Positions 1 through 64,000 of a stretch of 64,000 bases of DNA are shown piece after piece. Each line of letters starts with the position of its first letter. The stretch's first letter is position 1. The position numbers and the translations under genes were made by a program. Location: the NCBI GenBank assembly GCA_023266215.1, contig JAHFRQ010000001.1, forward strand, positions 310,001-374,000, in the 5' to 3' direction. The stretch comes from Gammaproteobacteria bacterium (GTDB lineage: Bacteria; Pseudomonadota; Gammaproteobacteria; Coxiellales; Coxiellaceae). The notes beneath the pieces were generated by a model, which had not been told where the DNA came from, did not search any database, and saw only the letters and a list, made by a program, of their open reading frames with translations.

Positions 1-2
1 AT

Positions 3-812
3 ACGGGCGAAAAAGTAATATTATTGGGCGCAAATGGCGCTGGAAAAACAACTACATTGAGATTATTGCTTGGCTTGGATGAGCCATCAGAAGGCTCGGT
101 CACATTAAATCATCGTAATCCTTGCGATTTAGAAGCGCGCCGTAATATTGGTGTTACACCACAGCAATCAGATTTTATTGATGAATTAACCGTCATGGAG
201 ATCCTGGAATTTGTTGGTGGACACTACTCACGCACTTTTACTCAGCAAGAGTTAATTGAATTCTTTTTACTGAACGATTTTAAAAATAAAAAATCAACTA
301 CATTATCGCTGGGGCAAAAGCGCAGATTAGCATTAGCATTGGCTTTTATTAACAAACCAAAAATTGTTTTCCTCGATGAGCCAACAGTTGGGTTAGATGT
401 TGAGAGTCGTCTACATATTTGGTCTTTTATTAAAGATTATATAAGCAAAATTGACATCACGTTATTATTAACAACACATTATCTAGAGGAAGCTGAAATA
501 CTGGCTGAGCGAGTTATTTTTTTACAAAATGGAAAAATTTTGTCTGATTGCAGTGTAAGACAATTTAAATTGCATTTGTCTCAAACTCGAGTTGAATTTA
601 AATGCGACGAAGTATTTTGCAAAGAAAAATTTGTTGATCTAGCATCCAATATAAAAAACCATGAAAATAAATTTATTTTATATAGCAATAATAGTGACAA
701 GGTAGTAAGAAAACTTATTCAGCTTGAAATACCCTTTTATAATTTACAAATCTATCAACCCAGCTTAGAAGATGCTTATTTGGCGTGGCAACAAAAGGAA
801 GCGTTATGTTAA
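3..812 (+). CDS. ABC transporter ATP-binding protein (5' end outside window)
   Basis: ATPase subunit of an ABC exporter, probably of the ABC-2 (drug/lipid/polysaccharide) type. The reading frame is open from the window edge, so the true start lies upstream. The TTG at 24 falls inside the Walker A motif (GANGAGKTT) and cannot be the start. Further in are a signature variant LSLGQ, Walker B with FLDEPTVGLD, and the switch histidine in TTHYLEEAE. The C-terminal ~80 residues are the variable tail. It overlaps the permease gene that follows by 7 nt, so the two are translationally coupled. The substrate cannot be read from the sequence. Confidence 0.93.
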   Translation, partial: TGEKVILLGANGAGKTTTLRLLLGLDEPSEGSVTLNHRNPCDLEARRNIGVTPQQSDFIDELTVMEILEFVGGHYSRTFTQQELIEFFLLNDFKNKKSTTLSLGQKRRLALALAFINKPKIVFLDEPTVGLDVESRLHIWSFIKDYISKIDITLLLTTHYLEEAEILAERVIFLQNGKILSDCSVRQFKLHLSQTRVEFKCDEVFCKEKFVDLASNIKNHENKFILYSNNSDKVVRKLIQLEIPFYNLQIYQPSLEDAYLAWQQKEALC

Positions 813-1504
813 TTAATAAATATCTTAAAATATATACACTTGAGCTAATTCGAAATAAATCAGCAGCATTTTTCACGATTATTTTTCCAACAATATTATT
901 ATTGTTATTTAGTAAAAATGTGCCGCCAACTGAAAATGCACAATGGTCCATGTTAATATCGCTTGCAAATTATGCTGTGCAGTGTGCAATGTTACAAGCT
1001 TTAGGAATGGGAATTGCCTTTAGTAATCACAGAAAATGGAGTGAATATGTAAAGATACTCCCTGCTTCAGGAATTTACTCTGTTATAGGTAGAGTCTTGG
1101 CAATGCTGCTGTTTGCGATGCTGAGCCTATTATTAGTTCTTATTGCGGGTATATTTTGGATGGCGTTTACCGTTAGTTATCTGAAGCTTTCCATTGTATT
1201 TTTTGTTGCCCTAGCTGGTGGTATTCCGATGGGAATATTGGGTTTTTATTTAGGCAAAATGATTAGTCCAGCAGCTGCTCGAAGCTTATTTGTATTAATT
1301 AACATAGCATTATTTTTTGCCGCTTTTTGTTTTCCGGATCATGGCTGGCTATCTTTTGTTCGAACATTTATTCCAAGTTATCAATGGTTAACACTTTCCT
1401 ATGACCTAGCAATGAAGCATTCGTTAGATTATTTAAGCTTGATTGGATTAGCTGGATACACAGCAACATTTTTTGTTTTGGCAGTTTATGCCACTAGAAA
1501 ATAA
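806..1504 (+). CDS. ABC-2 type transporter permease
   Basis: Membrane subunit partnering the ATPase just upstream. The 232-residue product has about six hydrophobic segments typical of ABC-2 permeases, starting with an N-terminal amphipathic stretch before the first helix (FFTIIFPTILLLLF). I chose the ATG at 806 rather than the GTG at 785: an AAGGAAG ribosome site precedes it and it overlaps the ATPase stop. The RND pair follows after 19 nt, so ABC and RND genes may form one efflux operon. The exported molecule is unknown. Confidence 0.85.
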   Translation: MLINKYLKIYTLELIRNKSAAFFTIIFPTILLLLFSKNVPPTENAQWSMLISLANYAVQCAMLQALGMGIAFSNHRKWSEYVKILPASGIYSVIGRVLAMLLFAMLSLLLVLIAGIFWMAFTVSYLKLSIVFFVALAGGIPMGILGFYLGKMISPAAARSLFVLINIALFFAAFCFPDHGWLSFVRTFIPSYQWLTLSYDLAMKHSLDYLSLIGLAGYTATFFVLAVYATRK

Positions 1505-1523
1505 TTAAAAAAGTGATTGGAGC

Positions 1524-2585
1524 ATGATGAAACGGAAACTAATATTTCTTATACCAGCCATATTTTTTTTGCTCACGATTTTATTTTTTCATCATTATTA
1601 TAAGAATAAAAAAAATAAAATAACTCTGCCGCCATCTGCGCAACCTGCTTTTGTTGAGGCACAGTTTCCAAATTATATTACATGGAAAACAAAAATTCAT
1701 GCAACTGGAATTGCTAAAGCTGCGCAGGGTGCAATATTAAGCGCGCCTGAAAGCACTTCCGTTACTGAAATTAATTTTACTGCAGATCAAGTTGTCAAAG
1801 CAGGAGATGTTTTAATTGAATTTAATAACGCAACTGAAAAAGCAGCATCAGACGATTTGAGTGCGAAATATCAGTTAGCGCAAGAGCAATTAGCGCGATA
1901 CCAAGAGGCTTATAAGGTTTTTGCTGTTTCAAAAAACGATCTGGATGTTGCTACAGCGCAGGTTAAAGAAATTCATGCGCAAATTGAAACCGCAAAAGCT
2001 AATTTAAATAATAAAGAAATTATTGCGCCCTATGATGGGGTGGTGGGTATTCCAGAAGTGTCGGTTGGTGAGTTTGTGCAAGCAGGGCAGCCAATTGTTT
2101 CAATTGAAAATACGGCGCCGCTGGATGTTGATTTTTATTTGGGTGAAAAATATTACCCTGAAATTAAATTAAATCAAAGCGTTAATTTATCAACCGAGGC
2201 TTTGAATGAAAGAATGTCAGGAAAAATTATTGGTATTGATCCTCAGCTGAATAATGAGACGCACACTTTTGATGTGCGCGTACGAGCAGATGAATCAAAT
2301 AAATATTTATCACCCGGGATGTCAGTACAAGTTGATTTTGAAGCAAGTCATCTTGAAAAAGTTTTTTCAATTTCGCAAACCGCCCTGATTTACTCTCCTA
2401 ATGGAGATGAAGTTTTCACATTAGATAATAATAATATTACACATTTAAAAAAAATTCGCATTGTTGAGTTAAAAGCTAATAGCGCTTTAATTTCAGGAGA
2501 TTTACTGAGAGCAGAAAGAATTGTAACCGCAGGTCAAAATAATCTTTATGATGGTATGCGAGTTACGATTGTCAATGGAAATTAG
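1524..2585 (+). CDS. RND efflux periplasmic adaptor (membrane fusion protein)
   Basis: Periplasmic adaptor linking the inner-membrane RND pump of the next gene to an outer-membrane channel. The N-terminus has one hydrophobic anchor (residues ~5-22, LIFLIPAIFFLLTILFF). It is followed by a lipoyl-like/hairpin region with a coiled-coil (residues ~105-160, rich in Gln, Ala and Glu) and a second lipoyl half (IIAPYDGVVGI). A beta-barrel with the typical GMSVQVDFE turn completes it. The 353-residue length is normal. A GGAG site precedes the ATG; a second ATG at 1527 is equally possible. It ends 5 nt before the pump gene. No TolC-type gene is visible in the window. Confidence 0.92.
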   Translation: MMKRKLIFLIPAIFFLLTILFFHHYYKNKKNKITLPPSAQPAFVEAQFPNYITWKTKIHATGIAKAAQGAILSAPESTSVTEINFTADQVVKAGDVLIEFNNATEKAASDDLSAKYQLAQEQLARYQEAYKVFAVSKNDLDVATAQVKEIHAQIETAKANLNNKEIIAPYDGVVGIPEVSVGEFVQAGQPIVSIENTAPLDVDFYLGEKYYPEIKLNQSVNLSTEALNERMSGKIIGIDPQLNNETHTFDVRVRADESNKYLSPGMSVQVDFEASHLEKVFSISQTALIYSPNGDEVFTLDNNNITHLKKIRIVELKANSALISGDLLRAERIVTAGQNNLYDGMRVTIVNGN

Positions 2586-2590
2586 AAAAC

Positions 2591-5500
2591 ATGAATATTA
2601 CGCATTATTTTTTAAAAAAACCTGTGCTGGCCATTGCAATTTCGATGATGCTTTTACTGGTGGGATTGATAGGATTTCATCAAATTCCTGTTCGTTTATA
2701 TCCACGGATTATAGAAAATAAAATAACCATTACGACAATTTATACCGGCGCAAGCAGTGCAGTTATGCAAAATAATGTAACGCATGTTCTTGAAAAATCG
2801 CTTTCAGGCTTTGATGATATTAATTACATGACCGCAAGCAACACGCTAGGCACCAGCGTTATCAATTTAATTTTGCAACCAGGCATTTCTGCGCAAAAAG
2901 TAGAAGCACAGGTGCTCAGTAAAATAAGTAGCGTTCGAGATGTGTTGCCAGCTGGCATGATGGATCCTGTGATTAGTACGACGCAGAATGATGCTGCGAT
3001 GATCTTGGCATTCACTGATCAAAATCAATCGCAAGAAGCAACAGGTGATTTTTTGCGAAGACAAATTGAACCGCAACTTGAAGGCATTAATGGTGTGAGC
3101 AGCGCTGATGTCAAAGGCGGTGTTTATGCTCTACATATCTGGCTTAATCCGGATAAAATGTCATCTTTGGGTGTCACGGTAAATGATGTCACAAAGGTGT
3201 TGCCGGAACAAAATGCGATAAGCTCATCAGGTGAATTTAAAGGTGAAAATAGTGAATTGCCAATCGAAATGAATTCAGCGTTATCTAGCGTTGATCAATT
3301 TAAAAAAATAATTATCAGGCAAACGAAAACAGGCGCTATAACACTCAGTGATATTGCTACCATCAATTGGGGGTCGCATAGTAATAATGTTTCAGCATTT
3401 TATAATGGCAAGCCTACAACAGTTATGTTTATTCAACTTGATAATAAAGCAAATCCATTGGAAGTATTACCAAAAGTCCGCGCAAAGCTCTTAACATTAA
3501 AATCGATATTTCCAACGGGACTAAAATCACATGAAGTTGTCAATAATAGTCTCTTTATTAGCGCCTCAGTACACGAAGTGCTCAAATCATTATTAATTGC
3601 TATTTTAATTGTAAGCTTAGTTATTTATTTATTCATAGCTAATTTACGTAGCTTAGTTATTCTCTTGGTTGCTATTCCATTATCACTTATTGGTGTCTGT
3701 GCCATTTTATGGTTTTTTGACTGCTCCATCAATGCATTAACACTATTGGCAATGGTAATTGCAATTGGCTTAGTTGTCGATGACGCTATTGTTGTTTTGG
3801 AAAATATTCATCGTCATCATGAGCTCGGATTATCTGCAGTAGACGCTGCAATAGAAGGCTCAAAGGAAATTCTCGTTCCTATTATCGCAATGACCATTAC
3901 TCTGGCCGCTGTCTATTTACCCATTTGTTTTTCAACAGGAATTACCGCTGAATTATTTACTGAATTCGCAATTGCGCTGGCGGGCTCAGTTATTATTTCT
4001 GGTATAATTGCACTCGTTCTATCCCCGTATATGTGCTTTAAATCACTTAGCGCGGATCTTACAAAGCCGAGATGGAGTTTTCAAGTCGATAAAATATTAA
4101 ATAATTTAAAAGAGAAGTACCATGCTATTTTACATTACCTATTAAAAAAACATCAAAAAACAATTTTAGTTATTTGGGCGGGAATTTTATTGAGTACCAT
4201 TGGGTTGTACGCCTGTCTGCCAAGCGAATTAGCGCCAAAAGAAGATGAAGGCTATGTCATGCTATTTGGAAAAACACCTGACTCAACTAATTTGCATTTT
4301 ATTGAAAGTAATACTGATAAGCTTAATGCTATTTTTAATAAATTTCCTGAAATTAGTGGTTACGCTTATCTTAATGGAATTCCAGGATCACATGAAATGA
4401 TTGCTTATGCAAAATTGATTCCGTGGAATTTACGGACTAAAACGGCCATGCAATTACAAAATGAATTGCAGCAAAAAGTGTGGCCAATGGTTGGAATGTC
4501 AACTTACGCGTTAGTGCCATCATCATTACCCGGAAGCGATAATATGCCCGTCGAATTTGTAATATCAACCAGCGGTAGTTATTTAAAATTATATAATATC
4601 GCACAGCAGTTAGTTGAAAAAGCAAATCAATCAGGATTATTTTTATTTACCCAATCTGATTTGCACTATGATACACCTACCTTGCAAATTCATATTAATC
4701 GAGACCAGATTTCTCAGTCTGGAATTGCAATATCAGATTTAGAAAATACGTTGAATATTTTTCTATCGGGCGATCGATTTCAAAATGTCACGCATAATGG
4801 CAAAAACTATGACGTGATATTACAAGTACCCGCAATGTTTCGCGCATCACAAAGCAGCCTTGATCAATTTTATGTTCGAAATACAAGCGGAACACTTTTT
4901 CCATTGTCAGATTTGGTGATAACGCAAATTAAAACAGAACCCAGTGAGCGAAATGAATTTCAGCGTGAAAAATCTGTCGTTATTTCAGGCGTGATGCGTA
5001 ATCATGAAAGCCTATCAACTGGTCTGAATTACTTAACAACAAGCGCCAATAAATTAATGACATCAAAAATGCATTCGAGCACAACAGGAGAATCAAGGCA
5101 ATTTCTACAAGAGAGAGGCCACATGATTTGGATTTTTCTGGTCGCCTTATTTTGCATTTATTGGATTTTAGCTGTTCAATTTAATAGTTTTGTTGATCCA
5201 TGGATTATTTTATCAGGCAGCGCACCTGCTGCATTATTTGCAGGGTTGCTATCTGCGACACTAGGTGGCATTACCATTAATATTTATTCTCAGGTCGCAT
5301 TGCTTACTTTAATTGGATTAATTAGCAAACATGGAATTTTAATGGTTCGTTTTGCAAATGAGCTAAGACTAGAAAAATTTTCTTCCTGCCAAGATGCGAT
5401 TTTAGAAGCGGCTAAGCAGCGCTTGCGTCCTATTTTGATGACAACAGCAGCGATGACTGTGGGTGTCTTACCGCTTGTATTTGCAATTGGCGCTGGCAGC

Positions 5501-5608
5501 AATAGTCGTTTTGAAATCGGCACAATTTTACTAGGAGGAATGTTTTTTGGAACGATAATGACGTTGACATTGATTCCAGTTCTTTACTCATGCTGGAAAA
5601 ATAAATAG
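2591..5608 (+). CDS. RND (HAE1/AcrB-like) efflux permease
   Basis: Proton-driven inner-membrane efflux pump of 1005 residues. The layout is the family's: an N-terminal helix (FLKKPVLAIAISMMLLLVG), a large periplasmic porter domain, helices 2-6, a second porter domain and helices 8-12. The proton-relay aspartates of TM4 are seen in GLVVDDAIVVLEN, and the matching lysine of TM10 in GLISKHGILMV. It is shorter than AcrB (about 1049). It sits directly after the adaptor gene, forming a two-gene pump. Substrate range cannot be inferred. Confidence 0.95.
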   Translation: MNITHYFLKKPVLAIAISMMLLLVGLIGFHQIPVRLYPRIIENKITITTIYTGASSAVMQNNVTHVLEKSLSGFDDINYMTASNTLGTSVINLILQPGISAQKVEAQVLSKISSVRDVLPAGMMDPVISTTQNDAAMILAFTDQNQSQEATGDFLRRQIEPQLEGINGVSSADVKGGVYALHIWLNPDKMSSLGVTVNDVTKVLPEQNAISSSGEFKGENSELPIEMNSALSSVDQFKKIIIRQTKTGAITLSDIATINWGSHSNNVSAFYNGKPTTVMFIQLDNKANPLEVLPKVRAKLLTLKSIFPTGLKSHEVVNNSLFISASVHEVLKSLLIAILIVSLVIYLFIANLRSLVILLVAIPLSLIGVCAILWFFDCSINALTLLAMVIAIGLVVDDAIVVLENIHRHHELGLSAVDAAIEGSKEILVPIIAMTITLAAVYLPICFSTGITAELFTEFAIALAGSVIISGIIALVLSPYMCFKSLSADLTKPRWSFQVDKILNNLKEKYHAILHYLLKKHQKTILVIWAGILLSTIGLYACLPSELAPKEDEGYVMLFGKTPDSTNLHFIESNTDKLNAIFNKFPEISGYAYLNGIPGSHEMIAYAKLIPWNLRTKTAMQLQNELQQKVWPMVGMSTYALVPSSLPGSDNMPVEFVISTSGSYLKLYNIAQQLVEKANQSGLFLFTQSDLHYDTPTLQIHINRDQISQSGIAISDLENTLNIFLSGDRFQNVTHNGKNYDVILQVPAMFRASQSSLDQFYVRNTSGTLFPLSDLVITQIKTEPSERNEFQREKSVVISGVMRNHESLSTGLNYLTTSANKLMTSKMHSSTTGESRQFLQERGHMIWIFLVALFCIYWILAVQFNSFVDPWIILSGSAPAALFAGLLSATLGGITINIYSQVALLTLIGLISKHGILMVRFANELRLEKFSSCQDAILEAAKQRLRPILMTTAAMTVGVLPLVFAIGAGSNSRFEIGTILLGGMFFGTIMTLTLIPVLYSCWKNK

Positions 5609-5711
5609 GAAATTATTAAAATATTAAATAAAAATTTAAAATAGAAGTTAAAATATGATTTCACTACAAGCCTCTTTTTTATTTTTAAATAATCCAGTAG
5701 CAATTCCCCCA

Positions 5712-6755
5712 CTAACTCTCCGGCGTGCCATCGTCTACTGGCAGAATTTTATTTTCACCTAATAATTCTTCGATATGTTGCTGCATCGTTTGCATGCCGA
5801 ATTTTCTGCCTGTTTGCATCACAGAAATTAACTGTGGGATTTTATGTTCTCGAATTAAATTTCGAACTGCATCCGTACAAATTAAAATTTCATACACGGG
5901 TCTGATTGTTCCATCCGGTGTTTTTAATAATCGTTGCGCGATAATGGCGCGTAGTGATTGTGCTAGAATTTCGCGAATCATGTCTTTTTCATTGCCTGGA
6001 AATACGTCAATAATCCGATCGATGGCACTCGGCGCTGATCGTGTGTGCAATGTCCCAAAAACCAAGTGGCCCGTTTCAGCAGCTGTTAATGCTAAACGAA
6101 TGGTATCTAAATCTCGCATTTCACCGATCATAATAATATCTGGATCTTCTCGCAATGCAGCTCGCAGCGCATCATGAAAATATCGCGTATCGCGACCGAG
6201 CTCACGCTGTTGAATTAAACATTGATCGCTTTTAAAAATATATTCAACGGGATCTTCAATTGTAATAATATGCTCACCGCGATTTTCAATACTATTAATA
6301 TAATTAATAATGGCAGCCAGTGTTGTACTTTTACCCGATCCTGTCGCACCAGTAATTAATACTAGCCCATTGGGATATTCACAAATCTTTTTAAATACAC
6401 CGCCGCTTAATCCCATTGTTTCTAACGTTGGCGTTTCAAATGCCAGTGATCGCAGTGCCGCACTTAATCCACGCGCTTGATGAAATGCGTTAATACGAAA
6501 ACGTGCCACATCATCGACCGCATAACTAAAATCAACTTCGGATTGCTTTTCCAGCAATGCACGATGCGCGTCTGTCATAATATCGTGTAACATTTCTTTA
6601 ACAATATCATTCGTTAAAACAGGCTGGTTTTCGATTTTTATTAGATCTCCATTTTTACGGACGACGGGAACTTCGCCGCTGGATAAATGCAGATCTGAGC
6701 AACCTTCATCCACTGTATATTTTAATAATTCAAAAATATTCATTGCTTTTGTCAT
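5712..6755 (-). CDS. pilT: Type IV pilus retraction ATPase PilT
   Basis: Cytoplasmic hexameric ATPase that depolymerises type IV pili for twitching and DNA uptake. At 347 residues it matches PilT. The N-terminal PAS-like part contains SDLHLSSG; Walker A is GATGSGKSTT; the Asp box and Walker B surround LREDPDIIMIGEMRD; the His box is GHLVFGTLHT. The C-terminal signature region reads AVRNLIREHKIPQ, close to the PilT AIRNLIRE motif required for retraction. Its ATG overlaps the stop of the DUF4124 gene (ATGA), so it ends the minus-strand prepilin operon starting near 8934. PilU is the alternative but less likely given the AIRNLIRE-like motif. Confidence 0.93.
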   Translation of the reverse strand: MTKAMNIFELLKYTVDEGCSDLHLSSGEVPVVRKNGDLIKIENQPVLTNDIVKEMLHDIMTDAHRALLEKQSEVDFSYAVDDVARFRINAFHQARGLSAALRSLAFETPTLETMGLSGGVFKKICEYPNGLVLITGATGSGKSTTLAAIINYINSIENRGEHIITIEDPVEYIFKSDQCLIQQRELGRDTRYFHDALRAALREDPDIIMIGEMRDLDTIRLALTAAETGHLVFGTLHTRSAPSAIDRIIDVFPGNEKDMIREILAQSLRAIIAQRLLKTPDGTIRPVYEILICTDAVRNLIREHKIPQLISVMQTGRKFGMQTMQQHIEELLGENKILPVDDGTPES

Positions 6756-7312
6756 GGTCCCACCGTTGGATTTTGAATAGAGGCATAATGAACATTAATC
6801 GTAATGGTTTGTGTGCGCATTATTTCTTGCTGATTTTGATTATATAAAACAACTTGTAATGCATGCGCACCACGCGCCAATATGGTTTTATCGCCAATTA
6901 CTTTTGGAATGCTAAATTGCAAGCCAGCTTGTTTTTGTAAAATAGGCATACCATCCATAATCAACTGCATCATATCGCCTTTGATTAAAGCAGGTTGAAT
7001 CTCGACTGTAACAGGAATGCTTTCCGCGTTTTGAAAAGTAGCATTATCCTTGGGTTCTGAAATCACAAATAATTGATAGCTTGATTTTGAACTAACGGTA
7101 TTTTTTTCGGCTGGATTGTTAAGCGTACTCGGTGTCCCTGAAGTTGAAATATTCGCAGGCGGTAGATTAATCACTTCGGCTTTAATGGCTGGCTGGTCAG
7201 AATAAGTTACCACGCCATCTTTATCGACAGTGCGATAAATTTCTGCAAATGCTGGGACAATCACACACAAGCAAGTTGCAACAAATAAAAATAGTTTAAT
7301 AATTCGCTTCAT
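6752..7312 (-). CDS. Secreted DUF4124 domain protein
   Basis: Exported 186-residue protein with a clear signal peptide (IIKLFLFVATCLCVIVPAFA). A DUF4124 motif follows (IYRTVDKDGVVTYSDQP), and the C-terminal beta-rich domain (residues ~85-175) may be an Ig-like fold. DUF4124 proteins are common beside pilus genes but have no settled function. It overlaps the pilV-type gene upstream by 4 nt and pilT downstream by 4 nt, which ties it to pilus assembly. A role as a periplasmic pilus accessory protein is an inference. Confidence 0.8.
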   Translation of the reverse strand: MKRIIKLFLFVATCLCVIVPAFAEIYRTVDKDGVVTYSDQPAIKAEVINLPPANISTSGTPSTLNNPAEKNTVSSKSSYQLFVISEPKDNATFQNAESIPVTVEIQPALIKGDMMQLIMDGMPILQKQAGLQFSIPKVIGDKTILARGAHALQVVLYNQNQQEIMRTQTITINVHYASIQNPTVGP

Positions 7313-7779
7313 GGTAAATTCTCCGACACCCTGCCCGTTAAATTAGGATCAATGCTGGCAATAACGCTGACAATCGCAACCGTGTGCGGTACCTTGGCAG
7401 GATCAGTCCACTTGACAGAAATACTGACATTTTTTCGCGTGGGACTCAGTAAATCCGTTACGCTAATGCTCATGCTGTAAGTAGCATTGCCGCTGACAAC
7501 ATTAATGGGCGACGCACCAGTCCCTATAATATCAGCATAAGCGAATTGTCCTGGTGTTGTTACCAGTGTCGTGTATTTTCGAAAAGACTGCATCTTGTCA
7601 TTAATGATGGTTAGCGCGACCGCTTCTTGATTTACTGCATTACGCGTGCGCATTAATGATCCTTGAAAGTCGATGAGCGCAAGCAGTGCACCCGCAAAAA
7701 TCAAAATCGCCAGCACAACCTCAATAATGGTGCTGCCTTGCTGATTTTTCCGTTTTATTAGCATCGTTTTATGGCGCAT
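7309..7779 (-). CDS. pilV: Type IV prepilin, PilV-like
   Basis: Minor prepilin of 156 residues. It has a short basic leader and a class III cleavage site at QQG|STIIEVVLAI, with Glu at mature position 5, followed by the hydrophobic assembly helix. The substitution of Phe by Ser at mature +1 is tolerated in PilV proteins. It belongs to the fimT-pilW-pilV-like set; minor pilins of this kind prime pilus assembly. It overlaps the gene on each side by a few nucleotides. Either ATG (7779 or 7764) may be used. Confidence 0.8.
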   Translation of the reverse strand: MRHKTMLIKRKNQQGSTIIEVVLAILIFAGALLALIDFQGSLMRTRNAVNQEAVALTIINDKMQSFRKYTTLVTTPGQFAYADIIGTGASPINVVSGNATYSMSISVTDLLSPTRKNVSISVKWTDPAKVPHTVAIVSVIASIDPNLTGRVSENLP

Positions 7780-8431
7780 ATTTGTTATTCACCACTCTGA
7801 TTGTACGCGTAATTGTTTTCGTGACACCAGTACTGGTTGGTAACTGTCCCGTAATGGTTATCGTTACCGTGCGATAATTGGTTGTATCAACACCCGCTTC
7901 TGCTTTATCAACATCAACTGCGACATTAGTCAAAGTGACTGTAAAAGCAGTGATGGTAATCAAAGCAGAGTTCGTAAGATTGCTCCAATTGTTACTCGCC
8001 GCTGTGCAATCAAAAGAAGCGCCGTAAGGCCGAAATTGAATGACGTTGTTTTTCAAGCGATACCCATATCGCTCATCATCATAGGCAGCGCTTATAGCAG
8101 GCAACAGACCATCGTTATCATGATCATACGTAAATAAAATGCAATTGCTTGCGCCATTTATTGTAATGTCTGTTGTCCCCGTTTGCATAAATGGATTGCT
8201 GTTGCTGCTGCTGGCCTGTGACCAATATCCTGCGCGCTGAACATCGTTTGTAATAATATCCATGATGGTTTGCAATTGCCGATCCAGCTGCCCCTTATCG
8301 AGTTGTAGTTGGCCACTGCTCGAGGTGGTTGCAAATAAAAATAATATGGCCGATGTTGCAATCAAAATAATCACCATTGCAGCCAACATTTCTATTAATG
8401 AAAACCCTTTTTGACTTATTTTTTTTAACAT
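7769..8431 (-). CDS. pilW: Type IV prepilin, PilW-like
   Basis: Minor prepilin with cleavage site QKG|FSLIEMLAAMV and a Glu at mature position 5; about 220 residues. The first possible ATG (8464) would give an unusually long leader, so I place the start at the ATG at 8431, which gives a normal basic leader (MLKKISQKG) and still overlaps the fimT-like stop by 7 nt. The globular domain carries two cysteines and many Ser/Thr/Asn, as in pilin domains. Its neighbours are fimT-like and pilV-like prepilins. PilX and PilY1 genes are not present. Confidence 0.8.
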   Translation of the reverse strand: MLKKISQKGFSLIEMLAAMVIILIATSAILFLFATTSSSGQLQLDKGQLDRQLQTIMDIITNDVQRAGYWSQASSSNSNPFMQTGTTDITINGASNCILFTYDHDNDGLLPAISAAYDDERYGYRLKNNVIQFRPYGASFDCTAASNNWSNLTNSALITITAFTVTLTNVAVDVDKAEAGVDTTNYRTVTITITGQLPTSTGVTKTITRTIRVVNNKYAP

Positions 8432-8934
8432 GATGCGGGATAACCTCCCACGGTGGTTGAGCACAAGCTTGGCAACCCCATTTTACTCAGCTGTACTGTG
8501 ATGTTATCGCCATTGCTGCCGGTGAAAACCATGGTGCCGATTAAGCTTGGCACGCCTCGAGTTGGCTCAAATACGGTAATATTTGATGGAAAACCACTTA
8601 TTGATAATGAACATCCGGTAAATTGCGCGCTGTTAGCCTGCCCAAAATTGCAACTGCCGGCTGTATTACAATTACACGTCGCAGCCGATGTAAGGCCGTA
8701 GCACCAGTTGGCGCCACTTTGAAAAACGACCGTGATATTTTGTTGTGTTTCAATCGCAATGCTGTGCGCCTGATTAAGATCACCGTTTAATGCTTCTGCT
8801 GCTGATCTAATTTGATATTCGCCGACATACTTTATGTATAACGGCACTGCGATAATGGCTAAAATAGCAAAAATAATGAGCGATGCAAGCAATTCTGTGA
8901 GCGTAAAGCCGGTTTGTTTTCCGTGTGTTTTCAC
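8425..8934 (-). CDS. fimT: Type IV prepilin, FimT/GspH-like
   Basis: First gene of the minus-strand prepilin operon, 169 residues. Class III signal KQTG|FTLTELLASLI, Glu5 and hydrophobic helix are clear, followed by a GspH-like domain (residues ~40-165) rich in Gly and Asn. There are six cysteines (in CYG, CNC, C, C and the two near the end: LCSTTVGGYPASC), so disulfides are likely. FimT proteins are minor pilins, in some species DNA-binding for natural transformation. It diverges from pilM, with about 93 nt between the starts. Confidence 0.83.
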   Translation of the reverse strand: MKTHGKQTGFTLTELLASLIIFAILAIIAVPLYIKYVGEYQIRSAAEALNGDLNQAHSIAIETQQNITVVFQSGANWCYGLTSAATCNCNTAGSCNFGQANSAQFTGCSLSISGFPSNITVFEPTRGVPSLIGTMVFTGSNGDNITVQLSKMGLPSLCSTTVGGYPASC

Positions 8935-8949
8935 AAAAACCTCGAATGG

Positions 8950-8978
8950 TTGTCATCATCTCCTAAGTACATTATAGT
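8950..8978 (+). promoter_or_regulatory. Sigma-70-type promoter for pilMNOPQ
   Basis: TTGTCA at 8950-8955 and TATAGT at 8973-8978 are separated by exactly 17 nt. They lie about 50 nt before the pilM start, on the correct strand in the divergent fimT/pilM gap. The match to the consensus is good; use was not tested. Confidence 0.6.
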
Positions 8979-9027
8979 CAATTAAGGGAATTTATCTCCA
9001 AAAATCAAGTAGAAAGGACATCAGGAC

Positions 9028-10080
9028 ATGACAGGCATGGGTAAGCTCGATACCTATCTTAATATCGCTAAAGAGCGTTTCACTCGCCTTAAAATGCAGT
9101 GGAAACAACTAGTTGCGCGACCCGATCAATTAAAAGCACTATTAAGCGAATCAAAGCATATTTACGGCGACCTGGTTGGCATTGATTTTGACGCCTCATC
9201 GATAACCATCGTGAAGCTATCTAACGCCATGGGCAAAATTCGTGTTCTAAAGGCCGATAAAATCGAATTACAACCAGGTGTTGTTGGCGATGATATGATT
9301 CTAAACGCCCCCGCTTTTATTGACACCTTGAAACAAGGCTTGCAAACAATATCACTTAAAGCAAAAAAGGCAGCGATCGCCATTCCTGGCTCGAAAGTAA
9401 TTATTCGTCAGCTCAAGCTAGATAAATTTATTTCAGAAGCGGAAGCAGAAAACATCGCCTGGCAAGAAGCGCGCAAAGCCTTTCCGGGTCTTGCTAAAAA
9501 TTTAATGCTGGATTTTTCGCTTGTTGAAAATCACAGATTAAATATGCCCGCAACACAAGTATTAATTTTAGTGATTGCACGGCAAGAAGATGTTGCGCCA
9601 CGTATTGATGCATTAAAACAAGCGGGCTTAATCACCAAAGTGGTTGACGTCGATTATTATGCGATTGCACGCACTTATCCATTGTTTGAAGCGCAATTAC
9701 CAAAGGAACATGCTGAGCAGCACATAGCAATTATTCATTTTGATCCGCAAAGTTTAATTAGCGTGGTGATGCACGAGAGACGATTAATCTATGTCAATCG
9801 ACAAGCTTTTACAGGAAATATATTAAACGCGTCACCTGAAGAAACAGCCTATATCATCACGCAATTTAATCGGTTATTGCAATTATTTTATTCAGAGTTC
9901 AATGACCAATCCATTGATCACATTGTCTTAACAGGACGATGCGCGCTGCTACCTGGCTTGTTAGATGAGCTTATAAAAACACTGAATATACCAACTATTA
10001 TTGGAAATCCGTTACAATTAGGCCCTGCTTTTGTTTTAGGCTGTGGTCTTGCAATGCGTGGGATGTCCTCATGGAAATAA
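9028..10080 (+). CDS. pilM: Type IV pilus inner-membrane platform protein PilM
   Basis: Actin-like (FtsA fold) cytoplasmic protein that binds the PilN N-terminal peptide and links the motor to the alignment complex. The 350-residue product has the typical beginning GDLVGIDFDASSITIVKLS, a nucleotide-binding phosphate loop, and near the end IVLTGRCALLPGLLDELI. An AGAAAGGA stretch lies upstream; ATG 9028 or 9037 could start it. It heads a tightly overlapping operon pilMNOPQ. The overlap with pilN is 10 nt. Confidence 0.93.
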   Translation: MTGMGKLDTYLNIAKERFTRLKMQWKQLVARPDQLKALLSESKHIYGDLVGIDFDASSITIVKLSNAMGKIRVLKADKIELQPGVVGDDMILNAPAFIDTLKQGLQTISLKAKKAAIAIPGSKVIIRQLKLDKFISEAEAENIAWQEARKAFPGLAKNLMLDFSLVENHRLNMPATQVLILVIARQEDVAPRIDALKQAGLITKVVDVDYYAIARTYPLFEAQLPKEHAEQHIAIIHFDPQSLISVVMHERRLIYVNRQAFTGNILNASPEETAYIITQFNRLLQLFYSEFNDQSIDHIVLTGRCALLPGLLDELIKTLNIPTIIGNPLQLGPAFVLGCGLAMRGMSSWK

Positions 10081-10742
10081 ATTTATTACCGTGGCGTAAA
10101 GAAATTATTACCTATAACAAAAATCAATTTTTTGGCTTTGTGTTAGCCGCCATTGTTTTAGCAGGCGGCTTACTGTGGTTTGTTTATTCCGAGCTATTTT
10201 CGCAGGTCATTTACGATCAAGAATATGTTGCCGCACTACAAAACCAAAGCGCGCAATTATCATCAGAAATCAGCGATCTACAAGCTAGAAAAAAAACGTT
10301 TGAGCTAGCGCAGCAAAAAGTAATTACCCTCGAGAATTTGCAATACAGTCGCTTTACCACTATTAAGTTTTTTAATGAAATCACTGGTATTATTCCCGCT
10401 GGTATTTATTTAAATAGCATGGCGCGCACGGACGCAGATGTCGAAGTGATGGGTATTGCCAACTCGAATTTTCTCATTGCGCAATTAATTAAATCGATCG
10501 ATAGCTCATCTGATATCACAACGCTCTCGCTTAAAAAAGTAGAACGCACTGAAAAAGATTTCACGAGCGTCACTGATTTTGATTTGCAGTTAGCTATTTT
10601 AACCTCGCTTCCCATAGACAATAAAAACTCAGATTCATCAAAGCCTGCCGAAAAAGGCACAAAAATAAAAAATTTATTTGATGCGCATAAAGAAGAAATA
10701 AAAGAATTATTTATTAAAAAATCATTGGAGAAAGGACAATGA
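10071..10742 (+). CDS. pilN: Type IV pilus alignment protein PilN
   Basis: Bitopic inner-membrane protein. It begins with the INLLPWR motif that docks in PilM, followed by one membrane helix (residues ~20-42), a coiled-coil (residues ~58-85, LQNQSAQLSSEISDLQARKK) and a periplasmic ferredoxin-like domain. At 223 residues it is a little longer than usual because of a charged C-terminal tail (residues ~185-223, KEEIKELFIKKSLEKG). It overlaps pilM upstream and pilO downstream (ATGA). Confidence 0.92.
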   Translation: MEINLLPWRKEIITYNKNQFFGFVLAAIVLAGGLLWFVYSELFSQVIYDQEYVAALQNQSAQLSSEISDLQARKKTFELAQQKVITLENLQYSRFTTIKFFNEITGIIPAGIYLNSMARTDADVEVMGIANSNFLIAQLIKSIDSSSDITTLSLKKVERTEKDFTSVTDFDLQLAILTSLPIDNKNSDSSKPAEKGTKIKNLFDAHKEEIKELFIKKSLEKGQ

Positions 10743-11341
10743 GGGGCGTGATTGTCAAAAAGGAATCATCGCTAAATCGCTTGTATATGTTGGCGCCCAT
10801 ACTAAAAGCAGTGCTCGCGGTTGGATTATTTTTTTTCATTCTGGCGGTGGGATTTCTTTATATTGCAGCACATGCAAAATCAACGACAGCAACAGCAAAA
10901 ACCCAACAAACGGCGATTGAAGACACATTGCAAGTACAAGTTAAAAGCTATCTCGATTTAGTGCAAACAGAAAAACAAGCCGAAGCAGATGCAAAGCGAT
11001 TTCAATTATTGATCGAACAATTTCCGCAGCAATCTGAAGTCGAAGGATTATTGGTTGATATTACCAAACTCGGCACTGCTGAAGGATTGCGATTTGTTTC
11101 TTTTAAACCTCAGAAAGTTATCTCTCATGATTTTTATGCTGAAATGCCCGTTGAAATTTCAGTCGTCGGACAATATCATCAAATTGCCAAATTTTTAAGC
11201 GGGATTGCGAATTTGCCAAGCTCGGTAGTTGCTGTCAATACTTTTACTTTAGAGCGACAAGAAAAATTACCGATGCTATCCCTTCAATTCACGGCAACTA
11301 TTTATTATGCAACCAAACCCAAAGCGGATGCAAAACCATGA
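10739..11341 (+). CDS. pilO: Type IV pilus alignment protein PilO
   Basis: Partner of PilN in the inner-membrane alignment subcomplex; 200 residues. It has a short cytoplasmic N-terminus, one membrane helix (residues ~21-44), a coiled-coil up to residue ~90 and a periplasmic ferredoxin-like domain with the usual FxPQ..S..FYAEMPVEISVVGQYHQI-type core. The last codons overlap pilP (ATGA). Position in the operon and topology support the call more than sequence identity does. Confidence 0.9.
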   Translation: MRGVIVKKESSLNRLYMLAPILKAVLAVGLFFFILAVGFLYIAAHAKSTTATAKTQQTAIEDTLQVQVKSYLDLVQTEKQAEADAKRFQLLIEQFPQQSEVEGLLVDITKLGTAEGLRFVSFKPQKVISHDFYAEMPVEISVVGQYHQIAKFLSGIANLPSSVVAVNTFTLERQEKLPMLSLQFTATIYYATKPKADAKP

Positions 11342-11853
11342 AACAGCCGCGCGTTATTTTTATATGCTTTACTTTTCTGGCATGCAGTTTTTTAATCGGG
11401 TGTCACAAAAGAGGCTCGGCTGAAATAGCTGCTAATAATTATGTAGCGCAAATCAAGGCGGTTTCAAAAAGTAAAATTCCGATTAAAACAACTATTACAC
11501 CCATTGCGCCCGTGCCCTATTCAGCAGGGAAAGCGCGCGATCCATTTGAGCTGCCCGTCAACGATGAAAAAAGTAAAAAATATCCTAATACTATTTTGAA
11601 AGACGTGGCGCTCGATAGTGTAAAACTGGTCGGCATAGTTATGAACGCAAAACAAAGCTGGGCGATCATACGAACCAATAAAGGCGAGTTGTATCGCATT
11701 ACTGTTGGCACACGCATCGGCCTGCAGCAATCTCTGTTAACACAAATAGAGCAAAATCAGGTAAAATTCACGCAAGAAGTTAATACGCCATCAGGGACAC
11801 AAAATAAAGTGATTGTGATGCCGCTTCAGGCGCCAGAGGAGCCGAAAAAATGA
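11338..11853 (+). CDS. pilP: Type IV pilus lipoprotein PilP
   Basis: Inner-membrane lipoprotein that connects PilNO to the secretin. The signal peptide ends in a lipobox LIGC with Cys22 as the lipidation site. A flexible linker (residues ~25-55) leads to RDPFELP, a standard PilP motif, and the beta-sandwich domain (KLVGIVMNAKQSWAIIRTNKGELYRITVG, residues ~85-130). The 171-residue length is typical. The stop overlaps the pilQ start (ATGA). Confidence 0.92.
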   Translation: MKQPRVIFICFTFLACSFLIGCHKRGSAEIAANNYVAQIKAVSKSKIPIKTTITPIAPVPYSAGKARDPFELPVNDEKSKKYPNTILKDVALDSVKLVGIVMNAKQSWAIIRTNKGELYRITVGTRIGLQQSLLTQIEQNQVKFTQEVNTPSGTQNKVIVMPLQAPEEPKK

Positions 11854-13292
11854 AAGGAATAGCGCGATTAATTTTATGCAGCTTATTGAGCTTGGCTTGT
11901 TTTTATTCCGTCTCATTTGCGGATGAGTACGAATCCATATCCATTGCGCCACCACCTCTTTCGGATACGCCCATCGATCGTCTTGCCAACAATGATCTGT
12001 CAGCAACTTCATCGCAAAAAATTTCGCTTAATTTTTCTAATATTAAAATTCGTGAACTACTGCAAATTATGGCGCAGTTTACGAATTTAAATTTTGTGAT
12101 CAGCGATAATGTTAAAGGCGAAATGTCGATTCATTTACATCAAGTGCCGTGGGATCAAGCGTTAAACGTTATTTTAAAATCGCAAAATTTGGGCGAAAGA
12201 AGTGTCGGTCAAGTGGTTTATGTGGCGCCTATTCCTGAATTATTAAATCAACGTCTAACAGAACTTGAAGGCGCGCAACGCATGCGTGATTTGGTGGCAA
12301 CGCAAGATCGCGTGGTCAGCTTAAATTATGCAAACGCAGAAGAAATTCAGAAAATATTAGTCACCAACACCTCTTCGCTGCTGTCAGCTCGTGGCGCTGT
12401 CAATATTGACAAGCGCACTAATTCAGTTTGGATTCGCGACACACCAGATCACGTGAAAACCATGGTGAGATTAATTCATCAGCTGGATCACCCGGTGCAA
12501 CAAGTATTGATTGAAGCGCGCCTCGTGACTATTCGTCGTCGCTACGAAGAACAATTGGGCGCCCGTTTTGGTTTAACCGATCCTAATCATTTAACAGGTA
12601 CGCTAGAAGGTGCAAACACATTGGCGGCGGGCGCAGGACCTCTTAGCGTTCCATTAGCGCAACGATTAAACTTTGATGCACGTTCAAGCGGCCAAATTTT
12701 TGGCGCAACCACACCGCCTGGCAGCATTGGTTTGGCGGTAGCGAAAGTGGGCGGCTCTTTTATTGATATGGAATTATCAGCGCTAGAAGAACAAAATAAT
12801 TTAGATATTATTTCAGCACCAAAATTAATTACCTCAAATCAGCAGCCCGCTTATATCGAAACAGGTGAACAGATACCCTATCAAGAGTCAACCTCAAGTG
12901 GTGCGACAGCGGTTTCATTTAAAGATGCTTTACTAAAACTAGAAGTGACGCCACAAATTACGCCTGATAATCGCGTGATATTAAAATTAAAAGTGACTGA
13001 TAATCGCCCTGGCTTGCCCATCAACGGCCAAGGTGGCAGCGTTAACTTTTCAATTGATACAGAAGAAGAATCCTCTGTTGTTTTATTAAATAATCATCAG
13101 ACAGTAGTGCTAGGCGGTGTTTATCGCTTAACAAAAGATAATATTGTGCGACGCATTCCATTTTTAGGTAAACTTCCCGTCATCGGCATGTTTTTTAGTG
13201 AAAAAGATAAGCGTAATGATAAAAACGAGTTGTTAATTTTCCTAACGCCTCATATTATTCACAAACCATCTGATATTTCAGCGAGCGGATAA
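11850..13292 (+). CDS. pilQ: Type IV pilus secretin PilQ (short form)
   Basis: Outer-membrane secretin through which the pilus passes. A signal peptide (to about residue 24) is followed by an STN domain (ISLNFSNIKIRELLQIMAQF), a secretin N1 domain (residues ~150-215) and the C-terminal secretin pore (residues ~290-470, with NNHQTVVLGGVYR and the closing ELLIFLTPHII). At 480 residues it is much shorter than the roughly 700 of many PilQ proteins: the N-terminal peptidoglycan-binding AMIN domains are absent. It may rely on other proteins for cell-wall anchoring. Confidence 0.93.
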   Translation: MKGIARLILCSLLSLACFYSVSFADEYESISIAPPPLSDTPIDRLANNDLSATSSQKISLNFSNIKIRELLQIMAQFTNLNFVISDNVKGEMSIHLHQVPWDQALNVILKSQNLGERSVGQVVYVAPIPELLNQRLTELEGAQRMRDLVATQDRVVSLNYANAEEIQKILVTNTSSLLSARGAVNIDKRTNSVWIRDTPDHVKTMVRLIHQLDHPVQQVLIEARLVTIRRRYEEQLGARFGLTDPNHLTGTLEGANTLAAGAGPLSVPLAQRLNFDARSSGQIFGATTPPGSIGLAVAKVGGSFIDMELSALEEQNNLDIISAPKLITSNQQPAYIETGEQIPYQESTSSGATAVSFKDALLKLEVTPQITPDNRVILKLKVTDNRPGLPINGQGGSVNFSIDTEEESSVVLLNNHQTVVLGGVYRLTKDNIVRRIPFLGKLPVIGMFFSEKDKRNDKNELLIFLTPHIIHKPSDISASG

Positions 13293-13297
13293 TAATA

Positions 13298-13939
13298 ATG
13301 CTAAAAATAATTTTTGTGTGCTTCATTTTTTTAACAACAGCCGTCTGCGCAGATGAAAGCAATAATGCGAAAGCTGCGGCTACCAACGCACAATTAGGCC
13401 TGGCTTATCTTAATAAAAATATGTACCCACAAGCACAAAGCCGTTTACAAACGGCGCTGCAAGAAGATCCCAACAGTCCCGCGTCATGGTATAGCATGGC
13501 GTACTATTATGAAAAAACAAGTAATTTAAAATTAGCAGATCAGTATTATCAAAAAGCAATTTCAATCGACTCACATTCAGGCTCCGCTTATAATAATTAC
13601 GGCACTTTTTTATGTCGACAAGGTAATTACAAAGCCGCAATCAGTGAATTTTTAACGGCGATTGATCAAAAAAATTATGCTTTTGTCGCAGGTGCTTATG
13701 AAAATGCTGGCATGTGCGCTCTGCGAATTCCAAACAGACCTCTTGCTCAGCAATATTTTGAAAAAGCCATTGATAATAATCCGAATATGCCTTACTCATT
13801 ACTGTGCTTAGCGCGACTCAATTTCAAAAACGGCAATACCGTTGCCGCTGAAAGATATTTTACAGAATTCTCACAAATCGCCGGCGTTACCACCGCTCAA
13901 ATCACGCAGTTTCGCGCGCAGGTTTTTAAGAAGACGTGA
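13298..13939 (+). CDS. pilF: TPR pilotin-like protein PilF/PilW
   Basis: Periplasmic TPR protein of 213 residues that in related species helps the PilQ secretin reach and assemble in the outer membrane. The signal peptide (LKIIFVCFIFLTTAVCA) ends in VCA, which looks more like signal peptidase I cleavage than a lipobox, although a Cys is present; most PilF proteins are lipoproteins. About five TPR units follow (AQLGLAYLNKNMYPQAQSRL, ASWYSMAYYYEKTSNLKLAD and so on). It lies 5 nt after pilQ and is the last gene of the operon. Confidence 0.85.
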   Translation: MLKIIFVCFIFLTTAVCADESNNAKAAATNAQLGLAYLNKNMYPQAQSRLQTALQEDPNSPASWYSMAYYYEKTSNLKLADQYYQKAISIDSHSGSAYNNYGTFLCRQGNYKAAISEFLTAIDQKNYAFVAGAYENAGMCALRIPNRPLAQQYFEKAIDNNPNMPYSLLCLARLNFKNGNTVAAERYFTEFSQIAGVTTAQITQFRAQVFKKT

Positions 13940-13961
13940 GCTGGTTTTTGGTCAAAAAAAA

Positions 13962-14291
13962 TCACAATTTATCAATGTGAATATGAATCCGTTTAATAAT
14001 CTCATCAAAAGTAGGCTGTTTTCCAAAATAAATCGCTGATTTCCTTTTAAACTCAGCGCTGTAAAGTTTTTTTATTTCTGAATCGCCCATAACAAATGCA
14101 GGATTATCTTTTATCACCGGGTCATCTTGTTTTCTAAATCGAATATTTTTATGAGCAAGATATTCCTTACTGCCAATAAATTTTAAAACACGATCATTTT
14201 CAAGAAGTTTATATACATCATAGTAATGTCGCAAAAAATTAATCGGCATGATCTTTTTTTCCTGCTGTAGTAGAAGATGTAGAAATTGCAT
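13962..14291 (-). pseudogene. Remnant of an AbiEii/AbiGii-type nucleotidyltransferase toxin
   Basis: Open frame of at most 109 residues resembling only the C-terminal third of AbiEii-family toxins: RHYYDVYKLLEN, FIGSKEYLAHKNIRF and AFVMGD.E followed by YFGKQPTFDEII. The catalytic part (GGTAL..DLDF) is absent. The frame starts inside the end of the antitoxin gene, as expected after a deletion that removed the toxin's N-terminus. The family assignment is from memory of the C-terminal pattern. It cannot be an active nucleotidyltransferase as it stands. Confidence 0.6.
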
Positions 14292-14871
14292 GAGAGCTTA
14301 TCGCCTTAAAAAATTTTTTTGTACCTACTTTTCCATATCGCTTTGCCATTGCAAAAACTTTGGGTTGATCAAAATTACCCATATTTTTTTCTATTTTTTT
14401 CCGCAAGAAAAAAGTGTCTTCTGCTAGTTCATTTATATTGTTGACTAAATCAACCAGTAAAAATTCCGGTGTTAGTTTTTTTGCAAATCCCCTATTTGAT
14501 CTTCGAAAATCAAATTCTTTATTGCCAAGTTTAAAAACGCCATGCCTTTTATTATTTAAAACAATAACACGATTATAAAGCTGTGTTAATCCAAGCCCTA
14601 GTGAATTATATTGGTTCCAGGAATAGTGCAAAAAGTGATTGTCTCGCAAAAAGCAACGAATCAACTCTTTATCGTCAGGTGGAAGAAAGCCAAAATCAGA
14701 TAATGCGGGTTTATAGTAGATGCCACTTGATAATTTTTTTAATTGCCCCTTTTTAACTAAAACACCTAAATCTCTATCTAGCGCTGCTGAAAATGACAAT
14801 AGCATATCTCTGCGGTAAACATTACCGCTTTTTAAATGGGATTGTAAGTTTTCATGAGTGTAAGTATTCAT
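14239..14871 (-). CDS. DUF6088/AbiEi-like antitoxin
   Basis: A 210-residue protein of the DUF6088/AbiEi-like antitoxin group found before AbiEii nucleotidyltransferase toxins. It has an N-terminal winged-helix part (residues ~1-55, VYRRDMLLSF...LSSGIYYKP) and a C-terminal domain. The last ~20 residues (ISTSSTTAGKKDHAD) look unlike the family and may come from out-of-frame sequence next to the deletion in the toxin gene. A strong promoter lies directly at the start codon. With the toxin cut down, this would be an orphan antitoxin. Confidence 0.65.
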   Translation of the reverse strand: MNTYTHENLQSHLKSGNVYRRDMLLSFSAALDRDLGVLVKKGQLKKLSSGIYYKPALSDFGFLPPDDKELIRCFLRDNHFLHYSWNQYNSLGLGLTQLYNRVIVLNNKRHGVFKLGNKEFDFRRSNRGFAKKLTPEFLLVDLVNNINELAEDTFFLRKKIEKNMGNFDQPKVFAMAKRYGKVGTKKFFKAISSHAISTSSTTAGKKDHAD

Positions 14872-14877
14872 GTGTAA

Positions 14878-14906
14878 AGTATAGCAATCCTTTTAAAAAT
14901 TGACAA
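14878..14906 (-). promoter_or_regulatory. Sigma-70 promoter giving a probably leaderless antitoxin mRNA
   Basis: On the minus strand TTGTCA (14906-14901) and TATACT (14883-14878) are 17 nt apart. The start codon A is at 14871, only seven bases beyond the -10 box. Transcription would therefore begin at or next to the AUG, leaving no room for a ribosome site. Confidence 0.6.
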
Positions 14907-15055
14907 TATTTTTATTAAAAATTTATGCAGTTTTCGCTCAGGTTTTTTACTACCGTAATGCAATATCTTGAAAATACTGTATATTTCATCGCTTGCATTT
15001 TTTCTGTGATGCGGTATTGTTACACGTGTAGAATACGTGTAAAGAGAAGAATACT

Positions 15056-15242
15056 ATGCGAAAAAAGCTGATGATTACGATTTCAGAACTTGAAGCAGCC
15101 TATGCAGAAATGGCAAGTGACAAAAAACGCGAAGAAGAAGCGCTTGAATGGTGCGAAGGATTCCGAAGGCCATTACTGATCAAATCATCGCGAAGATATT
15201 GCTGATGTTGAGCATGCAATAAAAATTCAGCTGGATTTGTAG
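15056..15242 (+). pseudogene. Degraded small antitoxin gene
   Basis: The ATG at 15056 opens a 49-codon frame: MRKKLMITISE is followed directly by LEAAYAEMASDKKREEEALE and WCEG. These two blocks resemble the first and last parts of a family of small antitoxins of about 75 residues, with the middle missing. A second frame further on reads EDIADVEHAIKIQLDL and stops at 15242, as if a frameshift had cut the original C-terminus. No toxin follows. The family name is uncertain. It looks like decay, not a working gene. Confidence 0.45.
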
Positions 15243-15336
15243 CAAAAAATAAATTTATCGTAACTCGATCTTCTGCTTTTTTATGAAAAAAAAATGTGTC
15301 AGAAATCATAGTTTCAAAATATTTTGCAGGTTGGCC

Positions 15337-15909
15337 ATGCTTAATTCTGGATTGAGTTTATTTTTTCGTGAAATCATGATGAACCCAAGCAAGATGGGTG
15401 CTATTTTTCCAAGCTTTAATCGCCTAGCCAATAAAATTTCTGCTTTTGTTCCGGATGAGTCTGGGTTTGTTGTTGAGCTAGGTGGCGGCACGGGTGTAAT
15501 CACAGCCGCACTATTAGCGCATGGCGTTAGAAGAGAAAAGCTTATTGTTGTGGAGCGTGCAGCGACTTTGGCTGCTTATCTGCGAAAACGTTTCACGCAT
15601 CTCAATATTATTCATGGCGATGCAAGTGAGCTTGCAATATTACTAGATCATCAATATTTTCCAATCCGCGTTATCGTGTCTAGCTTGCCGTTGCGTTCTT
15701 TACCGCAAAACACGGTTAAAGCTATTCACGGTCAAATTAATCAACTATTAGAAGCTGGGGGATTATACATTCAATTTACATACGGGATATTTCATAAGCC
15801 GCTTTTACCTTCAGCGGCTTTCTACTGCGCTCATACGGAATATAGCTGGTTAAATTTACCACCCGCACGCATTGAGGTATTTTGCAAAGAAAATAACAAT
15901 ATTTATTGA
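15337..15909 (+). CDS. SAM-dependent methyltransferase, phospholipid N-methyltransferase-like
   Basis: Rossmann methyltransferase of 190 residues related to PmtA/rRNA adenine dimethylase-type enzymes. Motif I is VVELGGGTGVITAAL; VVERA and HGDASEL are the next SAM-binding strands; VSSLPLRSLP replaces the NPPY-type motif, as in phospholipid N-methyltransferases. The N-terminal amphipathic stretch (FFREIMMNPSKMGAIFPSF) fits membrane association. I prefer the ATG at 15337 (AGG six bases upstream) to 15283. It converges with the PAP2 gene and overlaps it by 7 nt. Substrate, probably a phosphatidylethanolamine-like lipid, is inferred. Confidence 0.7.
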   Translation: MLNSGLSLFFREIMMNPSKMGAIFPSFNRLANKISAFVPDESGFVVELGGGTGVITAALLAHGVRREKLIVVERAATLAAYLRKRFTHLNIIHGDASELAILLDHQYFPIRVIVSSLPLRSLPQNTVKAIHGQINQLLEAGGLYIQFTYGIFHKPLLPSAAFYCAHTEYSWLNLPPARIEVFCKENNNIY

Positions 15910-16826
15910 GAGCAGTCTACGTCAATCAGACGTTGAAATAAATACTGAGTAAGCCAAATAGAGAAAATGGCGATTAAAATACCGCCAATCACATCGGTTA
16001 GGTAATGCCAGCCCGTCAATAGAATAGCAATTAAAACAAGAGTGCCGTAAATTAGCGCAAAATATCTAAAAAAAGAATCTTTCCAGAAAAAATAAATAAT
16101 TAATATGCACCAAATGGCGTGATAAGACGGAAAACTGATAATGCCACCGATCATATTAAAGTGTATTTTTTGATGTAGATGCTCTTGGTGAAATGCGTGC
16201 AATGTAAATAATTGAAATGAGGTAAAGTAGCGATGCGGAAGCACCGCAGCGGGTGAAGTGGCCGTTGGAAAAAAATAATAAATCAAATAACCGATCGTCA
16301 CTGACAACATAAAACAAAAAAAATAACGGTAAACCGTCTCTGGTTTTTCGGTGATTGATAATGTAATCGGCGCAACATGCAACATCAACAGCAAGCTGTA
16401 ATAGACGGACCACACAACAGAATTAAAATATAGGTGTGCATGCATGTATTGCAAAATTAATACTAAATGAAATCCCATTGCGCTGTCAGATTGCTGCATC
16501 AATTGATCATGTGTTGTAAATGGCGTAGTAAAAATAGCTGTGTTGCCAACTTCCATGACATAAAGTGTAATAAATAACATACTCAGTGATTTAATAAACA
16601 TTATCTTTTGGGAAGATTGGTTCTGAAAAAATAACACCGCAACGTACAGAGTCGTCATAAAAAATATAAAATACTTTTGCGATTCTGAATTGATTGCTTG
16701 AAAATCGAGATAATAGTGTTGTTCATTCTGATTTGCAATAAAGGCAAGTACGCATAAAAATAGAAACACAGCACAGCTTAAAATAAATAATCCATCCAGT
16801 CGGCGAGGCTGTGTAAGATCCATCAC
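15903..16826 (-). CDS. PAP2-superfamily membrane protein
   Basis: Multi-pass membrane protein of 307 residues with about seven hydrophobic segments and a PAP2/inositol-phosphotransferase C-terminal core: FPSYHAIWCIL and GWHYLTDVIGG carry the catalytic Ser-His and His..Asp positions. Members are lipid phosphatases or phospho-alcohol transferases. It overlaps the PilZ gene by 4 nt and is therefore probably the last gene of the pilB-pilC-pilin-pilZ operon, an odd place for a lipid enzyme. Substrate unknown. Confidence 0.75.
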   Translation of the reverse strand: MMDLTQPRRLDGLFILSCAVFLFLCVLAFIANQNEQHYYLDFQAINSESQKYFIFFMTTLYVAVLFFQNQSSQKIMFIKSLSMLFITLYVMEVGNTAIFTTPFTTHDQLMQQSDSAMGFHLVLILQYMHAHLYFNSVVWSVYYSLLLMLHVAPITLSITEKPETVYRYFFCFMLSVTIGYLIYYFFPTATSPAAVLPHRYFTSFQLFTLHAFHQEHLHQKIHFNMIGGIISFPSYHAIWCILIIYFFWKDSFFRYFALIYGTLVLIAILLTGWHYLTDVIGGILIAIFSIWLTQYLFQRLIDVDCSQ

Positions 16827-17161
16827 ATTGTATCCGTTTCACTCGTATGATCGGTAGCATTTTCAACCAGCTGTTTTATTTTTTTTCGTAAATTTTCAGC
16901 GTTTTTTCCGGTAAATTGCACGCCGATGCCTGCTGGGTTAATCGCACCGCTAGCGGATTTGGGGGTAATCCAAATAACTTCGCCTGCAAATGTAAGTGGC
17001 TCACCCGTGTCTGGCAATGAAATGGTCGCAACAATTTCTTCACCCAAATGAAAGGCTTTTTGTGTGGGAATAAAGATGCCGCCGTCTAAAACAAATGGCA
17101 TATAAGCACGTTGCAGCGCTTTGATATCCGCAAAAACAAAATCAACCGAGCGTGTTGCCAT
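16823..17161 (-). CDS. pilZ: PilZ protein
   Basis: Small cytoplasmic PilZ of about 112 residues. AYMPFVLDGGIFIPT, HLGEEIVATISLPD, EVIWITPKSA and GIGVQF match PilZ proteins of the type IV pilus kind. The RxxxR c-di-GMP motif of other PilZ domains is missing, as in PilZ proper, which works with PilB. I place the start at 17161 (GAG eight bases before); 17191 would overlap the pilin by 19 nt. It follows pilB, pilC and a pilin on the same strand. Confidence 0.85.
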   Translation of the reverse strand: MATRSVDFVFADIKALQRAYMPFVLDGGIFIPTQKAFHLGEEIVATISLPDTGEPLTFAGEVIWITPKSASGAINPAGIGVQFTGKNAENLRKKIKQLVENATDHTSETDTM

Positions 17162-17172
17162 ATCTATTCTCA

Positions 17173-17583
17173 CTAGCTCATTGACCAACAAACGGCAGGG
17201 GTTTTAGTAGTGGCGTTGTTTGCAAAAGCCAACACCATCGAAGCGCAAGACGTCCCATTTTGATCATCGTTTGCTTGCGAGCTCACTGCTGTCGCTGTAA
17301 TCGTGTAGGATGATGCGGTAACATTTGAGATAGCGATCGTATAGTAACTTGAAACAGAGCTTGAACCACTCCACACTTGCGCTAACGTGCCATAGGTATT
17401 ATTCGTTAAGCGATAACTTTCTTCTGCTACTTGAATAGCTGATAACGTTTGGATGGCATCTGTTCGTCGACTATACGTTAAGTAATTGCTATAGATGGGG
17501 ATGGCTAATAACGCCAACAGGGCAACAATAATCACCACCACCAATAATTCCATTAATGTAAAACCCAATAATCGTAATTTCAT
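17173..17583 (-). CDS. pilE: Type IV pilin PilE-like
   Basis: Prepilin of 136 residues with a very short leader, cleaved at LLG|FTLMELLVVVI, Glu5, then the assembly helix up to YSNYLTY. The globular domain has two cysteines (C at ~115 and C near the end) that would form the pilin disulfide loop, and AEESYRLTNNTYGTL, a motif of PilE-type minor pilins. A minor pilin is more likely than the major subunit, but I cannot decide. It follows pilC by 9 nt. Confidence 0.83.
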   Translation of the reverse strand: MKLRLLGFTLMELLVVVIIVALLALLAIPIYSNYLTYSRRTDAIQTLSAIQVAEESYRLTNNTYGTLAQVWSGSSSVSSYYTIAISNVTASSYTITATAVSSQANDDQNGTSCASMVLAFANNATTKTPAVCWSMS

Positions 17584-17592
17584 GTTGACACC

Positions 17593-18825
17593 CTATTTCA
17601 TTGCCATGCCTAAATTAAATATCGGCAAGTACATGGCGATAATAAAACTACCAATAACGCCTGAAATTAAAACCAGCAATATTGGCTCTAGCATCGTGGT
17701 TAAACCATCCACCATCGCATTCACTTGCTCTCGATAATATTCTGCCACTTTTCGCAGCATCTCTTCTAGTGAACCTGATTTCTCGCCAATATTCACCATT
17801 TGGATAACCAGCGCAGGAAACAAATAAGTTTCTTGCAACGATTTTGCCATCGGCTCGCCTTGCGTAATCTCTTCTCGCGTTTGCGCAAGTGCTTCGCTAA
17901 ACAGAATATTACCAGAAGCTTCTGTAATTTGAGACAGCGCATTAATTAATGGAATACCCGCGGATAATGTAATAGATAGCGTCAAGCAAATTCGAGCAAT
18001 AATTGCTTTTCTAGCCAGATCACCAAATAAAATCATGTTGAGAATAAGACGATCTCGCATCCGCTGAAACCGAAATGATCTTTTATTCAATTGCAACAAG
18101 CCAAAAACAAAGGCAGCAACGCCTATTAACATTAACCACCAGTATTGTCGCAAGGCATTTGAAAAATTAACAAACGCTTGCGTGAAAGCCGGCAGTTTTG
18201 CACCGAAAGAAGCATAAATTGCCTCAAATTGTGGCACCAAAAATACTAGCATTCCGATTGCAATTAAAAGCGCAATACAAATCACGGTGACAGGATAATA
18301 CAACGCTTTTTTAATCATGCGCTTTAATTGTTCTTGTCGCTCTAGATAAGAAGCGATTTCTTTTACAATTTGATCCAATGTACCGGACTGCTCACCCGCC
18401 GCAATTAATCCGCACAGCATTGGCGGAAAAAATTGAGGATGCTCAGACAGCGCTTCTGAAAATGAGCCGCCTGTCGCCAAATTATCACGAACGGTTAACA
18501 ATAGTGCACGTAACTTCACTTTTTCAAGGCCTTCGGCCATAATCTCAAGCGCTTGAACCAGTGGAATTCCTGATGTAATTAAGGTGGATAGCTGCCGCAT
18601 AGTAAAAACAATATCAGCGATTTTAATGCTTTTAGCAGCGCCACGTGACAACAGCATCACGCTGCGTTGTTTAAAATAGGTAATTGAGACGCCTAATTGG
18701 CGAGCTTGATTTTCTGCGCTGAAATCACCGTCAGCGACGATAATGCCGCTGACTTTTTTCTGCCATTTGTTTTGGCCTTTCCAAACGTAAGCTTGGTATT
18801 TGCCCATTCCCTGATTTTTGATCAT
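17593..18825 (-). CDS. pilC: Type IV pilus inner-membrane platform PilC
   Basis: Polytopic platform protein of 410 residues with two type II secretion F domains (residues ~70-195 and ~275-400). TMRQLSTLITSGIPLVQAL and GEQSGTLDQI in the first are mirrored by LTLSITLSAGIPLINAL and GEKSGSLEEML in the second, and each domain ends in membrane helices. PilC is turned by PilB to add pilins. The start overlaps the pilB stop by 4 nt. Confidence 0.95.
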   Translation of the reverse strand: MIKNQGMGKYQAYVWKGQNKWQKKVSGIIVADGDFSAENQARQLGVSITYFKQRSVMLLSRGAAKSIKIADIVFTMRQLSTLITSGIPLVQALEIMAEGLEKVKLRALLLTVRDNLATGGSFSEALSEHPQFFPPMLCGLIAAGEQSGTLDQIVKEIASYLERQEQLKRMIKKALYYPVTVICIALLIAIGMLVFLVPQFEAIYASFGAKLPAFTQAFVNFSNALRQYWWLMLIGVAAFVFGLLQLNKRSFRFQRMRDRLILNMILFGDLARKAIIARICLTLSITLSAGIPLINALSQITEASGNILFSEALAQTREEITQGEPMAKSLQETYLFPALVIQMVNIGEKSGSLEEMLRKVAEYYREQVNAMVDGLTTMLEPILLVLISGVIGSFIIAMYLPIFNLGMAMK

Positions 18826-20534
18826 CCTGGTACCGCAACAACTCGATTTAATTCTTCAAGACTTGTTATACCAGTTTTTACCTTGTGTAATCCAGCTTCT
18901 CGTAAGTTTGCAATGCCTTCGGCATGGGCTTGAGATTCGATTTTTAGGGTACTGCCGCCTTGCAGAATCAACTCTGAAATGGCGGGAGATATGGGCAAGA
19001 CTTCATAGATACCCAGACGACCCCGATAACCATTTTCACAACGAGAACAACCAACTGCGCTGTATATTTTAAGGGTTGGAATCTCGGATTCTAGAAAACC
19101 CTGCCTTAATAATTCTTCTTTGGATAACTCAGCTTCTTTTTTGCAATTGCTACACAGCTTTCGAACCAAGCGCTGCGCGATCACCAAAATAAGTGAGCTT
19201 GCAATATTATAGGGATTCACCTCAAGATTAATTAATCGTGAAATCGCTGCAGAAGCATTATTGGTATGCAATGTTGATAACACGAGGTGGCCTGTTTCAG
19301 CTGCCTTCATTGCGATATCCGCTGTTTCAGCATCTCGAATTTCACCCACCATAATAATATCAGGATCTTGCCGCAAAAAAGCTCTTAACGCGCGCGCAAA
19401 CGTCAGCCCTGTTTTAGCATTCATGTGCACTTGATTCGTACCAGGCAAATAAATTTCGATTGGATCTTCAACCGTGCAAATATTTTTTTGCACTGAATTT
19501 AAAAGATTTAAGGCGGTGTATAACGTCACTGTTTTACCACCGCCCGTTGGGCCAGTGACTAAAATAATACCTTGTGGTTTATGTACCGCAGTTAAATATA
19601 ATTCTCGCTGTGCGGCTTCCATGCCGAGTGAATCTAAATCAAGTGGCGTTGCATTGGGATCTAAAATTCGCAACACAATTTTTTCACCATGCACTGTCGG
19701 ACATGTGCTGATACGAAAATCAACTGTTTTATCGGGCGATAACGTAATTTTAAAACGACCGTCTTGTGGCACGCGATGCTCTGCGATATCTAAATTAGCC
19801 AATACTTTTAATCGTGCTACCATCGGTGAAACAGCGCGAATAGAAGAGCGAGATGCTTCATGTAAAATACCGTCGATGCGATATCGAATTCGATAATATT
19901 TTTCGTAAGGCTCAAAGTGAATATCAGAAGCTTTTAATTTAATTGCTTCAGTAATTAATTGATTCGTGTATTGCACAACCGGTTTATCTTCTGTGTTTGC
20001 TGCAAAAGAAATTTCTTCTGGTCCTTCACGCCCCGCTAATTCAAAATCAGGTAGAGGCTGTCCTTCGATACTGCCCACACTACCGCCAACTGATTGCGCA
20101 TCTTTCATGTCAGTGAGTAATGCGCGCAACTTATCTGCTTCGACTAAAATTAATTTGACACGTGTGCCTGTCGCAAATGCGATTTCACTGGTATTTAATA
20201 ATTCAGGATCTGCGACACCAAAAATTAGTATATTATTTTTTCGCATCAATGGGATTGCAAAACCTTTTTGAACAGGTTCCAATGTTAAAAATTCGTTAGG
20301 AATGCTTTGTGTTTGATGGGCTTCGACATCATAGAGCGGCAATGAAAAAAATTGTGATGCTGCTTCTGCCAATGCTTTTGCATTAACCCATTTTTTTTCT
20401 TCAAGATAAAGCAACAGCGGACGCTCATCTGCGCGCGCTTGAGTGGATAGCTCTTGAGCTTGCGCTGCCGCCAGCAATCCATTGGTCACAAGATGCTGAG
20501 CAAAAGGCGGTAGTGGATGTTGCATTTTCGCCAT
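18822..20534 (-). CDS. pilB: Type IV pilus assembly ATPase PilB
   Basis: Extension motor of 570 residues. An N-terminal MshEN/GSPII_E domain (residues ~1-150) is followed by the ATPase core: Walker A GPTGGGKTVT (third Gly where Ser is common), Asp box, Walker B LRQDPDIIMVGEIRD and His box GHLVLSTLHTNNA. A zinc-binding four-cysteine site (CSNC..CSRC, about 45 residues apart) is present. First gene of the pilB-pilC-pilE-pilZ-PAP2 run. PilD is not in the window. Confidence 0.95.
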   Translation of the reverse strand: MAKMQHPLPPFAQHLVTNGLLAAAQAQELSTQARADERPLLLYLEEKKWVNAKALAEAASQFFSLPLYDVEAHQTQSIPNEFLTLEPVQKGFAIPLMRKNNILIFGVADPELLNTSEIAFATGTRVKLILVEADKLRALLTDMKDAQSVGGSVGSIEGQPLPDFELAGREGPEEISFAANTEDKPVVQYTNQLITEAIKLKASDIHFEPYEKYYRIRYRIDGILHEASRSSIRAVSPMVARLKVLANLDIAEHRVPQDGRFKITLSPDKTVDFRISTCPTVHGEKIVLRILDPNATPLDLDSLGMEAAQRELYLTAVHKPQGIILVTGPTGGGKTVTLYTALNLLNSVQKNICTVEDPIEIYLPGTNQVHMNAKTGLTFARALRAFLRQDPDIIMVGEIRDAETADIAMKAAETGHLVLSTLHTNNASAAISRLINLEVNPYNIASSLILVIAQRLVRKLCSNCKKEAELSKEELLRQGFLESEIPTLKIYSAVGCSRCENGYRGRLGIYEVLPISPAISELILQGGSTLKIESQAHAEGIANLREAGLHKVKTGITSLEELNRVVAVPG

Positions 20535-20693
20535 AAATTTCCTTTTATTCCATACAGATAGGTATAGCGCATATTTTAGACGATTTCCACGGCGCCGCTC
20601 TCTTAAGATAGGTTAACTATTTGATTTTATTTATTTTATTAATTTTTTATTATTCTATACTGGTTTTTCTGAGATAAAAACCAGGCATTCTCT

Positions 20694-20730
20694 GGCGCAC
20701 CCAATCCGGTTTTCCGATTTTGGTGCGGCG
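20694..20730. repeat. Hairpin repeat, copy 1
   Basis: This begins GGCGCACCCAATCCGG, has TTTT in the middle, and returns as CCGATTTTGGTGCGGCG, so it is a near-palindrome that would fold into a long hairpin. It matches copy 2 at 20748 almost base for base. REP-like dispersed hairpin or mRNA-stabilising element; no function shown. Confidence 0.7.
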
Positions 20731-20747
20731 AAAAGTATGTTATGCTA

Positions 20748-20785
20748 GGCGCACCAAATCCGGTTTTCCGATTTTGGTGCGGCGC
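20748..20785. repeat. Hairpin repeat, copy 2
   Basis: Second direct copy, 54 nt after the first, beginning GGCGCACCAAATCCGG and returning CCGATTTTGGTGCGGCGC. It differs from copy 1 mainly at one base in the left arm (CCAAAT against CCCAAT), which improves the pairing with the right arm. It sits 33 nt beyond the stop of the receiver gene. Confidence 0.7.
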
Positions 20786-20817
20786 ATAGTCAATAACGGC
20801 AGAAGTCAGAGCAACCA

Positions 20818-21768
20818 TTAATCTTTGCGAGATGTTGGAATAACTTCTGCCCAATAGTAATTTTCTTTGCCCGCTAAAATAGCGGCTTTATAAAAATGAT
20901 GTGGCCAGTCAGCATGATTAAAATTCCAGGCCTCTTTTCCTAATCCAAAAAATGGGATTTTCGACCGACTGGTTATGTCGACTAATATATTTTCTGACAA
21001 TGATTTTTCAAAATTATTATCAGCAATCCAAGCCTCTAAACTACGATCTGTGTGCACAATAAAATAAGATTTTTCGCCCTTCTTGTTAATGCACAAAAAG
21101 CTACCCTGTTTATCTATAAGATAATATTCGGTTATACTTTTTGTTTTGCAATAGGCAGTGAAAAAATCAATAAAGACAGGATCGGTCAGCGCAAGTTTGT
21201 GCTCTGTTTCTAAATACGCCAGCAATGGTGCAGATATTTTTTGAAAATAGCGCTGTGTCAACTCGGATAAATGAAAAACGAGCTGATCTTCCATGTGCTG
21301 ATCGCCCTTTCGAATAAAACGTTGAATATAATTATGATTAAATCCTTCGATCGCTTTTTCTTGATCTGCAAAACCCGTTAATAGAATTTTGGGAATAAAC
21401 AGATCAGGGCAGGCTTTTGCAAATTCAAATCCATTCATATCAGGCATCTGATAATCAATTAACATGGCCGTAACTTCTCGGTGACGATTGGGGTCAGTTG
21501 AAATTTCGGCAATAGCTGTAATATCAAAGTCAATCGGTGTGTGCTGCAAAATGCCATAATTCTCGTCGTTTTTGATACTTTTTAAAAAGCTTTTTTGCTC
21601 TAAGGGTGATTGATAATGATTTAAAAAATATAGAGCTTCTTTTCCTGATAAGAAAGTTTCAATAGAATTTCGCTCTTCTAAAACGAGCTTAACACAAGCA
21701 AGCAAAGTCTTGTCATCATCGATATAAAGCCAAGTACTAGGATAATAAAATAAAGGTAAACTTTTCAT
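20818..21768 (-). CDS. Response-regulator receiver protein with insertion and unknown output domain
   Basis: A 316-residue protein. Acidic pair YIDDDKTLL (residues ~15-20), phospho-acceptor in MLIDYQMPDMNGFEF (residues ~112-126), conserved Thr in ILLTGF and Lys in FIRKGD mark a receiver domain. About 45 extra residues (KSFLKSIKNDENYG ... DPNRHREV) sit before the phospho-Asp strand, which is unusual. The C-terminal half (residues ~190-316) has no recognised DNA-binding motif. Last gene of the operon with kinase and HTH regulator, 16 nt downstream of the latter. Likely the kinase's partner. Confidence 0.75.
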   Translation of the reverse strand: MKSLPLFYYPSTWLYIDDDKTLLACVKLVLEERNSIETFLSGKEALYFLNHYQSPLEQKSFLKSIKNDENYGILQHTPIDFDITAIAEISTDPNRHREVTAMLIDYQMPDMNGFEFAKACPDLFIPKILLTGFADQEKAIEGFNHNYIQRFIRKGDQHMEDQLVFHLSELTQRYFQKISAPLLAYLETEHKLALTDPVFIDFFTAYCKTKSITEYYLIDKQGSFLCINKKGEKSYFIVHTDRSLEAWIADNNFEKSLSENILVDITSRSKIPFFGLGKEAWNFNHADWPHHFYKAAILAGKENYYWAEVIPTSRKD

Positions 21769-21784
21769 TTTTCAATTCTCACGA

Positions 21785-22423
21785 TTAATTTTTAAAAATT
21801 TTATGCGACTCAATCACAACGCCCAATATTTTTGCTTCTTTTGGATCAAAGGCAATTGTTTTTAAGTCAGCTGCTAGCGGATGAAAATATTTATGCCGGC
21901 CTTCCGCGCTATATTTTTTTAAGACTGCTGCGGCATCGCCTTTAAAACTAATTAAAACATAATCCCCACTTTCAGGCTGCGCATTGGGATTAATAATAAT
22001 TGAAGTTCCACTATAAAAAACAGGCTCATATATATTATTTTTAATGAGCACTGAAAAAATGTTTGTATAATCCAATGCGTAATCTTGCGCTTGCCAGCGA
22101 AGCCAATGAGCTGGCGCTGTTAAATAATTTTTATAATCACGTGCTTCATTAACGGTTAACTCTGGAATTGACATCGCGGGCTGAATTTTTAATTTTTCAT
22201 CTAGCTCAGCTCGACCTAGTAATTGCTCAATAGTCACGCCAAAATAATCTGCAATTAACGTTAAAGTCGATATACGCGGATCGCTAACATCACCTGACAT
22301 CAAACGATGCACCGTTGGCGTTGGCAAATTAATTTCTTTTGCGAGCGCATTTCCCGTTAAATTCGACTGATTTAAAAGGCATTTTAGCACGCTCATCAAA
22401 TTAGCTTGTTCTTTCTGACTCAT
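21785..22423 (-). CDS. HTH transcriptional regulator with S24/LexA-like C-terminal domain
   Basis: An XRE-type helix-turn-helix of 212 residues total (residues ~8-65; GNALAKEINLPTPTVHRLMSG is the recognition part) followed by a LexA/CI-like beta domain (residues ~115-205). The region aligned with the Ser of S24 peptidases (SMEP) reads NIYEP, so the nucleophile appears missing; a Lys pair is present in AVLKKY. A non-cleaving regulator that senses by another route is likely. Its ATG overlaps the kinase stop (ATGA), and the receiver gene follows. Confidence 0.75.
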   Translation of the reverse strand: MSQKEQANLMSVLKCLLNQSNLTGNALAKEINLPTPTVHRLMSGDVSDPRISTLTLIADYFGVTIEQLLGRAELDEKLKIQPAMSIPELTVNEARDYKNYLTAPAHWLRWQAQDYALDYTNIFSVLIKNNIYEPVFYSGTSIIINPNAQPESGDYVLISFKGDAAAVLKKYSAEGRHKYFHPLAADLKTIAFDPKEAKILGVVIESHKIFKN

Positions 22424-24525
22424 TGCTCATCCATCCTGAGTACTATTTTAAAAGCAAAAAATTTGGGAATCATTTGAATATTATTTTCTGCACAAAATTG
22501 CTGAATGTGAATTTCATCAGATCGGCTTGTCACTAGAAATATTCTAGATGCTTCTGATTTACTCAATAAAATAATGTCAATTAAATCTAATCCGTTGTAT
22601 GGTTTTCCAGAAAATTCATAATCAATTAAATAAGTACAGATATTATTTTTATTTTTTTCAATAATAGAAAGCAAGGCTTCTTTTGATTTTGCATATTGCA
22701 AATCAATATTACCGCTCAGTCCCTTAAATCTTTCCTGCCAGGCATGAAAAATGGAAATACTATCATCAACACAAATAACGGTTGAATTTTTTTGAAAAAA
22801 TAATTCATCTAAAAACCAATCGGGGGATTTTTGCAAGGGCAGCGTAATAGTCGCAAAAGCGCCCTGTGATATATTGTTATGAAGCTCAATTTTACCTCCC
22901 CATTGCGACAATGTTTCTTTTGCATGAAAGAGGCCTAACCCAGAACCTGATTTTTTAGTGGTAAAGCCGCGAGCAAAAAGCGATGCGCTAATTTCATCTG
23001 AAATTCCAGACCCATTGTCTGAAATAATAATTTCAACATGCTCATTATTTTTATGCAATGCGATCGTTATTTTATTGCCGTGATTTAACACTGCTTCATA
23101 GCTATTATTAATCAGATTAGTTAAAATCCGTTTCATCTCTGATCGGTCAGCTTGAACAAAAAACCCATACGCCTCGGCTGAAAAGTCATGCAAAATGCAA
23201 ATAGATGGATTTGAAAATGCAGCGCGCCTTTCTGATATAACATAATCCAGTAAAACTGCAATTTGAATAGACGCATCCTGAAACTCTGCAGATTCAGGTA
23301 GAACATTTTTCTTGTCTAAATTATTGGTAATATCTCTAATATGATTAATGGAGTCTCTCAGTAAAATATATTTTGACTCCTCAATTTCTGGCAGGCGCGT
23401 AATAATCATTTCGAGTGCAGTAAGCGGTGAGCGGATGTCGTGGGCGACTTGGGCGGCAATTTTTGTCATTGCCTTATTTCGCTCAGCTTCAATTAATCTT
23501 TCTTCATTTTTTTTAATTATTTTTAAAAGTTTATTAATATGGCTGCTCAGCGCCGAAATTTCATCTTTTCCGATGACATCAACATTTTGAAATACACTAT
23601 TTGATATAATTTTATCTAACTGACTGTGTAAATTTTTAAAATTGGCAATTACCCTTTCAGTTAGGTATTTTGAAATGAAAAATCCAAACACAATAAAAAA
23701 TAAATCAATAATTGAAATTGATAGTAACAGTGATTGTAATGTTTTATTGATCGACGCTGTCGTAACTTTTGCTTTTAGAATATAATAGTAGTTTCCTGCG
23801 GAGCTAGATATGCGTTTAGTTTTGCACTCGCAGCAATCAGGAAGGCTAAGGTAAACAATTTCTTTTAAATGAATCACGTTTTTTGTATTATCTAAATTTT
23901 TATTGTACACGTCACCCAGTAATTGGTAGTTTGGTGTGTATACTTTTATATTTACGAAATCATGCTTAGTTTGCAGTGCTGTCTTAAGAAGCTTATCGAT
24001 AAAATCAAGGCGAATACTTGACTCAAGTATTCTAGTATGACTCTTATTTGACGTCATAATATACTTAAAGGGGCCTGGCATAGATTCACCGCTGCTTAGA
24101 ATAATAGGCGTTCTGAATATTTTACTTTCTCCTGTTATCAATCCTTTGTATGCTGCGCAGTAATGAAATATATTATCGGTAATTTTTCCGTTTGTGGATC
24201 TAATAAATTTCCCTTTCGCATTTGTAACAAAAAAATTGCTAACTTTCAGTTTGCTTGCAAGAGACTTAAGCTGATTGTCTGATGGCAATCCGTCATGTGC
24301 CTCAGTATCTTTCAGGACATACAACGCATCAATCCCTCTTATTTCTACCGCATTCTCAAATTGCAAAAGCATCGACCCAATTTGATTTAAATCCAACTTG
24401 TACGTACTTATGAATATCTTTTTTATATAGTGACTCGCATAAATATATGAAACACAACCAATCAACACCGATAGCAATGTTGAAATTGTAAATATGGCAA
24501 AAAAAACTTTGTTTCTAAAAGTCAT
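22420..24525 (-). CDS. Hybrid sensor histidine kinase with C-terminal receiver
   Basis: Membrane kinase of 701 residues. TM1 (residues ~7-30), periplasmic sensor (~31-265, with a CCEC cysteine cluster near 231-234), TM2 (~266-287), HAMP-like linker, then HisKA with His362 in AAQVAHDIRSPLTA, HATPase with N box NLINNSYEAV (470-479), DNGSGI and GSGLGL, and a receiver (581-701) with DD at 587-588 and Asp635 in YLIDYEF. It follows the methyltransferase by 2 nt. Ligand unknown. Its place beside the hydrazine cluster makes a sensing role for the product or a precursor conceivable. Confidence 0.88.
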   Translation of the reverse strand: MTFRNKVFFAIFTISTLLSVLIGCVSYIYASHYIKKIFISTYKLDLNQIGSMLLQFENAVEIRGIDALYVLKDTEAHDGLPSDNQLKSLASKLKVSNFFVTNAKGKFIRSTNGKITDNIFHYCAAYKGLITGESKIFRTPIILSSGESMPGPFKYIMTSNKSHTRILESSIRLDFIDKLLKTALQTKHDFVNIKVYTPNYQLLGDVYNKNLDNTKNVIHLKEIVYLSLPDCCECKTKRISSSAGNYYYILKAKVTTASINKTLQSLLLSISIIDLFFIVFGFFISKYLTERVIANFKNLHSQLDKIISNSVFQNVDVIGKDEISALSSHINKLLKIIKKNEERLIEAERNKAMTKIAAQVAHDIRSPLTALEMIITRLPEIEESKYILLRDSINHIRDITNNLDKKNVLPESAEFQDASIQIAVLLDYVISERRAAFSNPSICILHDFSAEAYGFFVQADRSEMKRILTNLINNSYEAVLNHGNKITIALHKNNEHVEIIISDNGSGISDEISASLFARGFTTKKSGSGLGLFHAKETLSQWGGKIELHNNISQGAFATITLPLQKSPDWFLDELFFQKNSTVICVDDSISIFHAWQERFKGLSGNIDLQYAKSKEALLSIIEKNKNNICTYLIDYEFSGKPYNGLDLIDIILLSKSEASRIFLVTSRSDEIHIQQFCAENNIQMIPKFFAFKIVLRMDEQ

Positions 24526-24527
24526 TA

Positions 24528-25307
24528 CTATTTCTTTAATTGCAATATTGTATCATTTAGCACTAATGAAATACATCCATCTTGCTGTATAAACTCGGAC
24601 ATTTTCCGTTGAATTTCGATTTCTGGAATTTTCTCAAGATAATTACTTAATAAAAATTTCATTAGTTGCTGTATTGATTTTGTTTCAAATTGACAAGAAA
24701 AATTTGATGCGATGTATTTTTTTTGAATGTCTGAAAATATCTTAGTGCAAACTAATTCAACATCATGATTCGTATGATATGGAATTTCCATTTTGATAAG
24801 CTCAAAAAAATAGGCCCATAATTTAATAAGATCATTATTTTCATTTGCTACAACAATCCACGCTTCACCATTTTCTTTTAAGCAGGCGCGAATGGTGCTT
24901 AAAACAGGCTGAATTTCTGGAACATAATATATTGAGTGGCACATAATTATAATATCAGCAAAGTTCTCTGGCATTTTATCAACAGTATCAAAGATAGATA
25001 GTTCTATATTTGCTTCGTTAAATTTTTTAGTCGCTGATTCACGATAGTCGGAAACTGGTTCAAGCAAAGCTAATTTCAGACGCAAGCGACTGTTTGCTAT
25101 GCTCTTGTATAAATCAAATAATAATTCACCATCGCCCCCGCCAAAATCTAAAATACAAATCTCAGTTTTATTTCGGATAAAGGAATCGAGCATTTCTAGA
25201 AGCTTGCTCATATTTTCACGATGCTCTGTTGAATGCGCTTGAAAAAATTGATATTCTTTCACTAGATTTGAAAAGTCTTTTTTGGTATCTTCGTCTCGCA
25301 TAACCAC
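24528..25307 (-). CDS. Class I SAM-dependent methyltransferase
   Basis: A 259-residue methyltransferase with motif I ILDFGGGDGELLFDLY, acidic strand LALLEP, then a third strand around IIIMCHSIYYVPE, the usual methyltransf_11/12 layout. The C-terminal ~80 residues are variable and helical. It lies 33 nt after the cyclase gene and 2 nt before the kinase, so it belongs to that operon. Methyl acceptor unknown; a small acid such as a pathway intermediate is possible but only inferred from location. Confidence 0.75.
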   Translation of the reverse strand: MVMRDEDTKKDFSNLVKEYQFFQAHSTEHRENMSKLLEMLDSFIRNKTEICILDFGGGDGELLFDLYKSIANSRLRLKLALLEPVSDYRESATKKFNEANIELSIFDTVDKMPENFADIIIMCHSIYYVPEIQPVLSTIRACLKENGEAWIVVANENNDLIKLWAYFFELIKMEIPYHTNHDVELVCTKIFSDIQKKYIASNFSCQFETKSIQQLMKFLLSNYLEKIPEIEIQRKMSEFIQQDGCISLVLNDTILQLKK

Positions 25308-25340
25308 TCTCCATTTAATGCCAATTATACTGAAAGTTAA

Positions 25341-25988
25341 TCATATGTTGTTAACCACAAACACCCGCACTTGCAATCCATCCATACCAGCAATTTTAAA
25401 TGATGGAATAATTAAAAATTGGTAACGGCCCTGTGTTGTGTTTTTTAAATCTAGATTTTCAATGATTAAAATATTATTTGAAAGTAAAATATGATGAACG
25501 GGCAATTCAATCGCTGAATATTGATCAACACTCAAATAGTCTATTCCAACTATTTTCACTTTTGATTCAACCAAAAATTCTGCAGCCTCTGGCTCAATAT
25601 AAACAGCATGATCAGAAAAATTTCCGGTCTTTGATAAATTAGAATTGTTAGTTTTAAAGAAAATAATATCGTTTTGAAAAAAACTATATTCTTTGAGAAA
25701 ATTAAGATTAATTGATCTGTGCTCACTCGGGACTTCAATAATAAGCCCATCGCCTTGTAAATCATCGTGCGAATAATCTGAGCTTGTTTTCCCGCCGCGC
25801 ATAACATGCGCTGGAAAATCAATATGCGTACCCAGATGATTGCTCAAGCTAATTTTCGATAAACAATAATGATTATTTTTATCATCTAATTTTACAATTA
25901 CTTGCTTTTCAAAAGCTGGATCACCTGGAAAGACAGTTAATTCTGAAGACATTTCAACCGTGAGATCTTGCAATTTTAATTTATTCAT
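25341..25988 (-). CDS. Cyclase family (KynB-like) metal-dependent amidohydrolase
   Basis: A 215-residue protein of the cyclase/arylformamidase (PF04199-type) family. The metal-binding motif HLGTHIDFPAHV with a nearby GGKTSSDY and the later HAVYIEPEAAEFL and GIDYLSVD are all present. Family members hydrolyse formyl-kynurenine and similar amides or lactones. It is the first gene of the minus-strand operon, facing the small gene at 26167 and the N-hydroxylase. The substrate is not predictable; no other tryptophan-degradation gene is visible. Confidence 0.8.
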   Translation of the reverse strand: MNKLKLQDLTVEMSSELTVFPGDPAFEKQVIVKLDDKNNHYCLSKISLSNHLGTHIDFPAHVMRGGKTSSDYSHDDLQGDGLIIEVPSEHRSINLNFLKEYSFFQNDIIFFKTNNSNLSKTGNFSDHAVYIEPEAAEFLVESKVKIVGIDYLSVDQYSAIELPVHHILLSNNILIIENLDLKNTTQGRYQFLIIPSFKIAGMDGLQVRVFVVNNI

Positions 25989-26039
25989 TTTGAGTTCCAG
26001 TATAAAAATCTATAATCCGTATATTTTTGCAAAAAACAC

Positions 26040-26068
26040 TTGCCGAGTTAACATTAATGTAATATAGT
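26040..26068 (+). promoter_or_regulatory. Sigma-70-type promoter upstream of the small repeated gene
   Basis: TTGCCG at 26040-26045 and TATAGT at 26063-26068 with a 17-nt spacer. It lies about 100 nt before the ATG at 26167. The second repeat copy near 35.75 kb keeps the -35-like part (TTGTCG) but lacks this -10 box. Confidence 0.5.
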
Positions 26069-26153
26069 TTCGAAACTTAAATGTTTAATTTAAAGCTTGT
26101 TGAAAATTCTACCAGGTTTTAAATGAAAAGCCAGAGAAAACAAGAAAACGCAA

Positions 26154-26399
26154 AAAGGAGCGATTGATGTCAAGTCGAAATAAAAAGCCTCGCTTCAAGA
26201 TAGTAGCGACTCGATATGACGAGATAACACACAACGTGCAGTTGTTGGATATCCAGAATAATGAATTATTCACGGTAAAAGCGCTGGAAATCTTAAAATA
26301 CGATCACTTTTTAACAGAGCTTTCGCCCGATGATCTACGAAGACTCATTTATGGCGTCCATCATGATTTGATGATTTTGGAGAAAAAGGAGATGAGTGA
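26154..26399 (+). repeat. 246-bp perfect direct repeat, left copy
   Basis: Identical base for base, by eye, to 35774-36019. It contains the ribosome site and nearly the whole small gene (26167-26433). A weaker similarity continues upstream: ACACTTGCCGAGTTAACATT here against ACACTTGTCGAGTTAATATT in the right copy. The two copies are 9620 bp apart in the same orientation and enclose the biosynthetic operon. Confidence 0.95.
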
Positions 26400-26433
26400 C
26401 TTTGTGACGCACTTCGAACTTGAGAATACTTGA
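26167..26433 (+). CDS. Small protein of unknown function, copy 1
   Basis: An 88-residue basic protein beginning MSSRNKKPRFKIVATRYDEI and containing LLDIQNNELFTVKALEILKY and LSPDDLRRLIYGVHHDLMIL. I do not recognise it. It has no membrane segment or signal peptide. The ATG at 26167 follows an AAGGAG site seven bases away and is preferred to the TTG at 26164. The first 77 residues are identical to copy 2; the C-terminal tail (DFVTHFELENT) differs. It sits at the head of the biosynthetic operon, about 80 nt before the N-hydroxylase; a regulatory role is possible. Confidence 0.7.
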   Translation: MSSRNKKPRFKIVATRYDEITHNVQLLDIQNNELFTVKALEILKYDHFLTELSPDDLRRLIYGVHHDLMILEKKEMSDFVTHFELENT

Positions 26434-26441
26434 AAAATTTG

Positions 26442-26469
26442 TTGACTAAACTTGTAAAAGTTGTAATAT
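26442..26469 (+). promoter_or_regulatory. Promoter and possible operator of the biosynthetic operon
   Basis: TTGACT at 26442-26447 and TATAAT-like TAATAT at 26464-26469, 16 nt apart, lie about 45 nt before the N-hydroxylase start. The spacer contains an inverted repeat AACTT-GTAA-AAGTT (26449-26462), well placed for a repressor or activator. Confidence 0.55.
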
Positions 26470-26514
26470 CTATTTCAAGTTTTGCTAACGTAAATAATAG
26501 TTTTGGGAACTGTG

Positions 26515-27849
26515 ATGACCAACAATGAAATTAATTTTAAAATTTTTGACCTAATTGGCATTGGCATCGGCGCATTTAATTTGGGCTTGGCTGCATTAAT
26601 GCAAAAAACTAATTTAACCTATAAATTTCTTGATCTCAAAGAAAGCTTTGATTGGCACGATGGAATGTTGCTTGAGAATGCTAAATTGCAAGTTCATTTT
26701 TTGAAAGATTTGGCAAGTTGCGTCGACCCCGCCAATCCATATACTTTTCTTTCTTATTTATCAGAAAAGGGACGAATCTATCAATTTTTAAATAGAAAGC
26801 AGAGCGTAGTGTCAAGGCACGAATTTAGCGATTATTTTAAATGGGCTGCCGCTCAAATTCCAAATCTATGCTTTGGAGAAAAAATTCTTGATGTGCGCTA
26901 TAGCAATAACTTATTTAATATCATTACTAAAAAAAGTAAATTTTTTGCAAAAAACATTGTGGTGGGAACTGGTCGAACTCCGTATATTCCGATTCGTTTT
27001 AGAGAATTTCTAAGTAAAAATTTTTTTCATAATTATAAATTTAAGCAGTCGCTTAAAGAGCTGGATTTTGCTAACAAGCGAATCGCTATTATTGGTGGCG
27101 GACAAAGTGGTGCTGAGGTATTTGATACTCTTATTTCTTTTCAAAGCAAACCAAAAGAAATTATTTGGGCTTCGAAGCGTGTCAATTTTCAAACATTGGA
27201 AGATAGCTGCTTTGCAAATGAATTCTATACGCCGAACTACGTAAAATATTTTTACAGTTTGCCGTCAAATCTTCGCGAGCAAAAATTAGATGAACAGCGA
27301 TTAACAAGTGATGGAATTACGCAAGAATTGTCTAATGAAATTTATAATAAATTATATGAGTTGAAGTATCTTCGTCCGTCAACTATGAGCTTTGAATTAC
27401 TACCACATCAGGAACTATCCAGGGTAATTAAAAAAGGTGATGGCTATCTCATTACTTTATTTAATAAGGAGCAAGGGGATCTAACTGAATATACTGCTGA
27501 TATTGTTATTTTAGCAACAGGCTATCAGTCTTGCATTTCTGAATGTCTGAAAAATCTACCTCTGGGAATCTCAAATACAAAAAGCCCATCCATAAATATA
27601 GATTATTCAGTAAATTGGCGCTGTTCTTCAACCAACAAAATATTTTTGCAGAATGGGGCGAGGCTTACCCATGGTGTAGCAGATCCTAATTTAAGCCTAG
27701 CCGCTTGGCGAAACGCTATCATTATAAATTCGTTATCGAACGAGCAAATTTATAAAGTTGATACGTGTGAACCAATTGTAAATATTAATCAATTTAATAT
27801 TCTTCAAAAAAGTAGTTTAGATGCTAATTTTTCGTTAGAGGCGGCATAA
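26515..27849 (+). CDS. Flavin-dependent L-lysine/L-ornithine N-hydroxylase
   Basis: NADPH-dependent monooxygenase of the IucD/PvdA (K_oxygenase) family that hydroxylates the side-chain amine of lysine or ornithine; about 444 residues. The FAD motif is GIGIGAFNLGLA, the substrate-region block LQVHFLKDLASCVDPANPYTFLSYL is characteristic, the NADPH motif is IIGGGQSGAEVFDTL and a late ATGYQ closes it. I chose ATG 26515 (GGGA six bases upstream). Its stop overlaps the next ATG by 1 nt. No siderophore synthetase is present. Pairing with a cupin/MetRS gene points to hydrazine formation; lysine as substrate is expected but not shown. Confidence 0.9.
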   Translation: MTNNEINFKIFDLIGIGIGAFNLGLAALMQKTNLTYKFLDLKESFDWHDGMLLENAKLQVHFLKDLASCVDPANPYTFLSYLSEKGRIYQFLNRKQSVVSRHEFSDYFKWAAAQIPNLCFGEKILDVRYSNNLFNIITKKSKFFAKNIVVGTGRTPYIPIRFREFLSKNFFHNYKFKQSLKELDFANKRIAIIGGGQSGAEVFDTLISFQSKPKEIIWASKRVNFQTLEDSCFANEFYTPNYVKYFYSLPSNLREQKLDEQRLTSDGITQELSNEIYNKLYELKYLRPSTMSFELLPHQELSRVIKKGDGYLITLFNKEQGDLTEYTADIVILATGYQSCISECLKNLPLGISNTKSPSINIDYSVNWRCSSTNKIFLQNGARLTHGVADPNLSLAAWRNAIIINSLSNEQIYKVDTCEPIVNINQFNILQKSSLDANFSLEAA

Positions 27850-29825
27850 TGTCCAATGCTCTTGAAAAAATTAAAAAAATAAGTCTCATTAATGAAAAAG
27901 ATTACATAATTGGTCTTAACTGTCGCCTATTAATTTTTGAACCATTTTCGAAAACCATGCCTCACAATCATTCTGAAGGCGAGGTGTGGATTTTAATTTC
28001 AGGAGAAATGACTGTTAAAATAAATGATCAAATCATCGACCTCAAGATGGGTAATTTTTTAAAAATAGACCCTCTTGTAAAGCATCAAATTATAAACGGT
28101 GAGCATTCAAGTGTTTTGCACGTATTATGGTGGAATAATGCGAAAAAATTAAAAAATGTTGTCGAACACTTTGTGGATTCTTCCCCAAAAGAAAGCAAGT
28201 ATCAATTAATTATTCCGGCCATTGTTACTCCAAATGGACCTATGCATCTAGGACACGCTGGAGGACCATATATAATAGCGGATGTTTTACGGCGTGCTTT
28301 TAAAATGCAGGGTATCCGCACCTCTACTTTTCTTGGAACGCTAGGACATCAGGAGCATATTCAAATTGCAGCACACAAAGATGGCTCTGATTATTATGCA
28401 TTGGCCAAAAAAAATACTGATTCGATTTTGCAATCTTTTGCGCTTCTTGATATTGAGTATGATTTTTTTCTACATCCATCACCACCAGCTAGATTTAAAG
28501 AAATCATGAGTGAAATTTTTTATGAGCTGTATCATCAGAAAATTATTTACGAAAAGGAAGCTTCGGTTCCCTTTGACAATGACAATAACTGCTTTGTTGT
28601 TGATGCTCATCTCAAAGGTCAGTGCCCAATGTGTCGTGCATTCGTAAGCGGAGTTGAGTGCGAAAACTGCGGCCTCTATCTGGATGATTCGCTTCTACTT
28701 AAACCATCAACGTTAAAAAATGGCACCGTAGAAACAAGACCCTTAAAAAGACTTTACCTAAAGCTCGAACCGATTTCGCAAAAATTAGCGGAACATTATC
28801 AAACCATGTGGCTAACTACAAGCATGCGCACCTATCTTGATCATTGGTTTTCCAGAGATCTTCCAGATGTATGTATAAGCAACCCCTTAACCGAAGGGAT
28901 TAATATTCCTCTGCCGGGTTACAAAAAACAATATTTTACCGTGGCTTTTGAGCATGTTGCGCGATATTTTTTAGCGTTTGAAATGTTTTCGCAAAAAAAA
29001 GGGAGGCCACAAAGCTGGAAAGATTTTGTTTTAAGCGACGAGCATGAACTTACTATCACATTCGGTAATGATAATTTTTTTGCTCGAACTATTTTGGCTC
29101 CCTCTATCTTGATAGCATTAAAATGCGAGGCTGTAATTCCACGCTATTTTCATAGCAACCATTTCATGAATTTAAACAAAAGCAAGTTTTCTACGAGTAA
29201 GAATAATGCTATCTGGGTAAATGAATTTGTTAACGAACATAATAGAGAATTTTTACGCTTCTATTTGATTTATATGCGTCCAGAATTTAGCGAAACGAAT
29301 TTTTCTGTTGACGAATTCAAAAAATTCAATCAAGCATTGTGGAAAGAAGGTTTTGCAAATTATTTATTTAAAATTCAGTCGATTCTAGATAAGCATGAAT
29401 CAAAAATATTACCTGGCGCTGGGGAATTCAGTCATCATGAAGTAAGTTTCTTGCGCATCACTCAAGAGTTGGGCAAAAATATTAATCGATCAATTGCGCC
29501 GCGAAATTTTAATTCTACTTTTTTATGCTCTCAAATTGAAAGGTATGTGCTGGAAGCAATTCGATTTGCAGATAGCGCTACCTCATGGAAACATATGCAG
29601 CTTCATACCCCGCGATCTTCATTGCTAGCAACACAAACCAGACTGTTGCTATATTCTTTAGCAGTTCTAATTGTTGGTTTACACCCTGTTATGCCAAACT
29701 TAACAACACAGTTAGCAAATTGCTTGGGGCTGGGGTCCATAACCACTGCATTATTAGCAGAAGATTGGTTGCAGAAGCCTTTTAATGCTTTTTCGCTTAA
29801 TTCAATTATTGAAATACTACAGTAA
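27849..29825 (+). CDS. Cupin/methionyl-tRNA-synthetase-like fusion (predicted hydrazine synthetase)
   Basis: A 658-residue fusion. Residues ~20-95 are a cupin with metal ligands His39, His41, Glu45 and His79. Residues ~115-650 resemble class I MetRS: HLGH at 133-136 (HIGH motif), a zinc knuckle with Cys259, 262, 271 and 274, KFSTS at 446-450 (KMSKS variant) and a helical tail. Known cupin/MetRS enzymes (Spb40 of the s56-p1 pathway, Tri28 of triacsin) use ATP to adenylate an amino acid and join it to N-hydroxylysine, forming an N-N bond. The gene follows the N-hydroxylase directly, as expected. It is not a housekeeping MetRS. Partner amino acid unknown. Confidence 0.88.
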   Translation: MSNALEKIKKISLINEKDYIIGLNCRLLIFEPFSKTMPHNHSEGEVWILISGEMTVKINDQIIDLKMGNFLKIDPLVKHQIINGEHSSVLHVLWWNNAKKLKNVVEHFVDSSPKESKYQLIIPAIVTPNGPMHLGHAGGPYIIADVLRRAFKMQGIRTSTFLGTLGHQEHIQIAAHKDGSDYYALAKKNTDSILQSFALLDIEYDFFLHPSPPARFKEIMSEIFYELYHQKIIYEKEASVPFDNDNNCFVVDAHLKGQCPMCRAFVSGVECENCGLYLDDSLLLKPSTLKNGTVETRPLKRLYLKLEPISQKLAEHYQTMWLTTSMRTYLDHWFSRDLPDVCISNPLTEGINIPLPGYKKQYFTVAFEHVARYFLAFEMFSQKKGRPQSWKDFVLSDEHELTITFGNDNFFARTILAPSILIALKCEAVIPRYFHSNHFMNLNKSKFSTSKNNAIWVNEFVNEHNREFLRFYLIYMRPEFSETNFSVDEFKKFNQALWKEGFANYLFKIQSILDKHESKILPGAGEFSHHEVSFLRITQELGKNINRSIAPRNFNSTFLCSQIERYVLEAIRFADSATSWKHMQLHTPRSSLLATQTRLLLYSLAVLIVGLHPVMPNLTTQLANCLGLGSITTALLAEDWLQKPFNAFSLNSIIEILQ

Positions 29826-29839
29826 AAACAGGAGCATAT

Positions 29840-31009
29840 ATGTTTCAAGAACTACAGGCGTTACCAGAGGACCCCATTTTACGCTACAGCACGGAATTCA
29901 ATCATGATAATCGCTCACATAAAATAAATCTTACTGTGGGCATGTATTATGATGAAGAAAGTCGAATTCCTGTGTTTCAGGCCGTCCAATTAGCAGAAAA
30001 AGCAATTCTAGAAGCCGGCCACAATAAAAATTACTTTCCTATTGACGGACCTATCGAATATCGTACGCAGGTTTCTGAATTAATCTTGGGAAAGCAGGAT
30101 GAACGGGTAACTGTTTGCTACGCTCCTGGCGGCACTGGAGCGGTTCGATTGGGGGCAGAGCTCATTAAAAAAGCGCGCCCTTCGTCGGCAGTTTGGATCA
30201 GCGATCCCACCTGGAATGTTCATTGTAGTATATTTCAGCAATGTGGCTTTGTGATAAATAAATACCAGTATTTAGAGTCAAACGGCACGCTTCGTTTTTC
30301 TCAAGTTATGCAGTGTCTTTCTCAAGCCAAACCTGGGGATTGTATTGTTTTGCATGGCTGTTGTCATAACCCCACCGGCATTGATCCTACGCCTTCTCAG
30401 TGGAATGCGCTTTTTGAATTACTCAAGGAAAAAAAAGTTACGCCATTTTTTGACATGCCATATCATGGATTTGCCAATGGATTGGAAGAAGATATGTCAC
30501 ATATTCGACTGGCAATAGAAAAATTTGATGATGTCATGGTGGCATATTCTTTTTCAAAAACAATGGGGCTGTATTGCGATAGAGTCGGCGCCTTGCTTGT
30601 TAAAACAAAAAATGACAGCGCGGCAAATATCATCGGAAGTCACTTACGTTTTCTTGCTCGAATGATGTTTTCCAACCCTCCTGCACACGGAATTAGAATT
30701 GTTGAATGCGTATTAAAAAATAAATTTCTGCGAAAACAATGGCAGGAAGAATTAGACTCCTGCAGAAAACGGTTAAAATTTGCGAGAAAAAAAATGGCTC
30801 TTGAGCTTAGTTCCGCCAACTGCAATTTTGCACATCTGGGGAGTGGTAATGGGATGTTCTCGCTTACAGGCCTTAATTCCGATGAGGTATTGAGCCTCAA
30901 AAAAAGATTTGGAATATACCTTTTGCAAAATGGTAGGATTAATATCGCGGCCCTTAACGATCGTAATATTCCTATTATTTGCAACGCTATTCTGCAAGTT
31001 ATTAATTAA
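29840..31009 (+). CDS. PLP-dependent aminotransferase (aspartate/aromatic class)
   Basis: Fold-type I transaminase of 389 residues. The start LQALPEDPILRYSTEF..NLTVGMYYDEE is typical of the AspC/TyrB group; HNPTGIDPT (residues ~176-184), DMPYHGF (205-211) and SFSKTMGLYCDRVG with the PLP lysine Lys240 are seen. An AGGAG site precedes the ATG. Because it lies inside the N-N-forming operon, it probably works on an amino or hydrazino acid intermediate; an ordinary aspartate transaminase role cannot be excluded. Confidence 0.88.
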   Translation: MFQELQALPEDPILRYSTEFNHDNRSHKINLTVGMYYDEESRIPVFQAVQLAEKAILEAGHNKNYFPIDGPIEYRTQVSELILGKQDERVTVCYAPGGTGAVRLGAELIKKARPSSAVWISDPTWNVHCSIFQQCGFVINKYQYLESNGTLRFSQVMQCLSQAKPGDCIVLHGCCHNPTGIDPTPSQWNALFELLKEKKVTPFFDMPYHGFANGLEEDMSHIRLAIEKFDDVMVAYSFSKTMGLYCDRVGALLVKTKNDSAANIIGSHLRFLARMMFSNPPAHGIRIVECVLKNKFLRKQWQEELDSCRKRLKFARKKMALELSSANCNFAHLGSGNGMFSLTGLNSDEVLSLKKRFGIYLLQNGRINIAALNDRNIPIICNAILQVIN

Positions 31010-31027
31010 TTTTCGCGAGAGGAAATT

Positions 31028-31696
31028 GTGAAAGAAAAAATCTCATACCAACATCCTAAAATATTGGATTCATCTGCTGAAAATGTTTGTCACGCAATTA
31101 AAGTAGTTGAAAATGGCGGGGTTGCTATTTTGCCTGCAGATACAGTGTACGGTATTTTTGCAAGATCAGATATGCATGATACTGTGGAGCGCGTTTACAG
31201 CATAAAAAAAAGGGAGAAAAGGAAGCCTTTCGTTATTTATACTAATGCAGAAAAAGTCGAAATGATAGCTTATGTGAATGATATTGGTCGCAAGTTTATA
31301 AATCAAGTATGGCCAAAAGCTCTGTCGCTTATTTTACCCAAGCGTCCAATCATTTCAAATTGGTTTACACATAATAAAGACACTATCGCTGTCATGACTG
31401 CGCGAAACTTTATCATTTCTAGCCTAGTTAAAAATATAAAATATCCCATTTTAGGCACAACTGTAAATATTTCAGGTGAGCCAGAGTTAAAAAAAGGAAT
31501 TGATATTATTCGTTTTGTAGACGAAGTAGACGTTATCATCATAGATGATACAATTCCTATTTATAACAAACCTTCCACAATGATTGACTGTACTCTCAAT
31601 CCACCTCGAATTGCGCGTCTGTCTTCTTTAACGCTAAGGGAGCTACAAAAAATTGTACCGGAACTTCAAGTTGATCTCAGCAGGAAAATTTCATGA
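31028..31696 (+). CDS. Sua5/YrdC/YciO-like protein in the biosynthetic operon
   Basis: A 222-residue YrdC-fold protein starting at GTG 31028 (AGAGGA upstream). VAILPADTVYGI, the basic KKREKRKPF loop and TTVNISGEPE correspond to the ATP/bicarbonate-binding motifs of TsaC/Sua5, which make threonylcarbamoyl-AMP. Sequence LLPADTVYG..KR..KPF is well kept, so the protein may be active. Inside this operon it may carboxylate and adenylate an amine or hydrazine nitrogen, giving a carbamoyl-type group; this is inference. It overlaps the GcvT-like gene (ATGA). Confidence 0.82.
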   Translation: MKEKISYQHPKILDSSAENVCHAIKVVENGGVAILPADTVYGIFARSDMHDTVERVYSIKKREKRKPFVIYTNAEKVEMIAYVNDIGRKFINQVWPKALSLILPKRPIISNWFTHNKDTIAVMTARNFIISSLVKNIKYPILGTTVNISGEPELKKGIDIIRFVDEVDVIIIDDTIPIYNKPSTMIDCTLNPPRIARLSSLTLRELQKIVPELQVDLSRKIS

Positions 31697-32838
31697 TAAA
31701 AGCCACTACATTTTCACGTGTGACACCATATTATCAAAACCATTTAGAGTCAGGTGCAGAAATGATGCTAAAAGGCGGATGGTTGCGTCCAGCGAAATAT
31801 ACATCAACCGAAACAGAGGTAAACAATACTCGCAGAGACATTGGAATTATTGATGCGCACTCTATGGGAAAATTTGAAATATCTGGAAGGGATGCATTTT
31901 CATTTATGCAGTACCTTATCACCAATGACCTGAATAAAATCAAGCAAGGCAGAGGTGGGATATACACTTGCTTGTGTAATGAAAATGGCGGTGTAATCGA
32001 TGATGTTGTTGTTTATTTTATTGATAGAGAAAATTTTTATTTTATTACCAATACGCTTTCCGTATCACGTGTTGATGAATGGATTCGTTGTGTTGCTAAA
32101 AAAAATAATTTTAATGTGCATATACAAAACTCAACTAACAGCATCGCCTATTTAGCATTGCAAGGGCCAAAATCTCCATTAATGATTAATTTGCTTTTTG
32201 GCAGCAATGGAGTCTCTTTGAATTATTTTGAATTCACGAAAATTAACTTGGAAAATGTTCCTGTTCTGTTGGCAAGAACTGGGTATACCGGTGAGATTGG
32301 CTATGAGCTTAATTTTCCTTCCGAATTTGGTTATGTCATTTGGAAATATCTACTTGAGAAGGGAAAACCATACGGCATCACACCAGTTGGTGGTTTAGCT
32401 GTGCAAGTATTAAGAATAGAAAAAGCATATCTGTCGCACGGCACCGATATGTCTGTTGACAATAATCCATTTGAGGTTGGGCTGGGCTGGACGCTTAGTT
32501 TCACAAAAGGCGATTTCCTAGGACGCGAGGAGTTATTGCTTATCCAAAAAAATGGTGTAACGAAAAAATTGTTTGGGTTCGAAATAGAAAGCTGTGCGAA
32601 AGAATGCCAGAAAGGAAATCCAATTTTTTGCAAAGGCAATTATGCTGGTTATATAACATCATGTTGCAAAAGCCCAACGCTTAATAAAATTATTGCTCTT
32701 GGTTTTATAGAAAAACCTTACTGGGAAGATAATCATTTTGCATTAAAAGGAGATGCATTATCTATCTTAAAAAAGGTCAATACCCCTTTCTATGATAATA
32801 AGAAAATCAGAGTCAAAGCCGACTCCAAGCACATTTAA
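31693..32838 (+). CDS. GcvT-like folate-dependent aminomethyltransferase homologue
   Basis: A 381-residue protein of the glycine-cleavage T-protein family. DIGIIDAHSMGKFEISGRDA, GGVIDDVVVY with the catalytic-type Asp (103/104), ALQGPKSP, ARTGYTGEIGYEL and the C-terminal barrel (FLGREELL onward) are all present. Neither gcvH nor gcvP is nearby, so glycine cleavage is unlikely. It could move a one-carbon unit between tetrahydrofolate and an amine or hydrazine intermediate. It is coupled to the Sua5-like gene by a 4-nt overlap. Confidence 0.85.
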   Translation: MIKATTFSRVTPYYQNHLESGAEMMLKGGWLRPAKYTSTETEVNNTRRDIGIIDAHSMGKFEISGRDAFSFMQYLITNDLNKIKQGRGGIYTCLCNENGGVIDDVVVYFIDRENFYFITNTLSVSRVDEWIRCVAKKNNFNVHIQNSTNSIAYLALQGPKSPLMINLLFGSNGVSLNYFEFTKINLENVPVLLARTGYTGEIGYELNFPSEFGYVIWKYLLEKGKPYGITPVGGLAVQVLRIEKAYLSHGTDMSVDNNPFEVGLGWTLSFTKGDFLGREELLLIQKNGVTKKLFGFEIESCAKECQKGNPIFCKGNYAGYITSCCKSPTLNKIIALGFIEKPYWEDNHFALKGDALSILKKVNTPFYDNKKIRVKADSKHI

Positions 32839-32855
32839 TAATTGATGGAAATTGA

Positions 32856-34073
32856 ATGCAAAATAACTTTGAGATTTATAACAAGTACATTTTTATTATA
32901 TATAGAATGCTTTCAAGAGCTTACTTTCATCTTCCTATTTTGTTGATTTTTCTTTTAACAAAATTGTCTAGTTTAATCTGTGCTGAATTTATGCTAGCGA
33001 TTTACGCCTTGTCAATTGCTGCTTTTTCAACCCTAAATACATTTTTAATAAAAAAAGAAATTAAATTAAAGTATATAATTGCAGGTGGCGAAATATGCAA
33101 GGCGATTGGATTATTCCTTATTGTTTTCTTTAACTCTTCAGAGTTATATATAGCTTTGGGGCAGTTAATTGGTGGTCTCGGGTTTGCATTGTGTATTGGA
33201 ACAGACTCTAGTCTTCTGCGTTCACAATACTTAAATAATGGACAGGAAGTGTATCAAAAAATAGAGTCTAGCTCTATGTCATTAGTTTTTCTTGTCATAT
33301 TTCTAGCTGGAAACATTGGGAGTTTTCTATATTCTATTCATTCTACGCTTCCATTTTATATTAGCATTTTTACAACGCTAGTCTCATCACTAATTATTTT
33401 ATCATTTCATGAGCCGCAGAAAAAATCTGATGATATTTTAAAAAATGCATCATATACCGTCGGTTTGCAAAATAAAATTTTTAACATCGATTCAATGATC
33501 ATTTATTGGATGTGCTATTACGTGATAGTTAGAGCAACTGTACTTGCATTATTTGTTGGCTTTTTACCACTATTACTGGAAAGCAAAGCAATTTCGATAG
33601 AGTATTTTGGATTTTTCCTTGGATTCTTTTCCATCTGCGCTGCTGTAAGCGCTCGTTATATTACCAAGAGTTTTCTTGACTGTCACAAATTATTTTCTTC
33701 GATGCTGACAGCGATTTTGCTATGCATGAGCGTGTCTCTTTTTACCTTTTTCAGTAGCAATATGGGATGGCTAATTGGTATGGCCTTATTAGGTGCTGCA
33801 GCCGGAGCTGTTAGACCTCTTGCTCTTTCTCAAATTAGTCAAAAAATTTCTTCCATTATTGAAACAAAAATTATTCTTTCAAAGATGGAAGCCATGTACG
33901 GTATAGCAAATGGATTTTTATTATTTATTGGTGGAATTCTAGCTATTCTTTATGGCTTAAGGTCATGCTTTCTCCTAATAAGCCTGTTACCAATTTTATT
34001 TACGATTAGCGCCCCGCTTGTAACCTTTTTAAGAGCGCGTAAAAATAAAGTGCAACCCATTCATCAAAGCTAG
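32856..34073 (+). CDS. MFS transporter (probable product exporter)
   Basis: A 405-residue protein with about twelve hydrophobic helices and a charged central loop near residues 185-205 (SFHEPQKKSDD), the layout of the major facilitator superfamily. Loop motifs are weak, so the substrate class cannot be named. It lies 17 nt after the GcvT-like gene and 19 nt before the dehydrogenase, and the most economical role is export of, or self-protection from, the pathway's product. Confidence 0.8.
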   Translation: MQNNFEIYNKYIFIIYRMLSRAYFHLPILLIFLLTKLSSLICAEFMLAIYALSIAAFSTLNTFLIKKEIKLKYIIAGGEICKAIGLFLIVFFNSSELYIALGQLIGGLGFALCIGTDSSLLRSQYLNNGQEVYQKIESSSMSLVFLVIFLAGNIGSFLYSIHSTLPFYISIFTTLVSSLIILSFHEPQKKSDDILKNASYTVGLQNKIFNIDSMIIYWMCYYVIVRATVLALFVGFLPLLLESKAISIEYFGFFLGFFSICAAVSARYITKSFLDCHKLFSSMLTAILLCMSVSLFTFFSSNMGWLIGMALLGAAAGAVRPLALSQISQKISSIIETKIILSKMEAMYGIANGFLLFIGGILAILYGLRSCFLLISLLPILFTISAPLVTFLRARKNKVQPIHQS

Positions 34074-34092
34074 CTCTTACGGAATAGAATAT

Positions 34093-35259
34093 ATGAATAT
34101 TGTTGTATTTGGTGCGGGTGAAATGGGTAAAGCAATATGCACTTATTTTTTAAAATTTCAAAAAATTGAGAGTCTCACATTAATTGATATTAATAGCAGT
34201 CAACTTAAAAGAGCTTCAGAAAATTTATCAAGATATGTCTGCATTGATAAACTGATATTGAATAATTCCGATAATATTGAAGAAATTATTTCTGCATGTA
34301 ATATAGTTTTTGCTGCTGTACCATGGCAAGCTCATGCTGAAATTATTAATTTAGTATGTCAATATGACAAACCAATGCTTTCGGTCACCAGGCCCAACTA
34401 CAGTGAAATATCAAAATTGGAAAATCAGCTGCAAAAAATGGTCAATCCAGTAGTGGTGGGCTGCGGCTTAGAGCCTGGGTTAACGGAAATAATGGCACTT
34501 TATTGTGCGAACTTATTTGATCATTTAGATGAGCTGCATATCAAGTGTGGGGGAATAACACGCATACCTTCTGACAATATTTTTAAGCATAAAACATTGT
34601 TTGGAACTCGCTATCTGCCAATCTCAATGCGAGATGCCTATACTATTAAAAACAAGAAAAAAATCAAGATTGCTCGATTTTCAGACGCAGAAGAAATTGA
34701 TATCTTGAATTTGGGAAAGCTGGAGGCATGGCATGATGGAATGGTGCCATGGTTATATAAATATCCAGAAATTGCATCAGCGCACACGGTTACACAAAAA
34801 ACACTGCGTTGGCCAGGGTTTTCAGAAACCGTCAACCAGTTAGATCGACTGGGTCTTTTAAGTGAAGAGCAAATTCAAATTGGCGAAATTGCGCTTTCCC
34901 CAAAACAATTTCTTGAGTATTTTTACGAGCATGACGTTAAATTAAATAATGATAATAATGTATCTTTATTAAAAATCATAGCAACAGGAAAGCACAAAAA
35001 AAATAATATGAAAAAAGTTTTCTTAAGTCTTATAGCCACAAATCGCACTGATATGGGATTAAATTCAATGGCATTTATTACTGGATTTTCGGTATCTCTT
35101 ATTGGCGTGATGCTGCTCCAAGGGAAAATAAATGAGCATGGCTTTGTCAGGCCCGAGAAAATTATTTGTGGCGAGCCATGTAATTTTTTGATGGAAAGTT
35201 TAAAATCATTCGGTATTGAAATTTCCATCAACACAGGGATCTACTCTGACAAATCTTAA
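34093..35259 (+). CDS. Saccharopine-dehydrogenase-like oxidoreductase
   Basis: A 388-residue NAD(P)-dependent enzyme: Rossmann motif VVFGAGEMGKA at the start, TLIDINSSQLKRA after strand 2, VVVGCGLEPGLTEIMA in the middle, as in saccharopine dehydrogenase and lysine 6-dehydrogenase. Saccharopine is an N6-substituted lysine, and the expected N-N product of the first two enzymes is also one, so oxidation at lysine C6 to release the free hydrazino acid is chemically plausible. This is inference. Last intact gene of the operon. Confidence 0.82.
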   Translation: MNIVVFGAGEMGKAICTYFLKFQKIESLTLIDINSSQLKRASENLSRYVCIDKLILNNSDNIEEIISACNIVFAAVPWQAHAEIINLVCQYDKPMLSVTRPNYSEISKLENQLQKMVNPVVVGCGLEPGLTEIMALYCANLFDHLDELHIKCGGITRIPSDNIFKHKTLFGTRYLPISMRDAYTIKNKKKIKIARFSDAEEIDILNLGKLEAWHDGMVPWLYKYPEIASAHTVTQKTLRWPGFSETVNQLDRLGLLSEEQIQIGEIALSPKQFLEYFYEHDVKLNNDNNVSLLKIIATGKHKKNNMKKVFLSLIATNRTDMGLNSMAFITGFSVSLIGVMLLQGKINEHGFVRPEKIICGEPCNFLMESLKSFGIEISINTGIYSDKS

Positions 35260-35298
35260 TCTAAAAATGTTATTCAATTCTTAACTGAGCAGCAAGCA

Positions 35299-35720
35299 AT
35301 GAACACATTAACATTACCTCGACAAATTGCCATAGGAGATTTTTTTCTGCCATTTTTATTTATTATTATGTGGAGTTCTGGTTATGTTGTTGGGAAGCTG
35401 GGCTTGCATTTTGCAGGGCCGTATACATTAATATTTATTCGATTTTCAAGTGCTGCTGCAATCATGTTCTTAGTATCTTTGTTTACGAAAGCACGTTGGC
35501 CAACATCTCGGCTTGGCTTTCGTTAATTAATTCAATCGGAGCAGTTACAGTTTTGTTTGTATTAATGAAGCGCGGTGAAGCTAGCAAAGTCTCAAGTCTC
35601 TTTCATTTAATTCCAGGCGTGACCGCAATGATGAGCTATGTCATTTTGGGTGAAACACTATCTCCCATTGTATTTATGGGCTTTGCAGTAACCGCACTGG
35701 CGGTTTATTTGAGTCACTAA
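35299..35720 (+). pseudogene. EamA/DMT-family transporter remnant
   Basis: The first frame gives the N-terminal ~75 residues of an EamA permease (FIIMWSSGYVVGKLGLHFAG) and stops at 35526. A second frame carries the C-terminal part (WLSLINSIGAVTVLFVLMKR, then SLFHLIPGVTAMMSYVILGE). Together they cover only about half of a normal ~290-residue EamA protein, so both an internal deletion of roughly 150 residues and a frameshift have occurred. It is not functional. It lies inside the repeat-bounded segment. Confidence 0.85.
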
Positions 35721-35773
35721 GATAATTGTTTTTTAACATAAAAACACTTGTCGAGTTAATATTAGAAAACAAG

Positions 35774-36019
35774 AAAGGAGCGATTGATGTCAAGTCGAAA
35801 TAAAAAGCCTCGCTTCAAGATAGTAGCGACTCGATATGACGAGATAACACACAACGTGCAGTTGTTGGATATCCAGAATAATGAATTATTCACGGTAAAA
35901 GCGCTGGAAATCTTAAAATACGATCACTTTTTAACAGAGCTTTCGCCCGATGATCTACGAAGACTCATTTATGGCGTCCATCATGATTTGATGATTTTGG
36001 AGAAAAAGGAGATGAGTGA
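35774..36019 (+). repeat. 246-bp perfect direct repeat, right copy
   Basis: Identical to 26154-26399 (see there). Together the copies bracket the N-hydroxylase to EamA-remnant segment. The right copy is preceded by only a shortened version of the upstream region and no clear -10 box. Confidence 0.95.
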
Positions 36020-36044
36020 GATGAGAAGAAAATATTTGGGCTGA
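35787..36044 (+). CDS. Small protein of unknown function, copy 2
   Basis: An 85-residue second copy of the gene at 26167, with the same ATG and AAGGAG site. The first 77 residues are identical; the end EMRRKYLG replaces DFVTHFELENT because identity stops at the repeat boundary. Promoter elements seen before copy 1 are partly lost, so it may be silent. Function unknown. Confidence 0.6.
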   Translation: MSSRNKKPRFKIVATRYDEITHNVQLLDIQNNELFTVKALEILKYDHFLTELSPDDLRRLIYGVHHDLMILEKKEMSEMRRKYLG

Positions 36045-36060
36045 TTCACTCGTCAAAATC

Positions 36061-36124
36061 TACTATTGGTTTTGGGGAGCCGCGAATGGAGCCTTGTACT
36101 CAAGGCGAAATAAGCGGATTCTTT
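36061..36124 (-). repeat. Dispersed hairpin element, copy A
   Basis: Inverted relative to copy B at 36274. In the element's own direction: ATCCGCTT, a hairpin GCCTTG-AGTA-CAAGGC, CGCGG, then a conserved ACCAATAGTA end. Other copies are at 47988, 59459 and, partial, 60198. Confidence 0.75.
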
Positions 36125-36273
36125 TGGTTCACGCACTTGATGATATTTAGTTTGAATATCGAAAGCGCACCAAAAACAAGGCGATCTATTTTGTGATCTA
36201 TTTTGTCAGACAAACCTAATCGCCTTAATTTGCAGTTCCATTGTTCGGCACACCATGCACGTTCAAAATTCCT

Positions 36274-36338
36274 AAAGAATCCGCTTATTTCGCCTTGAGT
36301 ACAAGGCTACATTCGCGGTTCCTTCAAACCAATAGTAA
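36274..36338 (+). repeat. Dispersed hairpin element, copy B
   Basis: Facing copy A across about 150 nt, so that the pair forms a MITE-like unit of 278 nt with long inverted ends. Same core: ATCCGCTT, GCCTTG-AGTA-CAAGGC, CGCGGTTCC, ACCAATAGTA. Confidence 0.75.
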
Positions 36339-36412
36339 AGTAATTTTCGCTACGAGCACTGAATCTTAAACCCCATTCTTCCACTCTCGCAAACTGTGAA
36401 AAACATCGGCTT

Positions 36413-36536
36413 CGTTTGATCAAGAACGGGCGCCGCATCACCCGGGTCAACAACATAGCATTGGTTTAAATCACGCGCTATTCCAAGCCAAATGTAATTA
36501 TCTTTAAACGCCGGTATGGTATTATTTCTAGCATTG
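36413..36536 (-). pseudogene. gloB: Glyoxalase II (gloB) 5' remnant
   Basis: On the minus strand the frame reads [18 protein letters not shown], then [16 protein letters not shown], which is the standard N-terminus of hydroxyacylglutathione hydrolase (IPAFxDNYIWL ... VDPGDAAPV). The metal-binding THxHxDH part that should follow is gone; beyond residue ~40 the sequence is unrelated. No start codon remains. Only about 40 of some 255 residues survive. Confidence 0.8.
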
Positions 36537-36549
36537 CTTCTCTTCTTGA

Positions 36550-37371
36550 TTACAACCCAGCATAAATATCTTCTGCTGCATGAACTGAAAACACTTTTTT
36601 GTCTTCGGTGCGTTTTGCGGTTAATTCACCAGCCCAAACACACCCGGTATCGAGGGGATGTACTTTTGGATTCTTGCATTGCGTCGGATCTAATGAAGAC
36701 CAATGACCAAAGAAAAGATCGATATCATGATTGACCCAGTTAAACCACGGCCGAAATTCAGGATCAATTGAAAAATCTAATTTTCTATTTAATTCCAAGC
36801 GTCCTTGCTGATTGCAAAATCGCATTCTTGTTAATGCATTGATGATGTAGCGCGCACGATCCCATTTGGATAAATAATCATGAAATAGCGCGGGTTCATT
36901 GCCATATAAATTTTGAAAAAATTCAAAGGGGTCAGTGCGCATCAATTGCGTTGCGCTCTCTGCTAATTGAAATGCTTGCTCAATTGTCCACATCGGCGGA
37001 ATGCCGGCGTGAACCATTGCAAACTTTTGCTCTCTGTCAAAATGCATTAATGGCTTTTGCAGTAGCCACTGCACTAATTCTCCGTAATCAGGGGCGGCTA
37101 AAATTTCTGACAATGTATCTGAAATATTATTTGGGATTGACTTAAAATAATAAGCCGTAGACAGCAAATACAAATCATGGTTTCCAAGAACCACAATGGA
37201 GTGCGGAAGTGATTTAATAAATCGAAGTGTTTCAAGTGATTTAGGACCGCGGTTTACTAGGTCGCCAACGAATCCGAGGCAATCTTCTGCAGGATCAAAT
37301 TGTATGATGTCGAGCAAGGCCTGCAATGTATCATAGCAACCTTGCACATCACCAATGATGTACGTTTTCAT
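36550..37371 (-). CDS. apaH: Bis(5'-nucleosyl)-tetraphosphatase, symmetrical
   Basis: Cleaves Ap4A to two ADP. The 273-residue product has the metallophosphatase motifs [19 protein letters not shown] and LGNHDLYLL at the N-terminus, and VHAGIPPMW and FGHWSSL later. In E. coli apaH ends the lptD-surA-pdxA-rsmA-apaG-apaH run; here apaG is missing and sppA and a Usp gene intervene. A perfect palindrome lies 31 nt before its start. Confidence 0.95.
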
Positions 37372-37401
37372 GATTTAACTATAGCAGTAAACTCTTCTAA
37401 A

Positions 37402-37420
37402 TTGATCATATTATGATCAA
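37402..37420. promoter_or_regulatory. Palindrome upstream of apaH
   Basis: Arms TTGATCATA and TATGATCAA around a single T, between sppA and apaH on the minus strand. It is too AT-rich and lacks a T tract for an intrinsic terminator, so an operator is more likely. No cognate regulator can be named. Confidence 0.4.
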
Positions 37421-37508
37421 ATTCAATGTTTCCGATAATTTAGGCAAATCATAACTCATTGTTTTACAATGTATAGGTCAAAAACTTAAAATAAAAACCA
37501 ACTTTTAA

Positions 37509-38456
37509 TCAAAATACCTCTTCAAGCCTGTCATGGTTTTCTAACTGAAAATTAAGCTTGGCCGAAACCTCGCGCATTAATGCTTGTATGAATGGCGGCT
37601 GCGGGCTGTAATCGCGATAATGCGTTGTGCCAAAAGTCGTTTGCATGGCGTCCCACAGGTTTGCAGTACCATCCGCTAAACCCAATTTAACTGCTTGCGT
37701 GCCCGTCCAGAAATCACCTGAAAACAATGTCTTAGGATCATAGGTTTGTAATTTCACGCCACGCCCCGCTATCACATCGTTAATAAAATCTTGATGAACG
37801 GAATCCAATACTTCCTGCACTTTCGTGACATCTTTTGGATTTAATGCTTCAAACGGGTCTAAGCGATCTTTGCTGTCACCAGCCGTAAAAACACGACGCG
37901 TAACACCCAATTTTGTCATCGCATCTTTAAAGCCAAAGCCTTCCATAATCACGCCAATAGAACCTGTTACTGTATCTTTATTAACATAAATTTTATCGGC
38001 TGCTGTTGACACCAAATACGCACCCGATGCCAACGTATCCTCACCCACCACGATAACGGTTTTGTGATATTTATTTTTAAGTTGAATAATTTTATCGTGA
38101 ATAATAGAAGCTTGAACTGGCGTGCCACCCGGCGAATTAATTAATAGCACAACGCCTTTTGAATCTTTATCTTTAAAAGCACGATTTAATTGTGGAATCA
38201 CCGTGCGCGCTGAAAAGAGACTGCCGGGCATAATAACGCCACTTAAACGCACCAAAGAAACATAAGGGCCGTTCGGCTCAGAGCCTGGGATCGAATCAGA
38301 GTCGGGTCGAAACAACATAAACATAAAAAATAAAAAGATCAGCAATAAAATAATAAATCGCGCATTTCTCCAGCGACGCGCTGTTTTATGCTCTGCAATC
38401 AGCGCATTTACCAAATTCGTCTCGAGTGATAATTTTTGTTGATCTTGCGTGTCCAT
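37509..38456 (-). CDS. sppA: Signal peptide peptidase SppA (36-kDa type)
   Basis: Inner-membrane serine protease of about 315 residues that degrades cleaved signal peptides. One TM helix (IILLLIFLFFMFMLF, residues ~36-50) precedes the ClpP-like domain. INSPGG, the catalytic Ser in DTLASGAYLVSTAAD, GSIGVIM and the Lys of GDSKDRLDPF are present. I place the start at the ATG at 38456 with AGGAAA before it; the longer frame would run into the Usp gene. Confidence 0.9.
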   Translation of the reverse strand: MDTQDQQKLSLETNLVNALIAEHKTARRWRNARFIILLLIFLFFMFMLFRPDSDSIPGSEPNGPYVSLVRLSGVIMPGSLFSARTVIPQLNRAFKDKDSKGVVLLINSPGGTPVQASIIHDKIIQLKNKYHKTVIVVGEDTLASGAYLVSTAADKIYVNKDTVTGSIGVIMEGFGFKDAMTKLGVTRRVFTAGDSKDRLDPFEALNPKDVTKVQEVLDSVHQDFINDVIAGRGVKLQTYDPKTLFSGDFWTGTQAVKLGLADGTANLWDAMQTTFGTTHYRDYSPQPPFIQALMREVSAKLNFQLENHDRLEEVF

Positions 38457-38479
38457 GATAATTTTCCTAAAAAATAATA

Positions 38480-38926
38480 TTAACCAATGTGAATGACCCA
38501 TACATCGCAGTTAGCAGCATGTAAAATAGCATTAGCTTGCGAGCCTAGCAACACATCCAAGCCATGATGACCATGCGTACCCACAACGATCAAATCCGCT
38601 GATATTTTTCTGGCTAAATCCGTGACTGTGTTTTTAACAGAACCTTCTTTTAAATAGCGCATTTTTGCAGGAATTTTAAATTTTTCCGCTAATGCCGAAA
38701 GCTTTTTTTCAGACTGTCTGATCAAAGCCACTTCAAATTCAGCTTCAATGGGAAGCGCGTATTCGCCTGCATAAGCGATGGTTGAATGCTCTGTCACATG
38801 CACAATACTGAGCTTTGCTTTAAAAAGTTCCGCCATTTGCGCAGCACGTTTTACAATAACATTACTTTGCTTTGATAAATCAACTGCTACTAATATATGC
38901 TTATAACTTGATTTTTTAGCCGCCAT
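38480..38926 (-). CDS. Universal stress protein (UspA family)
   Basis: Single-domain Usp of about 148 residues. The N-terminal strand HILVAVDLS and the C-terminal nucleotide-binding signature VGTHGHHGLDVLLGSQANAIL (G-2x-G-9x-G) suggest an ATP-binding type. The ATG at 38926 is preferred; 38938 is an alternative. It lies 23 nt upstream of sppA. Confidence 0.9.
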   Translation of the reverse strand: MAAKKSSYKHILVAVDLSKQSNVIVKRAAQMAELFKAKLSIVHVTEHSTIAYAGEYALPIEAEFEVALIRQSEKKLSALAEKFKIPAKMRYLKEGSVKNTVTDLARKISADLIVVGTHGHHGLDVLLGSQANAILHAANCDVWVIHIG

Positions 38927-38972
38927 GATTTTTCTCATCCTTGATTGTTTGGATTATTTGAAGAGCTTTATT

Positions 38973-39737
38973 TTAGCGCGAATTCGCAATCTTCACAAAC
39001 TCATCGACAGTTAATGTTTCAGGGCGAGAATCTGGGTTAATATTTAATACCATTAATTCAGCTGATGAGATATATTTTTTTAACGCATTGGATAATTTTT
39101 TTCGGCGATAATTAAATGCTTCGCGCACGACATCCGTCAGCATTGTTAAATTATTGGCCTGCAATTGATTTTTCTTAGGGGTTAATTTTACAATCGCAGA
39201 ATTCACTTTAGGTGGCGGATCAAAAGCACTCGGCGGTACTGTAAACAAATAATCATTATCGCAAAAATATTGTGACATGACGCTTAGCCTTCCGTAATGA
39301 TCATCACCCGCTTTGGCGGTTAATCTTAAAACCACTTCTTTTTGCAGCATAAAAAACATATCTTGAATGCAATTTAAATCATCAAATAATTTAAATAATA
39401 ACGGCGTTGAAATATTATAAGGCAGATTTCCCACAATGCGTAAATCATGTAAATTTTTAGATAAATTTTTAAAATCAAATTTTAAGGCATCAGCAGAATG
39501 AATGGTCAGCTGATGTTGCGTAAAGTTTTCTTGTAAAAATAAAACCAGGTCGCGATCCAGTTCGACGACATCCAAATGATCCACTTGCGTTAATAATTCA
39601 GTTGTCAGGGCGCCTAAACCGGGTCCAATTTCAATGATATGATCCGTTTTTTTTAATGACATGCCCGCCACAATTTTTAATAAAATCTGCGGGTTTTTTA
39701 GAAAATGCTGTCCGAAACGCTTACGAGCTTGATGCAT
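38973..39737 (-). CDS. rsmA: 16S rRNA dimethyladenosine transferase
   Basis: Dimethylates A1518 and A1519 of 16S rRNA. About 254 residues: RKRFGQHFLKN at the start, SAM motif IIEIGPGLGALTTELL, VVELDRDL, SADAL and the catalytic NLPYNISTPLLFKL. Start set at ATG 39737, leaving a 17-nt overlap with the pdxA end. The order lptD-surA-pdxA-rsmA is the usual gammaproteobacterial one. Confidence 0.95.
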   Translation of the reverse strand: MHQARKRFGQHFLKNPQILLKIVAGMSLKKTDHIIEIGPGLGALTTELLTQVDHLDVVELDRDLVLFLQENFTQHQLTIHSADALKFDFKNLSKNLHDLRIVGNLPYNISTPLLFKLFDDLNCIQDMFFMLQKEVVLRLTAKAGDDHYGRLSVMSQYFCDNDYLFTVPPSAFDPPPKVNSAIVKLTPKKNQLQANNLTMLTDVVREAFNYRRKKLSNALKKYISSAELMVLNINPDSRPETLTVDEFVKIANSR

Positions 39738-40686
39738 GAGCAAATTCAACCATTTGTTGAGCGGTTAGCAGCGCTTGCCACAAACTATTCATATCCGCAG
39801 CGCCCGTTCCTGCGATATCCAGGGCTGTTCCATGATCTACTGAAACCCTAATTAATGGCAAGCCCAAAGTAACATTAATCGCCTGGTGAAATCCTGCGTA
39901 CTTTAAAACAGGCAAGCCTTGGTCATGGTACATCGCTAAAATCACATCGGATTGCTTGCGCATCGCTTCTGTAAAAGCTATATCAGCAGAAACTGGGCCA
40001 ATCAAATTAAAATTAGCTAATTTATTAATAACAGGGATTAAAATATTTTTTTCTTCCATTCCCAAATAACCATTTTCACCCGCATGTGGATTAATGCCAC
40101 AAATTAAAATGCGAGGGTTGGCAATATTAAATCGCGTTTGAAAATCATGAACAATTATTTTAAGCGCTGACTCAAATTTTGCTTGCGTAATATTTTCTGA
40201 AACTTTATTGAGCGGGATATGATCTGTTAGCAGCGCGACTTTTAATTCACGCGTCATTAACATCATGACCGTTTGTTTTGTGTGTGTAAATCGAGCTAGA
40301 AAATCAGTTTGCCCAATAAATTTTATGCCGGCATCATTAATAACACCTTTGTGAACAGGGCCCGTCACAACAGCGGCATATTTTTTTTCTAAGCAGCCTG
40401 TTGCTGCAATTTCTAAAGTAGTAATAACATCAGCTGAATTATCAGGATTTAATTTACCCGGAATAGATTCTGCGCTAAGCGGCACATCTAGAATAGTAAA
40501 GCTATCTTGAATATTGCAATTGATGTTTAATAAATCTGCACGATCTTGTAATAGTTTTTTAGAACCAATAATTACTATTTTATTATTTGAAAATAGCTCT
40601 GGCTTTTTTTTCCACAATAACAAAACGATGTCAGCGCCAATGCCTGCTGGCTCACCTAGTGTTAATGCAACGGGTAAATTACTCAT
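39721..40686 (-). CDS. pdxA: 4-hydroxythreonine-4-phosphate dehydrogenase
   Basis: NAD-dependent enzyme of vitamin B6 synthesis (DXP-dependent route). About 321 residues with VALTLGEPAGIG at the start, TGPVHKGVINDAGIKFIGQTD, the metal-binding His in DHIPL and YHDQGLPVLKY. The ATG at 40686 is within the surA stop region (overlap 8 nt) and gives a normal N-terminus; the 40722 start would add 12 odd residues. Confidence 0.95.
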   Translation of the reverse strand: MSNLPVALTLGEPAGIGADIVLLLWKKKPELFSNNKIVIIGSKKLLQDRADLLNINCNIQDSFTILDVPLSAESIPGKLNPDNSADVITTLEIAATGCLEKKYAAVVTGPVHKGVINDAGIKFIGQTDFLARFTHTKQTVMMLMTRELKVALLTDHIPLNKVSENITQAKFESALKIIVHDFQTRFNIANPRILICGINPHAGENGYLGMEEKNILIPVINKLANFNLIGPVSADIAFTEAMRKQSDVILAMYHDQGLPVLKYAGFHQAINVTLGLPLIRVSVDHGTALDIAGTGAADMNSLWQALLTAQQMVEFAHASSS

Positions 40687-41635
40687 TGGTAATTTTAATA
40701 TACGACGTCTTGCGCAATTCAACGAGCCATTTTTGCACGGCTTCTTGCACTTTTTCTTGCGTCACCATCTGTCTTAATTGTTCGTCAGTTTGCGCATTGC
40801 CACGAACAGCCGCTAATTGAATCACGTGAAAACCGTTGGGTGCTTGAATCGGTGCTGAAATATCACCCGCTTTCATTACTTTTATTTGATTTAAAAATAA
40901 TGCAGGCAAATCATTGGCGGATTGCCAACCCAAATTTTGTGTATCATTTGGTGCAAATTGCTGTGGTTTTTGTCCTGATTTCCAACGCGCTTCAATTTGA
41001 TTTGCTTGATTTTGCGCTGTTTGAATAACAGCCGCTGATGCTTGTGATGGCAATGGAATTAACACATCGATAACCTGATATTGTTGCTGGCCTTGTAATT
41101 GCGCTGCATATTTTGTTTTAAAATTCTGAATGTCTTGATCTGTCACCTGCACTTTTCCGGCAACCGCGCCTTCTTGCACTTGATGCACTAACATTTGTTT
41201 TCGAATTTCAGCTTGATAAGATTTATAGGAAATGCCTTGTTCTTGTAATTTAGATTTTAATTGTGACAAAGTCAGATGATTTTGTTTTGCAATCATCAGA
41301 ATGGCTTGATTTAGTTTTTCATTGCTCACTTTAACATTGGCGCGTTTTGCAATTTCAAGCTCTAATTTTTCATCGATCAATTGTTGCAGCACGGTTTGTT
41401 GTAATTTAGCTGTGTCAATTGCCTGTGGATTATTGCTTGCGACAATTTGTGCTTTTGCATGCGCAACCGCGGTGTCCAATTCATTTTGCGTGATGACGCC
41501 ATTGTTCACGACCGCAACGATGCTATCTAGATTTTGCGTTGAATGCGCCGGCGATGGCAAATTATCTGCAATCACAGCAGCTGATGTGAAAAAACAGCTT
41601 AAAGCAAGGAAAAAAATGAGGTTAATTGTTTTCAT
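40679..41635 (-). CDS. surA: Periplasmic chaperone/peptidyl-prolyl isomerase SurA (single parvulin domain)
   Basis: Escorts outer-membrane proteins such as LptD, whose gene lies just upstream. Signal peptide (LIFFLALSCFFTSAAVIA), SurA N-domain (residues ~35-160: DSIVAVVNNGVITQNELD) and one parvulin domain (residues ~185-290: QQYQVIDVLIPLP ... GWQSANDLPALF). At 318 residues it is about 110 shorter than E. coli SurA because the second parvulin domain is absent. Confidence 0.92.
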   Translation of the reverse strand: MKTINLIFFLALSCFFTSAAVIADNLPSPAHSTQNLDSIVAVVNNGVITQNELDTAVAHAKAQIVASNNPQAIDTAKLQQTVLQQLIDEKLELEIAKRANVKVSNEKLNQAILMIAKQNHLTLSQLKSKLQEQGISYKSYQAEIRKQMLVHQVQEGAVAGKVQVTDQDIQNFKTKYAAQLQGQQQYQVIDVLIPLPSQASAAVIQTAQNQANQIEARWKSGQKPQQFAPNDTQNLGWQSANDLPALFLNQIKVMKAGDISAPIQAPNGFHVIQLAAVRGNAQTDEQLRQMVTQEKVQEAVQKWLVELRKTSYIKITNE

Positions 41636-41687
41636 GGTTCTGTTCTCTTTCGTGTCACATAACAGTGCAGCATTGTAGCATGATTAT

Positions 41688-44309
41688 TTAATTTTCATCA
41701 TATCCATATTGCGAGTGTTTTGAAAAAGCATCTTCAAAGCCTGGCAACGTACCTGTTAATAATGATTCTGCGCTTTGGTTGCCCCCGCTGCCTAATCCGA
41801 TCAGCAATAACTCAATGTAATAAGTTGTATTATAAGTATTTTGATTCGCAGCGCCATTATTAACCAGTGTTGTGCCAGTATAGGCATTTTGGACAACAAA
41901 ACGCATTGACCAGCAGCACGTATTGTAAGATACGCCGCCGTATTCACTTTCGGTATGACCTGCTTCCAAATTGTAGTAGTCGTATAAGAATAAATTCCAA
42001 CGATGTGTCACCGGCCATAAAAATCCAGCGGTTAATAGCGATGAATTTGTCGTGAGCCCCAGTGTATTAAATGGCGTATCTGCATTGGCATGTGCAAAAG
42101 TATAGTTCAGCACTGCAATTTCCTTATTATCAAACTGATATTGCACACCCGCCTCTGCATTATTAATTTCTTTTAGCGTTGTATCCCACGCGATACTCGA
42201 ATTAACAGACCACGTGTCATTGGGGTTGTACGTTAATGCGCCGGTAATGGGCGAAATACTTTGAGGTGTATTTTGACAACCTGGCAATAAACAAACTTGG
42301 GGTGTTTCAAAATAATCGATAAAACCAAACTGTCCCGTTAATAAATTACCGCTGTCATCTTTGCGCAACACTCGTGTTGTTAAGCCTAAGCTTAACTGAT
42401 TCGCATTTTGTAGCCGATCAAATCCGGTAAATTGATTGATCGTATATAAGTTCATAAATGAAAACGGCAGCGACTGCGTATCAAAATTAGGATATTCATC
42501 CTGATCTAAGTAGGGCGTATATAAATAAAAAATTCTAGGCTCGAGTGTTTGAATATATTTTCCGCCGCCGAATGTCATGTCGCGATCGAAATACAATCCG
42601 CTATCGATATCAAAAATCGGTAACGTGCGATTAATATCAAGCTCCTGTCTTGGCATGCCAGGATTGACTGTTGACAAGCCTGACTCGTAGGTCGTGCTAT
42701 CTGCATACAGCTTGGGCGTGACATAGCCATCTGCAAAATCAAATGGGCGACTAATACTGGGTAGAATATGAAAACGCTGTCCGATTGGGCGCTGATAGGT
42801 GTAGGGATAATAACTGCTATTGTAATCAAAATTAACCGCTTGTGCTGATACGGCCGCATTAAAGCCCGAAGCAAATTGAGGATAAGTACCACTAACATCA
42901 AACTCAGGCAGACGCGTATACTGATTTTGTGCAGGCGTTGTAATTTGCGTGAGCGGATGCAACGTTTGATACGATTGCACCAACAGAGTTGAATTCCAAT
43001 GATCGCCCAAGTAATTTAATTGGCCAAAGCTCGGCACTTGATTGGTATTCTGACTTAAGAATGGCGAACTAAAATCATTCGGAAAATAAGGATCTGTTAC
43101 GTATCTTAAATATAATTTACTGTTCCAGTATTGATTAAATGTTTTGTCATTTTCAAAATCAATGTATCCGCGTGTTGAGCTGTAATTTTGCAAGCTTGCT
43201 AAATAAGGCGCAGACCCGGGTGGCGCCGCAGTACTGCTATTTAACGTGTTATTTCGATACTGCGTAAATCCTTGATCGTAGGGAATAAAACTCGTATAAA
43301 ATATGCCATCAGAATTGGGTGTTAAATATCGAAAATATCCATGTAATAATGCGCCGCGCTCGGAATACCATTGTGGTGTAAATAAGAAATCATAATTAGG
43401 CGCCATATTCCAGTAATAAGGCTCTGCAATAGAAGCGCCATCCACCGCTGAATAGCCAATCGAAGGCGATAAAAAGCCTGTTTTTCTAGCGTTACTCAAC
43501 GGGAAAGAATAATACGGCGCCCATAAAATCGGAACACCTTTAAAACGCAATGTAACATCCTTCGCATATCCTTTTTCGGTTATTTTATTGAGATTAATCT
43601 CTTTGGCCGACATAACCCATGACGGGTCAAGCGGCGAACAAGTTGTATACGTTGCGCCAGTCATATCCATGATGCCATCGGATTGATGGTCAATGTTTTC
43701 TGCCATCCCCCATGCATCAAATATTTCCATTTTAGTTTTCAAATGATGCTTGCCCGCAAGGTGATACACGGCTTGCTCGACGATCAAGCGCCCCGTGAGC
43801 AAATTAAAAATTGCCATCTGCCCTACCAGCAATTTTCCATATTCTTCTACACGCACATGTCCAATCAACGTTATCGTAATTACTTTTCCTGTTGCAGGAT
43901 CGCGATGAATAATGGCCTTGTCTGCGCGCACCAAACGACCAGGCTGCGTGATTCTGACGTTGCCTTGCAAAATAGAATCACCGTTCGTGCTGAAAACAAC
44001 CGGACCTTGCGATGTCACTTGTGCTGGCACTTTTTTAAAAGGCGGTGGGTTGGGCACATCAACAATAAAATTTGGCTGTAAATAATATCCGCCGCATAAA
44101 TTGCACGGCACATTTTTGGGCGGAACACCCGTTTTCCAGCCGAGTAAATTGGCAATTTCTGCATGAGAGTAGTTGCTCACTGAGTTTACAGCTGGCGAAT
44201 TTGAAGCAAACACCAACGTACTGAGCAAGCCAGTAAAAATCAATGTAATGAGCGCAATTAAAAGCCGTCGTTTTTTCACAAGCAATCGCAATTGTTGAAA
44301 GTAGGCCAA
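41688..44309 (-). CDS. lptD: LPS-assembly protein LptD
   Basis: Outer-membrane beta-barrel that inserts lipopolysaccharide with LptE. The 873 residues comprise an N-terminal signal/anchor (LLIALITLIFTGLLSTLVFA), an OstA-like jellyroll (residues ~95-240, GDSILQGNVRITQPGRLVRAD) and a large barrel with the GFLSPSIGYS-type insert. Cysteines in CNLCGG and CLLPGC are candidates for the structural disulfides. First gene of the lptD-surA-pdxA-rsmA run. Confidence 0.95.
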   Translation of the reverse strand: MAYFQQLRLLVKKRRLLIALITLIFTGLLSTLVFASNSPAVNSVSNYSHAEIANLLGWKTGVPPKNVPCNLCGGYYLQPNFIVDVPNPPPFKKVPAQVTSQGPVVFSTNGDSILQGNVRITQPGRLVRADKAIIHRDPATGKVITITLIGHVRVEEYGKLLVGQMAIFNLLTGRLIVEQAVYHLAGKHHLKTKMEIFDAWGMAENIDHQSDGIMDMTGATYTTCSPLDPSWVMSAKEINLNKITEKGYAKDVTLRFKGVPILWAPYYSFPLSNARKTGFLSPSIGYSAVDGASIAEPYYWNMAPNYDFLFTPQWYSERGALLHGYFRYLTPNSDGIFYTSFIPYDQGFTQYRNNTLNSSTAAPPGSAPYLASLQNYSSTRGYIDFENDKTFNQYWNSKLYLRYVTDPYFPNDFSSPFLSQNTNQVPSFGQLNYLGDHWNSTLLVQSYQTLHPLTQITTPAQNQYTRLPEFDVSGTYPQFASGFNAAVSAQAVNFDYNSSYYPYTYQRPIGQRFHILPSISRPFDFADGYVTPKLYADSTTYESGLSTVNPGMPRQELDINRTLPIFDIDSGLYFDRDMTFGGGKYIQTLEPRIFYLYTPYLDQDEYPNFDTQSLPFSFMNLYTINQFTGFDRLQNANQLSLGLTTRVLRKDDSGNLLTGQFGFIDYFETPQVCLLPGCQNTPQSISPITGALTYNPNDTWSVNSSIAWDTTLKEINNAEAGVQYQFDNKEIAVLNYTFAHANADTPFNTLGLTTNSSLLTAGFLWPVTHRWNLFLYDYYNLEAGHTESEYGGVSYNTCCWSMRFVVQNAYTGTTLVNNGAANQNTYNTTYYIELLLIGLGSGGNQSAESLLTGTLPGFEDAFSKHSQYGYDEN

Positions 44310-44475
44310 AGTATATCGGAATTAATTTACTGGATCATCTAAATCAAGCAGTTATATATAAATTATATTTTATATGCAAATTAATCTAATTTATAGTATA
44401 ATATGCATATAGAATATTATTTTAGTTTAAAGTTATCATAATTTAAGTTAATATTATAGTGAATTTGAGGTTTTT
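44310..44475 (+). promoter_or_regulatory. Divergent AT-rich region with promoter for the AbiE pair
   Basis: A TATAAT box lies at 44397-44402, 74 nt before the antitoxin ATG, with no clear -35. It lies between ATATGC (44372) and GCATAT (44404), inverted half-sites of the sort AbiEi antitoxins bind to control their own operon. The remaining sequence must hold the lptD promoter. Confidence 0.4.
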
Positions 44476-45321
44476 ATGAACACAAATTATGATCATATAA
44501 AAAAAATGGGGTTACATGCAGCGCATCTGACAGCCAGTATGTATAACCGTAATCACCCCATTTTTCACTATCAAGAAGCAGTAGAGATTTTAAAGGGCGC
44601 AGCAAGGGCGTCACGCGTGCTATCTCAAATGGTCGAACAAGGCATTGTCTCGCGATTGAAATCAGGCGTTTTTCGTTTGGTGCCATTTGAGCTTGGCTTT
44701 GAAAAAGAATATCTTGGCAATCCGTATCTTGTTGCGCGTGAAATTATTTTGCATAAAAACAAAGTCAAAAAAAAATATTACTTATCCCACGCTTCTGCAT
44801 TTGATTTACATCAAATGACGACGCAACCACAACTCATTGTTTATACCAGCTCAACAAAAATGATGCGCAATAAAATTATCCAAGGTACAGAGTTTAAATT
44901 TGTACTCTGCAAGGCAAATGATATTTTTGGCTTAACGGAAATGTGGCTTGATAAAAATGAAAAAGTAATGGTGAGCGACTTAGAGCGCAGCTTACTCGAT
45001 GGCTTGAAGCAACCAGAATATTGCGGTGGATTTTCTGAAGTTGCAAAAGCATTTTGGATGAAGCGCGATTTAATTAATCCTCAAAAAATAATTGATTACG
45101 CCATAAAATTAAATATTGGTGCTGTCAATCGGCGTCTTGGATATTTAATGGAGCTATATCATATAGGCACACGCATTTATTGGGAGTTTCTGCAAACAAC
45201 GTTATCTTTAACATATCAATTACTGGATCCCACGCTTTTAGCGGAAGGGTCGTATATTTCTAAATGGAAACTAAGATTGAATATTTCAGAAGAAGAACTG
45301 CTAGCGTTAAGAGTAACATAA
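44476..45321 (+). CDS. AbiEi-type antitoxin (type IV toxin-antitoxin)
   Basis: A 281-residue protein with an N-terminal winged helix (residues ~25-75: YQEAVEILKGAARASRVLSQ and VSRLKSGVFRLVP) and an AbiEi C-terminal domain including YLSHASAFDLHQM and the conserved VSDLERSLLDGLKQPEYCGG. AbiEi proteins repress their own operon and counteract the nucleotidyltransferase toxin. It ends 3 nt before the toxin gene. The layout is an intact phage-defence-like module between lptD and amgK. Confidence 0.88.
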   Translation: MNTNYDHIKKMGLHAAHLTASMYNRNHPIFHYQEAVEILKGAARASRVLSQMVEQGIVSRLKSGVFRLVPFELGFEKEYLGNPYLVAREIILHKNKVKKKYYLSHASAFDLHQMTTQPQLIVYTSSTKMMRNKIIQGTEFKFVLCKANDIFGLTEMWLDKNEKVMVSDLERSLLDGLKQPEYCGGFSEVAKAFWMKRDLINPQKIIDYAIKLNIGAVNRRLGYLMELYHIGTRIYWEFLQTTLSLTYQLLDPTLLAEGSYISKWKLRLNISEEELLALRVT

Positions 45322-45324
45322 TAC

Positions 45325-46170
45325 ATGATTCCACAAAGCCAGCTTTCAAAACTATCGAATCGATTACTTAAGGAGCAAGGCGGAAGACGCGTACCAGAAA
45401 GTGTATTGGAGCGAGATTATTGTATTGCGTGGTTCTTAGTGGGTCTCTCGCGCACATCAGCGCGAAATAAAATTATTTTTAAAGGGGGAACTGCGCTACG
45501 CAGATGTTATTTTGAAAACTATCGCTTTTCAGAAGACCTTGATTTTACTTTGGTAGCTCCACTTTCTTTTGCTGAATTAAAAAAAGAACTAGACGAAATT
45601 TACCAAGAAATAAAAACAGCATCCAATATTACTTTTCGTTTTTCCAGGGTCGATTCAGTCTCGCATCAAAATTGCTACACATTTTATTTATCTTACGAGG
45701 GTCCGCTTCCTGTCGCGACAATTATAAAAGAAATAAAAGTAGACATTACTTTAAAAGAAAAAGTATTTTTCAAGCCTGAAAAAATAGCGGTGCTAAAAAA
45801 TGGTGATGAATTTTTTGACCTGCCGGCCAATGAAAAAATTCTTATTTACTCGCTGAATGAAATTGCAGCTGAAAAAACAGTGGCGCTGCTTGATCGAGCC
45901 AGAACAGAGCCGCGCGATTTATACGATCTCTGGTACCTTTGCAATGAAACAAATTCAGTTGATCTCACGTTCTGCATCGACGCCATTCATGCCAAGCTTG
46001 CGCATCGCAATAAAAAATTAGCTGATGTTTGCAATGAGTTTGACAAAAAAGAAGCCAGACTTAAAAAAACATGGGGAACAAGACTGTCGGCACAAATGGC
46101 AAATTTACCCGAATTTGACCGTGTTTACCGCGCGGTCAAAAGAATTTTTAGACAGGCCAAGGTTACTTAG
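45325..46170 (+). CDS. AbiEii/AbiGii-type nucleotidyltransferase toxin
   Basis: A 281-residue nucleotidyltransferase. IIFKGGTALRRCY and RFSEDLDFTL form the active-site GG..DxD motif (residues ~48-75), with a further acidic strand EIKVDITL and the later AEKTVALLDRARTEPRDLYDLWYL typical of the family. Such toxins transfer nucleotides to tRNA acceptor ends or other RNA. All motifs look intact, unlike the cut-down relative at 13962. It ends 37 nt before amgK. Confidence 0.9.
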   Translation: MIPQSQLSKLSNRLLKEQGGRRVPESVLERDYCIAWFLVGLSRTSARNKIIFKGGTALRRCYFENYRFSEDLDFTLVAPLSFAELKKELDEIYQEIKTASNITFRFSRVDSVSHQNCYTFYLSYEGPLPVATIIKEIKVDITLKEKVFFKPEKIAVLKNGDEFFDLPANEKILIYSLNEIAAEKTVALLDRARTEPRDLYDLWYLCNETNSVDLTFCIDAIHAKLAHRNKKLADVCNEFDKKEARLKKTWGTRLSAQMANLPEFDRVYRAVKRIFRQAKVT

Positions 46171-46207
46171 GTATATTATTCGCAAGCAAAATGGGTTCGA
46201 GTTTCTG

Positions 46208-47206
46208 ATGCAAGAATACAAAACAGACGAGCGCGCACAAGCCTTGCAAAACTGGGTTTCCGGCGTGCTACCTGATGTTCATTTTCAAATCACGCCACTG
46301 GCAGGTGATGCTAGTTTTCGTCGCTACTTTCGCGTGCTAACCGACAAAGAAAGCTTTGTCGCGATGGACGCCCCGCCGTCACACGAAGACTGCAAGCCAT
46401 TTGTTGCGATCGATCAAGCTTTATTAAAAACAGATGTTCGCGCTCCGATAATTTTTGCAAAAAATTTAACATTGGGATTTTTATTACTGAGCGATTTTGG
46501 TGACACGCAATTGCAATCTGTTTTAGATGATCAGAATGCTGAGCATTCTTATCATTTGGCGATGCAAGATTTACTGAACATTCAAACGTGTAGCCATGTC
46601 GAAAATTATAACTTGCCGAATTTTGATGAAAATTTATATTGGAAAGAGTTTGAAATATTTTCTACCTGGTATCTGCAAAAAAATCACAATCTTACTATCG
46701 CAGCCCAAACAGAATTCATGCTCAAAAATACCTATCAACTATTAATCAACTCAGCCAATTCACAGCCACAAGTATTTGTACACCGCGATTATCACTCCCG
46801 AAATTTAATGTGTTGCGCTGATGGAAAGCTGGGTATTTTGGATTTTCAAGATGCGGTAATGGGCCCTATTACTTATGATTTAGTCTCTTTACTAAAAGAT
46901 TGTTATGTGGCATGGCCAAAAAAATTGGTAGAAAGCTGTGTTGCTTTGTTTTATGAGGCATTGCTAAAACGCAATAAGATAAACTTTATTGCTTTTAATG
47001 ACTTTTTAAAATACTTTAATTTAATGGGTTTGCAGCGACACATTAAATGCTTGGGTATTTTTTCACGCTTAGCGTATCGTGACAATAAGCAAAATTACTT
47101 AAAGGAAATTCCGCGCGTTTTAAATTATGTTATAGAAACCTGTGAGCAATATCCAGAATATTTGGATTTAAAAAACTTTTTATTATCAATTGAGAAAAAT
47201 AAATGA
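46208..47206 (+). CDS. amgK: N-acetylmuramate/N-acetylglucosamine kinase AmgK
   Basis: Aminoglycoside-phosphotransferase-fold kinase of 332 residues that phosphorylates C1 of MurNAc in cell-wall recycling. Motifs include DASFRRYFRV, the catalytic HRDYHSRNLM and LGILDFQDAVMGPITYDLVSLL. Start at ATG 46208; the longer frame from 46025 only reads through the toxin gene. It overlaps murU by 4 nt, which fixes the pathway. Confidence 0.93.
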   Translation: MQEYKTDERAQALQNWVSGVLPDVHFQITPLAGDASFRRYFRVLTDKESFVAMDAPPSHEDCKPFVAIDQALLKTDVRAPIIFAKNLTLGFLLLSDFGDTQLQSVLDDQNAEHSYHLAMQDLLNIQTCSHVENYNLPNFDENLYWKEFEIFSTWYLQKNHNLTIAAQTEFMLKNTYQLLINSANSQPQVFVHRDYHSRNLMCCADGKLGILDFQDAVMGPITYDLVSLLKDCYVAWPKKLVESCVALFYEALLKRNKINFIAFNDFLKYFNLMGLQRHIKCLGIFSRLAYRDNKQNYLKEIPRVLNYVIETCEQYPEYLDLKNFLLSIEKNK

Positions 47207-47868
47207 AAGCAATGATATTAGCTGCGGGTCGCGGCGAAAGAATGGGATTATTAACAGCCAATTTACCCAAGCCGCTATTATCAATAGGCAACACTACTTT
47301 AATAGAACACAATTTAATGCGACTTAAAGAATCAGGTGTCACAGAAGTGATAATTAATTTGCACTATCTTTCCGATCAAATAAAAAAGCATGTAGGTGAT
47401 GGTAAAAAATATAACTTAAAGATCACTTATTCAATCGAGAAAAATTTATTGGGCACGGGAGGCGGCATTCAACATGTATTGCCTTATTTTAATCATCAGC
47501 CTTTTTTAGTGTTAAGCGGCGATATCTGGACAGATTATCCACTTAAAAATTTAATAAATAAAAATGTTTCTGCTGCGCATTTAGTTTTAGTGAACAATCC
47601 TTTGTTTAATTTATCGGGCGATTACGGATTATCAAAAAGTAATATATTGAATTTTGATTCGCCAAAATTAACGTATGCTAGTTTTGGTATTTTACACCCT
47701 GATTTATTTTGCAATCAAAAAACAGGTGCGTTTGGCTTAACGGATGTGCTCAATCCCGCCATCTCAAATCAACAGATCACAGGCGAACACTATCACGGAA
47801 CCTGGTTTAATATTGGCACAGCGCAGGAGCTGCAAAGCCTGAATGATTTTTTGTTGTTGCCGTCGTAG
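47203..47868 (+). CDS. murU: MurNAc-1-phosphate uridylyltransferase MurU
   Basis: Nucleotidyltransferase of 221 residues: ILAAGRGERMGLLT, LPKPLLSIGNTTLIEHNL, LGTGGGI and LSGDIWTDY match sugar-1-phosphate transferases of the MurU type. With AmgK it converts recycled MurNAc into UDP-MurNAc, by-passing MurA and giving some species intrinsic fosfomycin tolerance. Coupled to amgK by an ATGA overlap. Confidence 0.93.
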   Translation: MKAMILAAGRGERMGLLTANLPKPLLSIGNTTLIEHNLMRLKESGVTEVIINLHYLSDQIKKHVGDGKKYNLKITYSIEKNLLGTGGGIQHVLPYFNHQPFLVLSGDIWTDYPLKNLINKNVSAAHLVLVNNPLFNLSGDYGLSKSNILNFDSPKLTYASFGILHPDLFCNQKTGAFGLTDVLNPAISNQQITGEHYHGTWFNIGTAQELQSLNDFLLLPS

Positions 47869-48089
47869 CAACGTGGTTTATTGCGTTAGCGCTCATCTGG
47901 CGTGATTAACTTTATCCGCTTGTTACTTTTAGCGCAGCGGGAGAGGGACAGGGTGAGGGTTTTTGAAAGTGAATCGGAAATAAATCAAAAAAGAATCCGC
48001 TTGCGGCGCCTTGAGTACAAGGCTTTGCGCGCGGTTCCTTCAAACCAATAGTAAATAAAAATAGTAGTTTTTATCGCAATGGGCTTTAT
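47869..48089. other. Convergent intergenic region with repeats
   Basis: No gene between murU and parE. It holds a degenerate ATCCGCTTGTTAC repeat start at about 47917, a GC-rich GGGAGAGGGACAGGGTGAGG run (47939-47958) of a type common in proteobacterial intergenic repeats, and hairpin element copy C. Confidence 0.6.
47988..48054 (+). repeat. Dispersed hairpin element, copy C
   Basis: Same orientation as copy B: ATCCGCTT, a hairpin with GCCTTG-AGTA-CAAGGC, GCGCGGTTCC, ACCAATAGTA. It sits just downstream of the parE stop. Confidence 0.75.
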
Positions 48090-49991
48090 TTACACCTCCG
48101 CTAAATCGCCTTTTTTCTCGAGCCATTCTTTGCGATCGCCGGCGCGTTTCTTCGCGAGTAACATGTCCATGATATTGTCTAATTTTGCATGCGCTTCCAA
48201 TGTTAATTGCACTAAACGACGCGTGTCAGGTGCCATGGTTGTTTCGCGCAATTGTAACGGATTCATTTCGCCCAAGCCTTTAAAGCGCTGAATATTTACT
48301 TTGCCTTTCAGATTTTCAGCTTTAATGCGATCTAGCACGCCTTCTTTTTCATCTTCATCTAAAGCATAAAAAACAGATTTACCAATATCAATTCGAAATA
48401 ACGGTGGCATCGCAACATAAACATGGCCCGCTTTTACTAATGAGTGAAAATGCTTTAAAAATAGGGCGCACAGCAGTGTTGCAATGTGCGCGCCATCGGA
48501 ATCCGCATCCGCTAAAATACAAATTTTTCCATAACGCAATTCTGATAAATCTTCGGAGCCCGGATCAACACCAATTGCAATCGCAATATTGTGCACTTCT
48601 TCTGATTGCAATACTTCTTCTGATGACACTTCCCAGGTATTTAAAATCTTTCCGCGCAGCGGCATAATCGCTTGAAATTTTCGATCACGCGCTTGTTTTG
48701 CAGAACCACCCGCAGAATCTCCTTCTACTAAAAATAATTCGCACTGATCAGGATCCTGTCTTGTGCAATCCGTTAATTTTCCCGGCAGCGCTGGGCCTGA
48801 TGTAATTTTTTTTCTGGTAACTGTTTTTGCTGTGCGCATTCTGTTTTGCGCATTTTGAATAAACAATTCGACTAATTTTTTTCCCACCTCAACATTATTA
48901 CTCAACCATAAACTAAACGTATCTTTGACAACGCCTGTTACAAAAACAGCCGCTTGTCTTGCGGTGAGCCTTTCTTTGGTTTGTCCTGCAAATTGCGCGT
49001 GCTGTAATTTAATGGATAAAACATAACGACATTGTTCCCATAAATCATCAGCGACCAATTTAATGCCGCGCTGCATTAATTTATGCATCTCGGAGAATTC
49101 ATTGACCGCATCAAATAATCCCGCGCGCAAGCCATTGACATGTGTACCACCTTGCGCTGTTGGAATTAAATTAACATAACTTTCTGCCACGGCTTCTTCG
49201 CCATTAGGCAACCACGTTAATGCCCAATCGACTGTTTCACTTTCGCCTGCAAAATGACCCATAAATGGCTCGGTCGGCAATTGATCACAGCCTTGTAAGC
49301 TATCTAATAAATACGATTGTAGTCCGTCTTCATAGCACCATGAATATTTTTTATCGTGTTTTTCATCACAAAAATTAACTTGTAAACCAGGGCACAAAAC
49401 CGCTTTAGCACGCAGCGTTGCGATTAATGTTGGCAAAACAAATTTGCCAGAATCAAAATATTTTTCATCAACTGTAAATCGAATAGTAGTACCTGACTCG
49501 TGTGACTCACACTTTCCAATGACTTTTAATTTTTCTTGTGTATGACCATCTTTAAAAGTCATGCCATAAATTTTGCCTTCTTTTTTAACTTGCACGCTTA
49601 ATTCTTTTGACAAAGCATTCACGACAGAAATACCCACGCCATGTAAGCCGCCTGAGAACTCATACGTTTTGCGTGTGAATTTTGCGCCTGAATGCAAGCG
49701 CGTTAAAATTAGTTCGACGCCTGAGACTTTGTGCTCGGGATGAATATCTACCGGCATACCGCGGCCATCATCGATCACTTCTAAAGAGCCGTCTTTATAC
49801 AAAGTGACATCAATTTGCTTGGCGTGTTTTGCAATGGCTTCATCCACACTATTGTCAATGACTTCGTGGGCCAAATGATTGGGATGCGACACATCGGTGT
49901 ACATTCCGGGGTTGCGTCGGACTGGGTCCAAACCCGTTAATACTTCAATGGCTTCTGCGTTGTAAGCTTCATCGCGTGACTTCTGCGCCAT
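48090..49991 (-). CDS. parE: DNA topoisomerase IV subunit B
   Basis: ATPase subunit of topoisomerase IV for chromosome decatenation; 633 residues. GHKL motifs are seen in HEVIDNSVDEAIAKH, DDGRGMPVD and GGLHGVGISVVNAL. The TOPRIM block has EGDSAGGSAKQARDRKFQAI, PLRGKILN and the DADSDGAHI acid cluster; the end contains QRFKGLGEMNPLQL. Length and motifs favour ParE over GyrB, which would be ~170 residues longer. It diverges from waaA. Confidence 0.95.
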   Translation of the reverse strand: MAQKSRDEAYNAEAIEVLTGLDPVRRNPGMYTDVSHPNHLAHEVIDNSVDEAIAKHAKQIDVTLYKDGSLEVIDDGRGMPVDIHPEHKVSGVELILTRLHSGAKFTRKTYEFSGGLHGVGISVVNALSKELSVQVKKEGKIYGMTFKDGHTQEKLKVIGKCESHESGTTIRFTVDEKYFDSGKFVLPTLIATLRAKAVLCPGLQVNFCDEKHDKKYSWCYEDGLQSYLLDSLQGCDQLPTEPFMGHFAGESETVDWALTWLPNGEEAVAESYVNLIPTAQGGTHVNGLRAGLFDAVNEFSEMHKLMQRGIKLVADDLWEQCRYVLSIKLQHAQFAGQTKERLTARQAAVFVTGVVKDTFSLWLSNNVEVGKKLVELFIQNAQNRMRTAKTVTRKKITSGPALPGKLTDCTRQDPDQCELFLVEGDSAGGSAKQARDRKFQAIMPLRGKILNTWEVSSEEVLQSEEVHNIAIAIGVDPGSEDLSELRYGKICILADADSDGAHIATLLCALFLKHFHSLVKAGHVYVAMPPLFRIDIGKSVFYALDEDEKEGVLDRIKAENLKGKVNIQRFKGLGEMNPLQLRETTMAPDTRRLVQLTLEAHAKLDNIMDMLLAKKRAGDRKEWLEKKGDLAEV

Positions 49992-50071
49992 ATCATGTTC
50001 CTTTATACTTAAGTTAGGTTGCGAAAAAGGATCTCTTCGCGTAGTCTACAGGCACTTAATTGGATCATCAA

Positions 50072-51334
50072 ATGCAAATTATTTACACGGTTTTACATTA
50101 TCTTGCCATGCCCTTTATTTTAATTCGACTATTGTGGCGCTCTCGGCATGTCAGTGACTACCGAAAACGATGGAATGAGCGTTTTGGCTATATTCAAATG
50201 GTGCCCGGTGAAAGCATTTGGGTGCATGCTGTTTCGGTAGGTGAAACCATTGCCGCCATTCCCTTGATCAAAGCGCTTATTAAACAATATCCGCAATATA
50301 TTATTCTCGTCACAACTACCACGCCAACCGGTTCGTCTTTGGTGACTAAAAATTTACAAAATCAGGTCGTTCATGTTTATGCACCATTTGATGTGCCGAG
50401 CGCCGTCTATCGTTTTTTGCGTCGCACCAATATTAAATTATGCATTATCATGGAAACCGAATTATGGCCTAATTTATTTACGATCTGCAAAAAAAAGTCC
50501 GTACCGATTATTTTAGCCAACGGCAGATTATCGGAACGCTCGAGTCTAAGATACCAATTAATTTCAAAGCTTACTAAGAAAATGCTAGGCTGCTGCCACA
50601 CAGTGATTGCGCAAGGTGTTTTAGATAGTGAGCGTTATTTAAAATTAGGGCTCGATCCAAAAAAATTATTAATCAGTGGCAATATTAAGTTCGATATTCA
50701 AATCTCTGAACATTTAATACCGCAAGCTAGAACCATCAAGCAGCAAATTGGCAATCGCCTGGTTTTAATTGCGGCGAGTACGCATGATGGCGAAGAAAAT
50801 ATTATTCTTGCCGCGTTTGCACTTATTCGAAAACAAATTCCGGATTTATTTTTAATGTTAGCGCCGCGTCATGCCGACCGATTTCAAAAGGTAGTAGAGC
50901 TTTGCCGTAAGCAAAATTTTAAAATTAATCTTCGTTCCCAACAGATGCCGATTAATTCAAACGCCGATATTTTATTGGTCGATACGATTGGTGAATTATT
51001 AATGATTTATGCTGCAAGTGATATCGCATTTGTCGGCGGAAGTTTAATTCCAGTCGGCGGCCATAATTTATTGGAACCCGCTGCGTTAGGTTTGCCAATT
51101 TTATCAGGTCCCAATTTACAAAATTTCACCGAGATTTCGAATTTATTGCAAAAAGCGGGCGCGCTACAAATTGTTTCAAATCCCAATAATTTTTCAGAAA
51201 CGGTTATTGCACTGTGCAGTGCACCTGAACTTCGCGAAAAAATGGGTCAATGCGCTTTAAAAGTGATTGAAAATAATCGCGGCGCGCTGCAAAAGCACTT
51301 GGATTGTATAAAGCGGTTTTTTGCAACTCTTTGA
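50072..51334 (+). CDS. waaA: Kdo transferase
   Basis: Inner-membrane glycosyltransferase that adds Kdo to lipid A precursor; about 420 residues. One N-terminal membrane segment, then RKRWNERFGY, IWVHAVSVGETIAAIPLI, VTTTTPTGSSLV, the ETELWPNLF motif and the C-terminal donor domain GGSLIPVGGHNLLEPAALGLPIL. ATG 50072 is preferred over the TTG at 50060. The last three codons and stop lie within a direct repeat shared with 53.4 kb, so the C-terminus may have been altered by an insertion. Confidence 0.95.
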   Translation: MQIIYTVLHYLAMPFILIRLLWRSRHVSDYRKRWNERFGYIQMVPGESIWVHAVSVGETIAAIPLIKALIKQYPQYIILVTTTTPTGSSLVTKNLQNQVVHVYAPFDVPSAVYRFLRRTNIKLCIIMETELWPNLFTICKKKSVPIILANGRLSERSSLRYQLISKLTKKMLGCCHTVIAQGVLDSERYLKLGLDPKKLLISGNIKFDIQISEHLIPQARTIKQQIGNRLVLIAASTHDGEENIILAAFALIRKQIPDLFLMLAPRHADRFQKVVELCRKQNFKINLRSQQMPINSNADILLVDTIGELLMIYAASDIAFVGGSLIPVGGHNLLEPAALGLPILSGPNLQNFTEISNLLQKAGALQIVSNPNNFSETVIALCSAPELREKMGQCALKVIENNRGALQKHLDCIKRFFATL

Positions 51335-51386
51335 ATATATTATATTTTATATTTTTTCATCACATTTTTCATATGAATAAAGTGAT
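51325..51386 (+). repeat. Direct repeat flanking the ParDE/DUF4143 module, left copy
   Basis: Aligns without gaps to 53412-53473: 16 identical bases (AACTCTTTGAATATAT), 18 diverged mostly by transitions, then a near-palindrome ATCACATTTTTCAT..GTGAT centred on CATATG (51359-51386). Confidence 0.7.
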
Positions 51387-51428
51387 GTGTTACGTCTGAA
51401 AAAAACTGGAAGATTCTAGCATTTAGTC

Positions 51429-51458
51429 TATAATATTACTAAGTAGTACCTAGTAATA
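51429..51458 (+). promoter_or_regulatory. Promoter -10 and palindromic operator of the ParD/ParE-like pair
   Basis: TATAAT at 51429-51434 runs directly into a perfect 25-bp palindrome centred on 51446: outer arms TATTACTA (51434-51441) and TAGTAATA (51451-51458), inner GTA and TAC. This is the expected place for autorepression by a ribbon-helix-helix antitoxin; the ATG follows 16 nt later. Confidence 0.7.
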
Positions 51459-51474
51459 AAACAGAGAAATCAAT

Positions 51475-51747
51475 ATGGCAACGTCTATCAAACTTGATGA
51501 TGATTTGAAAAATCGTATTCAGCATTTAGCAGAAGTACGTCATCGCTCTGCACATTGGGTGATGCGAGAAGCAATTCAGCAATATGTCACTCATGAAGAA
51601 GCGCGAGAAAAATTTAAGCAAGATGCCTTGTCGTCATGGAAAAGTTTTCAAGAGACGGGATTGCATCTTACTCACCAAGAAATGGATGCGTGGCTAGATA
51701 CCTGGGGAACGAATAAAGAAAAAGAAATCCCAAAATGCCACGAATAA
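51475..51747 (+). CDS. ParD/CopG-type ribbon-helix-helix antitoxin
   Basis: A 90-residue antitoxin. The N-terminal ribbon-helix-helix ATSIKLDDDLKNRIQHLAEV with RSAHWVMREAIQQYV binds DNA; the acidic, Trp-rich C-terminus (residues ~55-90) should wrap the toxin. It overlaps the toxin gene by 13 nt. A palindrome at the promoter is a likely own operator. Confidence 0.9.
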   Translation: MATSIKLDDDLKNRIQHLAEVRHRSAHWVMREAIQQYVTHEEAREKFKQDALSSWKSFQETGLHLTHQEMDAWLDTWGTNKEKEIPKCHE

Positions 51748-52028
51748 TTATCACACAAGGAGCAACGCTCGGATTAGAACGCTGCCGGTCTTTTCTGATG
51801 GAAAAAAACGGAGCAGCTGCAATCCGTGCAGCCGAAGCTATAAAGCGGTCATTTTCTATTTTACAAGCAGAGCCAGAAATGGGGCGGCCGCTTGAGGACG
51901 TACCAGAATTACGGGAATTAATAATTCCTTTTGGCGGATCTGGCTATGTAGCGCTCTATCGCTATATCGTTAAAACAAGTTCATTGTACATACTTGCTTT
52001 CCGACATCAAAAAGAAGCTGGTTATTAA
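51735..52028 (+). CDS. RelE/ParE-superfamily toxin
   Basis: A 97-residue toxin partner with AIRAAEAIKRSFSILQAEPEMGRPLEDVPELRELII cut into the usual helix-hairpin then beta sheet, and LYILAFRHQKEAGY at the end, as in ParE-type proteins that poison gyrase; an mRNA-cleaving RelE type is less likely. Its start overlaps the antitoxin. A short hairpin CTTACT-CTC-AGTAAG with a T-rich stretch lies after it. Confidence 0.9.
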   Translation: MPRIIITQGATLGLERCRSFLMEKNGAAAIRAAEAIKRSFSILQAEPEMGRPLEDVPELRELIIPFGGSGYVALYRYIVKTSSLYILAFRHQKEAGY

Positions 52029-52099
52029 GAATCAACATAATTATTCAGCTTACAGAAAGATAAGCTCATTCTAAGCGAGCTCAAAACACTGAAAAACTT

Positions 52100-52131
52100 A
52101 CTCTCAGTAAGCGTTCCAGCGTTTTTTGGAT
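52100..52131. terminator. Possible terminator between the ParE-type toxin and the ATPase
   Basis: The hairpin CTTACT-CTC-AGTAAG near 52100-52114 is followed by GCGTTCCAGCG and TTTTTT. The stem is short and AT-rich and the T tract is some 11 bases away, so termination may be weak. The two genes converge here. Confidence 0.3.
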
Positions 52132-52135
52132 ATTT

Positions 52136-53437
52136 TTATTCAAGCGGAAACCTTTCTAATAAATAAAGCGGATAATTACGTATTTTTCCATCTTGCTTTA
52201 AATTCATTAAGCTTGCGCGATTTAAAATGGTGGGTTGATATTTTTGATCATAAACCAATAGACTTTTCTTTTTATTAGACATTCCTGACTTTATTTCTAG
52301 TGGCAAAATAGTATTTTCAAACGGCACAATAAAATCGACTTCAGCGGTATTGTGGCTTGACCAATAAAATAATTGCTTTCTATTTTTATTTTTTAATAAT
52401 TGAGCCGCCAAATTTTCTGTGAGCGCACCTTTAAACTCTGAAAATAACGCATTCTGCTCTAAAATAATTTTAGGATTTAAATCAGAGAGCGCACCCAATA
52501 TGCCGACATCTAAGCAATAAATTTTAAATGCGTTTTCATCACAATAAGCTTTAAGCGGTAGTTTTGGTACAGTAATATTATAAGCAATATAAATTAATCC
52601 TGCGTCAATTAACCACTGCAAAGCAATTTCATATTCTCGTGCACGTGCGCCTGATTTCATCACCGAGAAAGAAAACTTTTTATTTTCTTTGGCGAGCTGA
52701 TTGGGCAATGAATTCCAAATCGACGTAATTTTCATAATTTGATTTTCGGGCGCATGCTTTGAAAAATCCAATAAATACGCTTTAATAATTTCATCGTGAA
52801 TTTTTCGAACTGATTGAATATCTTGATTTTCAATATAGGTTTTAACTGCTTCTGGCATGCCGCCAATGTATAAATATAATTTTAATAGGTCGCATAAATC
52901 GTCATGAATAGCAGAATCTAGCGGTTCTATTACTGTAATATCATCTAAATAGTCGGCTAATTGTTTTTTGCCAATCGCTTGTAAAAATTCAAAAAAAGTC
53001 ATGGGGTATAATTCTAAAAAATTGACTTTACCAACCGGAAAGCCTTTGCTGTTTGACAATTTAACGCCAAGCAACGATCCTGCAGAAACAAGATAATAAT
53101 TAGGTGCTTGTTCGCAAAAATATTTCAAACTATTTAATGCATTGGGACACGCTTGAATCTCATCAAAAAAAATGAGGGTGTTGTTTGCAGTAATTTGAAT
53201 ACCCAAATGCAACGCAAGCGCTTTTAAAATGCGTTCTGGTTTTAAATCCTGCTCAAAAATTTGTTTCGCGCGGTTATCCTGCTCAAAATTGATATAAGCA
53301 CAATGCTGAAAATCTGATTTTCCAAACGCATCTAGGATATACGTTTTGCCGACTTGCCTTGCGCCCTGTAAAATAAGCGGCTTTCTGGATGGCGATTGCT
53401 TCCAATCTCGTAACTCTTTGAATATATGACGTTTCAT
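52136..53437 (-). CDS. AAA ATPase with DUF4143 (PD-(D/E)xK-like) domain
   Basis: A 433-residue protein. The N-terminal AAA_14 ATPase has Walker A LQGARQVGKTYIL (residues ~22-34), Walker B TLIFFDEIQACPNAL and a sensor Ser in LVSAGSLLGV. The DUF4143 C-terminal domain carries AEVDFIVPFENTILPLEIKSG, a D..ExK pattern as in restriction-like nucleases. Widespread in accessory regions; function unknown. Its first 26 nt lie in a direct repeat, and two palindromes lie at its promoter. Confidence 0.85.
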   Translation of the reverse strand: MKRHIFKELRDWKQSPSRKPLILQGARQVGKTYILDAFGKSDFQHCAYINFEQDNRAKQIFEQDLKPERILKALALHLGIQITANNTLIFFDEIQACPNALNSLKYFCEQAPNYYLVSAGSLLGVKLSNSKGFPVGKVNFLELYPMTFFEFLQAIGKKQLADYLDDITVIEPLDSAIHDDLCDLLKLYLYIGGMPEAVKTYIENQDIQSVRKIHDEIIKAYLLDFSKHAPENQIMKITSIWNSLPNQLAKENKKFSFSVMKSGARAREYEIALQWLIDAGLIYIAYNITVPKLPLKAYCDENAFKIYCLDVGILGALSDLNPKIILEQNALFSEFKGALTENLAAQLLKNKNRKQLFYWSSHNTAEVDFIVPFENTILPLEIKSGMSNKKKSLLVYDQKYQPTILNRASLMNLKQDGKIRNYPLYLLERFPLE

Positions 53438-53473
53438 GTTTTTGTATCACATTTTTCATATGAATAATGTGGA
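53412..53473 (+). repeat. Direct repeat flanking the ParDE/DUF4143 module, right copy
   Basis: Second copy of the repeat at 51325. It includes the first codons of the ATPase gene and one near-palindrome ATCACATTTTTCAT..AATGTGG (53446-53472). Confidence 0.7.
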
Positions 53474-53505
53474 GTATATCACATTTTTCATATGAATAAA
53501 GTGAT
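53446..53505. promoter_or_regulatory. Twin 28-bp palindromic operators upstream of the DUF4143 ATPase
   Basis: Two near-palindromes centred on CATATG, 53446-53472 and 53478-53505, both starting ATCACATTTTTC, the second ending AATAAAGTGAT. The same site occurs once at 51359 between waaA and the antitoxin gene. Repeated spacing and symmetry point to binding of a dimeric regulator. Confidence 0.6.
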
Positions 53506-53537
53506 CACCCGCCCATTTCAACGGGATCGATATTATC
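53503..53537 (-). pseudogene. priA: Second copy of the priA 3' end
   Basis: On the minus strand this reads DNIDPVEMGG and stop, matching the PriA ending DVDPVEMGG at 55121. The codons differ at silent positions (CCC/CCG and GGC/GGT), so the copy comes from a diverged priA gene, not a recent local duplication. It flanks the ATPase gene 53548-54987. Confidence 0.7.
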
Positions 53538-53547
53538 TTTCAATATT

Positions 53548-54987
53548 TTATAAATAATTCTTCAGGTCGATAATATGCGTAAAATATTGCGTGTCTTCAA
53601 GCGCTTCACTCACACCATTGACGTGAATCAATACGGTACGATATGAAAAATATTTCGGTATTTTAAGTCGTCGAATTTTTTCGCGCATTTCATCAATGGC
53701 AATCACACCAACTTCATTTTTAGAATATTTTATTTCGCATAAATAAAGCACGTTGTATTTTGTTTGAATCATATAATCAATCTGGCAGCCCTCAACTTTA
53801 TTTGTTTTTCTCTGGAAAAATGGATTATCACACACAATATCATTCAAATTTATTTTTAGCGCATCCTTAATGATATTTCGATTGCTCAGTATTAAATTTT
53901 CAATCTGCAAACCTAGTATGCTGTGCCATCCCGGAAAATTTGCGAGTGATATTTCTTGCATGCCACCGGATTCTATTTTTTCACGGTTGGGCAAAATGTA
54001 TTTTAAATAAAATCGAGAATAATTATCTTTTAAACGATACTGACTCAATTTTGACACCTTAGAATTTTCTATGTGCCATGTATAATCTCGTGAAACAAAA
54101 CCAGATTTAATTAAATCATCCAAGCATTCAGCTATAACACTACTAAGCTTCAATCCCAGTTTCTGACAAACAATTGATTGGGTGGCTGCTCCATCCGATA
54201 AACAATTGACAACATTTTTATACAATAGATTCTTGGGATAAAAGAGATCCGAGAAAATTTTCTCAAATTCATCAAACAAAATTCCCGTCTTATCAAAGCA
54301 CAGCTCGTGAATATTTTGTTCTGCTGGTAATTTAATATCAAGCTGTTCTAAATAACGCGGAATTCCGCCGGTGACGGATAATATTTTCAATTTTTCATAA
54401 GCGCTATAACGCTCTTGTTCTTGACCCCAAAATTTTATGCATTCACTGATCGGTAATTCCTCTAATGTTAAATTAAGTGATTCCCTACCAAAAAATCCCG
54501 TACTGCTTAAAATATTCTTATCAATCCAAGCTGATGCTGAACCACAAATCGCTAAAATCAATTCATCATTTTTTTTAAAATATAAATCCCAGGCAATTTT
54601 TAACTTCCCCAAAAAATTCAGGTCCTTTGAGCCCATCCAGGAAATTTCATCTAAAATAATCAGTACTCTTCCTTGCTTGCAAAGTTCAGCAACAGACCAA
54701 AATAAATTTCCCCAATCGTCTTTTTCACAATTCTTATTTTTGGCCTGCTTTGCGAACTGTCGCGCAAACTCATCTCTCTCTGCTTGCGCAGTAATCTCAT
54801 TTTGCTCTTTTGATGGTGGCAACCCTGAGAATGTATACACTACTGGAAAATTCTTTCCAAACTCTTCCAGCAGGCGGCTTTTTCCAACGCGACGACGTCC
54901 TTTCACAATAATTAAGCTTGCAGAACGTCTCGCTAGCAAGTGATTCAATTTTTCTAATTCTTTACCCCTTCCAATAAATTTTGACAT
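53548..54987 (-). CDS. Archaeal-type ATPase with DUF234-like nuclease fold, copy 1
   Basis: A 479-residue protein: Walker A GRRRVGKS at 30-37, Walker B RVLIILDEISWMG, a STAND-like helical middle (SVTGGIPRYLEQL, a family hallmark) and a C-terminal DUF234-like part with QIDYMIQ..LCEIKYSK, a D..ExK nuclease-type pattern. Paralogue of the gene at 61262, with similar length and order of motifs. These solitary ATPases have no proven function. It sits between a priA 3'-end copy and priA itself. Confidence 0.85.
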   Translation of the reverse strand: MSKFIGRGKELEKLNHLLARRSASLIIVKGRRRVGKSRLLEEFGKNFPVVYTFSGLPPSKEQNEITAQAERDEFARQFAKQAKNKNCEKDDWGNLFWSVAELCKQGRVLIILDEISWMGSKDLNFLGKLKIAWDLYFKKNDELILAICGSASAWIDKNILSSTGFFGRESLNLTLEELPISECIKFWGQEQERYSAYEKLKILSVTGGIPRYLEQLDIKLPAEQNIHELCFDKTGILFDEFEKIFSDLFYPKNLLYKNVVNCLSDGAATQSIVCQKLGLKLSSVIAECLDDLIKSGFVSRDYTWHIENSKVSKLSQYRLKDNYSRFYLKYILPNREKIESGGMQEISLANFPGWHSILGLQIENLILSNRNIIKDALKINLNDIVCDNPFFQRKTNKVEGCQIDYMIQTKYNVLYLCEIKYSKNEVGVIAIDEMREKIRRLKIPKYFSYRTVLIHVNGVSEALEDTQYFTHIIDLKNYL

Positions 54988-55120
54988 TATTTTCCTGCGT
55001 TATTTTAAAAATTGTTAAAATTCAGTTAGTTATAAAATATCTACAAAATGGAAAAAAGCGATTTGTCGATAATATACAAGATAAGATCATGATTTGCAAA
55101 GACTAGACTAGGCTAGCGGA

Positions 55121-57118
55121 TCACCCACCCATTTCAACCGGATCAACATCGAGCATCCAGCGCAAGCCAGATTGCTTTTTGGAATTTTCTTGAGACTTTA
55201 GAAAAGCGCTTAAAGAGTTTTGCAGGGATTTTCTGTTGCGAGACTGGATTAATAAATTCGCTCTAAAAATACCGGCTTTCTTTTCCATGAGAGAAGGCAA
55301 AGGGCCAATTAATTCGATAGCACTATTTTTTTCTAAATATTTTTTGGCTTGCGTTAAAAAAATATTTGCGCGCTCTTTGATTCTTGCTTCTGCTTTTAAT
55401 ATCGCCATATAATTAAACGGCGGTAATTTCGCCATGTTTCTTTCGATTAATAATTCATCGGCAAATTTAAAATAATTCTCTTCAAATAATATTTTTAATA
55501 ATTTATGATCGGGCTGATAGGTTTGAATAAATACTTCACCTGTTTTTTCAGAGCGCCCTGCTCTGCCGGCCACTTGAATAAGCGACTGTCCCATTCGTTC
55601 TGTTGCTCTAAAATCTGCAGAAAATAAGCCGCCATCCACATCAATTGCGGCAACTAATGTGACATGATCAAAATGATGGCCTTTTACGAGCATTTGCGTA
55701 CCAATTAAAATATCCGCTTCTTGGTTGTGAATTTGAGATAATATTGTTTCTAGCGCTTTCATGGTCTTAATATTATCGCGATCTATTCTCACTATTTTTT
55801 TTTGCGGAAATAATTGTGATAAATTTTCTTCAAGCTGTTCTGTCCCTAAACCGATTGGCATTAATTCACTTTGTTTGCATCCACCGCAAAATTTTATAGG
55901 CAATGTTTGATAGCCACAGTGATGACAGATTAATTTTTTAGGATTATTGTGCAAAATTAATTTAGCATCGCAATTTTTACAATTGGCTGTCCAACCACAT
56001 TGATGACACAATAAAACAGGCGAAAAGCCGCGTCTATTGAGAAAAATTAACACTTGATTATTATTATCCAAATGCCGTTGAATTAAATTAATTAATTTTT
56101 GACTTAAGCCGTTTTGTAATTTTTGATTACGTATATCATGAATAATTATGTTCGGCATCACGGCGACACCTGCGCGTTCAGATAATTTCAGCAATTCATA
56201 TTTATTTTGCTTAACATTATTCCAGCTTTCTATCGACGGCGTTGCGGTTCCTAAAATAATTGGAATAGACAATAAATTGGCGCGCATCACAGCAATATCG
56301 CGCGCAGAATAGCGAAACCCTGATTGTTGCTTAAAAGAAATATCATGCGATTCATCAACAATAATAACACCACAATTTTTAAGCGGTGAAAAAACAGCAG
56401 AGCGTGTACCGATAATAATGCAGGGCTCTCCAGATCTTGCTGTCATCCATCCCAGTAATTTTTTCTTCTCAGATAATCCAGAGTGATAGCCTAAAACAGG
56501 AACCAAAAATCTTTCGGAAAATCTTTTGATGGTTTGTGGCGTTAAAGCAATCTCAGGTACTAAAATTAATACTTGCTTTTTTTCTTCTAAAATATTTTTA
56601 ATCACGTGCATGTAAACTTCTGTTTTTCCGCTGCCCGTCACGCCTGCTAATAAAAATGCCCTAAAGTTCTTAGCATCAGTAATTTTCTGAATAGCGAATA
56701 ATTGCTCTTTTGATAATTTAAAATCAGGATTATTTTTTTCAATAGCAATTATTTCGTCTGATGAAAAAATATTTTTCTCAATCTCAAATCCTTCTCGAAT
56801 TTTTTTAGGTAAGGTTCCCAACAATACCTCACCTAATGGATGGCAATAATATTCAGATGACCAGCGCATTAATTTTAGTAATTGCTGATCGATCAAAGCC
56901 TCTTGATCAATTTGCGATATTATTTTTTTAAGTTTTGCTATTGGGAAATCTGATTTCTCCGCAATCCCTACAATCATGCCAATTATTTCGCGCCTGCCAA
57001 AGGGGATCTTGACGCGCGCGCCAATAATGGGAGTGATATTTTCCGGGCACAGATAATCAAACACTCGAAAGAGCGGCGAATTGACGGTGACTTGTAAAAC
57101 ACGGGTTTTGACTTGCAT
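55121..57118 (-). CDS. priA: Primosomal replication restart helicase PriA
   Basis: Restarts stalled replication forks. About 665 residues: N-terminal 3'BD (VTVNSPLFRVFDYLCP), helicase motif I LLAGVTGSGKTEVYMHV, DESHDISFKQQ, GTATPSIES, the zinc-binding cysteines (CHQCGWTANCKNC..CHHCGY..CGGC), GTEQLEENL and QVAGRAGRSEKTG. The ATG at 57118 is used; the track start at 57139 would add seven residues. The ending DVDPVEMGG is duplicated at 53503. Confidence 0.95.
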   Translation of the reverse strand: MQVKTRVLQVTVNSPLFRVFDYLCPENITPIIGARVKIPFGRREIIGMIVGIAEKSDFPIAKLKKIISQIDQEALIDQQLLKLMRWSSEYYCHPLGEVLLGTLPKKIREGFEIEKNIFSSDEIIAIEKNNPDFKLSKEQLFAIQKITDAKNFRAFLLAGVTGSGKTEVYMHVIKNILEEKKQVLILVPEIALTPQTIKRFSERFLVPVLGYHSGLSEKKKLLGWMTARSGEPCIIIGTRSAVFSPLKNCGVIIVDESHDISFKQQSGFRYSARDIAVMRANLLSIPIILGTATPSIESWNNVKQNKYELLKLSERAGVAVMPNIIIHDIRNQKLQNGLSQKLINLIQRHLDNNNQVLIFLNRRGFSPVLLCHQCGWTANCKNCDAKLILHNNPKKLICHHCGYQTLPIKFCGGCKQSELMPIGLGTEQLEENLSQLFPQKKIVRIDRDNIKTMKALETILSQIHNQEADILIGTQMLVKGHHFDHVTLVAAIDVDGGLFSADFRATERMGQSLIQVAGRAGRSEKTGEVFIQTYQPDHKLLKILFEENYFKFADELLIERNMAKLPPFNYMAILKAEARIKERANIFLTQAKKYLEKNSAIELIGPLPSLMEKKAGIFRANLLIQSRNRKSLQNSLSAFLKSQENSKKQSGLRWMLDVDPVEMGG

Positions 57119-57239
57119 ATATTTCCAACACAATACCATTAAAATTTGATTGAATACTATAGAAAATTTTGTTACTGAAATGACACCTAATTCTAGGTAT
57201 GATTATGCCACCAAAATTTTCGATACAAAGTGATTTTAT

Positions 57240-58637
57240 ATGGTTACCCTAGAAAAATTATCACATTGGCTATTAAGCCCAAAAGAAAATGAGCATCTTG
57301 AATTTAAAGAAGCTAAAAATCAATTTGATTCGACCAAATTATTACTTTATTGCGCTGCGCTTGCCAATGAAAAAGGCGGTTACTTAATTTTGGGTGTCAG
57401 TGATAAATTACCCCGCAAAGTCGTCGGAACCAATGCCTTTTTAAATATCAGTGATATCAAATCTAAAATTTTAGAAAAATTAAAGATCAGAGTTGAAATT
57501 CACGAGCTATTGCATCCTGATGGCCGCGTTTTGGTATTTGAAATTCCTTCCAGGCCCGCGGGCCATCCTTTGGAATTAGACGGCACTTATTATATGCGAT
57601 CAGGTGATCAGCTGGTGCCGATGCCCGCTGACCAACTGAGGCGAATTTTTTCAGAGGGCGAGTCATGGGAAGAGGCAATTTCAGAGGATTATACAATTGA
57701 TGATCTAGATCATAATGAAATCATGCGCGCAGTAAATGACGCTATTTCTGCAAGACGCATTCCCGCAAGCGCTACAAAAAATAATATCAAAAAAATATTA
57801 ACGAATCTCAACTTATTGGTCGATGGAAATTTAAAACGCGCAGCCGTTGCATTGTTTGCAAAACACATTAAATCCGGATATATGCAGTGCTGGTTAAAAA
57901 TGGCTAGATTTAGAGGAACTGAAAAAAGCAGTAATTTTATAGATAATCAGCAAATACACTGCAATATATTTCAAATGCTAGACGAAGCTGATAATTTTTT
58001 TAAAAAACATTTGCCAGTGTCAAGTCATCTTGAAAATAACCGGCTTCAAAGGGTAGATAGATTGCCCGTTCCATCAAGGGCGCTTCGTGAAGCATTGGTG
58101 AACGCAGTTTGTCACAGAGATTACCAAGATCGTTCAGGTTATGTTTCAATCGCGATATTTGATGACAAAATTGAAATATGGAATAACGGAACTTTGCCGC
58201 CTAAGCTTACCATGCAAGACTTAAAAAAAAGACATAAGTCTATATTGCGCAATGAGTTGATCGCAAAAATATTCTATTTACGCGAATTTATTGAATCTTG
58301 GGGAAATGGTATTAAAACGATGATGGATAGCTGCAAAGAACAAGGTGTGCCCATGCCAAGATTTTCTGAACAAACACACGGCATTGCAGTAACATTTAAA
58401 TTTGCCGAACCAATTGGAGCAACAGTAGTTAATAAAAATGTTGTGATATCCATTCGACAACGCGAAATATTATTTTTGCTTGAGGCTTCATTGCTAAGCA
58501 GCACAGAAATTGCAAAAAAACTTTCTGATGCACCCGCGTTACGAACTGTTCAGCTGGAATTGGGAAAATTAGAAAAAGCAGGTCAGATAAAAAAAGAAGG
58601 TGAAACGCGAGCAACGAAGTGGAAGCTGGTAGAATAG
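57240..58637 (+). CDS. AlbA_2/Schlafen-type protein with HATPase-like and winged-helix regions
   Basis: A 465-residue protein. The N-terminal AlbA_2 domain (residues ~15-130) has LEFKEAKNQFDSTKLLLY and GGYLILGVSD; the middle carries ALREALVNAVCHRDYQDRSGYVSIAIF and DKIEIWNNGTLP of the HATPase_c_4/RecG-like group; the C-terminus (residues ~395-465) is a winged helix (SSTEIAKKLSD..RTVQLELGKLEKAG). Members are thought to be regulators or defence-linked proteins. It diverges from priA. Confidence 0.85.
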   Translation: MVTLEKLSHWLLSPKENEHLEFKEAKNQFDSTKLLLYCAALANEKGGYLILGVSDKLPRKVVGTNAFLNISDIKSKILEKLKIRVEIHELLHPDGRVLVFEIPSRPAGHPLELDGTYYMRSGDQLVPMPADQLRRIFSEGESWEEAISEDYTIDDLDHNEIMRAVNDAISARRIPASATKNNIKKILTNLNLLVDGNLKRAAVALFAKHIKSGYMQCWLKMARFRGTEKSSNFIDNQQIHCNIFQMLDEADNFFKKHLPVSSHLENNRLQRVDRLPVPSRALREALVNAVCHRDYQDRSGYVSIAIFDDKIEIWNNGTLPPKLTMQDLKKRHKSILRNELIAKIFYLREFIESWGNGIKTMMDSCKEQGVPMPRFSEQTHGIAVTFKFAEPIGATVVNKNVVISIRQREILFLLEASLLSSTEIAKKLSDAPALRTVQLELGKLEKAGQIKKEGETRATKWKLVE

Positions 58638-58641
58638 TTTT

Positions 58642-58675
58642 GCGCATTACGCGCAATTACGCGCAATTACGCGCA
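58642..58675. repeat. Tandem 10-bp repeat after the AlbA_2 gene
   Basis: Three successive GCGCAATTAC-type units plus a final GCGCA, beginning 5 nt after the stop codon. Each GCGC half can pair with the next. It may be an operator for the winged-helix protein encoded just upstream or a slippage-prone array; no further evidence. Confidence 0.6.
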
Positions 58676-58824
58676 AAAAATAGCTATAGCTGATTGATTT
58701 AAATATATATTTTTTAACTATTGCGAACTATTGTGAACAAATAAGTATTTTCTAAATCATAGAATTATATCCGATAGTTATGATAACCTATCCCGCAATT
58801 TGATACTTAAATCATGAGGGCGAC

Positions 58825-59394
58825 ATGTCAAAATTTTCTACTAACGAATTTAAAAGCGGCTTAAAGGTGATGCTGGATAACGATCCTTGCAGCATTATCG
58901 AGAACGAATACGTCAAACCCGGCAAAGGGCAGGCGTTTAACCGCGTTAAATTACGCAATTTAAAAAACGGCCGTGTCATTGAGCGCACTTTTAAGTCCGG
59001 TGATTCGCTTGACGGCGCCGATGTTGCCGAAATGGATATGCAGTATTTGTACTACGACGGTGAATTTTGGCATTTTATGCAACCTGAAACCTTCGAGCAA
59101 GTCACTGTTGGCGAAAATGTTATTGCGCCCGCAAAAGATTGGCTAAAAGAACAAGAACTCTACATCGTCACGATGTGGAATGGCTCGCCATTGGCAATTG
59201 AGCCACCTAATTTTGTGGTTCTGAAAGTAGTTGAAACAGACCCTGGCATCAAAGGCGATACCGCAACCGGCGGCAGCAAACCTGCCAAACTCGAATCTGG
59301 CGCAACCGTTCGCGTACCGCTTTTTGTCAATGAAGGTGATTTACTCAAAGTCGATACCCGCAAAGGCGAATATATGTCGAGAGCAAAAGAGTAG
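58825..59394 (+). CDS. efp: Elongation factor P
   Basis: Relieves ribosome stalling at proline runs. 189 residues, three OB-type domains. Lys34 in KPGKGQAF is the expected site of beta-lysylation by EpmA, whose gene lies at 60355. EpmB is not in the window. Start ATG 58825 after GAGGGCG. A strong hairpin follows the stop. Confidence 0.96.
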
Positions 59395-59401
59395 TATTGT
59401 A

Positions 59402-59438
59402 GAGACGCGATTTATCGCGTCTCCCGGTGAGTTTTTTT
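59402..59438 (+). terminator. Hairpin downstream of efp, possible terminator
   Basis: Perfect 10-bp arms GAGACGCGAT (59402-59411) and ATCGCGTCTC (59414-59423) around TT, then eight bases and a T7 run (59432-59438). The gap before the T run is unusual for an intrinsic terminator; the same palindrome type occurs as a dispersed repeat in other bacteria. Confidence 0.5.
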
Positions 59439-59458
59439 GTTGGCGCGCAAAAAGCACA

Positions 59459-59520
59459 TTATCCGCTTGTTACGTTTGCTACGCAAACTACACGCGCGGC
59501 TCACAAAAACCAATAGTAAA
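59459..59520 (+). repeat. Dispersed hairpin element, copy D (changed stem)
   Basis: Keeps the ATCCGCTT start, GCGCGG and ACCAATAGTAAA end, but the hairpin reads GTTTGC-TAC-GCAAAC instead of GCCTTG-AGTA-CAAGGC. Both arms have changed together, keeping the pairing. Confidence 0.7.
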
Positions 59521-59527
59521 CATGATA

Positions 59528-59674
59528 TCAATCCATCAGTAAATTCACAACCAAACGCACCATTAAATCTTTTTGCACAGGATTGCTTTCTGCGATTAAT
59601 AATGCCAAAGCCACCAAACCATTTTCATTTAATCTAATATTAAAATTTTGTAATTTTAAATACAGCAAAAACAT
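59528..59674 (-). CDS. 48-residue open frame coupled to the truncated RhuM gene
   Basis: The ATG overlaps the RhuM stop (TGATG). The frame reads YLKLQNFNIRLNENG followed by LVALALLIAESNPVQKD and LMVRLVVNLLMD, with an even amino-acid make-up and mixed hydrophobic helices. I do not recognise it. It may be the tail of a gene destroyed by the same event that cut rhuM. Confidence 0.3.
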   Translation of the reverse strand: MFLLYLKLQNFNIRLNENGLVALALLIAESNPVQKDLMVRLVVNLLMD

Positions 59675-60060
59675 CAAACAGCCGATTCTGCAAGACGTTT
59701 TTCGTGGATTGAATAGCCCCTAATAAGATGATCTTTTAAGATTTTGGTGGCCCACTGTCTAAATTCAGTGCCCCGCTTTGAATGGACGCGATAGCCAACG
59801 GAAATTGCAACGTCTAGATTGTAATGCATTGTATTATATGACTTTCCGTCAGCGGCAGTTATCCGGAAATTCCGGACAACTGAATTTTCAACAAGCTCTC
59901 CTTCTTCAAAAATATGCCCAATATGCTCAGAAACAGTGCGCACGTTTTTATCAAACAAATCCGCCATTTGCTGCTGCGACAACCAAACCGTCTCATCAGA
60001 CAAACTAACACTCAATTCAATCCGACCATCTTTGGTTTTGTAAATCATCACCTCTGACAA
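59674..60060 (-). pseudogene. Truncated RhuM-family gene
   Basis: A 128-residue frame matching the N-terminal part of RhuM/virulence-protein-like proteins: VWLSQQQMADLFDKNVRTVSEHI, VRNFRITAADGKSYNTMHYNLDVAISVGYRVHSKRGTEF in separated blocks, and FRQWATKILKDHLIRGYS. The family usually has about 330 residues, so some 200 are missing after HEKRLAESAV. It may still make a small helix-turn-helix protein. Confidence 0.65.
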
Positions 60061-60197
60061 TATCGTGCTCCATTAAAAAATTAAGATGGAATACATTACG
60101 GCGAATGAATTTATTTTGCAATACCGTGTTTTTGATAAAACAAGCGTAATAACTAACTTTCTCGCGAAACAAACCGAAACACGTAAGCCATCAAAAA

Positions 60198-60247
60198 TAA
60201 TCCGCTCATTGCGCCTTGAGCACAAGGCTTCAGTCGCGGTTCTTTCT
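60198..60247 (+). repeat. Dispersed hairpin element, partial copy E
   Basis: AATCCGCT, GCGCCTTGAGCACAAGGC and CGCGGTTC are kept but the ACCAATAGTA end is lost. One loop base differs (AGCA for AGTA) while the stem is intact. It lies upstream of epmA. Confidence 0.6.
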
Positions 60248-60354
60248 GTTACGCCCATACCGAGGTGTTGCTACAGTCTTTGCCAATTACGTACGATTAT
60301 GCTAGCTTACGTAAATTATGTAATTTGACATAATTGGACGTAATCCCAAGCATC

Positions 60355-61290
60355 ATGCCCTGGCAACCCACAGCAAGTATTGACAATATTAAACGTCGCG
60401 CAGAATTGTATAAAAATATTCGCGCATTTTTTGCGTCTAAAAATATTCTAGAAGTTGAGACGCCGCTATTGTGTCAGCACACAGTGACTGATTGTCATAT
60501 CGATAGTTTTGCACTTGAAAATAAATCACGTTTTTTGCAAACCTCACCTGAATATGCGATGAAAAGATTAATTGCAGCGGGTTCTGGCTCTATTTATCAA
60601 ATTTGCAAATCGTTTAGAAACGGCGAGTCTGGGAAAAAACACAACCCTGAATTTACCATGTTAGAATGGTATCGAATTGGTTTTGATCATCATGATTTAA
60701 TGAATGAAATAGATGAATTATTGCAGTTTATTTTAAAATCACAGCCTGCTGAAAAAATTACTTATCGCGAATTATTTTTAAAATTTTTAAATATTGATTT
60801 TTTTAAAGCTGATTTAAGTCAATTAAAAAAAATTATCTTAGATAATAATATTGAAATTAATGTGGATGCAATTGATTTTGACGCTGCGCTGCAAATTTTA
60901 TTAACTCATTTAATTGAACACAAGCTCGGATTCGATAAACCCTTATTTTTATACGACTTTCCAATATCCCAAGCCGCATTAGCCAAAATTCGCGGCGGTG
61001 AATTTCCCGTTGCAGAGCGATTTGAGTTATATATTAACGGCATTGAAATCGCCAACGGATTTCATGAGCTGACAGATCCTGCGGAACAACAAAAAAGATT
61101 TTCGAAAGATCAAGATAAAAGACGAGAAAATAAAAAATTTATTCCAGAGATAGATCAGCACTTTATTGCATCTTTAAATTCTTTACCCAATTGCGCTGGC
61201 GTTGCAATCGGGCTGGATAGATTATTAATGTATTGTGCCGATACAAAAAATATTCAAGATGTCATTTGTTTTCCGTGGGAGTCTGCGTAA
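60355..61290 (+). CDS. epmA: EF-P--(R)-beta-lysine ligase EpmA
   Basis: Truncated class II lysyl-tRNA-synthetase paralogue (311 residues, no anticodon domain) that attaches beta-lysine to Lys34 of EF-P. Motif 2 region FLQTSPEYAMKRLI, FRNGESGKKHNPEFTMLEWYR and motif 3 GVAIGLDRLLM are clear. ATG 60355 gives a normal N-terminus; the longer frame from 60334 adds seven residues. The 3' end overlaps the convergent ATPase gene by 29 nt. Confidence 0.95.
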   Translation: MPWQPTASIDNIKRRAELYKNIRAFFASKNILEVETPLLCQHTVTDCHIDSFALENKSRFLQTSPEYAMKRLIAAGSGSIYQICKSFRNGESGKKHNPEFTMLEWYRIGFDHHDLMNEIDELLQFILKSQPAEKITYRELFLKFLNIDFFKADLSQLKKIILDNNIEINVDAIDFDAALQILLTHLIEHKLGFDKPLFLYDFPISQAALAKIRGGEFPVAERFELYINGIEIANGFHELTDPAEQQKRFSKDQDKRRENKKFIPEIDQHFIASLNSLPNCAGVAIGLDRLLMYCADTKNIQDVICFPWESA

Positions 61291-62731
61291 ATGCAAAGAC
61301 AGCGTGATTGTGCAGTAGCTCACTAAAATCAATTATTTTAGAAAAATAGTTGCTGTCAACAACATCCTCAGTTACACCGTTAACGTGAATCAAAACAGGC
61401 CGGCATGAAAAACCTTTGGGTCGCCTCAGTCGATCTATTTTTTGCTGTACTTCTTCAATAATATCAATGCCGATTAAATTTTTAGAAAATTTTATCTCGC
61501 AAATATACAGATTCTCAAATTTTGCCTGTACCATATAATCGATCTGACAACCACGCTGAATAGATGTCTTTCTCTGAAAGAAGGGATTTTCACAAATGAT
61601 GTCATCAGCGCGAATTCCCATTGCGCGATGCAACAACGGTCGATTATTCAAGACAAGATTTTCGAACTGAAAACCCATCATGCTGTACCACTGCGGCAAA
61701 GATGCGACTGATTTTATAGCAAACGCATTCCTTTCTATTTTGCTCATATTTTTTTCTATATATTTTAAATAAAAGCGTAAATAATTATCCGACAAACGAT
61801 ACTTTCTTAATTCTGAGTCCTCACCATTTTCTAAATTCCAGGCATGATCTTGTGCGATAAATCCTGCTAATGTCAGCTCATTGAGATATTCAGAAATGCG
61901 TCCACTTTCCTTAATATTAAGTGCATTATAAAGCTCATCTTTTTCAAGCGGTCCATTGACCAATGCGCGAATTATTTTTTTATATCGCGCTGATTTTCTT
62001 AAAAAAATATCTGAAAATATTCTTTCAAATTCATCAACCAAAAATCCACCTTTGGTAAAGCACAATCGTGTAATATTAGCTTCTGCACTGTCATGCGGTA
62101 GAATTTCCTCAAGATATTTTGGTATGCCGCCCGTAACAGAGAGCAACTTAAATTTTTCATATCCTGAAATATTGCTTGGCCAAAATTTATTGCAATCAAA
62201 TAATGGTAATTCATGTAGCGTTTGTGTAAAAGAAATTCGCCCAACAAATCCGGTGCTGCTTAAGATATTTTTTTCTATCCAGCTGGATGCCGAACCACAG
62301 AGAGCAAAAATAAGCTGATCATTTTTCCTGAGTTGCAAATCCCAGAAATTTTTTATTTTTCCTAAAAAAGTAGCATCTTTAGATCCCATCCATGATATTT
62401 CATCAAACAGGATTAATATTTTTCCTGTTTTAACGCGCTCACCAATAGCAAAAAATGCGTCGCTCCAGTCATCATAATAGGCTTTAGCAGTTTTAAACTC
62501 ACGTGCGATCTGCCTTGAAAACTCATCGAGCTGTTGTTCCGCTGTTGTTTTCTCACCGGGTGGCAACCCCGCAAATGCGTAGTAATGATCAAAGTGTCGA
62601 CCAAACTCTTCTATTAGGCGACTTTTTCCAATACGACGCCTTCCTTTTATCACCAAAAATGAAGCTGACTTCTTTTTCGATAGTTCCAGCAACTGCTGTA
62701 ACTCATTGTTTCTTCCGATAAATTTTGTCAT
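61262..62731 (-). CDS. Archaeal-type ATPase with DUF234-like nuclease fold, copy 2
   Basis: A 489-residue paralogue of the gene at 53548: Walker A GRRRIGKS (30-37), Walker B KILILFDEISWMG, LSVTGGIPKYLEEI, FFQRKTSIQRGCQIDYMVQ and YICEIKFSK (D..ExK). The last residues are coded opposite the end of epmA. GC-rich palindromes precede its start. Function unknown; overlap with epmA and likeness to copy 1 suggest insertion beside housekeeping 3' ends. Confidence 0.85.
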   Translation of the reverse strand: MTKFIGRNNELQQLLELSKKKSASFLVIKGRRRIGKSRLIEEFGRHFDHYYAFAGLPPGEKTTAEQQLDEFSRQIAREFKTAKAYYDDWSDAFFAIGERVKTGKILILFDEISWMGSKDATFLGKIKNFWDLQLRKNDQLIFALCGSASSWIEKNILSSTGFVGRISFTQTLHELPLFDCNKFWPSNISGYEKFKLLSVTGGIPKYLEEILPHDSAEANITRLCFTKGGFLVDEFERIFSDIFLRKSARYKKIIRALVNGPLEKDELYNALNIKESGRISEYLNELTLAGFIAQDHAWNLENGEDSELRKYRLSDNYLRFYLKYIEKNMSKIERNAFAIKSVASLPQWYSMMGFQFENLVLNNRPLLHRAMGIRADDIICENPFFQRKTSIQRGCQIDYMVQAKFENLYICEIKFSKNLIGIDIIEEVQQKIDRLRRPKGFSCRPVLIHVNGVTEDVVDSNYFSKIIDFSELLHNHAVFAFTQTPTENK

Positions 62732-62733
62732 CT

Positions 62734-62779
62734 GGGGCCGTATAAGCTGAAAAGTTGTTTATAGGCCCCATTATATGGG
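62734..62779. promoter_or_regulatory. Palindromes upstream of ATPase copy 2
   Basis: GGGGCC (62734) and GGCCCC (62764) form widely spaced arms, and the second runs into CCCAT-TAT-ATGGG (62767-62779). They lie directly before the ATPase start on the minus strand. Operator is the likely reading; also downstream of psd. Confidence 0.4.
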
Positions 62780-62808
62780 TTAATTATGGGGATGTAAATC
62801 AACAAATC

Positions 62809-63648
62809 TCATTTAAAATCCCCAATCTTAACCCCCACCTTCAACTGACTTTCTGCTTTTAAATTTTCATCCCAGGCGATTTTATTTTGCTCAGTTAAAA
62901 TAATAATAGTTGAGCCCAAACGAAAATGTCCTAGCTCATCACCGCGCTCTAAAATAATATGCTGATTTGCATAAAGCCACTGCTGAACTTCGCGCGGCTT
63001 TTTGGGTGCAACAACACCGTGAGATAAAATAGAGATACTGCCGACAATCATAGCGCCAACGGCGATTACTGCAACATCCCCGATCGCTGTTTCAAAAACA
63101 CAGATGACTCTCTCGTTGCGCGCAAATAAATTTGAAACGCTCTTAACTGCCTTTGCATTAACAGAAAACAAACTGCCGGGTACATAAATCATTTTCTTTA
63201 ATTTGCCTGCGATTGGCATGTGAAAGCGATGATAATCTTTGGGTGATAAATACGCTGTTAGAAAATTCCCATTGTGAAATTTTGAGCTCAGACTAAGATC
63301 ACCGCCGCATAAATCTTTAAGATTAAAATAATGATTCTTAGCTTGTAACAATTGATCTTGTTCAATAACACCTATTTCACTTACACAGCCATCCACGGGT
63401 GAAATTAAGCTATTTTTATCATGACAAATCGGCCTTGCGCCTTCTTTTAATTCACGCGTGAAAAAATCATTAAAGCTTGAAAAATTTTGATAATCAGCAA
63501 TTTTTGCCTCCTGCATATTGACTTTATAATGCTGAATAAATTGCTTGATGGCATATCGCGTCAATCTGCCCAAACGCGCATTGGCCAACGATCCCAAGGT
63601 TTTTGATATAAAATGCTGCGGTAAAATTTTTTGTAAGCCTGCTTTCAT
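62809..63648 (-). CDS. psd: Phosphatidylserine decarboxylase proenzyme
   Basis: Makes phosphatidylethanolamine; membrane-associated. 279 residues, self-cleaving at the LGST motif ([10 protein letters not shown]) to form the pyruvoyl prosthetic group at the Ser. [21 protein letters not shown] and [19 protein letters not shown] in parts are further family blocks. It diverges from cca. Confidence 0.95.
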
Positions 63649-63697
63649 GGTAAAATTGCCTCAAATTTGTAGCGTAAAGTGCAAGAGGATACCACAG

Positions 63698-64000
63698 TTG
63701 AAGATCTATTTAGTAGGCGGCGCAGTTCGGGATGAATTATTGGGTCGACCCGTCAAGGAGCGTGACTTTGTTGTTGTTGGCTCGAGCCCTGAAGAACTCA
63801 TTACTGCGGGCTTTCAGCCGGTAGGCAAAGACTTTCCTGTCTTTTTGCATCCCAAAACGCACGAAGAATATGCGCTAGCTCGCACCGAACGCAAAACAGG
63901 TCGCGGCTATAAGGGCTTTCATTTTTACACCTCGCCCGACGTAACGCTAGAAGAAGACCTAGAACGGCGAGACCTAACCATTAACGCCATGGCAAAATCA
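63698..64000 (+). CDS. cca: CCA-adding tRNA nucleotidyltransferase (3' end outside window)
   Basis: Adds or repairs the CCA end of tRNAs. I assign a TTG start at 63698, nine bases after AAGAGG; the protein would begin [18 protein letters not shown]. The [29 protein letters not shown] and [15 protein letters not shown] blocks are those of class II CCA enzymes. It runs off the window after about 101 codons. Confidence 0.93.

What the first reader, a model, noticed from the sequence alone, without database searches (positions are those of the whole stretch)
26515..35259. Hydrazine-forming biosynthetic operon in a probable Legionellales-type gammaproteobacterium
Seen: an IucD-type N-hydroxylase gene overlaps by 1 nt a gene for a cupin fused to a MetRS-like enzyme, followed by aminotransferase, Sua5-like, GcvT-like, MFS and saccharopine-dehydrogenase-like genes with gaps under 20 nt. 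Known: lysine N-hydroxylase plus cupin/MetRS enzyme is the N-N bond-forming pair of s56-p1 and triacsin type pathways, mostly studied in actinomycetes. Inference: this operon makes a small hydrazine or azo-type metabolite, and the set of tailoring genes does not match any pathway I know.
Basis: partly seen in the sequence, partly recalled or inferred. Interest (0 to 1): 0.95.

Follow-up and report, generated by a model that had tools for sequence, protein, structure and literature searches.

The report
Hydrazine-making gene operon, Coxiellaceae-like bacterium
A small-genome gammaproteobacterium carries a compact, apparently intact set of seven genes that should join two amino acids through a rare nitrogen-nitrogen bond, with two extra tailoring enzymes not seen in the related gene clusters examined, so it probably makes an undescribed hydrazine-type compound.

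Summary
In detail: seven same-strand genes (26515-35259) with gaps of 19 nt or less, all intact. ORF2 is a cupin/MetRS-like hydrazine synthetase, not a tRNA-charging enzyme. It falls outside the MetRS clade with full support, keeps the zinc and catalytic residues of RHS1/PyrN in register (H39, H41, E45, H79), and the genome has a separate MetRS. It groups with the Rhodococcus enzyme shown to use glutamate and shares two pocket arginines with it (R372, R413), so an acidic partner amino acid, probably Glu, is predicted. ORF7 is a saccharopine-dehydrogenase-like protein of the kind found in such clusters (PyrL-type). ORF1+ORF2+ORF7 therefore most likely make an alpha-hydrazino acid (2-hydrazinoglutarate) plus allysine. 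The nearest known model is the pyrazomycin/RHS1 front end, not s56-p1/triacsin. New here are second copies of TsaC/Sua5-like and GcvT-like enzymes, far from the housekeeping ones and absent from 12 other hydrazine clusters inspected. The final product is unknown. The island lies between 246-bp identical direct repeats, is absent from the 35 other genomes of its order, and sits beside a sensor-kinase/S24-repressor module that has other cargo in relatives. Verdict: new variant of a known kind; interesting, not categorically new.

The parts
26515..27849 (+). ORF1: flavin N-hydroxylase of the IucD type, predicted L-lysine N6-hydroxylase
   Evidence: Pfam Lys_Orn_oxgnase 1.5e-102; 37% to IucD and 36.6% to the lysine hydroxylase of the Rhodococcus RHS1 cluster; nearest hit 41.5%, in a Vibrio iucABCD-like locus
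27849..29825 (+). ORF2: cupin + MetRS-like hydrazine synthetase; zinc/catalytic residues H39, H41, E45, H79; TPNG 127-130, KFSTS 446-450; pocket arginines R372 and R413
29840..31009 (+). ORF3: aspartate/aromatic-type PLP aminotransferase (Lys240, Arg274 and Arg366 kept); the only one of its type in the genome
31028..31696 (+). ORF4: TsaC/Sua5-like protein (KxR kept; SxN reads TxN), second copy beside a housekeeping TsaC at G000:C17:97000 (26% identity)
31693..32838 (+). ORF5: GcvT-like folate-binding protein, second copy beside a housekeeping GcvT at G000:C17:120039 (34% identity); NENGGxIDD and RTGYTGE kept, GARD motif lost
32856..34073 (+). ORF6: MFS exporter, predicted product export
   Evidence: Pfam MFS_1 1.4e-13; 32% to an MFS protein in a Skermanella biosynthetic cluster that also holds a TsaC-like gene
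34093..35259 (+). ORF7: saccharopine-dehydrogenase-like (LYS9-type C-terminal domain, PyrL-type), predicted to cleave the hydrazine-linked intermediate
35299..35720 (+). EamA transporter pseudogene (frameshift and internal loss)
26154..26399 (+). left copy of a 246-bp direct repeat; carries a small gene (26164-26433) whose 3' end is replaced
35774..36019 (+). right copy of the direct repeat; the small gene here (35784-36044) has the C-terminus of its genomic paralogue, so it is the complete copy
24528..25988 (-). adjacent divergent genes: arylformamidase-like 'cyclase' (25341-25988) and SAM methyltransferase (24528-25307); membership in the pathway possible, not shown
20818..24525 (-). adjacent regulatory module: sensor kinase with C-terminal receiver (22420-24525), S24/HTH repressor (21785-22423), response regulator (20818-21768)

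Best explanation
The operon makes and exports a small compound built on an alpha-hydrazino acid. Step 1 (inferred from homology): ORF1 turns L-lysine into N6-hydroxylysine. Step 2 (inferred; residues and clade tested): the MetRS-like half of ORF2 adenylates an amino acid, most likely L-glutamate, and passes it to the N-hydroxyl as an ester; the zinc cupin half rearranges the ester to an N-N-linked lysine-glutamate adduct. Step 3 (inferred): that adduct is saccharopine with one extra nitrogen, and ORF7, a saccharopine-dehydrogenase relative, cleaves it with NAD(P)+ into 2-hydrazinoglutarate and allysine. Step 4 (speculative): the AspC-type aminotransferase, the TsaC-like enzyme (which would activate an N-carboxylate with ATP) and the GcvT-like enzyme (which would move a one-carbon unit to or from folate) finish the molecule. 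ORF6 exports it. The operon entered the lineage as a unit and is probably controlled by the neighbouring sensor-kinase/S24-repressor module.
For: In-register zinc/catalytic residues against RHS1 itself (WP_007299751) and the identical spacing published for PyrN. Clade of window + Mesorhizobium + Rhodococcus enzyme, 100/99 support, with MetRS a separate clade, 100/99. Two pocket arginines shared with the glutamate-using Rhodococcus enzyme and absent from the glycine-type and other enzymes aligned. A separate genuine MetRS in the genome. Of six plasmid records with an ORF7 relative, five hold a hydrazine-synthetase cluster. No FAD oxidase of the Spb39 type in the operon, leaving ORF7 as the only cleavage candidate. 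ORF4 and ORF5 are second copies, distant from the housekeeping genes. Tight co-directional spacing.
Against: No product or activity is known. Identity of ORF2 to the glutamate enzyme is only 32%, and the arginines could be clade markers instead of specificity determinants. ORF1's best solved-structure matches are diamine hydroxylases (6xbb, 7us3) and its tree is unresolved, so a diamine substrate is not excluded. The ORF7 reaction has only been suggested for PyrL (PMC8664883); saccharopine-dehydrogenase genes in the triacsin cluster proved dispensable (PMC10445470), although those homologues in azaserine-type clusters do not match ORF7. The roles of ORF3-5 are guesses.
Confidence: 0.72

Rival explanations
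1. Same N-N chemistry, but the partner amino acid is not glutamate (aspartate, glycine, alanine, serine, tyrosine or another), giving a different hydrazino acid.
For: The family is known to use Gly, Ala, Ser, Glu and Tyr (PMC8664883, PMC11705231); the window enzyme is only 32-35% identical to its nearest relatives.
Against: Clade with the glutamate enzyme and the two shared arginines that glycine-type enzymes lack; a saccharopine-dehydrogenase-like partner fits a Lys-Glu adduct.
Confidence: 0.25
2. The AspC-, TsaC- and GcvT-like genes are not tailoring enzymes but spare, insensitive copies of targets of the hydrazine product (self-protection). Hydrazino acids attack PLP enzymes, and a threonine mimic could block TsaC.
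For: All three are relatives of housekeeping enzymes, and ORF4 and ORF5 are second copies; azaserine-type clusters carry a SerRS copy at their edge; a TsaC-like gene sits in an unrelated Skermanella cluster.
Against: ORF3 is the genome's only aminotransferase of its type, so it is not a duplicate; ORF4 and ORF5 are only 26% and 34% identical to the housekeeping copies, and ORF5 has lost the GARD motif, more like new functions than spare copies.
Confidence: 0.2
3. ORF1 hydroxylates a diamine (cadaverine, putrescine), so the hydrazine is built on a diamine and ORF7 has another task.
For: The best solved-structure matches of ORF1 are diamine hydroxylases; other family members accept N-hydroxyputrescine (PMC11705231).
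Against: Nearest sequence neighbours are the IucD type and the RHS1-cluster lysine hydroxylase; a saccharopine-dehydrogenase-like partner expects a lysyl adduct.
Confidence: 0.12
4. ORF2 is a divergent tRNA-charging MetRS or an inactive relic, and the operon makes no N-N bond.
For: Database names for the family are methionine--tRNA ligase; an EamA pseudogene lies directly downstream.
Against: Tree, cupin residues, the TPNG signature and a separate MetRS gene; all seven frames are intact.
Confidence: 0.04

Closest known systems
Pyrazomycin/formycin front end (PyrM, PyrN, PyrL; ForJ)
   Same: lysine N6-hydroxylase, cupin/MetRS fusion and saccharopine-dehydrogenase homologue together; predicted glutamate partner; formycin also uses an aminotransferase later
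   Different: no C-glycoside synthase (ForT/PrfT) or Pur-like genes in the operon; adds TsaC-like and GcvT-like genes; gammaproteobacterium
Rhodococcus jostii RHS1 cluster (plasmid loci such as L008)
   Same: hydroxylase, MetRS-like protein, zinc cupin and PyrL-type saccharopine dehydrogenase; glutamate use shown (PMC8664883)
   Different: cupin and MetRS-like are separate genes there; lysine 2,3-aminomutase, ATP-grasp and luciferase-like genes instead of aminotransferase/TsaC/GcvT; ORF2 32% identical
Mesorhizobium plasmid cluster (pM0123d, L006)
   Same: closest ORF2 found (35%, 95% coverage), with MFS, saccharopine-dehydrogenase-like and SidA-type genes in one run
   Different: no TsaC, GcvT or aminotransferase in the run; hydroxylase only 27% identical and MFS without a significant match; uncharacterised
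s56-p1 / triacsin / azaserine (Spb38-40, Tri26-28, AzsL-N)
   Same: lysine hydroxylase plus cupin/MetRS enzyme
   Different: use glycine and an FAD oxidase (Spb39 type) for cleavage; ORF2 only 22-25% identical to azaserine-type enzymes; carrier proteins and NRPS in the azaserine case

Membership tests
Cupin/MetRS hydrazine synthetases (PyrN/Spb40 family) | N-terminal zinc cupin joined to (or beside) a MetRS-like domain | tested here: met
   Cupin_2 at 30-94 and tRNA-synt_1g at 121-498
Cupin/MetRS hydrazine synthetases (PyrN/Spb40 family) | zinc ligands and the catalytic Glu (RHS1 D63, H65, E69, H103) | tested here: met
   H39, H41, E45, H79 in register; His at the first position as in the other cupins aligned
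Cupin/MetRS hydrazine synthetases (PyrN/Spb40 family) | MetRS-like part branches outside tRNA-charging MetRS | tested here: met
   MetRS clade 100/99 excludes it; own MetRS elsewhere in the genome
Cupin/MetRS hydrazine synthetases (PyrN/Spb40 family) | a flavin N-hydroxylase gene in the same cluster | tested here: met
   ORF1 overlaps ORF2 by 1 nt
Cupin/MetRS hydrazine synthetases (PyrN/Spb40 family) | ATP-dependent N-N bond formation | not testable with these tools
   needs an enzyme assay
PyrM/PyrN/PyrL (glutamate, saccharopine-dehydrogenase) subtype | PyrL-type saccharopine-dehydrogenase gene and no Spb39-type FAD oxidase | tested here: met
   ORF7 present, no FAD oxidase gene in the operon; 28-30% to Rhodococcus and Mesorhizobium partners
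PyrM/PyrN/PyrL (glutamate, saccharopine-dehydrogenase) subtype | glutamate as partner amino acid | tested here: inconclusive
   R372 and R413 shared with the glutamate enzyme and same clade; no assay; pocket residues of PyrN itself not available
Pyrazole C-nucleoside clusters (formycin, pyrazomycin) | C-glycoside synthase (ForT/PrfT) and purine-like genes in the cluster | tested here: not met
   no such gene among ORF1-7 or the adjacent divergent genes
s56-p1/triacsin/azaserine (glycine, HAA) subtype | Spb39-type FAD oxidase next to the synthetase | tested here: not met
   absent here; seen next to the synthetase in L007 and L058-L063

The most novel reading that the evidence does not exclude
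The TsaC-like and GcvT-like enzymes are true pathway enzymes: a Sua5-fold protein activates the carbamate of a hydrazino acid with ATP, and a folate protein adds or removes one carbon on the N-N unit. The operon would then make a new class of hydrazine metabolite, for example a cyclic carbazate or an N-methylene hydrazine, in an apparently host-associated lineage, switched by a sensor-kinase module that has other small biosynthetic cargo in related species.
Probability: 0.3. Interest if true: 0.82.

Novelty: new variant of a known kind. Interest (0 to 1): 0.6.

Why it matters
N-N bonds are rare in biology, and every new tailoring set shows what nature can build on a hydrazine. A seven-gene operon in a 2.1-Mb genome is small enough to rebuild in E. 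coli and assay completely. The saccharopine-dehydrogenase step, which is only suggested for PyrL in the literature found here, becomes directly testable: its substrate would be saccharopine with one extra nitrogen. If the TsaC-like and GcvT-like enzymes act on the hydrazine, two central-metabolism folds gain unexpected roles in natural-product assembly. It would also be a lead on specialised metabolites in this little-studied, small-genome family.

Tried and rejected
(1) ORF2 as a tRNA-charging MetRS: rejected by tree, residues and a separate MetRS. (2) A first scan of genome contigs with ORF2 alone found nothing; the alignment-guided scan gave only ten Mesorhizobium loci. Its two patterns were narrow, so wider occurrence is not excluded. 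(3) AlphaFold models of ORF2 (seven rows) and ORF7 (one row) had mean pLDDT 45 and 39, too poor to use; no fold search was made. (4) Rfam found no riboswitch or other RNA at gathering threshold in the window, so no known lysine or glycine switch was seen. (5) Defence-system models: no match. (6) The palindromic element behind the right repeat (36061-36337) as a mobile vehicle for the operon: rejected as a specific link, since its arms occur about a hundred times in the genome. (7) An empty site in relatives could not be shown: no other genome of the order has the repeat gene. (9) The ORF1 tree did not resolve lysine against diamine hydroxylases. (10) No open paper was found for the solved MetRS-like chains 9vq4/9l8v or for the eight-residue specificity code.

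Full report
What is there. Seven genes run on the + strand from 26515 to 35259 with spacings between a 4-nt overlap and 19 nt. Domain matches are strong for all seven: IucD-type N-hydroxylase, cupin + MetRS-like fusion, aspartate/aromatic-type aminotransferase, Sua5/TsaC-like, GcvT-like, MFS transporter, saccharopine-dehydrogenase-like. No frame is broken.

Is the fusion a hydrazine synthetase? Its best solved-structure matches are two MetRS-like chains, 9vq4 and 9l8v, at 216 bits; the next chain, 1rqg, a MetRS, scores 154 and the E. coli-type MetRS chains about 78. The genome has another MetRS, only 23% identical. In a tree of 20 sequences MetRS form one clade (100/99 support) and the window protein lies outside it, in a three-member clade (100/99) with a Mesorhizobium protein (35% identical) and the stand-alone MetRS-like protein of the RHS1 cluster in Rhodococcus. 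RHS1 (WP_007299751) is a zinc cupin shown to form N-N bonds, and its cluster uses N6-hydroxylysine and glutamate (PMC8664883). Aligned directly to RHS1, the window cupin carries H39, H41, E45 and H79 at the positions of D63, H65, E69 and H103. The spacing also equals that of the published PyrN residues H50, E56 and H90. Sequence features of these enzymes, TPNG before HLGH and KFSTS followed by NAIW, are present; the MetRS rows read YxNG instead of TPNG.

Which amino acids? Glycine-type enzymes read WVWPEMxYG and FYH in the binding-pocket region. The window, Mesorhizobium and glutamate-using Rhodococcus enzymes have an arginine at each of these two places, R372 and R413 in the window protein. 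I infer an acidic partner, glutamate first. This rests on one characterised member of the clade. The hydroxylase is nearest to IucD-type enzymes: 41.5% to an iucD-like gene in a Vibrio iucABCD-like run (gene names there are my reading of unannotated ORFs), 37% to annotated IucD and 36.6% to the RHS1-cluster enzyme. Its best solved-structure matches are diamine hydroxylases (the naming of 6xbb as a cadaverine enzyme is from memory) and the tree is unresolved. Lysine is favoured but not proven.

The cleavage step. The Lys-Glu adduct of this family is saccharopine with one nitrogen inserted. In the literature PyrL, a saccharopine-dehydrogenase homologue, was suggested to turn it into 2-hydrazinoglutaric acid (PMC8664883). 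ORF7 carries GLEPG (125), CGG (152) and TLRWPGF (237), which align with the GLDPG, CGG and TLRYxG stretches of true saccharopine reductases. Only six plasmid records hold a relative at E<1e-10, and five of these are hydrazine-synthetase clusters. The other sort of cluster, with an FAD oxidase next to the synthetase, was seen in seven of the loci inspected; the operon lacks such an oxidase. A caution: triacsin-cluster saccharopine-dehydrogenase genes were dispensable (PMC10445470), but the homologues in the azaserine-type loci have no significant match to ORF7.

The other genes. ORF3 keeps the catalytic lysine (240) and both substrate arginines (274, 366) of aspartate aminotransferase and is the only enzyme of its type in the genome. 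ORF4 and ORF5 are second copies: the genome and its relatives have housekeeping TsaC and GcvT, in this genome at 26% and 34% identity. ORF5 keeps the acidic NENGGxIDD stretch but has lost the GARD motif. Neither occurs in the 12 annotated hydrazine loci inspected. A TsaC-like gene and an MFS relative of ORF6 (32%) do sit together in an unrelated Skermanella biosynthetic cluster. Whether these enzymes tailor the product or protect the cell is open; both are given as explanations.

Setting. The operon and a broken EamA gene lie between two identical 246-bp repeats, the only copies in the genome. The repeat carries a small gene. The right copy has the C-terminus of a third paralogue and is complete; the left is truncated. 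The cupin/MetRS gene is absent from the other 35 genomes of the order (the one other match is a 25%-identical protein that falls in the MetRS clade) and from 368 other genomes drawn from the class at E<=1e-60. Acquisition as a unit is the simplest reading; base composition does not stand out. To the left, divergent, are an arylformamidase-like gene, a methyltransferase, a sensor kinase with receiver, an S24/HTH repressor and a response regulator. Kinase and response regulator recur in related genomes with other genes around them: cyclase, MFS and two SDR genes; MFS and a dioxygenase-like gene; or nothing. A second biosynthetic island elsewhere in the genome has the same pair of small gene and S24 repressor. 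Control of the hydrazine operon by this module is plausible, not shown.

Names.

Verdict. The N-N-forming core is very likely real. The pathway front end is known from pyrazomycin and Rhodococcus; the tailoring set and the host lineage are new among what was examined. I rate it a new variant of a known kind, interest 0.6.

Noticed in passing
G000:C5:200836-211598 (L077 6836-17598), outside the window: A second small biosynthetic island in the same genome: D-2-hydroxyacid dehydrogenase, permease, TauD-like, stand-alone NRPS adenylation domain, CmlA-type diiron hydroxylase, PhyH dioxygenase and LCM methyltransferase, with a paralogue of the repeat's small gene next to an S24/HTH repressor.
   Followed up: partly
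window 20818-25988 (-); L081, L086, L087: A sensor kinase / response regulator (often with an S24 repressor) module is conserved in related genomes with changing cargo (arylformamidase-like cyclase, MFS and SDRs; MFS and a dioxygenase-like gene; none). It looks like a signalling locus with swappable metabolic genes.
   Followed up: partly
window 36061-36337: Two 67-nt inverted arms, 91% complementary; the arms belong to a palindromic repeat family with about 107 matches in the genome.
   Followed up: partly
L053 7086-10194 (Skermanella mucosa plasmid pSM-2): A TsaC-like gene, HlyD and an MFS gene related to ORF6 lie in a ketosynthase/adenylation gene cluster, a second case of a TsaC-like gene in a biosynthetic setting.
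   Followed up: partly
window 20694-20790: Two 43-nt direct copies (93% identical, 54 nt apart start to start) with GGCGCACC/GGTGCG palindromic stretches, between the pilus ATPase gene and the regulatory module.
   Followed up: no

What the first reader, a model, noticed from the sequence alone, without database searches (positions are those of the whole stretch)
27849..29825. Cupin/MetRS fusion keeps metal ligands, HIGH-like motif and zinc knuckle
His39, His41, Glu45 and His79 of the cupin, HLGH, four zinc-type cysteines and a KFSTS loop are all present, so both halves look active. The KMSKS and pocket residues differ from MetRS, suggesting another amino acid partner.
Basis: partly seen in the sequence, partly recalled or inferred. 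Interest (0 to 1): 0.7.

Follow-up and report, generated by a model that had tools for sequence, protein, structure and literature searches.

The report
Glutamate-type hydrazine synthetase in an operon
This bacterial gene very probably makes an enzyme that joins two nitrogen atoms by linking modified lysine to glutamate, a known enzyme type found here in an unusual gene cluster that may make an unknown natural product.

Summary
ORF 27849-29825 (658 aa) is an intact cupin/MetRS-like didomain protein with H39, H41, E45, H79, HLGH, C259/C262/C271/C274 and KFSTS at the places named. It belongs to the known hydrazine synthetases (PyrN/Spb40/Tri28). One premise fails: KFSTS also occurs in archaeal-type MetRS. 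The pocket differs from MetRS where it matters (Asp52 to Leu165, Trp253 to Ala366, His301 to Arg413) and matches the two glutamate enzymes at hand: PyrN, solved with a glutamyl-adenylate analogue (9L8V), and the Rhodococcus enzyme. These and the other saccharopine-dehydrogenase-linked enzymes form one clade (support 100/99). The AF2 model fits PyrN (Z 43) better than MetRS (Z 33 or less). The gene sits in a tight seven-gene operon: lysine N-hydroxylase, synthetase, AspC-like aminotransferase, TsaC-like, GcvT-like, MFS, saccharopine-dehydrogenase-like. The three middle enzymes were seen beside no other synthetase locus examined. The operon lies in a 16-kb insertion between pilB and apaH and is bounded by 246-bp identical direct repeats. 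The enzyme is a new member of a known kind; its final product is unknown.

The parts
27849..29825 (+). Cupin/MetRS-like didomain hydrazine synthetase (658 aa); cupin about residues 20-97, MetRS-like 114-658
27963..28085 (+). Cupin zinc ligands H39, H41, E45 ... H79 (DNA span of residues 39-79)
   Evidence: match PyrN H50/H52/E56/H90
28245..28256 (+). HLGH (HIGH signature), residues 133-136
28341..28343 (+). Leu165 at the place of MetRS Asp52 (alpha-amino contact in MetRS, recalled)
28623..28670 (+). Zinc knuckle C259-x2-C262 ... C271-x2-C274
28944..28946 (+). Ala366 at the place of MetRS Trp253
29085..29087 (+). Arg413 at the place of MetRS His301; proposed contact with the glutamate side-chain carboxylate
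29184..29198 (+). KFSTS loop (KMSKS equivalent), residues 446-450
26503..27849 (+). Lysine/ornithine N-monooxygenase (TTG 26503 or ATG 26518), supplies the N-hydroxyamine; overlaps the synthetase start by 1 base
   Evidence: PF13434 343.7 bits; gaps
29840..31009 (+). AspC/TyrB-type aminotransferase; Schiff-base Lys and the two substrate carboxylate Args aligned with E. coli AspC
   Evidence: roles of the residues recalled
31028..31696 (+). TsaC/Sua5-like carbamoyl-adenylate enzyme, second copy in the genome
   Evidence: PF01300 120.6 bits, TIGR00057 125.5 vs cut-off 123.2
31693..32838 (+). GcvT-like tetrahydrofolate aminomethyltransferase, extra copy beside a housekeeping GcvT elsewhere
   Evidence: PF01571 240 bits
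32856..34073 (+). MFS transporter, likely exporter
   Evidence: PF07690 50.9 bits
34093..35259 (+). Saccharopine-dehydrogenase-like oxidoreductase, proposed to cleave the hydrazine adduct (aza-saccharopine)
   Evidence: PF16653 83.8 bits
26154..26399 (+). Left copy of the 246-bp perfect direct repeat flanking the operon
35774..36019 (+). Right copy of the 246-bp perfect direct repeat

Best explanation
The protein is a PyrN-type hydrazine synthetase. Step 1 (made next door, inferred): the monooxygenase at 26503-27849 turns L-lysine into N6-hydroxylysine. Step 2 (inferred from PyrN): the MetRS-like domain adenylates L-glutamate with ATP, holding its side-chain carboxylate with Arg413 in a pocket that has lost the methionine-pocket Asp52, Trp253 and His301, and passes the glutamyl group to the N-hydroxyl oxygen of N6-hydroxylysine instead of to tRNA. 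Step 3 (inferred from PyrN/RHS1): the zinc cupin (H39, H41, E45, H79) rearranges this unstable ester so that the glutamate nitrogen bonds to the lysine N6, giving the hydrazine analogue of saccharopine. Step 4 (inferred, weaker): the saccharopine-dehydrogenase-like protein cleaves it to 2-hydrazinoglutarate and aminoadipate semialdehyde. Step 5 (speculative): the AspC-like, TsaC-like and GcvT-like enzymes tailor the product, which the MFS protein exports. What is shown here: the gene, its motifs, its pocket letters, its clade, its fold prediction and its operon. The confidence is for steps 2 and 3 with glutamate.
For: Domain make-up and catalytic residues. Best solved match by sequence and fold is the PyrN C-terminal domain with L-glutamyl-sulfamoyl-adenosine: phmmer 216 bits against 153.7 for the best MetRS; Foldseek E 2.4e-45; VIA Z 43.4, 525 aligned, rmsd 2.1, against 33.2 for the best MetRS. 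AF2 model mean pLDDT 89.8 from 41 sequences. Pocket, E. coli positions 52/253/301: canonical MetRS D/W/H in 20 of 20 rows; window L/A/R; PyrN V/A/R; Rhodococcus A/A/R; Mesorhizobium H/T/R (110 rows examined). All 20 saccharopine-dehydrogenase-linked rows lack Asp52 (two of them, L022 and L036, are one record), and 17 of the 19 with the column present have Arg at 301; all 24 rows linked to an Spb39-like FAD oxidase keep Asp52 and none has Arg. Nine further Streptomyces loci are D/W/H with no such dehydrogenase hit. With the pocket columns left out, PyrN, Rhodococcus, Pseudomonas, Mesorhizobium and window rows form one clade, 100/99, in a 39-row tree and 98 SH-aLRT in a 94-row tree. The R. jostii enzymes made the glutamate product in vivo (PMC8664883). 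N-hydroxylase and saccharopine-dehydrogenase-like genes lie in the same tight operon.
Against: No biochemistry; closest relative only 35% identical. Pocket loss and dehydrogenase linkage map to one change each on the tree, so they are one event and not independent replicates. Two of the 19 linked rows (Pseudomonas L057, L065) have Ser at 301. Positions 52/253/301 come from alignment and recalled E. coli numbering; no ligand was docked and no coordinates were at hand. For the cleavage step a review names an amino acid oxidase in the formycin/pyrazofurin pathways (PMC8724604, passages), and disrupting the related tri23/tri24 dehydrogenase genes did not affect triacsin (PMC10445470, passage).
Confidence: 0.85

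Rival explanations
1. A hydrazine synthetase of the same family that uses a different acidic amino acid (aspartate, 2-aminoadipate) or a different N-hydroxyamine (N5-hydroxyornithine, N-hydroxydiamine).
For: Arg413 would bind any side-chain carboxylate; the window pocket is not identical to PyrN's (string AITLAHVYNAR against SFTVALAFNLR); the N-hydroxylase matches a family covering both lysine and ornithine.
Against: Both characterised members of its clade use glutamate; a saccharopine-dehydrogenase-like partner fits the lysine-glutamate adduct, which is a saccharopine analogue.
Confidence: 0.1
2. A glycine-type hydrazine synthetase (like Spb40, Tri28, AzsN) that feeds hydrazinoacetic acid.
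For: Same family and same didomain layout.
Against: Glycine-type rows such as the S. fragilis azs locus (L103) keep Asp52 and Trp253 and carry an Spb39-like oxidase gene; the window has lost both residues and no hit to that oxidase was found in it; it lies in another clade.
Confidence: 0.03
3. A second methionyl-tRNA synthetase, or a Met-Lys peptide ligase as proposed in 2010 (PMC2922099).
For: MetRS fold with helical C-terminal bundle; KFSTS as in archaeal-type MetRS.
Against: Methionine pocket lost; the genome has a separate canonical MetRS with D/W/H (L002); cupin fusion and operon; all NCBIfam MetRS scores far below cut-off (best 236.8 of 587).
Confidence: 0.02

Closest known systems
PyrN (pyrazomycin hydrazine synthetase; PDB 9L8V, same chain family as 9VQ4, for the C-terminal domain)
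   Same: Cupin + MetRS-like didomain, same metal-ligand pattern, pocket signature (no Asp52, Ala at 253, Arg at 301), same clade, best structural match
   Different: About 27% identity in the MetRS-like part; second zinc knuckle lost here; the operon here has no gene recognised for C-nucleoside assembly
Rhodococcus jostii RHA1 RHS1 cupin + standalone MetRS-like protein (L030; annotated near-copy L029)
   Same: Glutamate-using clade, N-hydroxylase and saccharopine-dehydrogenase-like gene adjacent
   Different: Cupin and MetRS-like part are separate proteins; neighbours are ATP-grasp, lysine 2,3-aminomutase and others
Mesorhizobium amorphae pM0123d didomain protein (L022)
   Same: Closest relative found (35%), didomain, in a run MFS - saccharopine dehydrogenase - N-hydroxylase - synthetase
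   Different: No aminotransferase/TsaC-like/GcvT-like set hit; uncharacterised as far as I know
Spb40 / Tri28 / AzsN (glycine hydrazine synthetases)
   Same: Didomain layout and chemistry (PMC11705231, PMC10445470 passages)
   Different: The AzsN row (L103) keeps Asp52/Trp253, lies in another clade and has a FAD oxidase partner; AzsN has an extra carrier domain

Membership tests
Cupin/MetRS-like hydrazine synthetase (PyrN/Spb40 family) | N-terminal single cupin fused to, or beside, a MetRS-like protein | tested here: met
   Cupin_2 30-94, tRNA-synt_1g 121-498
Cupin/MetRS-like hydrazine synthetase (PyrN/Spb40 family) | Cupin metal ligands incl. the invariant catalytic Glu (PyrN E56) | tested here: met
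   H39/H41/E45/H79 present, at least 90% conserved in 41 rows
Cupin/MetRS-like hydrazine synthetase (PyrN/Spb40 family) | Intact ATP-binding signatures (HxGH and the KFSTS Lys) | tested here: met
   H133, G135, H136 and K446 invariant in 41 rows
Cupin/MetRS-like hydrazine synthetase (PyrN/Spb40 family) | N-hydroxylase gene next to it | tested here: met
   PF13434, 1.5e-102, gene overlaps by 1 base
Cupin/MetRS-like hydrazine synthetase (PyrN/Spb40 family) | Groups with the family and apart from canonical MetRS | tested here: met
   (canonical MetRS rows split off, 100/100)
Cupin/MetRS-like hydrazine synthetase (PyrN/Spb40 family) | Forms an N-N bond in vitro or in vivo | not testable with these tools
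   Needs enzyme assay
Glutamate-specific (PyrN-type) subgroup | Pocket without Asp52/Trp253 and with Arg at the His301 place | tested here: met
   L165/A366/R413
Glutamate-specific (PyrN-type) subgroup | In one clade with PyrN and the RHA1-type enzyme | tested here: met
   100/99 with pocket columns left out
Glutamate-specific (PyrN-type) subgroup | Activates L-glutamate | not testable with these tools
   Needs ATP-PPi exchange
Methionyl-tRNA synthetase | Methionine pocket (E. coli L13, D52, W253, Y260, H301; recalled) | tested here: not met
   I, L, A, Y, R at these places; only Tyr260 kept
Methionyl-tRNA synthetase | NCBIfam metG score over cut-off | tested here: not met
   236.8 of 587; 210.6 of 336.35

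The most novel reading that the evidence does not exclude
The operon makes a so far unknown hydrazine metabolite: 2-hydrazinoglutarate that is carried on by a dedicated carbamoyl-adenylate (TsaC-like) enzyme and a folate one-carbon (GcvT-like) enzyme plus a dicarboxylate aminotransferase, a combination seen beside no other hydrazine synthetase examined here, on a mobile island in a bacterium whose examined relatives lack the synthetase.
Probability: 0.4. Interest if true: 0.65.

Novelty: new member of a known kind. Interest (0 to 1): 0.42.

Why it matters
Few hydrazine synthetases of the glutamate type are characterised. This adds a distant, fused one with a pocket that can be read against a solved glutamyl-adenylate-analogue complex, so substrate prediction for the clade becomes testable. 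If the operon reading is right, it puts two primary-metabolism enzyme types (TsaC-like, GcvT-like) into hydrazine natural-product chemistry.

Tried and rejected
A single-sequence scan of genome contigs found no relative; the alignment-based scan gave 80 loci of 367 confirmed, so the loci are the best-scoring ones, not a census. KFSTS as evidence against methionine: rejected. Search for PyrN-type enzymes in 343 Streptomyces genomes with the Rhodococcus protein found nine places in eight genomes, all of the Asp52 kind; it did not find PyrN itself, which came only from the PDB. Independent-contrast test of pocket loss against dehydrogenase linkage: one pair only, no power. GC content of the operon (0.335-0.390) does not stand out from the window (0.325-0.420), so composition alone does not show transfer. 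Promoter-like sites near 26442: number in the region only moderately above shuffles (53 against 37.8, sd 6.3), not used. No tRNA gene in the window. Plasmid searches with the TsaC-like, GcvT-like and small repeated proteins gave only ordinary relatives or nothing. Literature: six searches of the open library listed no paper that I recognised as joining hydrazine synthetases with TsaC-like or GcvT-like genes; subscription papers (among them the 2024 Matsuda phylogeny, known to me only through passages of PMC11705231) were not readable.

What I saw of papers: PMC8664883 parts 1-4 of 7; PMC2922099 passages and part 1 of section 7; PMC11705231, PMC10445470 and PMC8724604 passages; PMC13274452 one passage (a reference); all others search listings only. 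Roles of MetRS D52/W253/H301, of the AspC arginines and of TsaC/GcvT residues are recalled.
Full report
What was checked. The open frame 27849-29825 on the plus strand encodes 658 residues with an ATG start. Pfam gives a cupin at 30-94 and a class I methionyl-type synthetase at 121-498.

What it is. Didomain proteins of this make-up, next to a lysine N-hydroxylase, are the hydrazine synthetases. PMC8664883 (parts 1-4 of 7 read) shows for PyrN that the MetRS-like part uses ATP, needs no tRNA and joins glutamate to the N-hydroxyl of N6-hydroxylysine, and that the zinc cupin rearranges the ester to the N-N bonded product; E56A and K458A abolish or nearly abolish activity. The window has E45 at the PyrN E56 place and the KFSTS lysine K446. 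By sequence the best solved match is 9vq4/9l8v, 216 bits against 153.7 for the best MetRS. The fold search names 9l8v as the PyrN C-terminal domain with L-glutamyl-sulfamoyl-adenosine. The AF2 model (mean pLDDT 89.8) fits it at Z 43.4 and MetRS at 33.2 or less. Only the MetRS-like part was compared in this way; the cupin rests on Pfam and conserved residues.

Which amino acid. I aligned the MetRS-like part of 110 rows: 20 canonical MetRS of the window's own genome and related genomes, the PyrN chain, the window, and one synthetase for each other locus then fetched that had one; L001 (the window itself) and L030 (near-copy of L029) were left out. At the places of E. coli MetRS 12, 13, 15, 52, 253, 256, 257, 260, 297, 300, 301 the canonical rows read A L/F Y D W A P Y I/N F H, as E. 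coli MetRS does by recall, which supports the mapping. The window reads A I T L A H V Y N A R. Rows linked to a saccharopine-dehydrogenase-like gene (over 60 bits to the window's or the Rhodococcus protein): 20 of 20 lack Asp52, and 17 of the 19 with the last column present have Arg at 301; the other two are Pseudomonas rows with Ser. L022 and L036 are the same record. Rows linked to an Spb39-like FAD oxidase (over 90 bits): 24 of 24 keep Asp52 and 0 of 24 have Arg. The PyrN chain reads V/A/R and the Rhodococcus rows A/A/R at 52/253/301. The Rhodococcus jostii set was shown to make the glutamate product (PMC8664883), and locus L029 carries the cupin accession named there, WP_007299751. Nine more Streptomyces synthetases are D/W/H without such a dehydrogenase hit.

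Tree. With the 11 pocket columns left out, the linked rows and PyrN form one clade: SH-aLRT 98 in a 94-row quick tree and 100/99 in a 39-row careful tree, the 39 rows being my choice from the 94. The window pairs with Mesorhizobium (100/99). Because both traits change once, their association is a single event; the argument for glutamate is clade membership plus the Arg plus two characterised members, not repeated correlation. The window and Mesorhizobium branches are long.

Operon. Seven plus-strand genes run with gaps of -4 to 19 bases from 26503 to 35259: N-hydroxylase, synthetase, aminotransferase, TsaC-like, GcvT-like, MFS, saccharopine-dehydrogenase-like. The aminotransferase aligns with E. 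coli AspC over its whole length, including its lysine and both substrate arginines (roles recalled). The GcvT-like protein aligns with T. maritima T-protein at 226.8 bits with the IDD and TGYTGE stretches kept. The TsaC-like protein keeps the K-x-R...KP and ST-x-ID stretches. The genome has a separate Sua5/TsaC and a separate GcvT elsewhere, so the operon copies are extra. In the BLAST table (112 sources, E 1e-6, flanks up to 12 kb, many shorter) the aminotransferase, TsaC-like and GcvT-like proteins hit only the window and, for the first two, L001, which is the window's own locus. The dehydrogenase-like protein resembles the glutamate-forming saccharopine reductases, and its highest-scoring plasmid hits are the Rhodococcus glutamate cluster and then M. 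amorphae. The literature is split on who cleaves: PMC8664883 mentions PyrL, a saccharopine dehydrogenase, as suggested; PMC8724604 names an amino acid oxidase; tri23/tri24 mutants still made triacsin (PMC10445470). In this window no Spb39-like oxidase was hit, so the dehydrogenase-like gene is the only candidate seen.

Setting. Among 55 relatives searched with the synthetase, 52 matched at E 1e-3, but only the own genome gave a full-length match including the cupin; the others are MetRS-type hits of at most 164 bits and two short cupin hits. In 369 genomes of the class, 1 of 369, the own one, passed 1e-40, a strict limit that ordinary family members may fail. The pilB and apaH genes that flank the region lie 16.0 kb apart here, but 0.7, 0.8 and 1.4 kb apart in G002, G013 and G028, the three other genomes of the 34 searched in which hits to both genes lie close together on one contig; in the rest one gene was not matched, or the two lie on different contigs or far apart. 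So 20.5-36.5 kb is probably an insertion in this lineage. Within it the operon is bounded by two 246-bp identical direct repeats, 26154-26399 and 35774-36019, the only two copies found in the genome. This suggests recent duplication or arrival as a unit; the mechanism is unknown.

Verdict. A new, distant member of a known enzyme kind with a predicted glutamate specificity, in an operon whose tailoring genes are unusual. The enzyme itself is not surprising to a specialist; the product of the operon is the open question.

Noticed in passing
26143-26399 and 35764-36019: Near-identical 257-bp direct repeats (246 bp identical) on both sides of the operon, each holding the start of a small ORF (88 aa at 26167-26433, 85 aa at 35787-36044) with no Pfam match above cut-off and no plasmid relative.
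   Followed up: partly
20535-36549: 16-kb insertion between pilB and apaH, which are 0.7-1.4 kb apart in three related genomes.
   Followed up: partly
20818-25988: Minus-strand genes in the same insertion: PF04199 cyclase (25341-25988), methyltransferase (24528-25307), histidine kinase (22420-24525), HTH/S24 regulator (21785-22423), receiver protein (20818-21768); possibly regulation or tailoring of the operon.
   Followed up: no
35299-35720: Remnant of an EamA exporter gene: N- and C-terminal pieces in different frames (C-terminal part PF00892; N-terminal piece read by eye).
   Followed up: no
36061-36337: Inverted repeat with 67-nt arms, 91% complementary, 143 nt apart, just outside the right direct repeat.
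   Followed up: no
20694-20790: Two 43-nt copies, 93% alike, 54 nt apart start to start, upstream of pilB.
   Followed up: no
L057 and L065: Pseudomonas synthetases linked to a saccharopine-dehydrogenase-like gene but with Tyr/Val/Ser in place of the Asp52/Trp253/His301 set; they may use yet another amino acid.
   Followed up: no
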